A stretch of 32,618 nucleotides of DNA from Pseudomonadota bacterium (GTDB lineage Bacteria > Pseudomonadota > Gammaproteobacteria > Burkholderiales > Burkholderiaceae_C). The position numbers were made by a program, and so were the translations under genes. Position 1 is the first letter of the stretch. The number at the start of each line of letters is the position of its first letter. The stretch spans positions 1 through 32,618 of the forward strand of contig JAJZTW010000049.1 of NCBI GenBank assembly GCA_021847345.1, read 5' to 3'. Positions 1 through 32,618 of the stretch are shown here, piece by piece. The notes beneath the pieces were generated by a model. That model searched no databases. It was not told the origin of the DNA and saw nothing but the letters and a program-made list of their open reading frames with translations.

Positions 1-3000
1 CGCGCGGAACCCGGGCGCAGCATCAGCTTCGACGCCGGCGTGCTCAGCGACATCGAGGCCTTCGACGCCGGCTTTTTCGGCATTTCCCCGCGCGAAGCGC
101 AACTGCTCGACCCGCAGCAACGCCTGCTGCTGGAGCTGGCCTGGCAGGCCTTCGAGCACGCCGGCATCAAGCCCTCGGCCGCCTCCGGCAGCGACTGCGC
201 GGTGTACCTGGGCATTTCCGGGCTGGACTACGGCATGCGCGTGCTCGACGACCTGTCGGTGCTGGGCGCGCACACCATGACCGGCAACACCATGAGCGTT
301 GCCGCCAACCGCCTGTCCTACGTGTTCGACCTGCGCGGCCCCAGCGTGGCGGTGGACACCGCCTGCTCGTCGTCGCTGGTCGCGCTGCACCACGCCTGCT
401 CGGTGCTGCGCCAGGGCCAATGCGGCATGGCGCTGGCCGGCGGCGTCAACCTGCTGCTGCACCCCTACCCCTTCGTCGGCTTCACCAAGGCCTCGATGCT
501 GTCGGCGCAAGGCCGCTGCCGCCCCTTCGCCGAGGGCGCCGACGGCTACGTGCGCGCCGAGGGAGGCGCGCTGCTGCTGCTCAAGCCGCTGGCGCAGGCC
601 CTCGCCGACGGCGACACCGTGCACGGCGTGATCCGCGCCAGCGGGGTCAACACCGACGGCGCGCGCAAGAGCGGGCTGACCATTCCCAGCGGCGCCGCGC
701 AGGCCGAACTCATGCGCGGCGTGCTCGAGCAGGCCGGCCTGCGTGCCGATGAGGTCGACTACGTGGAAGCCCACGGCACCGGAACGCGCATCGGCGACCC
801 CATCGAGGCCGGCGCCATCGGCGCCGTCTACGGCAGCGGCAGCGGCCGGCGCGACGCCGAGCGGGCGCTTCCCATCGGCTCCATCAAGAGCAACCTCGGG
901 CACCTGGAGCCGGCCTCCGGCATGGCCGGGCTGCTCAAGGCCCTGCTCAGCCTCAAGCACGGCGCCGTGCCGCCGACCCGGCTGAGCGGACGTCTCAACC
1001 CCGACATCGATTTCGACAAGCTGGGCCTGCGGGTGGTGCAGCAGCCCGAGCCGCTGCAGCGCGGCGAGCGGCCGCTGCGCGCCGCCGTCAACTCCTTCGG
1101 CTTCGGCGGGGTCAACGCCCACGTGATCCTGGATCAGCCCCCGGTCGCCCCCCCGGCCGCGCCCGCTGCGCAGGCCACCAAGCCACAGGCCGCCTCCGCC
1201 TCCGCCCCCACCCCTGCCACCCAGCGCGAGGCCCCCTGCCCGCTGCTGCTGGGCGCCCACGACGCCGCCGCGCTGCGCGCACTGGCGCGCAGCTACGCCG
1301 AATGCCTGGGCGACGACCCCGCCGGGCGCGCCGCCGTGGCCCAGGCCGCGTGGCAGCAGCGCGAGTGGCTGCCCGAACGCCTGGCCCTTGCCGACGTCGC
1401 CGCCCCCGGCGCCGCGCAGGCGCTGCGCGACTTCGCCGACGGCGCCGCGGCGCCGGCCGTGCTGCACGAGCGCGTGTTGCCCGAGCACGCCACCCAGGCC
1501 GCCCCGCTGGCCTTCATCTACAGCGGCAACGGCGCGCAATGGGTCGGCATGGGCCGGCGCCTGCGCGCCCACAGCGCGAGCTTCGAACAGGCCCTGCGCG
1601 ACACCGCGTCGCGCATCGCCGCGCTCGGCGGCCCCGACCTGCTCGCCGCGCTGGCCGACGACCACGCCGACGCGCTGGACGACACCGCGGTGGCCCAGCC
1701 CGCGCTGTTCGCGCTGCAGGTGGCCGCCACCTGCGCCCTGCGCGAACTCGGCCTGCGCCCCGCCGCCACCATGGGCCACAGCGTGGGGGAGATCGCCGCC
1801 GCCTGGGCCGCCGGCGCGCTGGAACTGGACGACGCCTGCCGCGTGATCGTCGCGCGCAGCGCCGCGCAAGCCACCACCCGCGGCGCCGGCCGCATGGCCG
1901 CCGTGGGCCTGGGCGCCGAAGCACTGCAACAGCGCCTGCAGGCCCTCGGGCTGGCCGACGCGCTGCAGGTGGGCGCCGACAACAGCCCGCACAACTCCAC
2001 CGTCAGCGGCGACGCGCAAGCCCTGCGCGCGCTGCACGCCGCGCTGCGTGCCGAAGGCGTCGCCTGCCGCGAGCTCGCGCTCGACTACGCCTTCCACAGC
2101 CGCGCCATGGAGCCCATTCGCGAGGCCCTGCTGCACAGCCTGCAAGGCCTGCGCCCGCGCCCCGCCGCACTGCCCATGTTCTCCAGTGTCAGCGGCGGCG
2201 CCATCGCCGGCACGGAACTCGACGCCGAGTACTGGTGGCGCAACGTGCGCGAGCCCGTGCGCTTCGGCCCCGCGCTGCGCGCCATGGCTGCCGCCGGCTC
2301 GCGCCTGTTCCTGGAAATCGGCCCGCACGCCATCCTGCAGCGCTACATCACCGAGAACCTGCAGGCCGCCGGCCACGCCGGCCGCGCGCTGGCCTGCGCC
2401 CCCCGGCGCGAAGACAACGCCGAGCGCCTGCGCGAAGCCGTGCTGCGCTGCGCCATGCTCGGCGCGTCCTTCCAGGCCGACGCCTGGTTCGGCCAGCCGC
2501 TCCGGCAGCATCCGCGCCTGGCGCTGCCCGGCTACCCCTGGCAGCGCCAGCGCCATTGGTACGCCGCCACCACCGAGTCCTACGCGCTGATCGAGCGCCG
2601 CGCCGTGCACCCGCTGCTCGGCTGGCGCCTGCACGAGCCCGCCGCCGCCTGGGAAAACCACGTCGACCCCGCCACCCAGCCCTGGCTGGCCGGGCACCGC
2701 GTGGGGGGTGCCGTGGTGCTGCCCGCCGCCGCCTACGTGGAAATGGCCCTGGCCGCGTCGCGCGAGCATTTCGGGGGGGACAGCCACACCGTGGAAGGCC
2801 TCGACATCGTCTCCCCGGTGGTGTTCGACGGCGAGCACGCGCGCACCCTGCGCCTGCTGTTCGAGCCGCGCGACCTGCGTTTTCGCATCGAGGGCCGCCA
2901 GCGCCTGGGCGACGAGCCCTGGACCCTGCACGCCCAGGGCCGCCTGCTCGGCGCCGTGCCCGCCACGCAAGCCCGCCAGGCCAGCCTGGGCACGCCGCGG

Positions 3001-6000
3001 CCGGCCGCCGAAGCCGGCCCGCACCCGCAGCGCATCGACGGCGACGCGCACTACGCACTGTGCCAGCGCCTGGGCCTCGACTACACCGGGGAATTCCGCG
3101 GCATCGAGCGCATCGAGCTCGACCCCGCCACGCTGCTCGCCGAGCTGCGCGCCGAGTCCCACGGCGGAGCCTGGCTGCTGCCGCCGGCCGTGCTCGACCA
3201 GGCCTTCCAGGCCGTGCTCGGCTGGCTGGCCGCCTCCGGCGGCGCCGACGAGCTCGGCTACCTGCCGGTGGGAATCGGCCGGCTCGACGCCTGGCCCGCC
3301 CCCGCCGGCCAGCCCGCGCGCCCGGTGCGCCGGGTACGCGCCGCGCTGCTGCGCAGCAGCCCGCGCTCGGTGCTGGTGGACTTCGAGCTGCTCGACGCCG
3401 AGGGCCAGGTGCTCGCGCGCCTGCGCGAGTGCCGCTTCCGTGCCGCCGCGCTGGTGGCCCACCCCGCGGGAGTGAGCGCCTGGACCACCGAAGCCCGCCT
3501 GCAACCCGCGGCCCACGCCGCCAAGCGCCCCGAACTGCCCGCCACGGCCGCCTGGCTGGCCGATCTCGCGCACAGCCCGGCCCACGCCCCCGATGCCCAG
3601 GCGCTCGCACTGCACCAGCGCTACCTGGAACAGGCCGCGCCGCTGCTCGAACTGCTGCCGCTGGCCTACGCGCGCGACGCGCTGCGCGAGCTCACCGCGC
3701 CGCACGGCAGGCTGGAGCCGGCGCGCTTCGACGCCTGGAGCCAGGCCCACCCGCTGCTCGCCTGGGCCCTCACCCAGCTCGAGGACGAAGGCCTGCTGCG
3801 CGCGCAGGACGCCGCGGACGAAGTCACCTGGCAGTTGCACGACGACCCGCAACTGCCCGAAGCGCCGCACATCTGGCGCGAGGTGCTCGCCGCCTGTCCC
3901 GAGGCCGGCCCCGAGCTGCTACGCATGGGCCACGCCGGGCGCGCGCTGGCCCGGCTGATGCGCGCCGCCGACCACACCGCCGACCACACCCCCGACAGCG
4001 CCGTCGACAGCACCCCCGACAGCACCTCCCCGGAGCGCGCCGACCCCGCCCCCCTCCCCGCCCCGCTGCCGGCCGACCACGCCGCGCTGCTGCAGACCCC
4101 CGCCTACCGCGGCGCCGAGCAGGCCCTGCTGCAGGCGCTGGACGCGCTGGCCCGCCACTGGCCGGCCGGCCGGCGCATGCGCGTGCTCGAGCTGTGCGCA
4201 GACGACACGGTGCTGTTCGACGCCGCCAGCGCACGCCTGCAAGCCGCCCAGGCCCCTTGCGCGCGCCACCTCGACTGGGTGAGCGCCTGCGCCGACCCCG
4301 ACGCGCTGGCCCGCCTGCAAGGCACCCTGGCCACGCAAGGCGCCCAGCCCGCATCCCCCGGGCGGCGCGCCGTGCCGATGGACGCCCGCGCGCTGCAACC
4401 CGAACTCGCCGACGACGAACCCGCGTTCGACATCGTCGTGCTGCACCACGTGCTGCACCGGGCCGCGCATCCGGCGCGTGCGCTGCGCGCACTGGCCCAG
4501 CGCCTGCAGCCCGACGCCTGCCTGCTGCTGGCCGAACGCCGCCCCGACCACGCCGCGCTGCTGGGCTTCGGGCTCGACCCCGCCTGGTGGCTCGAGTCCG
4601 ACGGCCAGGCCGAGCCCGCGCTGCTCGGCGAGGCCGCATGGCGCAGCTGGCTGAGCGAGCAAGGCTGGCGCGAAACCCTGCCCGTCGCGTGGCCCCCGGC
4701 CCGCAGCGCCGACGCGCTCGACCCCGCCGCCACGCTGCTGGGCAGCTTCGTGCTCAGCGCGCGCCCGCCGGTGCCTGCCCAGCCCACCTCGCTCCCCACC
4801 TCGCTCCCCACCTCGCTGCCTGCCTCGCTCCCCGCCCCCCAGCCGGCAGCCCAACCGACCGGTCCGGCCACCACCTCGGCCGCCGCGCAAGCCCCCGCGA
4901 CCTGCGCGCTACACCTGCTGCAACCGGCGTGGCGCGAAGTGGCCGAGTCCCTCGCCCAGGCGCTGCGCGCCCAGGGCTGCGAGGCGCAGCTGCACGAACC
5001 GCGGGCCGCGCAAGGCGCCAACGCCGCCTTGCCCGACACCACTTGGTCGGACACCACCTTGCCCGACGCATCCCGCCACGTGCTGTTCACCGGCTGCGCC
5101 CAGCCGCGCGCCGACGCCGCCGAGCTGGCGCAACAGGCCGACGCGCTGCGCCGCACCCTGCTGCGCCTGGCTGCCGCCGAAGGCCGCCAGGCCTGCGTGG
5201 TCACGCGAGGCGGCGCGCTGGTCGACGACCCCCAGGTCACCAGCGCCGACCCCGCCGCGGCCGCGCTGTGGGGCCTGGCGCGCGTGGCCGCCAACGAATG
5301 CCACCCGCTGCGCCTGCGCCTGCTCGACCTCGACCCCACGCTGGGCAGCCCCGCCGCGCAGGCAAGCGCGCTGCGCGACGAACTGCTGCACGACGACGGC
5401 GAGGACGAAGTGCTGCTGCGCGGCGCCCCCGCCCCCGAAAGCGCCAGCACCGGCGCCCCGCACGAGCCCGCGCCGCTGCGCCACGTGCCGCGGCTGCGCA
5501 CGCTGGCGCTGGACCACCCCGAACTCAGCGCCGCGCAGGCCGCCGCGCAGGGCCAGGGCTGGCGCCTGGACTTCCGGCTCGCCGGCCAGTTGCGCAACCT
5601 GCACTGGCGCACGGCGCCGCGGCGCGACCCCGGCCCCGGCGAAGTGGAAATCGCCGCCGTCGCCGCCGGCCTGAACTTCCGCGACGTCATGTACGCCATG
5701 GGCCTGCTCGCCGACGAAGCCGTGGAACAAGGCTTCGCCGGCGCCAGCCTGGGCCTGGAAGTGGCCGGGCGCGTGCTGCGCTGCGGCCCCGGCGTGCAGC
5801 ACCTGCAGCCTGGCGACGAGGTGCTGGCCTTCGCCGGCGCCAGTTTCGCCAGCCACGTGGTGGTGCCCGCGCACGCCGTGGCGCGCAAGCCGGCGCACTG
5901 GAGCTTCGCCGAAGCCGCCACCGTGCCCACCGTGTTCTTCACCGTGTGGTACGCGCTGCAGCATCTGGCGCGCCTGCGCCGCGGCGAGCGCGTGCTGGTG

Positions 6001-7812
6001 CACGGCGCCGCCGGCGGCGTGGGCCTGGCCGCCATCCAGGTGGCCCGGCTGCTCGGCGCCGAGGTCTACGCCAGCGCCGGCAGCCCGGCCAAGCGCGAAT
6101 TCCTGCACATGCTCGGCGTGGCCCACGTGCTCGACTCGCGCGACCCCGACTTCGACCGCGAGGTGCTGCGCGCAAGCGGCGGCCAGGGCGTGGACGTGGT
6201 GCTCAACTCGCTGGCCGGCGAAGCCATCACCCGCAACCTGCAATGCCTCAAGCCCTTCGGTCGCTTCATCGAACTCGGCAAGCGCGATTTCTATGAAAAC
6301 ACCCCCGTCGGCCTGCGCCCCTTCCGCAACAACCTGAGCTACTTCGGAGTCGACGCCGACCAGCTCATGCAGCTGCAGCCCGAGCTCGCCCGCGAGATTT
6401 TCAGCGAGGTCATGCAGGCCTTCGCCGACGGCCACCTGCACCCGCTGCCGCACCGCGTGTTCGACGCCGACCACGTGGTCGACGCCTTCCGCCACATGCA
6501 GCTCGCGCGCCAGATCGGCAAGGTGGTGCTCAGCCTGGAGCGCCCCCCCAGCCACATCCGCGCCACCCCGGCGCCGCGACTGCGCCTGCCGGCCGACGCC
6601 AGCTACCTGGTCAGCGGCGGGCTGGGCGGCTTCGGCCTGGCCACCGCCCGCTGGCTGGCCGAGCGCGGCGCGCGCCACCTGGCCCTGCTCGGCCGGCGCG
6701 GCGCCGACACCCCCGGCCTGCAAGGCGCGCTCGACGAACTGCGCGCCCAGGGAGTGCAGGTGCGCGTGTTCGCCTGCGACGTCAGCCAGCGCGAAGCCGT
6801 GGGCCGCGTGCTGGCCGAACTGCGCGCCAACCTGCCTCCGCTGCGCGGCGTGGTGCACGCCGCCATGGTGCTCGACGACGCCCTCATGAACGGGCTCGAC
6901 GAGCAGCGCCTGCAGCGCGTGCTGCAACCCAAGCTCGACGGAGCGTGGAACCTGCACGAACTCACCGCCGCGGACCCGCTGGAGCACTTCGTGCTGTTCT
7001 CGTCGGCCACCACGCTGCTGGGCAACCCGGGCCAGGCCAACTACGTGGCCGCCAACGCCTCGCTCGAGGCCCTGGCCCGCCTGCGCCGAGCTCGCGGCCT
7101 GCCCGGCTGCGCGCTGGCCTGGGGCCCCATTGCCGACGTGGGCGTGCTGACCAGCAACCAGGCCGCGCGCGACCACCTCGAGTCGCGCCTGGGCGTGGCC
7201 CCCATCGCGTCGCGCGACGCGCTGCAAGCCCTGGAGCAGGTGCTGCTGCGCGAGCTGCCCGGCGCCGCGCTGATGAACCTGGACGGCGCCGCGCTGCAAC
7301 GCCTGCTTCCCGCCGCGCGCTCTCCGCGCTTCGCCGAACTGCGCCGGGCCGCGGGCCCGGCCGCCGACGCCTCCGAGCAGGACCTGCGCGCCCACCTGGC
7401 CACGCTGGCACCCGAGCAGGCGCGCGAACTGGTGCGCCGGCAACTGTGCCGCGAGGTGGCCGACATCCTGCGCCTGCCCGCCGACAAGGTCACCCCCGCG
7501 CACTCGGTGTTCGACCTCGGCATGGATTCCCTGATGGCCGTCGAACTCGGCCTGGCGCTGGAGCGGCGCTTCGGCATCCGCGTGCCGCCCATGCTGCTCA
7601 ACGAGAACCCCAGCATCGAGCGCATCGCCGAGCGCCTGCTGTCCCAGCTCACGCCCGCGCAAGGCGACCCCAGCGGCCCGGCCGACGCCACGCACGAACT
7701 CGTGCAGGGCCTGCTCGCCCAGCACGCCGAAACCGAGCAATTGCCACAGGCCGAACAACTCGTGCAGCAGGTGCGCGACGCCGCCGAGGGCGGCACGCGC
7801 CTCATCGCCTGA
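1..7812 (+). CDS. Capsule-locus type I polyketide/fatty acid synthase, KS-AT-DH-(inactive MT)-ER-KR-ACP, 5' partial
   Basis: The frame is open from base 1, and the first in-window residues already lie inside the ketosynthase, so the N terminus is upstream; the GTG at 40 is not the start. Numbering from base 1: KS about 1-375 (Cys122 in DTACSSS, His258 in EAHGTGT, then the SNLGH His motif); AT about 500-800 (Ser594 in GHSVGE; YAFHS suggests malonyl-CoA); DH about 865-1160 (His899 in HxxxGxxxxP, Asp1066); a methyltransferase-like region about 1190-1580 without a SAM-binding glycine motif; ER about 1855-2180 (NADPH motif GAAGGVG); KR about 2200-2420 (GGLGGFG, Tyr in NYVAANA, LDD typical of B-type); ACP with Ser2510 in GMDSL. 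There is no thioesterase. Known family: RkpA of Sinorhizobium and WcbR of Burkholderia pseudomallei, required for capsule-type polysaccharide. Inference: it builds a fully reduced acyl chain released by the alpha-oxoamine synthase 34 bp downstream. Confidence 0.93.
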   Translation, partial: RAEPGRSISFDAGVLSDIEAFDAGFFGISPREAQLLDPQQRLLLELAWQAFEHAGIKPSAASGSDCAVYLGISGLDYGMRVLDDLSVLGAHTMTGNTMSVAANRLSYVFDLRGPSVAVDTACSSSLVALHHACSVLRQGQCGMALAGGVNLLLHPYPFVGFTKASMLSAQGRCRPFAEGADGYVRAEGGALLLLKPLAQALADGDTVHGVIRASGVNTDGARKSGLTIPSGAAQAELMRGVLEQAGLRADEVDYVEAHGTGTRIGDPIEAGAIGAVYGSGSGRRDAERALPIGSIKSNLGHLEPASGMAGLLKALLSLKHGAVPPTRLSGRLNPDIDFDKLGLRVVQQPEPLQRGERPLRAAVNSFGFGGVNAHVILDQPPVAPPAAPAAQATKPQAASASAPTPATQREAPCPLLLGAHDAAALRALARSYAECLGDDPAGRAAVAQAAWQQREWLPERLALADVAAPGAAQALRDFADGAAAPAVLHERVLPEHATQAAPLAFIYSGNGAQWVGMGRRLRAHSASFEQALRDTASRIAALGGPDLLAALADDHADALDDTAVAQPALFALQVAATCALRELGLRPAATMGHSVGEIAAAWAAGALELDDACRVIVARSAAQATTRGAGRMAAVGLGAEALQQRLQALGLADALQVGADNSPHNSTVSGDAQALRALHAALRAEGVACRELALDYAFHSRAMEPIREALLHSLQGLRPRPAALPMFSSVSGGAIAGTELDAEYWWRNVREPVRFGPALRAMAAAGSRLFLEIGPHAILQRYITENLQAAGHAGRALACAPRREDNAERLREAVLRCAMLGASFQADAWFGQPLRQHPRLALPGYPWQRQRHWYAATTESYALIERRAVHPLLGWRLHEPAAAWENHVDPATQPWLAGHRVGGAVVLPAAAYVEMALAASREHFGGDSHTVEGLDIVSPVVFDGEHARTLRLLFEPRDLRFRIEGRQRLGDEPWTLHAQGRLLGAVPATQARQASLGTPRPAAEAGPHPQRIDGDAHYALCQRLGLDYTGEFRGIERIELDPATLLAELRAESHGGAWLLPPAVLDQAFQAVLGWLAASGGADELGYLPVGIGRLDAWPAPAGQPARPVRRVRAALLRSSPRSVLVDFELLDAEGQVLARLRECRFRAAALVAHPAGVSAWTTEARLQPAAHAAKRPELPATAAWLADLAHSPAHAPDAQALALHQRYLEQAAPLLELLPLAYARDALRELTAPHGRLEPARFDAWSQAHPLLAWALTQLEDEGLLRAQDAADEVTWQLHDDPQLPEAPHIWREVLAACPEAGPELLRMGHAGRALARLMRAADHTADHTPDSAVDSTPDSTSPERADPAPLPAPLPADHAALLQTPAYRGAEQALLQALDALARHWPAGRRMRVLELCADDTVLFDAASARLQAAQAPCARHLDWVSACADPDALARLQGTLATQGAQPASPGRRAVPMDARALQPELADDEPAFDIVVLHHVLHRAAHPARALRALAQRLQPDACLLLAERRPDHAALLGFGLDPAWWLESDGQAEPALLGEAAWRSWLSEQGWRETLPVAWPPARSADALDPAATLLGSFVLSARPPVPAQPTSLPTSLPTSLPASLPAPQPAAQPTGPATTSAAAQAPATCALHLLQPAWREVAESLAQALRAQGCEAQLHEPRAAQGANAALPDTTWSDTTLPDASRHVLFTGCAQPRADAAELAQQADALRRTLLRLAAAEGRQACVVTRGGALVDDPQVTSADPAAAALWGLARVAANECHPLRLRLLDLDPTLGSPAAQASALRDELLHDDGEDEVLLRGAPAPESASTGAPHEPAPLRHVPRLRTLALDHPELSAAQAAAQGQGWRLDFRLAGQLRNLHWRTAPRRDPGPGEVEIAAVAAGLNFRDVMYAMGLLADEAVEQGFAGASLGLEVAGRVLRCGPGVQHLQPGDEVLAFAGASFASHVVVPAHAVARKPAHWSFAEAATVPTVFFTVWYALQHLARLRRGERVLVHGAAGGVGLAAIQVARLLGAEVYASAGSPAKREFLHMLGVAHVLDSRDPDFDREVLRASGGQGVDVVLNSLAGEAITRNLQCLKPFGRFIELGKRDFYENTPVGLRPFRNNLSYFGVDADQLMQLQPELAREIFSEVMQAFADGHLHPLPHRVFDADHVVDAFRHMQLARQIGKVVLSLERPPSHIRATPAPRLRLPADASYLVSGGLGGFGLATARWLAERGARHLALLGRRGADTPGLQGALDELRAQGVQVRVFACDVSQREAVGRVLAELRANLPPLRGVVHAAMVLDDALMNGLDEQRLQRVLQPKLDGAWNLHELTAADPLEHFVLFSSATTLLGNPGQANYVAANASLEALARLRRARGLPGCALAWGPIADVGVLTSNQAARDHLESRLGVAPIASRDALQALEQVLLRELPGAALMNLDGAALQRLLPAARSPRFAELRRAAGPAADASEQDLRAHLATLAPEQARELVRRQLCREVADILRLPADKVTPAHSVFDLGMDSLMAVELGLALERRFGIRVPPMLLNENPSIERIAERLLSQLTPAQGDPSGPADATHELVQGLLAQHAETEQLPQAEQLVQQVRDAAEGGTRLIA
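4783..4830 (+). repeat. Four 12-bp tandem units in the PKS linker
   Basis: Units of the form CCCACCTCGCTC start at 4783, 4795, 4807 and 4819; the last one or two are slightly diverged. They encode a repeated T/A-S-L-P in the Pro/Ala-rich linker between the methyltransferase-like region and the reductase part. The 12-bp period keeps frame, so copy-number change would alter only linker length. A comparable low-complexity stretch (repeated DHT and DST) lies at about 3970-4030. Confidence 0.85.
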
Positions 7813-7846
7813 GAACCTGATGGCCTGACCCAACGAGCCCCCCACC

Positions 7847-9229
7847 GTGCACCCCGCCGACGACCCTCCCACCCGCCCCGCGCCCGCCGAGGCCGAGCCC
7901 GGCGCCGCCGCGCGCCCCACCGGCCTGGCCGCGCTGGCCCGCCGGCGCCTGCTCGAGCGCTTGCGCGGCCAGCCCGCGCAGGACGCCGCGGCAGCGCGCC
8001 CGCGCGGCCGGCAGGACCCGCACCCCGACGTGCCGGCCGCCTGGTGCCGCTTCGAGAACCACCCCGCCTACGAGCGCCTGCTGGTGTCGCAGGCAGCGGC
8101 GCAGCGCGTGGGCGTGGACAACCCGTTTTTCCGGGTGCACGAAGGAGCGGCCGGCGCCACCACGCGCATCGACGGGCGCGAGTACGTGAACTTCTCCAGC
8201 TACGACTACCTCGGGCTCAACGGGCACCCGCGCATCGAGCAGGCCGTGCTGCAGGCCGTGCGGCGCTACGGCACCTCCGCCTCGGCCAGCCGCCTGGTGG
8301 CCGGAGAGCGCCCCATCCAGCGCGAGCTCGAGCGCGAACTGGCCGATTGGTACCGCGTGGAGGAATGCGTGGCCTTCGTCAGCGGCCACGCCACCAACGT
8401 GAGCACCATCGGCTGCCTGCTCGGGCCGAAGGACCTGGTGCTGCACGACGCGCTGGTGCACAACAGCGTGCTCGAGGGCATCAAGCTGTCGGGTGCGCAC
8501 CGCCGCGGCTTCGCCCACAACGACTGGCGCCAGCTCGACGAGCTGCTGCACGAGCAGCGCAGCCAGTTCGAGCGCGTGCTCATCGTCATCGAGGGCCTCT
8601 ACAGCATGGACGGCGACGCGCCCGACCTCACGCGATTCGTCGAGGTCAAGCAGCGCCACAAGGCCTGGCTGATGGTCGACGAAGCCCATTCGCTCGGCGT
8701 GCTGGGCACCACCGGCCGCGGCGTGGCCGAGCACTGCCGCATCCCCGGCGACTGCGTCGACATCTGGATGGGCACCCTCAGCAAGAGCCTGGCCGGCTGC
8801 GGCGGCTTCGTCGCCGGCAGCCGCGCGCTGGTGGAACTGCTCAAGTACACCGCCCCCGGCTTCGTCTACAGCGTGGGCCTGTCGCCGGCGCTGGCCGCCG
8901 CTTCGCTGGAAGCGCTGCGCATGCTGCGCGAACAGCCCGAGCGCGTGGACGCGCTGCAGAAAAACGGCGCCTTCCTGTGCGGCTACGCCAAAAGCAAGGG
9001 CATCGACACCGGGCGCTCGCTGGGATTTGCCGTCACCCCGGCCATCACCGGCTCTTCGCTGAAAGCGGTGCAGGCCAGCAACCAGTTGCTCGAACAAGGC
9101 TTCAACGTGCAGCCCATCGTCCACCCAGCGGTGGAGGAAAGGGCCGCGAGGTTGCGATTTTTCGTGTGCGCGTCACACACCCGCGAGCAGATCGCCGGCG
9201 CCGTGGACGCGCTGGCGCGGCTGCTGTGA
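7847..9229 (+). CDS. PLP-dependent alpha-oxoamine synthase (BioF/SPT-like, capsule-lipid type)
   Basis: A 460-aa fold-type I PLP enzyme of the family of 8-amino-7-oxononanoate synthase, 2-amino-3-ketobutyrate CoA ligase and serine palmitoyltransferase, which decarboxylatively condense an amino acid with an acyl thioester. Visible signatures: YDYLGL, GTSASASR, SGHATN, DEAHS (Asp278, His281) and the Schiff-base lysine Lys313 in TLSKS. The first 80 or so residues are a Pro/Ala/Arg-rich extension not found in BioF; GTG 7847 is the first start after the PKS stop, and a shorter start inside the extension is possible. It follows the PKS by 34 bp, as RkpG accompanies RkpA and WcbT accompanies WcbR. 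No other biotin gene is nearby, so a bioF role is unlikely. Inference: it offloads the PKS acyl chain onto an amino acid, giving a sphingoid-like amino ketone. The substrates are unknown. Confidence 0.9.
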   Translation: MHPADDPPTRPAPAEAEPGAAARPTGLAALARRRLLERLRGQPAQDAAAARPRGRQDPHPDVPAAWCRFENHPAYERLLVSQAAAQRVGVDNPFFRVHEGAAGATTRIDGREYVNFSSYDYLGLNGHPRIEQAVLQAVRRYGTSASASRLVAGERPIQRELERELADWYRVEECVAFVSGHATNVSTIGCLLGPKDLVLHDALVHNSVLEGIKLSGAHRRGFAHNDWRQLDELLHEQRSQFERVLIVIEGLYSMDGDAPDLTRFVEVKQRHKAWLMVDEAHSLGVLGTTGRGVAEHCRIPGDCVDIWMGTLSKSLAGCGGFVAGSRALVELLKYTAPGFVYSVGLSPALAAASLEALRMLREQPERVDALQKNGAFLCGYAKSKGIDTGRSLGFAVTPAITGSSLKAVQASNQLLEQGFNVQPIVHPAVEERAARLRFFVCASHTREQIAGAVDALARLL

Positions 9230-9260
9230 GCCCCCCAACATCCAGAACCCGGAGCACGCC

Positions 9261-10763
9261 ATGATGAACCTGATCCCGGTGATCCTTTCCGGCGGCGCGG
9301 GCAGCCGCCTGTGGCCCGTCTCCCGCGAAAGCCACCCCAAGCCCTTCATCCGCCTGGCCGACGACCAGAGCCTGCTGCAAAAGACCCTGCTGCGCGCCGC
9401 CGCGCTGCCCGGGGTGCAGCAGGTGGTCACCGTGACCAACCGCGAATTCCTGTTCAAGACCGAGGACGACTACCGCGAGGTCGCCACGGGCGAGCTGCAG
9501 CAACTGCAGCACAGCTTCCTGCTCGAACCCATGGGGCGCAACACGGCCGCCGCCGTGGCCGCCGCCGCGCTGCACGCGGCCGAACGAGAACCCGACACCC
9601 TGCTGCTGGTCCTGCCGGCCGACCACCTGATTCACGACGAGGCGGCCTTCGCCCACGCCGTGCAACGCGCGGCCGCGCTGGCCGCCGACGGCCGCCTGGT
9701 GACCTTCGGCATCACCCCCGAAGCCCCCGAGACCGGCTACGGCTACATCGAGGCCGACGGCCACATGGTCAAGCGCTTTGTCGAAAAGCCCGACGCCGCC
9801 ACCGCGCAGCGCTTCCTGGAAGCCGGAAACTTCTACTGGAATTCCGGCATGTTCTGCTTCCGCGCCTCCACCATGGTGGCCGAACTGCGCCAGCACGCGC
9901 CCGACATCCTGGAGGCCGTGGAAACCTGCCTGCGCGAAGCCCGCCGCGCCAGCGGCAAGGGCTTCGAACACATCGAGTTCACCCCCGAAACCTTCGCCCG
10001 CGTGCTCGAGGACTCCATCGACTACGCCGTGATGGAAAAGTCCCGCCAGGTGGCCGTGGTGCCCTGCTCCATCGGCTGGAGCGACATCGGCTCCTGGACC
10101 GCGCTCACCGACCTGCAGCCGGCCGACCAGCACGGCAACCGCGTGCGCGGCGAAGCCCTGCTGCACGACGTGAGCAACTGCGCCATCCAGGCCGAGCACG
10201 ACCGCCTGGTGGGCGCCGTGGGCGTGGACAACCTGGTGATCGTCGACACCCCAGACGCCCTGCTGGTGGCCGCGCGCGACCGCGTGCAGGACGTCAAGGC
10301 CCTGTACACCCAGCTCAAGCGCACCGCCCACCCGGCGCACAAGCTGCACCGCACCGTTCACCGCCCCTGGGGCACCTACACCGTGCTGGAGGAAGGGCCG
10401 CATTTCAAGATCAAGCGCATCGTGGTCAAGCCCGGCGCCAGTCTTTCGCTGCAAATGCACCACCACCGCAGCGAGCACTGGATCGTGGTGTTCGGCACCG
10501 CACGCATCGTCAACGGCGAGCAGGAGCGATTCGTGCCCAGCAACGAATCCACCTTCATCCCACCGTGCACCCAGCACCGCCTGACCAACCCGGGCATGGT
10601 GGACCTGGTGCTCATCGAAGTGCAGACCGGACACTACCTGGGGGAAGACGACATCGTGCGCTTCCAGGACATCTACGGCCGCAGCGACGCCAACGCCGCG
10701 GGATCCCCTGCCAGCACTGCGCCGGCCATGGCAAAGGACGCCACCGCCGCGCCCCAGCACTAA
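9261..10763 (+). CDS. manC: Bifunctional mannose-1-phosphate guanylyltransferase / mannose-6-phosphate isomerase
   Basis: A 500-aa type II PMI-GMP enzyme making GDP-mannose from fructose-6-phosphate-derived mannose phosphates in the cytoplasm. The N-terminal nucleotidyltransferase begins with SGGAGSRLWPVSRES and HPKPF, has FVEKPD near residue 174 and NSGMFCF near 194. The C-terminal cupin (about 355-480) has PWGTYTVLEE and the metal-binding stretch LSLQMHHHRSEHW of type II isomerases. Length matches AlgA/CpsB/XanB proteins. The ATG at 9261 is preceded by GGAG at 9251-9254, a good spacing; the next codon is also ATG. It lies 31 bp after the oxoamine synthase. Its product feeds Gmd and Rmd downstream and any mannosyltransferase of the locus. 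High-GC like the upstream genes. Confidence 0.96.
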   Translation: MMNLIPVILSGGAGSRLWPVSRESHPKPFIRLADDQSLLQKTLLRAAALPGVQQVVTVTNREFLFKTEDDYREVATGELQQLQHSFLLEPMGRNTAAAVAAAALHAAEREPDTLLLVLPADHLIHDEAAFAHAVQRAAALAADGRLVTFGITPEAPETGYGYIEADGHMVKRFVEKPDAATAQRFLEAGNFYWNSGMFCFRASTMVAELRQHAPDILEAVETCLREARRASGKGFEHIEFTPETFARVLEDSIDYAVMEKSRQVAVVPCSIGWSDIGSWTALTDLQPADQHGNRVRGEALLHDVSNCAIQAEHDRLVGAVGVDNLVIVDTPDALLVAARDRVQDVKALYTQLKRTAHPAHKLHRTVHRPWGTYTVLEEGPHFKIKRIVVKPGASLSLQMHHHRSEHWIVVFGTARIVNGEQERFVPSNESTFIPPCTQHRLTNPGMVDLVLIEVQTGHYLGEDDIVRFQDIYGRSDANAAGSPASTAPAMAKDATAAPQH

Positions 10764-10799
10764 GTTCCGACCCCGTACTTCAACCCCTAGCGAAACGAC

Positions 10800-11933
10800 G
10801 TGACCGAATCGCAGCACCCCCCGCGCAAGCCCTTCTGGCAGCGCATCAACAAACTCTTCCTGTTCCTGGTGGTCATCCCCACGCTGGGCTCCAGCCTGTA
10901 CTTCGGGCTGATCGCCAGCGATGTGTACATCTCCCAGTCCAAGTTCGTCATCTACAACCCGCAGACCCCCAGCCCCGGCACAGGTCTGGGCGGCCTGCTG
11001 CAGGGCGTGGGCTTGGGCAACAACAGCAGCTACGCGGCCAACGCGGTTCACGACTACCTGCTCAGCCGCGACGCCCTGCAGGACTTGCAGAAGACCCTGC
11101 ACTACCGCCAGATGGTCAGCCGCCAGGGCATCGACCCCTTCAACCGCTTCGGCGGCTGGGTGTGGTTCGACACAACCTTTGAGCAGCTCTACCGCTACTA
11201 CACCCGTATGGTCGGTGACGAGGTCGACGCCACCAGCAACATCAGTACGTTAAACGTCGATGCGTACACGGCCATTGACGCGCAACGCGTGAACCAGAAG
11301 TTGTTGACCCTCGCTCAGCAGTTAGTCAACCGCATGAATGCCCGCGCCAACCAGGACTCGGTGCAGTTCTACCAGCGCCAAGTGCTCGCTGCGGAAGCCA
11401 AAGTCCAGGCGGCCGCCGAGGCACTCGCCCGCTACCGCAACCATTCCAAGGTGTTCAGCCCGGCCCCCCAGGCCGACCTGCAGGCGCAGCTGGTCAGCAA
11501 GCTGCAGGACCAGCAACTCGCAGCACAGGTTCAACTGGGCCAAATGGAACTCAATGCCCCAAAGAACCCACGCATTCCCCTGATCAAAAAGGGAATAGCC
11601 GATCTCCAGAGGCAGATCGCCAATCAATCGGCGGAGGTTGCCGGCAATCATGAATCCTTGGCCAGCAAGTCGGTCGAATATGAACAACTAAACCTTGCAC
11701 AGAGCTTTGCACAAAAAGAACTGGCTGCCGCGATCAGTTCGCTGAAACAAGCGCGAATTCAGGCACAGAAACACCAATTATTCATCGAAACCATTGTTCA
11801 ACCTAACAAACCAGACGAACCGATGCTCCCAAGACGGATGCGCAACATCCTGTCCACAACTATAATTACACTATTCCTCTGGGGGATATTTAGCGTAATT
11901 ATCGGCGGCATCCGCGAGCACAATGAACGATAA
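10800..11933 (+). CDS. kpsE: Capsule polysaccharide export inner-membrane protein, KpsE/WcbD/CtrB family
   Basis: A 377-aa polysaccharide co-polymerase (PCP-3 type) linking the KpsMT ABC transporter to the outer-membrane channel across the periplasm. Seen: a short cytoplasmic N terminus, a membrane helix about 20-40, a periplasmic region rich in Gln/Ala/Leu heptads (about 175-320, coiled coil), a proline-containing segment near 330 (IVQPNKPDEPMLPRR) typical just before the second helix, a C-terminal helix about 350-370 and a short basic tail. GTG at 10800 is the start that includes the complete first helix; its ribosome site is weak. The stop overlaps kpsM by 11 bp. Base composition falls within the gene: the first third is as GC-rich as manC, and the last third matches the low-GC genes that follow. 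Confidence 0.92.
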   Translation: MTESQHPPRKPFWQRINKLFLFLVVIPTLGSSLYFGLIASDVYISQSKFVIYNPQTPSPGTGLGGLLQGVGLGNNSSYAANAVHDYLLSRDALQDLQKTLHYRQMVSRQGIDPFNRFGGWVWFDTTFEQLYRYYTRMVGDEVDATSNISTLNVDAYTAIDAQRVNQKLLTLAQQLVNRMNARANQDSVQFYQRQVLAAEAKVQAAAEALARYRNHSKVFSPAPQADLQAQLVSKLQDQQLAAQVQLGQMELNAPKNPRIPLIKKGIADLQRQIANQSAEVAGNHESLASKSVEYEQLNLAQSFAQKELAAAISSLKQARIQAQKHQLFIETIVQPNKPDEPMLPRRMRNILSTTIITLFLWGIFSVIIGGIREHNER

Positions 11934-12711
11934 GTCCACGCCCCTTCTTACCAAGGCCCGCATTCAGTTTCGCGTTATTTGGGCGCTTACTATGCGCGAA
12001 ATCATCACCCGCTTCGGGCGGGAGGGTCTTGGCGCGTTCTGGCTCGTCGCAGAACCCGCCATGTTTATCATCGGGGTTATGATCATCTTTTCCCATATCG
12101 AGAAAAACCCTGGCTATTCTATCGCCGAATATTTAGCAGTGAGCTACCCCACTCTCCTTTTTTGGCGCAACGGAACAAGCCGCGTCACGAAGGCAATCGA
12201 GATCAACAGGGCCCTATTGCACCACGAACCAATCAAACCAATAGACATTCTTTATTCCCGAATACTATTAGAGTTTTCAAGCTCCGCCGCAGCCTTTATA
12301 GTTCTCTACACCGCCTTCGTCGCAGCGGGCATCTGCTCGTGGCCCGCAGATTCCCTTAAATTTATCCTGGGCTATCTACTAATCATTCTTTTTTCGTTTG
12401 CCTTCGTGCTCACGATGGCCGCACTAGCAGAACTGAGCGACACAATCGAGCGAGTCTCGCACATCATACTTTATTTGATGCTCCCATTTTCGGGCGTTTT
12501 CCTCCCCCTGTATAGCATCCCAAATCGGTACAGAGAAATTCTCCTAAAATTCCCGCTTATTGATGCCGTTGAGTACTTCCATGCGGGCTACTACGGAGCG
12601 CGAATGCCGACCTACTACCACGCCTGGTACGCAATAATATCAATACTAGGGCTAACACTCTTCGCATACGCCCTCACAAACGTCTCGATCAGAAAACTCC
12701 AGTTGACCTAG
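11923..12711 (+). CDS. kpsM: Capsule ABC exporter permease, KpsM/Wzm-type
   Basis: A 262-aa ABC-2 type permease that with KpsT moves the finished, lipid-linked polysaccharide across the inner membrane. The N terminus has the family signature MREIITRFGREGLGAFW followed by an EPA turn. About six hydrophobic segments follow, and the loop around residue 200 (LPFSGVFLPLYSIP) is typical of KpsM. The ATG at 11923 lies inside the last codons of kpsE, so the two are translationally coupled. The partner kpsT is not adjacent but about 11.4 kb downstream, after the variable sugar genes. The gene is AT-rich compared with manC and kpsT (a sampled row is about 38% GC), so it appears to travel with the central cassette. 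Confidence 0.93.
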   Translation: MNDKSTPLLTKARIQFRVIWALTMREIITRFGREGLGAFWLVAEPAMFIIGVMIIFSHIEKNPGYSIAEYLAVSYPTLLFWRNGTSRVTKAIEINRALLHHEPIKPIDILYSRILLEFSSSAAAFIVLYTAFVAAGICSWPADSLKFILGYLLIILFSFAFVLTMAALAELSDTIERVSHIILYLMLPFSGVFLPLYSIPNRYREILLKFPLIDAVEYFHAGYYGARMPTYYHAWYAIISILGLTLFAYALTNVSIRKLQLT

Positions 12712-12764
12712 GCCACCCAAACCCTCAGGACTAAATTCGAATTTAGATTGGTGCAAGAATACAA

Positions 12765-15700
12765 ATGGAAGCCATCTTCACGATCGCGTCGAATAATTAC
12801 CTCCACTACGCAAGAACACTCATGCAGAGTGTCGCCAAAACCCACCCAACCGCCCAGCGATACTGCTTCCTCACCGATACCGACGACTCAGTCGCCAAGG
12901 AATTTTCCTCTGAATTCACAACCATCCCAATCAGCGCACTCAACTTGCCCTCCCAAGAGGCATTCTTATTTCAATATAACATACTCGAACTAAATACCGC
13001 GATAAAACCATGGGCTTTTTCATACCTGGGCGCCAAGGGCCATCGCACTGTTTGTTATATTGACCCCGATATATTGGTCTACACGGCACTCACCGAAGTA
13101 GACCAACTTCTCACCACCGGCAGCCGAGTAGTATTAACACCACACCTGCTCGCGCCCATGAGCACGGAAGGAACGCCAAGCGAATTAGACATCCGGCGAA
13201 CTGGCGTCTATAACCTGGGCTTTCTTGCATTACTGCTAGACCAAAATTCGGAGCACTTTCTCCGCTGGTGGAAAGGCAAGCTAGCTCGCGATTGCGTCAT
13301 TGATCTCGCTGCAGGAATATTCGTTGATCAAAGTTGGCTGGACTTCGCCCCAACATTATTCCAAGGCGTCTCGATACTACGGCATCCGGGGTATAACGTA
13401 GCTTACTGGAATATCGCCGAACGACACCTTTCCGCGTCCCCCACCGGAATAACCGTCAATGACGAGCCCCTCCGGTTTTTCCATTACAGCGGCTTCGATT
13501 ACAGAAAACCTATAGCATTTTCCCGGCACCAGAACCGCTTTACATTAGAATCTCTACCGAAGGCAACCGCCGAATGCGCCAAAAGATACGGCGCCCTGCT
13601 GCTTGACAACGGCGCCGAAGATTTCTCCAACCTCACGTACGGCCTCTCAACGTTTCAAAACGGAGAGAAAATTCCCGATGTTCTTCGGGTTCTTTACCGA
13701 AAGGACGAGGGGGTGCGCCGCCTTTTCGGAGAAAATCCGTTTGGCGCACCTCAATCACTGCTTCACCCCTTCGCTCCAGGGCACCCTTTACTCCGCCATG
13801 TATCGATTGCGATGTATGCGATTTGGTTTAACAGGGTGGATCTACAGGATGCCTTCCCTTTGCGCACGCAAGCGGACATAAATTCTTATTTGATTTGGTT
13901 TCAAGAAAACGCTGCCGGCTACTACTCAAAAGAAACCATTCAACTGCATAATGCTCTTTTTCAACCGATTGCTCCCTCGGACAAGGCCACTCCAACTACG
14001 CATCCAACAAACGTCTCCGCCCGATCGGGTCTCGCATTGCGCCGCCTATATGAGAGCGCGTTGCTACGTCAGCCGGACCCGTCTGGATTTTCGGCGTATT
14101 TGGCGAAGTGCCGCAGCTATGGCGGACTTCTTGCCGTTCGGCGCGATCTGCTCCAGTCGGCAGAAGCGCGGACGCTTCCACGACCTCTGATGCGCCGCGC
14201 GCTCTCGTTGATAAGCCTACACCACGCCTGGCTTGCCCTGCGGGGAGGGCCGCGCAGCCATTTAGAATCCCCTTCACCTCAGCCGGGAGATGGCGCGATT
14301 TCAAAAAAGCCTTCCCAGAACCGCTTAACGACCTTGCATGAATTTTCACTCGCAGACCTTAGAGGTGAGGACTGTGGTGCCTTCAGCTTCGATGCTGACC
14401 GTGAAGCCGCAGGTATTTGGATCTCAAAAGAACTTACGATCCCCGTGCCGCCGGCAGCAAGCGGCACAAAAATTCTTTTGGAAGGAACCCCTGCCCTCTC
14501 TAACCTCCGCAAAGCCGGAGAGCCTATTCCACAGATACTTCAACTGTACTTAGGCCAAAAACTAATTGATACTATCGTAATTTCTAACGACTCACCCTTT
14601 TCCACTTCCTTTGTAGTACCGTCGATTATCCCGGTGGGGAGCGAACTTTCCATCATATCAAATGGAGCTTTCGTACCACAGGAAATAGGACTAGGCGCTG
14701 ACCAGCGAACCTTGGCGTGGCGGTGTCAGAGCCTTAAATTCGATGAAATCTATTTAATTAATTGCCGAGCGGAAAGGCCATTTTTGCCTACTGACTTTGA
14801 AAAGACCTTGCCAGGCGTAAACGTTGTTGGCTACGTGACCTCTGAACATGGGGTTGGACAAGTTTCTCGCCTTCTTGCGAAGTCATTAAAAAGCGTCGAC
14901 ATTGATTACAGTTGTATTGATGTTGGGCACCAGACGGACACGCCAAAGAAAAATCTAGAAATCTTCAGCAACGCAAAAGCAAGAGAATACCCCATTGACA
15001 TAGTCTGCGTAAACGCCGACCAGTCTGTTAACACTTTTGACTTTCTCCGCAACAACGAACTTGAGCGCCCGACAGCGCGCGTTGGCATTTGGCATTGGGA
15101 GCAGACAGAACTTCCTCAGCAGGTGGAGAACGCCTTTTCCCTTTATGACGAAATCTGGGCACCGTCCACCTTCGTTCAAAGCGCGATCTCCATTTCAAGC
15201 CCAATACCCGTAGTAAAAATTCCGCACTGCGTTAGCCTCCCTGCTCAAAGCCTACCCAACAGATCGCGATTCAGCCTTCCTGAGGGGCTTTTCTTAGCAC
15301 TGCTTGTTTTTGACTTCGACTCCTACAGCTATCGAAAAAATCCGGAAGCTGCAATATCGGCATTTAGAATCGCAGCGCAGCTTAGATCAGACTGCGGCTT
15401 GATCGTCAAAACCACTAATGCGAAAAAGTATCCAAGCGAACTTGCCAAGCTTTCTAACTGGCTCTCCGGACTTCCGAACGTTTTTATGATTGACGGCTTC
15501 CTGTCTGAAAATGAGTCCATCGAACTGAAACGCTGCGCTGACTGCCTCATTTCTCTTCATCGCGCTGAAGGGTTCGGATTGAATCTTGTTGAAATGATGG
15601 CGCTAGGAAAGCCTGTAGTTGCGACAGGCTGGTCCGGAAATATGGAGTTTATGGATACCCATAACTCATTGCCAGTTAATTATCAACTTAAACCCTTGCC

Positions 15701-15932
15701 GGAGAATATTGGGCCGTATCGGGCAGGCCTTCATTGGGCTGAAGCGGACACGGAGCATGCTGCCAAACTCCTTTTGAAGATCATTGATGACACCTCCGCA
15801 CGCCTTGAAATTGGGCGACGCGCGCGATCGCATATTGAAGCCGAACTTAATCCAACTAAAATTGGCCAACTTGTACAAAATCGGCTTATTCGCCTGCAGC
15901 GCCGTTTGAGCCGGAGTCGATGCCATGGCTGA
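12765..15932 (+). CDS. Two-domain glycosyltransferase: GT8-like N-terminal domain plus GT4 C-terminal domain
   Basis: A 1055-aa cytoplasmic protein that probably adds two sugars of the capsule repeat. The N-terminal domain (about 1-330) is a GT-A fold nucleotide-sugar transferase: it starts IFTIASNNYLHYARTL and has a DxD-like motif, Asp100-Pro-Asp102 in YIDPDILVY. Residues about 428-475 (RRLYESALLRQPDPSGF) resemble the short DUF4214 module. The C-terminal part (about 690-1050) is GT-B/GT4: GYVTSEHGVGQVSR near 697, HRAEGFGLNLVEMMALG with the EX7E pair Glu935/Glu943, then a PVVATGWSGN loop. ATG 12765 gives the full first beta strand; there is no strong Shine-Dalgarno. The gene begins 53 bp after kpsM and overlaps the next gene by 8 bp. 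Low GC. The linkages are unknown. Confidence 0.85.
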   Translation: MEAIFTIASNNYLHYARTLMQSVAKTHPTAQRYCFLTDTDDSVAKEFSSEFTTIPISALNLPSQEAFLFQYNILELNTAIKPWAFSYLGAKGHRTVCYIDPDILVYTALTEVDQLLTTGSRVVLTPHLLAPMSTEGTPSELDIRRTGVYNLGFLALLLDQNSEHFLRWWKGKLARDCVIDLAAGIFVDQSWLDFAPTLFQGVSILRHPGYNVAYWNIAERHLSASPTGITVNDEPLRFFHYSGFDYRKPIAFSRHQNRFTLESLPKATAECAKRYGALLLDNGAEDFSNLTYGLSTFQNGEKIPDVLRVLYRKDEGVRRLFGENPFGAPQSLLHPFAPGHPLLRHVSIAMYAIWFNRVDLQDAFPLRTQADINSYLIWFQENAAGYYSKETIQLHNALFQPIAPSDKATPTTHPTNVSARSGLALRRLYESALLRQPDPSGFSAYLAKCRSYGGLLAVRRDLLQSAEARTLPRPLMRRALSLISLHHAWLALRGGPRSHLESPSPQPGDGAISKKPSQNRLTTLHEFSLADLRGEDCGAFSFDADREAAGIWISKELTIPVPPAASGTKILLEGTPALSNLRKAGEPIPQILQLYLGQKLIDTIVISNDSPFSTSFVVPSIIPVGSELSIISNGAFVPQEIGLGADQRTLAWRCQSLKFDEIYLINCRAERPFLPTDFEKTLPGVNVVGYVTSEHGVGQVSRLLAKSLKSVDIDYSCIDVGHQTDTPKKNLEIFSNAKAREYPIDIVCVNADQSVNTFDFLRNNELERPTARVGIWHWEQTELPQQVENAFSLYDEIWAPSTFVQSAISISSPIPVVKIPHCVSLPAQSLPNRSRFSLPEGLFLALLVFDFDSYSYRKNPEAAISAFRIAAQLRSDCGLIVKTTNAKKYPSELAKLSNWLSGLPNVFMIDGFLSENESIELKRCADCLISLHRAEGFGLNLVEMMALGKPVVATGWSGNMEFMDTHNSLPVNYQLKPLPENIGPYRAGLHWAEADTEHAAKLLLKIIDDTSARLEIGRRARSHIEAELNPTKIGQLVQNRLIRLQRRLSRSRCHG

Positions 15933-16971
15933 GCGCATACTAATTATCTCCGTGCATCCGGTACTTGAGTACGATGAGCGGAAATTGTTTTCTGAAATAG
16001 GCTTCGAATGTTTCTCCCTAGGCTTTTTTTCTAATTTTGATGGCAGTTCCGGGGCGAGCCTTCGACGTGCCTTTGAAGAAAGTGATTTTACAGCCAACTG
16101 TCGTGATCGCTTCATGCGCACGGGATGTAAAATTGTGCCGACTGAAAAATTTGCTTATTCATTAAGCAGGGAATTTGCCGCATATTTTGACATTATCGTC
16201 GTCCACCACAATTATGAATTTATTAGCCACAACTGGGAAGCAATCTCCGACAGACTCGTGGTTTGGAGAACAATAGGGCAAGAACTTGGTTTTCCGGATC
16301 AATACCTTTCGCCTTTTCGCGACAAAGGTTTAAAAATTGTGCGATGGTCTCCACAGGAGCGGCATCTCGAAGGTTACATTGGTGCCGACGCCATTATAAG
16401 AGCGGCCAAGGATAACAGGGAATTCCTGAATTGGAAGGGCGGCGGTCCAATTATTTGTTTTACCAACAATTTTCTTGAGCGATCGTCCGCCCTGAACTAC
16501 GATTTTTTCAGAGCGGTAGCGGATGCAGAGCCGATTCAACTTTTTGGAGTTGGAAACGAAGGAATCCCGGAGTGGAGCGGATTGGCCACGTATCCGGAAC
16601 AGCTGCAACTTTTCAGCCGAGCGACGGCTACCTTTTTAACCGGGACTTGGCCAGCGCCGTACACGCTAGGATTCGTTGAGTCTTGGATGGCAGGGGCGCC
16701 TGTGGTTCACATTGGAAAGGCGGTATGGGCCAAAACAAGAGCAGGAATTTTATTTGAAGTTGATCAACTTATCGAGAATGGCATTAATGGCTTTATCGCA
16801 AATTCCGAAACTGAAGCCGTCAGTTATCTTCGGGAGCTAAACGCCACACCCTCTCTTGCCAAAGATATTTCCACTCAAGCCAGGTTCGCCGCAGAACGGT
16901 ATTTTGGCTGGAGCCGCTCGACGCTCGATTGGCTAGCCTTTTTTAGCGATTGCGGACTTCGTGAAAAATAA
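15925..16971 (+). CDS. Putative GT-B glycosyltransferase of the capsule cassette
   Basis: A 348-aa protein whose start overlaps the previous glycosyltransferase stop (ATG 15925, TGA ending 15932). It starts with a beta-strand-like RILIISVHPVLEYDE. The C-terminal half has the order expected of a GT-B sugar-nucleotide site: FGVGNEG near 210, a YPEQLQLFSRATATFLTG segment, then GFVESWMAGAPVVHIG. The first glutamate of a GT4 EX7E motif is not evident (APYTLGFVE), so it may be a divergent family or retain only one carboxylate. Low GC like its neighbours. Position and coupling suggest it acts in the same repeat-unit pathway. A specific sugar or linkage cannot be assigned. It could also be a non-catalytic GT-B partner. 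Confidence 0.7.
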   Translation: MAERILIISVHPVLEYDERKLFSEIGFECFSLGFFSNFDGSSGASLRRAFEESDFTANCRDRFMRTGCKIVPTEKFAYSLSREFAAYFDIIVVHHNYEFISHNWEAISDRLVVWRTIGQELGFPDQYLSPFRDKGLKIVRWSPQERHLEGYIGADAIIRAAKDNREFLNWKGGGPIICFTNNFLERSSALNYDFFRAVADAEPIQLFGVGNEGIPEWSGLATYPEQLQLFSRATATFLTGTWPAPYTLGFVESWMAGAPVVHIGKAVWAKTRAGILFEVDQLIENGINGFIANSETEAVSYLRELNATPSLAKDISTQARFAAERYFGWSRSTLDWLAFFSDCGLREK

Positions 16972-17615
16972 TTTACTTCGCTCGGCTTTTCCCTTTGCAA
17001 GACTGTTGGTAGGCAAACACGCAGAAGGGCGCTTATTGCACCGCTATACGATTGCCTGATAATGATAGTTGATCTCTTAGCTGGCGGGCTCAACTCAGTC
17101 GGAAGCCACGAGGGTAAGCTGCGATGCTGACGAGGCGCAAGACGCCACCTCATCGATCTTCCCGCCTAGGGCCGGAAAAAGTCCCTCTTTTTCCAGTTTG
17201 CCCAACCAGTCTTGTCCAAAACTGTGTAGACCTCTTGCTCCGCGAATAGCCTCACCTTGCTCACCGCAATGCCATCTCACCTTATCCCTTCGAAATCACA
17301 GGCATGACGCCGACAGATGGTAACGTGTCTCCTAGCGTCCTGTTGCGCAAGAGTTGCACCAAACGAAAGCCTATAGCTTGTTGGCAGACTGTTTGTTAGC
17401 TCAAACCCAAGGTGCCGCTGCCATATACAAAGGCAATTCAAGCACCGACGCAAATCATCCGCCGCCACCATTTCCTGATTGCTTGCGGTGTCCAATCAAC
17501 ACCTCCATAACTGATAAACGTGCCTCACGCCTGTAGCTGGGCCCGCGAGTACAGACTCCATCGCTAACCTAGCCACGACCTAGTCATTGAAAGCATACCC
17601 AATTAGCGAATTGCC
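16972..17615 (+). other. Non-coding gap of about 640 bp in the capsule cassette, with one perfect hairpin
   Basis: No reading frame here gives a recognisable protein; short frames on both strands show no family signature. The composition is intermediate, near 50% GC. A perfect inverted repeat, GGAAAAAG (17174-17181) and CTTTTTCC (17187-17194) around a five-base loop, is present; it lacks a T-run and is not a convincing terminator. The stretch separates the tight kpsM-glycosyltransferase run from the FkbM gene and may be the remains of a deleted gene. Confidence 0.6.
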
Positions 17616-19099
17616 ATGCCCCCAACCACAATTGAATTTTTTGGCTGCCCTGTAAGCGAAGTCGAACCAGCAGATCCTGCGCATCATCTAAAATGCTCTA
17701 AATTAGCCTTTGAGATACTGCGCCCAAGCCCCCCCCGTCATCTTTAACTAGAATAGGCGGAGAAGGCGACGGAGCATATCTTTTGCCATCGGACTTTGAG
17801 GGCGTTACGGCTTGTTTTTCACCAGGCGTTAACAATAGAAAAGATTTCGAAGATGAGCTCGTACAAAGATATGATACACCTTGCTACCTGTGCGATTATT
17901 CGAGCGATGTGAGAAATTTTTCAAGCCCCCTCATCGCGGGACGGCGGTCATTCTTCAAGCTGTGGCTCGATGTGGGCAACAAGGAAAACTCAATATCCTT
18001 AGATGATTGGGTAAAAATGAGCCCCACCAACTCCGGAGACCTAGTTCTTCAGATGGACATCGAGGGCGCAGAATATCGGAACATCTTAGGTACATCCGAC
18101 AGCACTCTAAAGCGCTTTAGGTATATCGTTCTGGAGCTTCACGGTCTGCGGAGGGCCTTCGAAGACCCTGCAATTCTCAGTCAAGTCCTTCTTCCTTTTT
18201 TAGAAAAGCTTCACAAAAATCTTGTATGCGTACATGTTCATCCGAATAATTACAGCGATGAGGGATGGATCTCAGGCGTAGAAACAAATATTGGTGATGT
18301 AATGAAGGTGACTTTTTGCAGACGCGACTGGTACGAAGCAAATTTGCATAACCGCGCAGCGCGCGTAGTACTTCCACATCCGCTTGACATAAAGCGTAAC
18401 AACCTTCAGCGAATGCCAATCGTGCTCGGCGATGAATGGTTGGGCAGAAAGCGATCGGTTGAAGATCAGATTGGACTGATGCGCGATGAAATTGACTTCA
18501 TTCGCTGCAAGCAAGAGCATGACATTGAACAAAGGCTAGGTAAGCTTAACGAGGCGCTTTACGACTCAATCACTTTTACGATGAGAGCCCAAGCACAGCA
18601 AGGAGCCAGCGCTCTATCGGAAAGTGAAGCGATAGCCCTCGAGGAAATTGCGAACGGCAAATCATACCTGATAAGCAGTACCGCCGGTTTATCGACAACA
18701 GGCGTGATAAGTGAAGATTATGCGCCTTATTTTTTCCACACAAATCTCGACTTCAATCAATGGATTACGGTTGATTTGGAAGAATGCAGAACGATTCGTC
18801 GAATCGTAATTGCCAATCGTCGAGATGCCTGCTGGAGTCGCGCGAAGTTTCTTTTTTTGGTGACGCATCTTGAGATGGATTATCGCTCGGGCAAGGTTAA
18901 TTATATTAATGCGCCTCCATCCTTTTTTTCCGCAGCTCCGGAGGATGCCGTTATCGACATTCCACCTACAGCGGCGCGCTTTATTACCATAGTCTCTCCG
19001 CTGTATACATACCTACATCTTTCCAAAATCCAAGTATACGCGACAACATCGCCTGACTCCAACGCATCGGAAGGGCCTAAGGAGTCACTGAGTAAATGA
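17616..19099 (+). CDS. FkbM-family methyltransferase with discoidin-like C-terminal domain, frameshifted at a C8 tract
   Basis: As read, the gene is in two frames. ATG 17616 opens a frame (MPPTTIEFFGCPVSEVEP...) that stops at 17745. The second frame, entered at the C8 run 17729-17736, continues with SSLTRIGGEGDGAYLLPSDF and runs to 19099. One extra C joins them into about 494 aa. The joined N terminus has the glycine-rich opening of FkbM-like SAM methyltransferases (GEGDGAYLLP, CFSPGV), and the acidic LQMDIEGAEYRNIL motif follows. A helical linker (about residues 265-325) leads to a C-terminal beta domain (about 335-475: SSTAGLSTTG, YFFHTNLDFNQWITVDL, IVIANRRDACWSRA, YLHLSKIQVYA) like F5/8 type C carbohydrate-binding domains. 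Likely role: O-methylation of capsule sugar. The TTG at 17783 is a poor start because it cuts off the SAM-site opening. Low GC. The gene ends 8 bp before the IS end. Confidence 0.75.
17729..17736 (+). repeat. C8 homopolymer at the frameshift point of the FkbM-type methyltransferase
   Basis: Eight consecutive cytosines follow CAAG in an otherwise low-GC gene. With eight Cs the upstream frame stops nine bases later; with nine Cs (or six) the two halves fuse in frame. This is the structure expected of slipped-strand phase variation, and equally of a single-base sequencing or assembly error. Confidence 0.8.
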
Positions 19100-19107
19100 C
19101 GTTCCAA

Positions 19108-20304
19108 GGGAAGCTGCCGCTGTCAGCCGTTGCGACCGGCACGAGAAGTCGGCGAAAGGCGGTGAATGCGCCGCCAAAGCGACCGCGCATCGGCGGTCAG
19201 AGGGGCCCTTCTTTGCATTTTTCAAACTGCGAACCCACCTCGGGCATGCATGTTCAAAACCAGACGACGCGCGAACATCAGAGTCATGGGGATCAGCGTG
19301 TGCAACTGCGCGGTGTTCTTCGTCATGCCGCGGTAGCGAGTCTTGCGGTGCCGAAACAGGTTCTTCACAATGTGGAACGGGTTCTCGACCTTGGCGCGGA
19401 TGCTGGCCTTGATCTGCTCAACCCACTTGAGCTTCTGAGCCCACCCGTAACCGACAAGTTCGCGGCGCTTGCACGGACGCATGGCCACATGCCGGCTCAC
19501 CGGGGTGCCGAGGCTCTCCTCGCGTTTGGCCGTGCCCTGGTCGCCGGCGTCGACGAACACGTCGGTCTCATCGCCATGCAGCAGATCCTGGGCATGGATC
19601 ACGTCGGCGGCATACGCCGCGGTCCCGATCACTGTGTGCAGCAGACCCAACTCGGCGTCGACGCCGGTGTGCGCCTTCATGCCGAAATGCCACGCGTTGC
19701 CTTTCTGGGTCTGTTTCATTTCGGGGTCGCGCTCACCCTTCTTGGTCTTGGTCGACGGGGGCGCTTCGATGATGGTCGCGTCCACCACTCTGCCCCGCCG
19801 CCGGAACGGGCCCTTCGCAGCAAAGTGCGCGTTGATCGTAGTGAGGATGGTGTCGGTCAGCTGCTTGTCCTCGAGCAGGCGCCGAAACTTGAGCAGCGTC
19901 GTTGCGTCGAGCGCCGACTCGCGGTCCAGGTCAATGCCGACGAAGCGGCGGATCGCCTGGCTGTCGTAGAACGCATCCTCGATACCCTCGTCCTACAGCC
20001 CGAAGCAGTTCTGCGCGATGTACATGCGCAGCATGCGCTCCAGTCCGATCGGCGGGCGCCCACGGCCCCCACCCTTGGGTCGTGCCGCTCGATCGCAGCG
20101 ACCGACTCGCCCCACGGCGTCATCGCCTCGATCTCCGCCAGGAAGCGGTCGCGTCTGCCGCTTCTTGCTCGCGCACTCGTACTCGGAGAAGCTCGTCTGC
20201 ATCGTCGTTCCTCGTGCGCCCCGGCGCTCAGGACTATTGTTCCAGTTCACCCCTCACTCGGCCAGCGCTCGACCCCGGCCGCAGCGAATTGATCAGTGTT
20301 TCCC
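19108..20304 (-). mobile_element. Decayed IS5-family insertion sequence, about 1.2 kb
   Basis: A minus-strand IS5-type transposase reading frame is surrounded by candidate imperfect ends: AGGGAAGC starting at 19107 on the plus strand and AGGGAAAC read on the minus strand from 20305. The resulting length of 1197 bp is normal for IS5 elements. No clear target duplication is visible at these ends, so the boundaries are provisional. The element is GC-rich compared with the low-GC cassette in which it lies, between the FkbM gene and gmd. Confidence 0.7.
19222..20202 (-). pseudogene. Broken IS5-family transposase
   Basis: Minus-strand DDE transposase of about 326 codons. It begins MQTSFSEYECASKKRQTR at 20202 and ends at the TGA at 19222. 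Signs of decay: a first single-base shift near 20150 takes the product out of the true frame (the neighbouring frame reads RDRFLAEIEAMTPWGES), a second near 20080 restores it at GGGRGRPPIGLERMLRMYIA, and an in-frame TAG at 19993-19995 replaces the usual residue before DEGIEDAFYDS. The remainder is well conserved: IRRFVGIDLDRE, TTLLKFRRLLE, VVDATIIEAP, GMKAHTGVDAELGLLH, and a final FRHRKTRYRGMTKNTAQL. Functional transposase is not expected without frameshifting and readthrough. Confidence 0.85.
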
Positions 20305-20556
20305 TAACTCAACAAAATGCGGGCAACTGTCAGCGGATAATTTCCTCGGAGAGATTCGACTCCTCTCGACGGCAGCAGAAATTTTCAGCCAACGCCTCTG
20401 TACCTGCCATGAATAGCACACGAACCGCCCCTCGCAAAACCTCATCATTGGCGGAATCAGCAGCTTTTCGCAAACATTACTTTTTATTTGAGACAATGTT
20501 TGATTGATTTTTACACAGCAGAAGATTTTTTATTTTTATTACATTGGGCTATTTTT
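20305..20556 (+). other. AT-rich leader between the IS remnant and gmd
   Basis: About 250 bp without a convincing gene. The last 100 bases are strongly AT-rich. A weak promoter-like pair, TTGAGA at 20488-20493 and TTACAC at 20511-20516 with 17-bp spacing, could drive gmd; the -10 match is poor. There is no clear Shine-Dalgarno in front of the gmd ATG at 20557. Because the IS separates gmd from the upstream genes, a local promoter here would be needed unless transcription reads through. Confidence 0.4.
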
Positions 20557-21597
20557 ATGAAAAAAAAGAGAGCCGTTGTGACAGGGTTAACCGGGCAAGA
20601 CGGTAGCTACCTAGCTTCGCTATTGCTTTTGAAGGGCTATGAGGTTTGGGGAATCTTTCGGCGATCCAGCTCAGTCAATTTTTGGCGCATTAATGAATTG
20701 GGCATCGCCGGCAACCCAGAGTTGCATTTAATCGAATGTGATCTCACGGACACCGGCTCGATCGTGCGTTTAATATCGAGATCTATGCCGCAAGAAATTT
20801 ATAATCTCGCCGCCCAAAGCTTTGTAGGCACAAGCTTTGATCAGCCAAAAGCCACGACCGATATCACAGGAGTCGGCGCGCTTAATATCCTTGAGGCGAT
20901 CCGAGAGGTCGATATCGGTATAAAGTTCTACCAAGCAAGCACCTCTGAAATGTTTGGAAAGGTCCAAGCGATTCCTCAACGTGAAGACACGCCCTTCTAC
21001 CCCCGCAGCCCCTACGGCGTGGCGAAGCTCTACGCGCACTGGATGACCGTGAACTACCGAGAGAGCTACGGCATCTTCGGCAGCAGCGGCATTCTGTTCA
21101 ATCACGAAAGCCCGCTTCGCGGCCGTGAGTTCGTCACGCGCAAGATCACCGACAGCCTGGCCAAGATCAAGCTCGGCAAGCTGGATGTGCTCGAACTCGG
21201 CAACCTGGATGCGAAGCGCGATTGGGGCTACGCCAAGGACTACGTCGAGGGCATGTGGCGCATGCTTCAGGCCGACGAGCCCGATACCTACGTGCTGGCC
21301 ACCGGGCGCACGGAGACGGTGCGCGACTTTGTCACCATGGCTGCCAAGGCCGCCGAGATCAACATCGAGTGGCAGGGCAAGGGCGAGAACGAGCGCGGGG
21401 TAGACGCGGCCAGCGGCAAGACCATCGTGCGCATCAATCCCAAGTTCTACCGGCCGGCTGAAGTGGACCTGCTCATCGGCGACCCGAGCAAAGCCAAGAG
21501 CAAGCTCGGCTGGGAGGCCAAGACCACGCTGGAGGAACTGTGCGCCATGATGGTCGAGGCGGACCTGCGTCGCAACACCAGCGGTTTCAGCTTCTGA
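20557..21597 (+). CDS. gmd: GDP-mannose 4,6-dehydratase
   Basis: A 346-aa extended SDR converting GDP-D-mannose to GDP-4-keto-6-deoxy-D-mannose in the cytoplasm. Visible: the NADP-binding [11 protein letters not shown] at residues 9-19 following MKKKRAVVT, the LTDTGSI and [12 protein letters not shown] segments, the catalytic STSEMFGK, and the Tyr-Lys pair in [12 protein letters not shown]; then [18 protein letters not shown], a Gmd hallmark. ATG 20557 is chosen because the protein then begins at the Rossmann strand; an upstream TTG at 20488 adds only non-family residues. The stop overlaps the next ATG (TGATG). Composition changes abruptly near 21000: sampled rows are 45-48% GC before and about 67% after, with no break in the protein. 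The gene is therefore a mosaic, most likely a recombination junction. Confidence 0.96.
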
Positions 21598-22499
21598 TGG
21601 CGCAGGACAAAGTTGCTCTGGTGACGGGTGCCTCGGGCTTCACCGGGCGGCACCTGGTCGGCCTGCTGCGCAGCCGCGGCTTTCGGGTCGTGGCCATGGG
21701 GAACACCTGCGCCGACGCTGCGGACTCGGTGGCCTGCGACCTGACCGACCGGGATGCGGTACGCGACGCCGTGCAGCGCGTGCAGCCCACCCATGTGGTG
21801 CACCTCGCCGCGCTGTCCTTTGTGCAGCACGGCGATGCCCGTGCCTTCTACGACGTCAATGTGTTCGGCACCCTGCATGTGCTGGATGCTCTGGCGGGGC
21901 TGGCCAAGGTACCGGCGAAGGTCCTGGTGGCCAGTTCGGCCAATGTGTACGGCACGCCTGATGTGGAGGTCATCGATGAAGGGGTATGCCCTGCTCCGGT
22001 GAACCACTACGCCTGCAGCAAGCTGGCCATGGAGCACATGGTGCGCAACTGCTTCGACAAGCTGCCCATCATCGTCACCCGTCCGTTCAACTACACGGGC
22101 CCCGGTCAGGACGAGCGATTCCTGGTTCCCAAGATCGTCGGGCATTACCGGCGCCAGGCGCGGGTCATCGAACTCGGGAACCTGGATGTCAGCCGTGATT
22201 TTTCCGATGTGCGCGATGTGGTGCAGGTCTATGCGGAATTGCTGGAGTCCGACGCCCGCTCCTGCGTCGTGAATGTGTGCTCGGGCACCGATCTTTCCTT
22301 GCGAGAAATCCTGAGGATGATGTCCGAGATCGCCGGCTATGCCATCGAAGTGCAGGTCAATCCCGCCTTCGTGCGCCCGAATGAAATCGCCCGCCTGCGC
22401 GGCTCCCAGGGCTTGCTTCGCCAGCTCGTCTCGCGGGTGCCGAGCACGCCATTCGCCAGCACCCTGCGCGCCATGTACGAGGATGCACGCCATGGCTGA
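21597..22499 (+). CDS. rmd: GDP-4-keto-6-deoxy-D-mannose reductase, probably RMD (GDP-D-rhamnose synthase)
   Basis: A 300-aa extended SDR. The N-terminal NAD(P) motif is GASGFTGRHL near residue 10. VASSANVYGTP and the Tyr-Lys pair in NHYACSKLAMEH follow, then TRPFNYTGPGQDERFLVPK and SRDFSDVRDVV, features of Rmd-type reductases acting on the Gmd product. Fcl/WcaG enzymes that make GDP-L-fucose normally carry a GSSCIYP-type motif, which is absent here, so GDP-D-rhamnose is preferred; GDP-6-deoxy-D-talose cannot be excluded. ATG 21597 shares a base with the gmd stop, so translation is coupled. The stop overlaps the next glycosyltransferase by 8 bp. High GC. Confidence 0.85.
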   Translation: MAQDKVALVTGASGFTGRHLVGLLRSRGFRVVAMGNTCADAADSVACDLTDRDAVRDAVQRVQPTHVVHLAALSFVQHGDARAFYDVNVFGTLHVLDALAGLAKVPAKVLVASSANVYGTPDVEVIDEGVCPAPVNHYACSKLAMEHMVRNCFDKLPIIVTRPFNYTGPGQDERFLVPKIVGHYRRQARVIELGNLDVSRDFSDVRDVVQVYAELLESDARSCVVNVCSGTDLSLREILRMMSEIAGYAIEVQVNPAFVRPNEIARLRGSQGLLRQLVSRVPSTPFASTLRAMYEDARHG

Positions 22500-24057
22500 G
22501 CAGGTCGCGGCACTCGCCGAGTTGCGCCCGGCGCTCGACGGGCACTACGGCATCCCCCAGGAGACACGCCTGCTTTTTTCTGCGCTGGCCGCGCAGGAGT
22601 CGGTGCGCTTGCAGGGCCTGCTGCAGATGTCCATGCGCGCCACGCTCGGCGGCACTTCGGCGGCCGACTCGATGCCAATCGCCGAGCAGGTGCACCGCTA
22701 CTCGCGCACCGTGGTCTCGCTCAAGGGCAAGACGGCTTCCGACTGGAAGGCCGGGGTCGGGGAGTTTCTGCGCTTTCAGGCGTCCCGCTGGGCGCTTCGC
22801 CTGTCGGCGTGGTTCGGGCTGGGCGGCGTGCGCCTGAATCGATTCCAGACCCGCTACTTCGAGGACTTCGTCTGGCAGAACCTGTTCGCTCGCAGCCTGC
22901 CGCCTGCGGACCGTGAACGCGTACTGGCTTGCGACCACCTGATCTGCCCTGCTCCGTGGCGCTTCATGCATCTCGCGGGGTTGGAGCGGCGCTGGCTGCT
23001 GCGCCGGGCGGCCTATCCGCGCCTGGATACCTCGGGTGCCGATGTGTTCATCGCGCAAACGCCCTACCCCGGGCGGGTGGCCAAGGGCACCGCGCTGGTG
23101 GTGCACTATCACGACGCCATTCCGGTGCTGATGCCCCACACCATCTCGGACCGCGCCTTCCACCAGGCCAGCCACTTCCACGCGCTGGCCGCCAATGTGC
23201 GCGATGGCGCCTGGTTCGCTTGCGTGTCGGAGGCCACGCGGCAAGACCTGCTGCGCCTGTTCCCGCAAGCCGCGCCGCGAGCAGTGACCATCCACAACAT
23301 GGTGCCGTCGCACTACTATCCTGCGCAGCCCGAAGCGGATCGCCTGCCGGGAATCGTGCGGCGCTACCAGCACGGGGAATTCGTTCCGCCCAAGGTGAAG
23401 AAGCCTACGCGCACCTACCGCCTCGCACGCCGCTTCGGCAGCGAGGAGCAGACCGCGGCGTTTTTCCAGCAGGCCTTCGGGCTTGGTTGCCGCTACCTGC
23501 TGATGGTGTCGACCATCGAGCCGCGCAAGAACCATCAGCGCCTTCTTGAGGCCTGGGAAATGCTGCGCGACCGCGTGGACGCCAACCTGAAGCTCGTGTT
23601 CGTGGGCCACATCGGGTGGGACTACAAGAGTGTGCTCGATGGCTGCGAGACCTGGATCGAGCAAGGCGGCCTGTTCATGCTGCATAGCGTGCCGGCCGAT
23701 GCCCTTCGCGTGCTGTACCGCCAGGCGCTGGTCACCGTGTGCCCCAGCGTGGGCGAAGGATTCGACTTCGCCGGTGCCGAGGCCATGCGCTGCGCCGGCG
23801 TGGTGGCGGCTTCCGACATCCCCGTGCACCGCGAGGTGTATGGTGAAGCCGCCGAGTATTTCGACCCCTACGACACCTCCAGCCTGGTGGCCGCGCTGCG
23901 CAAGCTGATCGACGCGCCGGATGCTGAAACCAGGCGCGAGGAGCTGCGCACCGCGGGCGTTGCGCAAAGCGAAGCCTACATGCCCGAGCGCATCGCTCCC
24001 CGGTGGGTGGAGTTCCTGCAACGCGTGGTCGCAGAGACCCGCCAGGAAACGCATTGA
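22492..24057 (+). CDS. GT4-family glycosyltransferase (probable mannosyl/rhamnosyltransferase)
   Basis: A 521-aa GT-B glycosyltransferase. The C-terminal domain shows STIEPRKNHQRLLEAWEML near residue 343, VFVGHIGWDYKSV, and PSVGEGFDFAGAEAMRCAG with an EX7E pair, followed by ASDIPVHREVYGEAAEYFDP, the pattern of bacterial GT4 mannosyltransferases such as those of D-mannan and D-rhamnan O antigens. The N-terminal 180 residues include an Arg/Leu-rich helical stretch of unclear role before HYHDAIPVLMPH. ATG 22492 overlaps the rmd stop; longer upstream frames inside rmd are rejected because the family similarity starts later. It lies directly after the GDP-D-rhamnose genes, which suggests GDP-mannose or GDP-rhamnose as donor. 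High GC. Confidence 0.88.
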   Translation: MAEQVAALAELRPALDGHYGIPQETRLLFSALAAQESVRLQGLLQMSMRATLGGTSAADSMPIAEQVHRYSRTVVSLKGKTASDWKAGVGEFLRFQASRWALRLSAWFGLGGVRLNRFQTRYFEDFVWQNLFARSLPPADRERVLACDHLICPAPWRFMHLAGLERRWLLRRAAYPRLDTSGADVFIAQTPYPGRVAKGTALVVHYHDAIPVLMPHTISDRAFHQASHFHALAANVRDGAWFACVSEATRQDLLRLFPQAAPRAVTIHNMVPSHYYPAQPEADRLPGIVRRYQHGEFVPPKVKKPTRTYRLARRFGSEEQTAAFFQQAFGLGCRYLLMVSTIEPRKNHQRLLEAWEMLRDRVDANLKLVFVGHIGWDYKSVLDGCETWIEQGGLFMLHSVPADALRVLYRQALVTVCPSVGEGFDFAGAEAMRCAGVVAASDIPVHREVYGEAAEYFDPYDTSSLVAALRKLIDAPDAETRREELRTAGVAQSEAYMPERIAPRWVEFLQRVVAETRQETH

Positions 24058-24067
24058 CGCCACGCCT

Positions 24068-24721
24068 ATGTTGCAACTCATCGACGTCTGCAAGAGTTAT
24101 CCCATTCACCACGGCCGCAGCATGCGCCAGGTGCTGGACCATGTGAACCTCACCGTTCGCCCCGGCGAGAAGTGGGGCATCATGGGGCGCAACGGCGCCG
24201 GCAAGTCCACGATGATCCGCATCATGAGCGGCTCGGACCGGCCGCACAGCGGCACCATCCGCAAGGACATGTCGGTGTCGTGGCCGCTGGCCTTCGGCGA
24301 TGCCTTCCAGGGCAGTCTCACCGGCAAGGACAACGCCCGCCTGATCTCGCGCGTGTACGGGGTGGACTACCACAAGACCCTGGACATGGTGGAGAGCTTC
24401 GCCGAACTCGGCGCCTACCTGGGCGAGCCGGTGAAAAGCTATTCCTCGGGCATGCGCGCGCGCCTGGCCTTCGCCATTTCCATGGCCATCGAGTTCGACT
24501 GTTTCCTGATCGACGAAGCCATGTCGGTGGGCGACCACCGCTTCACCGTGAAGTGCGACGTGGAGTTGTTCCAGAAACGCGGGGACCGCGCCATGGTCAT
24601 CGTCGCCCACCAGACGGACCTGATCCGCGCCCACTGCGACCATGCCGCCATCCTCGACCAGGGGCGCCTGACGGTGTGCGACAGCGTGGACGAGGCCATC
24701 CGCGTGTATGAAAACCTCTGA
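24068..24721 (+). CDS. kpsT: Capsule ABC exporter ATP-binding protein, KpsT/Wzt-type
   Basis: A 217-aa ATPase, the usual KpsT length and without the extra C-terminal domain of Wzt. It has Walker A GRNGAGKST near residue 40, signature SYSSGMRARLAFA near 129, Walker B FLIDEAMSVGD near 151, and H-loop IVAHQTD. The stretch around GEKWGIMGRNG and the short form are typical of group 2 capsule exporters. ATG 24068 is 10 bp after the glycosyltransferase stop; upstream in-frame codons lie in that gene and are not used. It energises KpsM, which is encoded about 11.4 kb upstream. The C terminus overlaps the next gene by 14 bp. GC-rich, unlike kpsM, so the two halves of the exporter have different compositional histories. 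Confidence 0.95.
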   Translation: MLQLIDVCKSYPIHHGRSMRQVLDHVNLTVRPGEKWGIMGRNGAGKSTMIRIMSGSDRPHSGTIRKDMSVSWPLAFGDAFQGSLTGKDNARLISRVYGVDYHKTLDMVESFAELGAYLGEPVKSYSSGMRARLAFAISMAIEFDCFLIDEAMSVGDHRFTVKCDVELFQKRGDRAMVIVAHQTDLIRAHCDHAAILDQGRLTVCDSVDEAIRVYENL

Positions 24722-25952
24722 GCCCCCTGCCGCGCTGCTGATCGACGTCACGCGCCTGGCGGCGCGCCTGCTCGAGGGCAAGCGCCCGACGGGGGTGGAC
24801 CGCGTCAGCCTGGCCTACATCCAGCACTTTCGCGCGCGGGCCTCGGCCATGGTGCGGCACTGGGGGCGCTGGATGCAGTTGGCGCCCAATTCCTCGCAAC
24901 GCCTGTTCACCGCGCTGCTGGAGCCGGGCGATGTGGCGCAGCGCGTGGTGCGCACCGAAGTGGCACGCGCCTACGTGCTGCGCTGGGGCCTGCCGCCAGG
25001 CGCCGTGTTGTTCAACACCGGCCACAGCGGGCTGGACGACCCGGGCTACGCCGAGCGGGTGCGGCGCCACGGGCTGCGGCCGGTGTATTTCGTGCACGAC
25101 CTGATTCCCCTCACCCACCCCGAGTGCTGCCGCCCGGGCGAGGCCGACAAACATCGCCAGCGCCTGCTGACCATGCTGCACACGGGGCACGGCATCGTCG
25201 CCAACTCGCTGGCCACGCTGGAAGATTTGCGCAACTTCGCGCGCGATGCGGGGCTGTGCCTGCCGCCGAGCGTGGTGGCCCACCTCGGCGTGGAGGCGCT
25301 GCCTGCGCCGGCGGCGCAAGCGCCGCTTGGCGAGCCTTATTTCGTGGCGCTGGGCACCATCGAGGCGCGCAAGAACCACCTGCTGCTGCTGCAGCTCTGG
25401 CGCCAGATGGCCGAGGCGCGGCTGGAGCAGCTGCCTAGGCTGGTGCTCATCGGCCAGCGCGGCTGGGAGTGCGAGCAGGTGCTCGACCTGCTCGAGCGCT
25501 GCCCCGCGCTGCACGGCAGGGTGCTGGAGCTGGGAAACTGCGGCGACGCGGAGCTGGCGAACTGGCTGCACCACGCGCGCGCGCTGCTGTTCCCTTCCTT
25601 CGTCGAGGGCTTCGGCATGCCTCTGGTGGAGGCGCTGCACGCCGGCGTGCCGGTGCTGGCCAGCGACTTGCCGGTGTTCCGGGAAATCGCAGGCAGCGTG
25701 CCGCACTACCTGGATCCGCTGGACGGCCCCGGCTGGCGCCGCGCAGTGCTGGATTACGCGCGCCCGGACAGCCCGCTACGCGCGGCGCAACTGGGGCGCA
25801 TGGTCGCCTTCCGGGCACCGACCTGGACCGATCACTTCGCCACCGTGGAATCCGCGCTGCGCGAGTGGAGGCTGATGGCGCCCGTGCCTGGCACGATGGG
25901 GGCGCAGGAAGCGACGAACCCGGGGTTGATGCGCCCCGGGCAGTCCAGGTAG
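24708..25952 (+). CDS. GT4-family glycosyltransferase, last gene of the capsule operon
   Basis: A 414-aa GT-B glycosyltransferase. N-terminal LIDVTRLAARLLEGKRPTG then VDRV; VYFVHDLIPLTHPE near 126 is common in GT4 enzymes of polysaccharide loci; FVALGTIEARKNHLLLLQLW near 207; and PSFVEGFGMPLVEALHAGVP with an EX7E pair near 296, followed by ASDLPVFREIAG. ATG 24708 lies within kpsT, so expression is coupled. Its 3' end runs 121 bp into the oppositely oriented cysQ; the family similarity ends near WTDHFATVESALREWR, and the last 25 or so residues look like unconserved extension. Sugar specificity is unknown; mannose or rhamnose is the simplest guess from the available precursors. Confidence 0.9.
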   Translation: MKTSEPPAALLIDVTRLAARLLEGKRPTGVDRVSLAYIQHFRARASAMVRHWGRWMQLAPNSSQRLFTALLEPGDVAQRVVRTEVARAYVLRWGLPPGAVLFNTGHSGLDDPGYAERVRRHGLRPVYFVHDLIPLTHPECCRPGEADKHRQRLLTMLHTGHGIVANSLATLEDLRNFARDAGLCLPPSVVAHLGVEALPAPAAQAPLGEPYFVALGTIEARKNHLLLLQLWRQMAEARLEQLPRLVLIGQRGWECEQVLDLLERCPALHGRVLELGNCGDAELANWLHHARALLFPSFVEGFGMPLVEALHAGVPVLASDLPVFREIAGSVPHYLDPLDGPGWRRAVLDYARPDSPLRAAQLGRMVAFRAPTWTDHFATVESALREWRLMAPVPGTMGAQEATNPGLMRPGQSR

Positions 25953-26740
25953 CGCAGCGGTCGCCCCTGCAGGTCGAGCACGCAGCCGCCGGCGCCCTCG
26001 AGCACGGCCTGCACGGCGGCGGTGTCCCAGTGGCAGGTGGGGGCCAGGCGCGGGTAGACATGCGCCTGGCCCTGCGCCACCAGGCAGAACTTGAGCGAGC
26101 TGCCGGCTTGCACGCATTGCGTGGCGCCCAGGCGCTGGATGAATTCCTGCGTGGCCGGGTCGAGATGGCTGCGGCTGGTCACCACGCGCCAGGGCTCGCC
26201 GGGAGCCGGCGGCGGCGCCACGTGCAGTTCGCGTGGCGTGCCGCTGCCGTGCACCTGCCATGCGCCCAGCCCGCGGCCGCCCCAGAAGCTCTGGTCCAGC
26301 GCCGGGGCGCACACCACGCCCCACAGCACCGTGCCGGCGCGCACCAGCGCGATGTTGACGGTGAATTCGCCATTGCCGGCGAGGAACTCGCGGGTGCCGT
26401 CGAGAGGGTCCACCAGCCAATAGATGTCTGAGGTGCCTGAGGTGTCCGAGGTGTCCTCGGGGGTTGCCCCGGCCTCGCCTTCCTCGGACACCACCGGCCA
26501 TTCCGGACGCAGCGTGCGCAGGCCCTGCTCGATCAGCCGGTGCGCGGCGAGGTCGGCCTGGGTCAGCGGGCTGCCGTCGCCCTTGGCCGGCAGCCCCACG
26601 CCCGCACCGGCCGCCGCGTGGTGCTGGCGATACAGCTCGGTAATCACCCGGCCCGCGGCTTGCGCCAGCCCGAGCACCTCGGGGATGAGCGAGGCGTGGA
26701 GCTGCGCGGGCGCTTCGCTCGGCGGGCGGGATGGCTGCAT
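25832..26740 (-). CDS. cysQ: 3'(2'),5'-bisphosphate nucleotidase, CysQ/inositol monophosphatase family
   Basis: A 302-aa metal-dependent phosphatase that normally removes the 3'-phosphate of PAP, a by-product of PAPS-dependent sulfate reduction and sulfotransfer. Motifs: KGDGSPLTQADLAAH, VSEEGE, the metal site WLVDPLDGTREF with NGEFTVNIAL, GSSLKFCLVAQG and CHWDTAAVQAVLE. ATG 26740 (MQPSRPP) starts close to the usual N terminus; a frame extension to 26803 exists but adds Pro/Arg-rich residues. Four 9-bp repeats put a short Thr/Ser/Asp stretch between the acidic loop and the metal site. The 3' end overlaps the capsule glycosyltransferase gene convergently. Inference: housekeeping sulfur metabolism rather than a capsule step. 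Confidence 0.93.
   Translation of the reverse strand: MQPSRPPSEAPAQLHASLIPEVLGLAQAAGRVITELYRQHHAAAGAGVGLPAKGDGSPLTQADLAAHRLIEQGLRTLRPEWPVVSEEGEAGATPEDTSDTSGTSDIYWLVDPLDGTREFLAGNGEFTVNIALVRAGTVLWGVVCAPALDQSFWGGRGLGAWQVHGSGTPRELHVAPPPAPGEPWRVVTSRSHLDPATQEFIQRLGATQCVQAGSSLKFCLVAQGQAHVYPRLAPTCHWDTAAVQAVLEGAGGCVLDLQGRPLRYLDCPGRINPGFVASCAPIVPGTGAISLHSRSADSTVAK
26425..26460. repeat. Four 9-bp tandem units within cysQ
   Basis: Units close to TGTCYGAGG begin at 26425, 26434, 26443 and 26452. In the CysQ frame they give a Thr/Ser/Asp-rich insertion just before the YWLVDPLDGT metal site. The 9-bp period keeps frame. Confidence 0.75.
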
Positions 26741-26898
26741 GGGGAATGGGGCCGCGCGGGGGCTGGGTGGGCGCCGGGTTCCCGGCGGTTCTGCGCAAAC
26801 CACGGCGTTCGGGCCGGCAGGGTCGACTCATTCTAGGCAGTTGCCGAGGGCTGCCTGCTCCCCGGGCGGCGCGTGCGATATGCCGTCGCTATCGACCC

Positions 26899-28197
26899 TC
26901 AGAACTTTGTCGGCCGTGGCGCGGGAATGACTTCTGGAGCCGTGCCGCGCAACGCGGGCACAAAGCCCGCGAGCCCGAGCAAGGGACCGGGCAGAAGCAG
27001 CCAGGTCGCATCCAGTCCGAAGCGAAGCAGCGCCGAGGTGATGAGCGGGATCGCCACGACCGTGATGCCAAAGCCGATGGCGTTCTGCAGGGCCAGTGCG
27101 CTGCCCAGCAGGGTCCTCGGGCAGGCCCGAGCGGTCGCCGCGGAGAACTGCGGGGAGTCGGCGACAACCGTGCCCCCCCACGCCAGCAACAGACCCAGCA
27201 GAAGGCTGTGATTGCCGGACCGCCAGGCCACGGCAAAAGCGGCGCAGCAGCAGGCCGATGCAGCCAGGGCTGCGGCTGCGACGCGGTGGCTGCCGAAGCG
27301 TCGCGACAGCGCACCGCCGATCAGGCAGCCCAGCGCGCCCATCGCGATGATGCCGGCCGCGATGAGCCAGACCGAGCGCGCCGGCGCGCCGCTCGCGATC
27401 CCCGATCGCTGCACCAGGATCGGCACCGCCACCCAAAAGGCATACAGCTCCCACATATGACCGAAATAGCCGAAGGCCGCCCGCCGAACCCCGCGGATGC
27501 GAAAGGCTTGCAGCCCCACCGTGAACCGTGCCCCCACACTCGTTGGCTCGCGGGGTGCACTGCGGCGTGGATGGACCGCATGCGGTCCATCGCCGAGCAC
27601 GGCCATCATGCAGGCGGCTGCCAGGGCGAACCACGAGGCGGCTGCAAGAACCCAACGCCAGGAGATTCCCGACCCCAGCACGTGCAACACCAGCGGCATG
27701 GCCGTGCCGAGTGTCAGCATGGCCACAAGCTGCGCAAGCGCCGAACCGGCTCGATCGGGCTCCCAGGTGACCATCAGTTTCATGCCCAGCGGGTAGATGC
27801 CGGCCAGACAGACGCCCAGCAGACCGCGGTTGATCAATCCGGTGGCCAGGCTACCCGGCACCAGCGCAAGCCAGGCATTGATGGCTGCGCCCGCAACCGC
27901 GCTGAGCAGGAACATCGAGCTCGCCGCAAAGCGATCGGCCAGCCCGCCGAGAGACAGTCCGAGGGTGCCGACGATGAAGCCCAGCTGCACGGCGCTGCTC
28001 ATCCATCCGGCAGCCTGCGCAGGCGCATGCCAGAGCTGGATCAGCCTGGCGGCTTCGCTGCTCGCGCTGAACCACAGCGAAGTCGCGAGCAGCTGCGCTG
28101 CGGCAATCGTCGCGACGGCGCCCGGCGCTCGCACGAGCTGGCGGCGCAAGGCGCTGCGCAGACGGCTCGGGCGATTCGCAAGGCTGCTGGATGTCAC
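26899..28197 (-). CDS. MFS transporter (cyanate/nitroimidazole-type exporter-like)
   Basis: A 432-aa protein with about twelve hydrophobic segments, of the major facilitator superfamily. Visible are the loop-2/3 signature region GLADRFAASSMF, the half-way loop with a charged stretch (HPRRSAPREPTS), and a second-half ALSRRFGSHR loop. The GTG at 28197 is chosen because it overlaps the TGA of the upstream dehalogenase gene in a four-base GTGA; an ORF extension to 28299 would run into that gene. The peroxiredoxin-like gene, the HAD gene and this gene are linked by four-base overlaps, so they form one operon. The substrate is unknown; operon context suggests export or uptake of a small reactive or halogenated compound. 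The 158 bp between this gene and cysQ contain a TAGAAT box that might be a cysQ -10. Confidence 0.85.
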   Translation of the reverse strand: MTSSSLANRPSRLRSALRRQLVRAPGAVATIAAAQLLATSLWFSASSEAARLIQLWHAPAQAAGWMSSAVQLGFIVGTLGLSLGGLADRFAASSMFLLSAVAGAAINAWLALVPGSLATGLINRGLLGVCLAGIYPLGMKLMVTWEPDRAGSALAQLVAMLTLGTAMPLVLHVLGSGISWRWVLAAASWFALAAACMMAVLGDGPHAVHPRRSAPREPTSVGARFTVGLQAFRIRGVRRAAFGYFGHMWELYAFWVAVPILVQRSGIASGAPARSVWLIAAGIIAMGALGCLIGGALSRRFGSHRVAAAALAASACCCAAFAVAWRSGNHSLLLGLLLAWGGTVVADSPQFSAATARACPRTLLGSALALQNAIGFGITVVAIPLITSALLRFGLDATWLLLPGPLLGLAGFVPALRGTAPEVIPAPRPTKF

Positions 28198-28745
28198 GTG
28201 GCGATCGGTGCCAGCAGCGCGGGCAACTCGGCCAGGTTGCGAATCACGTGATCGGGCGCTCCGGGAAGCTGCTCGGCGCGCTGGTCGTAGCGGTTGCACC
28301 AGACCACGCGCATGCCGAATGCCGACGCGGCGTAGGCATCCCAGCCGTTGGAGGACTGGAAGGAGACCTGGCCAGCCTGCAGGCCCAGCTGCTGCAGTGC
28401 GTACGCATAGACCTTCGGGTGGGTCTTGAACACCCGTACGGCCTCGACCGAAAGCACCGCGTCGAACAACCCCTGCAGGCCTGATGCGCTGATCGCCGCA
28501 TCGCGCAGATCCAGGCTGTCGAGCGCGAAATCGAGGGCCTCAGCGGTGACCTGCCCGAAGTCGACGTAGCGATCCTGCAGCGTACGCAGCCAGGTGTACT
28601 GCAGCTGCTTGTCGCGCCACAGCGTCGTCAGCGCGGCACGCTTGTCCTCGGGGATGCCCGGGCAGCGAGCGGCTGCCGAGGCAAAGTCGAACAGGGTGCC
28701 GTAGGCGTCGAACACGCAGGCACGCACTCCGGACAGCGCGGTCAT
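28194..28745 (-). CDS. HAD-family haloacid dehalogenase type II-like protein with internal deletion
   Basis: A 183-aa protein; family members are usually about 220 aa. Motif I is present, with the nucleophile Asp in VFDAYGTLFDF, as are the cap residues (LWRDKQLQYTWLRTLQ, with YVDFGQVT) and the later motifs VRVFKTHPKVYAYAL and FQSSNGWDAYAASAFGM. The text passes from DFALDSLDLRD directly to AAISASGLQGLFDAVLS. The segment that normally lies between these, including the motif II Ser/Thr in a hydrophobic-SNG strand, is missing, while the frame is kept. It is therefore probably catalytically weak or inactive. ATG 28745 overlaps the upstream peroxiredoxin-like gene stop (ATGA), and its own stop overlaps the MFS GTG. 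Confidence 0.82.
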   Translation of the reverse strand: MTALSGVRACVFDAYGTLFDFASAAARCPGIPEDKRAALTTLWRDKQLQYTWLRTLQDRYVDFGQVTAEALDFALDSLDLRDAAISASGLQGLFDAVLSVEAVRVFKTHPKVYAYALQQLGLQAGQVSFQSSNGWDAYAASAFGMRVVWCNRYDQRAEQLPGAPDHVIRNLAELPALLAPIAT

Positions 28746-29263
28746 TGACGCGTTCCACGGATGGGATACTGGTTCTGGATGACGAATCGCAGCCCGCCCA
28801 GCAGGCGATCCAGATCCGGGCGCAGGAACGGCGCGTTGGCCACGTCGACCAGATGAAGCGCACCCTCCGGGTTGACCACGAACAGCGCCGGCTCCGGGAA
28901 CAGGTGATCCGTCTCCTGCGCCGAGCGGGGTTGCGAGACATACAGCCCCAGCGTTCGCATGGTGGCCTCGTCCATGCCGTAGAGCACGGGAAAGCCGGGC
29001 TGGGCGGGCTGCACCAGTGCACGGGTCTGGGCTTCGCTGTCGGCCGACACGGCGGCCAGCGAGACGCCCAGCTCGGCGAAGGCCTCGCGGCGCTGCTCGA
29101 TTTCGCCGAGGTAAGACTTGCAGATCGGACAGTGCTGGCCGCGCAGCACGAACAAGGCCTGCCAGGAGCCAGCGGCGCCGAACTCGAGGTCCTCGCCGTC
29201 CAGACGCTTGAAGCGCACAGGGGCGAAGGGCTGGCCAGGGTGAAGCTTGGAAGTCGTCTGCAT
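28742..29263 (-). CDS. AhpC/TSA-family peroxiredoxin-like thioredoxin-fold protein
   Basis: A 173-aa thioredoxin-fold protein of the AhpC/TSA group. The redox motif is FVLRGQHCPICKSYLGEIE, a CxxC at about residues 45-48, then FAELGVSLAAVSADSEAQ and a FPEPALFVVNPEGALHLVD strand pair. It lacks a signal peptide. Likely role: thiol-dependent reduction of peroxides or other oxidants in the cytoplasm. ATG 29263 (MQTTSK) is preferred because a GGAG lies nine bases upstream on the minus strand (29276-29273); an ATG six bases earlier is too close to it. First gene of a three-gene operon with the HAD and MFS genes, divergent from the DsbA-like gene. Confidence 0.85.
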   Translation of the reverse strand: MQTTSKLHPGQPFAPVRFKRLDGEDLEFGAAGSWQALFVLRGQHCPICKSYLGEIEQRREAFAELGVSLAAVSADSEAQTRALVQPAQPGFPVLYGMDEATMRTLGLYVSQPRSAQETDHLFPEPALFVVNPEGALHLVDVANAPFLRPDLDRLLGGLRFVIQNQYPIRGTRQ

Positions 29264-29334
29264 GATCATCCACTCCAGGTTGAGGTCTTTCGCCAGGCCG
29301 GGCTTGTGCTGCATACGGTCTCGGCGCAGAATAA

Positions 29335-29350
29335 TGGAACGAGTAGTCTA
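29335..29350. promoter_or_regulatory. Operator-like site in the divergent promoter region (site 3 of a TetR regulon)
   Basis: On the minus strand it reads TAGACTACTCGTTCCA and matches the 16-bp site before the AhpD gene at 12 of 16 positions. It sits between the minus-strand peroxiredoxin-HAD-MFS operon and the plus-strand DsbA-like gene, where a repressor could control both. The match is by eye; binding is inferred. Confidence 0.5.
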
Positions 29351-29400
29351 AAACAACCCTCGGCATTGCGCCGACTCCTCCCATCGCAAGGAGATCTCTC

Positions 29401-30078
29401 ATGCAGGAACCTCATCTCGTCTACATCGCCGACCCCATGTGCTCGTGGTGCTGGGGCTTCTCACCCGTCGTGCAGGCCATCGAGCAGCGCTACGCAGCGG
29501 CCCTGCCCATCCGGCTGGTTCTCGGAGGGCTGCGCCCGTGGACCCGCGAGGCCATGGGCCCGGCCGACCGCGCAGACGTGCGCAGCCACTGGGAACATGT
29601 CCATGAGGCCTCCGGCCAGCCCTTCGACTTCGGCTTTTTCGAGCGCGAGCACTTCGTCTACGACACGGAACCGGCCAGCCGCGCCATCGTCGTGCTGCGC
29701 CGCCGCGGCATGTCGACCGCGCTGGAGGGGTTGCGGCGCATCCAGCGTGCCTTCTACGCCGACAACCGCGACGTCACCGACCCCGAAGTCCTGGCCGCGC
29801 TGAGCACGGAACTGGGCGTCGATGCGGCGCAATTCCGCGCCGAGTTCGACAGCGCGCAGGCGCATGACGAGACCCGGGGCGACTTCGCGCTGGCCCAGTC
29901 CGCCGGCATTCGCGGCTTCCCCACCCTGATCGCCGGACATGGCGGCGACCAGCCCTACACGCTGATCACCCACGGATTCCAGCCCGCCGAGCGCGTGCTG
30001 GCCGCGGTGCAAGCGTGGCTGGATACTGCCGGGCCGGGCCCTTCGGTCGACTCCGGGCAGGCCTGTGCGCTGCACTGA
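29401..30078 (+). CDS. DsbA-family (FrnE/HCCA isomerase-like) thioredoxin-fold oxidoreductase
   Basis: A 225-aa protein with a thioredoxin fold interrupted by a helical insertion, as in cytoplasmic DsbA-like proteins. The redox motif is near the N terminus: YIADPMCSWCWGF, a CSWC at about residues 14-17. The cis-proline is in GIRGFPTLIAG near residue 179. No signal peptide, so it is cytoplasmic, unlike true periplasmic DsbA. ATG 29401 has an excellent AAGGAG at 29388-29393. It diverges from the peroxiredoxin-like operon and is followed 67 bp later by the TetR gene. Likely role: thiol/disulfide exchange or a glutathione-type reaction in a stress response. The substrate is unknown. Confidence 0.87.
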   Translation: MQEPHLVYIADPMCSWCWGFSPVVQAIEQRYAAALPIRLVLGGLRPWTREAMGPADRADVRSHWEHVHEASGQPFDFGFFEREHFVYDTEPASRAIVVLRRRGMSTALEGLRRIQRAFYADNRDVTDPEVLAALSTELGVDAAQFRAEFDSAQAHDETRGDFALAQSAGIRGFPTLIAGHGGDQPYTLITHGFQPAERVLAAVQAWLDTAGPGPSVDSGQACALH

Positions 30079-30110
30079 GGCGCGTGCGTCGGCAAAGCCT
30101 GCGAATATTC

Positions 30111-30126
30111 TGTACCATTCAGTCCA
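30111..30126. promoter_or_regulatory. Operator-like site upstream of tetR (site 1)
   Basis: TGTACCATTCAGTCCA, 19 bp before the tetR ATG, matches the site before the AhpD gene at 12 of 16 positions in the same orientation. The position suits autorepression. Confidence 0.5.
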
Positions 30127-30145
30127 TAACAGTTCGTTCGACACC

Positions 30146-30706
30146 ATGTCCAGACCCCGTTCCTTCGATTCGCAAGCCGTCGTGGATGCCGCGATGCAGG
30201 CGTTCTGGATCGGAGGGGTCGGCAGCACGAGCGTGGACGACCTGTTGCAGGCCACGGGCTTGTCGCGCTCTTCGCTGTACAACAGCTTCGGCAACCGCGA
30301 AGGCCTGATGCAGGCGGCCACCGAGCGCTACGCACAGCAGCAATCGGCAGCCATCCAGCGCCTGTTCCAGGGGCGCTCGCTCGAGCAGGCGCTGAGCGCG
30401 TTGCTGATGGAAGCCGCCACGACCAACTACGACGGTCGCGGCTGTCTGCTCGTGAACGCCGTGGCAGAGCTGCACGGGACCTGCGGCCAGGGACTCGACG
30501 CCGTACGCGAGGCCCTGGCGCGCGTTGCCGCGACGCTGGAGGCCGCCATGCGCAGCGCCGCACCGCAACGCGACGATTGCAAGCAGCTGTGCGCGGCGAC
30601 GATGGCGGCCATCGCCGGGCTGCGCACGCTGCAGCGCGCCGAGCTGCCGCTGGAGCTGCGCCAGCAGGCGGCACAGCGCCTGGCGCAGGGTCTGCTCGGG
30701 AGTTGA
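30146..30706 (+). CDS. TetR/AcrR-family transcriptional regulator
   Basis: A 186-aa repressor-type protein. The N-terminal helix-turn-helix is clear: FDSQAVVDAAMQAFW, GSTSVDDLLQATGLSRSSLYNSFG, with the usual end at NREGLMQAA near residue 53. The C-terminal ligand domain has GRGCLLVNAVAEL, whose cysteine is in a position often conserved in redox- or electrophile-sensing members such as NemR; this is a suggestion, not proof. ATG 30146 (MSRPRSF) fits the family; the ORF extension to 30065 is rejected. Three similar 16-bp palindromic sites lie before itself, before the AhpD gene and in the divergent peroxiredoxin/DsbA-like promoter, so it probably controls all the neighbouring redox genes. Confidence 0.9.
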   Translation: MSRPRSFDSQAVVDAAMQAFWIGGVGSTSVDDLLQATGLSRSSLYNSFGNREGLMQAATERYAQQQSAAIQRLFQGRSLEQALSALLMEAATTNYDGRGCLLVNAVAELHGTCGQGLDAVREALARVAATLEAAMRSAAPQRDDCKQLCAATMAAIAGLRTLQRAELPLELRQQAAQRLAQGLLGS

Positions 30707-30723
30707 AATTTTTTTGCCTATTT

Positions 30724-30739
30724 TGGACTGTTCATTCCA
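30724..30739. promoter_or_regulatory. Palindromic operator-like site upstream of the AhpD-like gene (site 2)
   Basis: TGGACTGTTCATTCCA is a near-perfect dyad: seven-base arms with one mismatch around a central TT. It lies 57 bp before the ATG of the AhpD-like gene. Its form resembles known TetR-family operators. The two related sites at 29335 and 30111 support it as the best copy. Confidence 0.6.
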
Positions 30740-30796
30740 TTTGTGCGTCTTGCGCACCCTCGCGCCCCACGGCGCATCCTTCCGAAGGAGAAGTTC

Positions 30797-31375
30797 ATGA
30801 GCTCAGCCATCGCCCGTCTCGACCTGCCCGCGCAGACCCCCGCATCGACCAGCGGCAAGGCCCGCGACATGCTCGAGACCTCGCAGCGCAACCTCGGCTT
30901 CGTGCCGAACATGTACGCCAACATGGCGAACTCGCCCGGCCTCCTGCAGACCTACCTGCTGGGCTACGAGCTGTTCCGTAACGAGGGCGGATTCAGCCCC
31001 GTCGAACAGGAAGTCGTGTTCCTGGCCATCAGCCGCTACAACGGCTGCACCTACTGCACCGCCGCCCACAGCATGATCGCCGACAAGATGTCGGGCGTGC
31101 CCGCCGACGTGCTGGCCGCGCTGCGCGAGGGCAAGCCGCTGGCAGACGCCAGGCTGCAGGCGCTTGCGACCTTCTCCACGATCATGGTGGACAGCCGCGG
31201 CACGCCCACGCCCGAGCAGCTCGCGGCCTTCAAGGCTGCCGGCTACAGCGACCGCCACGCCCTCGAGATCGTCCTGGCCATCGCGGTGAAGACCCTGAGC
31301 AACTACACCAACCACGTGTTCCATACCCAGACCGACGCCGCGTTCCAGAGCTACGCCTGGCAGCCGCAGGCCTGA
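30797..31375 (+). CDS. AhpD-like carboxymuconolactone decarboxylase-family alkylhydroperoxidase
   Basis: A 192-aa all-helical AhpD-like protein. The active-site signature is EVVFLAISRYNGCTYCTAAH, with the CxxC and a following histidine three residues after the second Cys (about residues 75-98). Members reduce peroxides through the CxxC pair, often with an AhpC-type peroxiredoxin, and a peroxiredoxin-like gene is present 1.5 kb away in the same presumed regulon. The ATG at 30797 is preceded by GAAGGAG at 30784-30790; the frame extension to 30743 is not used. The 90-bp gap after tetR holds the best operator-like palindrome, so the gene probably has its own repressed promoter. Confidence 0.93.
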   Translation: MSSAIARLDLPAQTPASTSGKARDMLETSQRNLGFVPNMYANMANSPGLLQTYLLGYELFRNEGGFSPVEQEVVFLAISRYNGCTYCTAAHSMIADKMSGVPADVLAALREGKPLADARLQALATFSTIMVDSRGTPTPEQLAAFKAAGYSDRHALEIVLAIAVKTLSNYTNHVFHTQTDAAFQSYAWQPQA

Positions 31376-31439
31376 GCCCGCCTGCCATCGGGGGGCCGCG
31401 AAGCCTTGGCTGCGGGCCCCGTCGATCTTCCTCCATCCC

Positions 31440-31600
31440 TTGACATCCTCCCCGCCCTTGGCCTTCGGCCACCGCTTGCGCGGGAAGGGCGGGGATTCCT
31501 ACGGCGCTCAGGCGTGACATGGTGCCGCCCCTGAGTCGCTTCGGTGGGTTCCTGCTGCTGGCGGCATGGCTGCACCGCTCACTTGACCGAAGGCAATCCC
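31440..31600 (-). ncRNA. Predicted omega RNA (reRNA) 3' region of the TnpB element
   Basis: TnpB proteins use an RNA made from the 3' end of tnpB and the element's right end, with the guide read from the flank. Here an outer 10-bp perfect stem, CCCCGCCCTT (31450-31459) with AAGGGCGGGG (31485-31494), encloses two small hairpins, GGCC/GGCC and CCGC/GCGG, forming a three-way junction. The guide would begin just past 31440 on the minus strand, starting about GGGATGGAGGAAGATCGAC. The 5' boundary, set here at 31600 inside tnpB, is a guess. Confidence 0.55.
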
Positions 31601-32618
31601 CTCCGGGACACAGGCGCAACGGGCGTGTCCCGCCCTGAGAATGTTGATCGCGCCGACGACATCGGCGTGGTTCACGTACCCGCATGCGACGCAGAGGAAC
31701 TGCGCCTGCGTCTTGCGGTTCTCGGCCGACACGTGGCCGCAGCACGGACAGGTGCGGCTCGTGTACTGCGGCGGCACGGCGACCAGCCAGCCGCCGCGCC
31801 ACGCCACCTTGTAGTCGAGTTGGCGGCGGAACTCGAACCATCCCTGGTCGAGGATGCTCTTGTTCAGGCCGGACTTGGCCCGAACATTTCTTCCCGGTTT
31901 CTCGGTCGTTCCCGCCGCCGACTGGGACATGTTCCGTACCTGCAAATCCTCAATACACACCATCGCGTGGTTTTGGCTGATCGTGGTCGAGGTCTTGTGC
32001 AGGAAGTCGCGGCGGGCGTTGCCGATCCGGGTGTGAATACGCTGGACGCGGGCTTTCGCTCGTCTCCAGTTGTTGCTGAACTTCACCTTGCGGCTCAGGG
32101 ACTGCTGCGCGCGGCGCAGCCGGTCCTCGTGCCGCCTGAAGCTGGACAAGGGCGCGACGAACGTGCCGTCGGAGAGCGTGGCAAAGCGCGCGATGCCCAT
32201 GTCGATGCCCACGGCATCGCCGCTGGCGATCGGCGGCTCGACCTCGCGGGAGGTGCAGATCGACACGAACCACTTGCCGCACGACGCGCTCACGGTGACG
32301 TTCTTGACCGTGCCCAGTACGTCGCGGCTTTGCCGAAAGCGCAGCCAGCCGAGCTTGGGCAGGAAGATGCGGGCGTTGCCCGCATCGAGCTTGATCTGCT
32401 TCGGGTCGGGGTAACGGAAGCTATCGCCCTGGCCCTTCTTCTTGAAGCGCGGCAAGTCCGCGCGCTTGGCGAAGAAGTTGGCGTACGCCCGATCCAGATC
32501 CTTCAAGCTCTGTTGCAGCGGGTGGATCGGTGCGTCGCAGAGCCACGGCGTCTGTGCGCCGTTGCGCCAGGCCGTGAGTTCCTTGCACAGCCCGGCGTAT
32601 CCCAGCTTCTTCTCGCCG
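31508..32618 (-). CDS. tnpB: TnpB RNA-guided nuclease (IS605 OrfB family), N terminus beyond the window
   Basis: A minus-strand frame open to the window end. It reads GEKKLGYAGLCKELTAW near 32617-32567, then HPLQQSLKDLDRAYANFFAK and LPRFKKKG, the usual N-terminal part of TnpB; only the first few dozen residues are missing. The TTG at 32506 is not the real start. The RuvC triad is complete: Asp in GIDMGIARFATLSDG, Glu in VCIEDLQVRNM and Asp in NHADVVGAINIL. The zinc finger CPCCGHVS...CVACGY lies between the last two. The protein should therefore be able to cut DNA, if the missing part is intact. It ends 13 bp before the structured right end. Confidence 0.93.
   Translation of the reverse strand, partial: GEKKLGYAGLCKELTAWRNGAQTPWLCDAPIHPLQQSLKDLDRAYANFFAKRADLPRFKKKGQGDSFRYPDPKQIKLDAGNARIFLPKLGWLRFRQSRDVLGTVKNVTVSASCGKWFVSICTSREVEPPIASGDAVGIDMGIARFATLSDGTFVAPLSSFRRHEDRLRRAQQSLSRKVKFSNNWRRAKARVQRIHTRIGNARRDFLHKTSTTISQNHAMVCIEDLQVRNMSQSAAGTTEKPGRNVRAKSGLNKSILDQGWFEFRRQLDYKVAWRGGWLVAVPPQYTSRTCPCCGHVSAENRKTQAQFLCVACGYVNHADVVGAINILRAGHARCACVPEGIAFGQVSGAAMPPAAGTHRSDSGAAPCHA

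Follow-up and report, generated by a model that had tools for sequence, protein, structure and literature searches.

In capsule assembly, KpsS attaches the first Kdo to the lipid, and roles have been assigned to the single genes of the rkp and wcb capsule systems, including the gene of alpha-oxoamine synthase (AOS) type. The rkp genes of Sinorhizobium (rkpA, rkpG, rkpH and others) are described as equivalent to the wcb genes of Burkholderia (wcbR and wcbT) in the available text of PMC3908369. The KpsS homologues studied to date act on (lyso)phosphatidylglycerol, according to the accessible parts of PMC10148158 and PMC12220298, while the rhodobacterial ceramide pathway consists of AasR, AcpR, SPT, CerR and CerS (excerpts of PMC9386255, PMC11324152 and PMC11087976). 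A locus for this pathway lies in E. coli BL21. Furthermore, an SPT mutant of Porphyromonas gingivalis has less K-antigen capsule, and its authors raise as speculation an anchoring of surface polysaccharide by sphingolipids (PMC5126122, available portion). In the open-access literature, outside which most subscription papers lie, we found no paper joining the rkpA/rkpG or wcbR/wcbT pairs to sphingolipid chemistry, and as far as could be found there the lipid of such pairs is still undefined.

The locus considered here resembles the rkp and wcb systems, likened by gene content, in having a reducing type I polyketide synthase (PKS) in a capsule locus together with an AOS-type gene and export genes. 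It differs in that the source genome lacks an RkpH-type SDR at the expected strength and carries instead, at KpsS, genes for a CerR-like dehydrogenase and for a FemAB/GNAT protein; we regard this capsule PKS-AOS module as a variant, of the rkp/wcb kind but with a different reductase set. With the rhodobacterial ceramide pathway it shares an ACP-bound acyl donor, an AOS of the SPT clade and a dehydrogenase of the epimerase family. However, the chain is loaded by AasR there and made by a PKS here, the N-acylation candidate here is unrelated to YghO by sequence, and the genes here keep company with KpsS and the capsule exporter. The group 2 capsule anchor built by KpsS and KpsC on (lyso)phosphatidylglycerol likewise involves a KpsS homologue and an exporter of the KpsE, KpsM and KpsT type (PMC10148158 and PMC12220298, as far as available), but the KpsC homologue here is a single module and the lipid genes suggest a sphingoid acceptor. 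P. gingivalis belongs to another phylum, the available text of PMC5126122 mentions no PKS, and the sphingolipid attachment is its authors' speculation.

The window, by which we mean the whole stretch of DNA analysed, is one entire contig (C32, 32,618 b), which explains why the PKS lacks its beginning there. A second contig, C114, has exactly 127 b in common with the window start and supplies the missing start of the KS domain. The relevant features are as follows.

1..7812, + strand: fully reducing monomodular PKS, truncated on its 5' side where the contig ends, start on C114 (Pfam; 2603-aa open frame; 127 b contig overlap)
1..1317, + strand: KS domain, Cys-His-His present (Pfam; motifs in 29/29 synthases covering these columns)
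1513..2415, + strand: AT domain with GHSVGE and YAFH (Pfam; motifs in 30/30 synthases)
2608..3447, + strand: DH domain, His and Asp present (Pfam; 30/30 synthases)
4132..4668, + strand: methyltransferase-like region with degenerate SAM loop (PF13489 8.4e-8, weak)
5632..6531, + strand: ER domain (Pfam; glycine-rich loop)
6598..7134, + strand: KR domain, catalytic Tyr present (Pfam; Tyr in 30/30 synthases)
7441..7638, + strand: ACP domain, DSL serine (PF00550 2e-17; 30/30 synthases)
7847..9229, + strand: AOS of the SPT-side clade, true start uncertain within the first ~30 codons (PF00155, Aminotran_1_2; tree; PLP residues)
9261..10763, + strand: ManC, mannose-1-phosphate guanylyltransferase / mannose-6-phosphate isomerase (PF00483, PF01050)
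10800..11933, + strand: KpsE-like capsule export protein (solved capsule exporter chain 8tsh_E 4.5e-28)
11923..12711, + strand: KpsM-like ABC permease (PF01061; solved capsule exporter chain 8tsh_C 4.2e-18)
23921..24721, + strand: KpsT-like ABC ATPase (PF00005)

The first-pass annotation had described a fully reducing PKS without a thioesterase, followed by an AOS, manC and kpsE, and Pfam together with the 8tsh_E match confirms this; KpsM comes next in the gene order. Capsule export genes are thus present in the PKS-AOS locus (Pfam; 8tsh chain matches). The PKS domain order, read by Pfam in frame 1, is KS-AT-DH-(degenerate MT)-ER-KR-ACP, with no thioesterase found in this frame between 1 and 7812. 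Across 30 aligned synthases (L103 was left out as short, and L111 lacks the KS columns), the catalytic motifs are intact and the MT loop is degenerate, the three-glycine SAM loop occurring in none of the 30. GHSVGE and YAFH in the AT domain we take to be the mark of a malonyl-type enzyme. The degenerate methyltransferase region had been missing from the first-pass annotation.

We consider it somewhat more probable than its converse (about 0.55) that the PKS and AOS start a sphingoid-lipid pathway giving a capsule lipid anchor. By prediction, a straight, saturated chain of inferred length grows on the ACP of the PKS itself, and the AOS would then join it to an amino acid, in all likelihood serine, to give a 3-keto sphingoid base. 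Reduction of this base would come next, presumably in that order of steps, through enzymes whose genes neighbour KpsS at another place in the genome, and the FemAB/GNAT protein may N-acylate the sphingoid. KpsS would add Kdo to the sphingoid, yielding a capsule lipid anchor in place of the usual phospholipid, and KpsMTE would export the finished polymer. Since a CerR-like dehydrogenase and the FemAB/GNAT gene lie just upstream of KpsS, a reduced, perhaps N-acylated, sphingoid is a more likely end product than a bare amino ketone. An earlier proposal of a sphingoid-like amino ketone from an ACP-bound saturated chain thus stands in part: the saturated chain, the hand-over to the AOS, the sphingoid-type product and the capsule link gain support by comparison (FAAL-ACP-AOS fusions, PKS motifs, the SPT-side tree, KpsC/KpsS co-occurrence and reductases beside KpsS), but the ketone need not remain.

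A broader proposition, to which we give slightly less than even odds, is that a polyketide-built ceramide forms a second anchor class for KpsS/KpsC capsules. Its enzymes would be a PKS, an SPT-like AOS, a CerR-like reductase and, for N-acylation, a FemAB/GNAT protein that has no sequence relationship to YghO. KpsS would add Kdo to the sphingoid head, and two non-homologous reductase sets would have been swapped beside KpsS. The linker would be di-Kdo only, because the KpsC homologue of the source genome is a single module.

PKS-AOS pairing exceeds chance. Among 49 related AOS loci, 36 have the PKS immediately ahead of the AOS and in the same orientation, and in 17 of these 36 the stop and start overlap by 4 b; additionally, the same kind of PKS precedes the AOS in 12 of 18 loci from titled genome records in which the AOS is at least 50% identical.

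A search upstream of base 1 for an rkpH-like reductase and KpsC/KpsS had been suggested. The large upstream ORFs of C114 resemble, by eye, one DUF2236-type and two lipase-type proteins, and the KpsC/KpsS homologues lie outside the window on contig C79, which is unjoined to C32 in the present assembly (completeness 93%). An RkpH-type SDR, as in L022, was not found at the expected strength in the source genome, where the best match reached 3.9e-47 versus 1e-90 or better in 15 other AOS-positive genomes; a search with a single SDR and a nine-sequence profile gave generic SDR scores, and the best candidate, on C107, was examined and discarded. Within the window, the SDR-superfamily genes among the main ORFs under Pfam are just two nucleotide-sugar enzymes (20488-22499), and to that extent the earlier statement that no SDR is there to reduce the ketone was right.

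Two unrelated reductase types adjoin KpsS, in 18 loci altogether. An SDR directly follows KpsS in ten loci, and a CerR-like dehydrogenase directly precedes it in eight, namely the source genome and seven others; the FemAB/GNAT transferase adjoins this dehydrogenase in seven of the eight, including the source genome, where the set is on another contig than C32. The FemAB-dehydrogenase-KpsS set lies within 5 kb after PKS-AOS in G641. Against the sphingoid reading, G577 has FemAB, dehydrogenase and KpsS with no AOS at 1e-100, and no partner reductase was seen in four AOS-positive genomes (G353, G423, G603 and G526). Profiles were compared in 31 AOS-positive genomes and in 16 AOS-negative ones, those with the stronger PF05159 matches among 30 such in the order. 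Strong SDR matches occurred in 15/31 versus 0/16, or 9/25 versus 0/16 once the six genomes that gave profile seeds were removed. The dehydrogenase and FemAB profiles each matched strongly in 8 of the 47 genomes, and these were identical for both. Eight and seven of them, respectively, had given seeds, so that the comparison speaks for absence from the remaining genomes and is no independent evidence of presence. With the CerR proteins from two SPT loci the CerR-like dehydrogenase shares only 26-30% identity, and four proteins of SPT-type loci rank right behind its own orthologues among 1982 ORFs searched with its profile. The SDRs of L122-L124 presumably resemble 3-ketosphinganine reductases, judging from a motif; against NCBIfam KdsR, L124 scored 125.7, under the cut-off of 400, and KdsR was absent among the best 25 matches listed for L123.

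We retain the FemAB/GNAT protein only as a candidate for N-acyl or aminoacyl transfer. Structural matches of its AlphaFold model are to FemX, to aminoacyl-tRNA-dependent transferases related to it and to MprF domains, which we treat as a lead only because the model has a mean pLDDT of 77.5 and was built from seven sequences. An initial assignment of the protein as a CerS orthologue found no support when E. coli YghO was compared: the FemAB profile does not retrieve YghO, the known ceramide N-acyltransferase candidate.

The AOS had been assigned to the SPT/BioF family, and a tree of SPT, BioF and Kbl sequences, without ALAS and with the partial L028 and L041 left out, places it on the SPT side and outside the BioF clade (support 1.0). 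L036, labelled BioF-like beforehand, was placed among the SPTs. That the AOS is a BioF- or Kbl-type enzyme of primary metabolism is very improbable: its top NCBIfam score is indeed bioF (349.5 bits, under the cut-off of 426, with every other cut-off also missed), but the tree splits it from both families, the BioF clade includes a second enzyme of the source genome, on C44, and a His-Asn pair found in 50/50 family members occurs in 0/18 compared SPT, BioF and Kbl sequences. PLP residues are kept in all 50. The curated SPT cut-offs are also missed (188-289 bits versus 500-670), and the source genome has no canonical SPT above cut-off. Among the residues compared across AOS, SPT, BioF and Kbl, none separates serine users from others; the Ser of the GxR loop is common to SPT and most BioF sequences and is thus uninformative on amino acid choice.

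A more serious alternative, which we nonetheless hold to be unlikely, is that the product of the pair is a sphingoid-type lipid of the membrane, or a small metabolite, unattached to the capsule, the shared locus reflecting surface-gene clustering. Membrane sphingolipids are what canonical SPT loci produce (PMC11324152, available part), and PF05159 (KpsC/KpsS) is missing from 7 of the 26 AOS-positive genomes of the order, with G378 and G333 among the PKS-AOS genomes so lacking it; in L015, moreover, no probed capsule-export gene lies next to PKS-AOS, though KpsS and an SDR follow. Yet PF05159 occurs in 19/26 AOS-positive genomes against 30/373 others of the order (p 5e-14 by genome, 9e-9 by genus), a reductase immediately adjoins KpsS in the 18 loci above, and even in G378 and G333 the AOS is immediately followed by genes resembling Wza, KpsM, KpsT and KpsE. 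Less probable still is that the KpsS acceptor stays (lyso)phosphatidylglycerol, as known for KpsS (PMC10148158 and PMC12220298, in part), with the PKS-AOS lipid in another capsule role such as a carrier or packing lipid. The source genome does encode a KpsS homologue (PF05159 8.3e-68; NF050054 180 bits, under the cut-off of 600), but this explanation leaves unaccounted for why two unrelated reductase types sit beside KpsS and not beside the AOS.

The preferred reading, a sphingoid-lipid pathway to the capsule anchor, would place the lipid of the rkpA/rkpG and wcbR/wcbT type pairs in a named pathway and designate KpsS as its acceptor enzyme. Some KpsS-type capsules are then predicted to terminate in a sphingoid or ceramide lipid instead of (lyso)phosphatidylglycerol. 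Sphingolipid-type chemistry is also predicted to extend to bacteria, the source organism included, that have no canonical SPT locus. As genome markers, the analysis offers the His-Asn pair of the AOS and a reductase adjoining KpsS.

Some relatives have other arrangements around the AOS. A 1664-aa ORF in L010 that looked like a PKS-AOS fusion was rejected, as the PKS domains were found in a different frame, making it an off-frame ORF in G+C-rich DNA. In 7 of the 49 loci the AOS is preceded instead by an acyl-AMP ligase (FAAL) and an ACP, all in one polypeptide in six and split in L016 (checked by Pfam for L018, L019, L027 and L130, and by tblastn for L016, L020 and L026). In L130, a CerR homologue, a FAAL-ACP-AOS fusion and a CerS/YghO homologue stand in a row, YghO having been searched over fetched stretches of loci, and in L160 FemAB-like and SPT-like parts share a single 798-aa frame.

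The gene order proposed in the first-pass annotation, in which a fully reducing polyketide synthase (PKS) without a thioesterase precedes an alpha-oxoamine synthase (AOS), ManC and a KpsE-like protein, was borne out in the window:

1-7812, frame 1: PKS with KS, AT, DH, a weak methyltransferase-like stretch, ER, KR and ACP; thioesterase absent
7847-9229, directly after the PKS: AOS
after the AOS: ManC
after ManC: KpsE-like protein (match to 8tsh_E, 4.5e-28)
after the KpsE-like protein: KpsM-like permease (match to 8tsh_C, 4.2e-18)
20488-22499: GDP-mannose 4,6-dehydratase and a second NAD-dependent epimerase, in overlapping ORFs
23921-24721, further along: ABC ATPase

Glycosyltransferases also lie downstream, and the two nucleotide-sugar enzymes at 20488-22499 make a capsule with a GDP-6-deoxy sugar likely. 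A single predicted protein at 17783-19099 carries FkbM-type methyltransferase and galactose-binding (F5/8 type C) domains. The window is contig C32 in full, from a source genome of 3.66 Mb in 117 contigs (93% complete); contig C114 overlaps its start by exactly 127 b and provides the missing KS start, and C33 overlaps its right end by 127 b. At that end lies an IS605-type OrfB with a Cas12f1-like TNB domain (31511-32506, minus strand), whose start runs into C33, where several adjoining ORFs (L068:1957-6601) appear by eye to be photolyase or cryptochrome relatives. The first-pass annotation proposed looking upstream of base 1 for an rkpH-like reductase and KpsC/KpsS. No such reductase was seen among the large upstream ORFs of C114, since by eye these resemble a DUF2236-type protein and two of lipase type, and PF05159, the family of KpsC/KpsS, occurs in the source genome only on C79 (E<=0.001).

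Across 30 aligned synthases (the window's and 29 relatives; L103 was dropped as short and L111 lacks KS columns), the KS Cys-His-His is kept in 29/29, and GHSVGE, Y-x-F-H, the DH His and Asp, the KR Tyr and the ACP DSL in 30/30. A three-glycine SAM loop is found in none of the 30. By established PKS rules, this pattern predicts that the chain is saturated and unbranched and stays bound to the ACP.

Among 18 loci at 50% identity or more from titled genome records, the gene preceding the AOS is a PKS in 12, and in six an acyl-AMP ligase (FAAL) and ACP run into the AOS, five as single polypeptides, whereas in L016 an apparent break in frame leaves two ORFs. Searches of the order and the class contributed 31 loci: 24 preceded by a PKS, one with a gene between PKS and AOS (L121), one FAAL-ACP-AOS fusion (L130) and five with neither arrangement (L122, L123, L124, L129, L131). 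PKS and AOS share a strand in all 36 PKS-preceded loci, with a 4-b overlap in 17 and an overlap or at most 141 b in 35; L110 has 930 b between the two genes. L125 and L121 show a weak ER. The FAAL-ACP-AOS polypeptides measure 1114-1175 aa (L016, split, L018, L019, L020, L026 and L027, mostly Planctomycetes, and L130). Rhodobacterial serine palmitoyltransferases (SPTs) are known to favour a specialised acyl-ACP that has a dedicated synthetase to load it (PMC9386255, PMC11324152). The L130 fusion is flanked by homologues of CerR (3.7e-35) and CerS/YghO (8.6e-70); its AOS, which shares 49% identity with that of the window, thus stands in a gene row of the ceramide type.

NCBIfam models are ambiguous on the window AOS (bioF 349.5 bits, three SPT models 188-289, every score under cut-off). 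In a FastTree phylogeny of 69 sequences, rooted on Kbl, built without ALAS and with L028 and L041 dropped, 50 family members (monophyly support 0.85) join the SPTs of E. coli BL21 and two other genomes, the L160 enzyme and L036 (support 1.0), apart from BioF (0.999). The PLP-site His, Asp, His and Lys and an Arg are kept in 50/50 members, and an Asn follows the stacking His in 50/50 versus 0/18 compared SPT, BioF and Kbl sequences. An SPT model has one further match in the source genome at E<=1e-60, an enzyme on C44 that falls in the BioF clade. In L028, a Chloroflexi MAG, a contig of 3.7 kb carries a partial AOS that shares 44% identity with that of the window.

With the AOS called at E<=1e-100, it occurs in 26 of 399 genomes of the order and PF05159 in 49; in a class sample the AOS occurs in 6/274. 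PF05159 is present in 19/26 AOS-positive versus 30/373 AOS-negative genomes of the order (p 5e-14; G556 among the 19 is a weak match) and, by genus, in 14/17 versus 19/142 (p 9e-9), relatedness being otherwise uncorrected. Seven AOS-positive genomes of the order lack PF05159 (G333, G378, G400, G526, G591, G603, G616); in G378 (L102) and G333 (L108), Wza-, KpsM-, KpsT- and KpsE-like genes stand right behind PKS-AOS.

Two reductase arrangements accompany KpsS. An SDR of the kind found behind the AOS in L022 lies directly 3' of KpsS, on the same strand and overlapping or within ~15 b, in ten loci (L015, L017, L112, L115, L117, L126, L128, L142, L156, L157). Strong matches to its profile (better than 1e-90) occur in 15/31 AOS-positive versus 0/16 tested AOS-negative genomes with PF05159, and in 9/25 versus 0/16 with seed genomes removed (p 0.006). 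By profile this SDR is absent from the source genome, G488, G351, G431, G615, G641 and G666; in these and G577 an epimerase-family, NAD-dependent dehydrogenase of ~340 aa lies directly upstream of KpsS, adjoined by a FemAB/GNAT gene in 7/8 (the G666 copy is on another contig). The dehydrogenase and FemAB profiles are each strong in exactly these 8/47 genomes, and SDR and dehydrogenase/FemAB set never occur together (0/47). The set stands within 5 kb after PKS-AOS in G641, and in G615 KpsS is just upstream of the PKS. G577, with the set and no AOS at 1e-100, argues against strict dependence. Elsewhere a different SDR adjoins the AOS (G591, G400, G616), a divergent SDR lies ~0.7 kb from KpsS (G292), or the CerR-homologue row of L130 is present (G092); no partner reductase was found in G353, G423, G603 or G526.

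The dehydrogenase keeps its Rossmann glycines and Ser-Tyr-Lys in 8/8 sequences and is 26-30% identical to CerR of the canonical loci L150 and L151; when 1982 ORFs are ranked by its profile, its own orthologues come first and four proteins from SPT-type loci next. YghO is not matched by the FemAB/GNAT profile, which does match a PF13480 protein in G378 and the N-terminal half of a 798-aa ORF (L160:8303-10699, G330); the other half of that ORF is SPT-like (33% over 355 aa, 2.6e-39). An acyl-AMP-ligase-like stretch lies close to that ORF. Nearest to the FemAB/GNAT model (pLDDT 77.5) are FemX, related aminoacyl-tRNA-dependent transferases and MprF domains; N-acyl transfer is plausible, and the protein may alternatively transfer an aminoacyl group.

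PKS genes of capsule loci were already known, as rkpA and wcbR (PMC3908369), and the RkpH-type SDR is one defining feature of the rkp/wcb kind; because the source genome lacks it, the window system is a related variant rather than a plain member. For KpsS the acceptor is given as (lyso)phosphatidylglycerol in a review (PMC12220298) and a research paper (PMC10148158), and for Porphyromonas gingivalis a sphingolipid role in capsule anchoring has been put forward as speculation (PMC5126122). In the open-access literature searched, no paper linked capsule PKS genes, sphingolipid anchoring and the KpsS acceptor.

Most likely, the PKS builds a saturated chain on its own ACP, which the AOS would join to an amino acid, probably serine, to give a 3-keto sphingoid. 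From gene neighbourhood we infer the steps beyond: KpsS-linked enzymes would reduce the ketone and, in the source genome, perhaps also N-acylate the sphingoid; KpsS would add Kdo to this lipid, window transferases would extend the polymer and KpsMTE would export it. The KpsC homologue on C79 (L045:13061-14089, 342 aa) consists of one module that resembles the C-terminal more than the other module of the two-module relatives in L112 and L117 (51-52% vs 41-42%), and may contribute a single beta-(2->7) Kdo, an assignment using the KpsC module roles given in PMC10148158. Since this KpsC is single-module and the source genome holds no further PF05159 gene at E<=0.001, the linker of Kdo residues could be very short.
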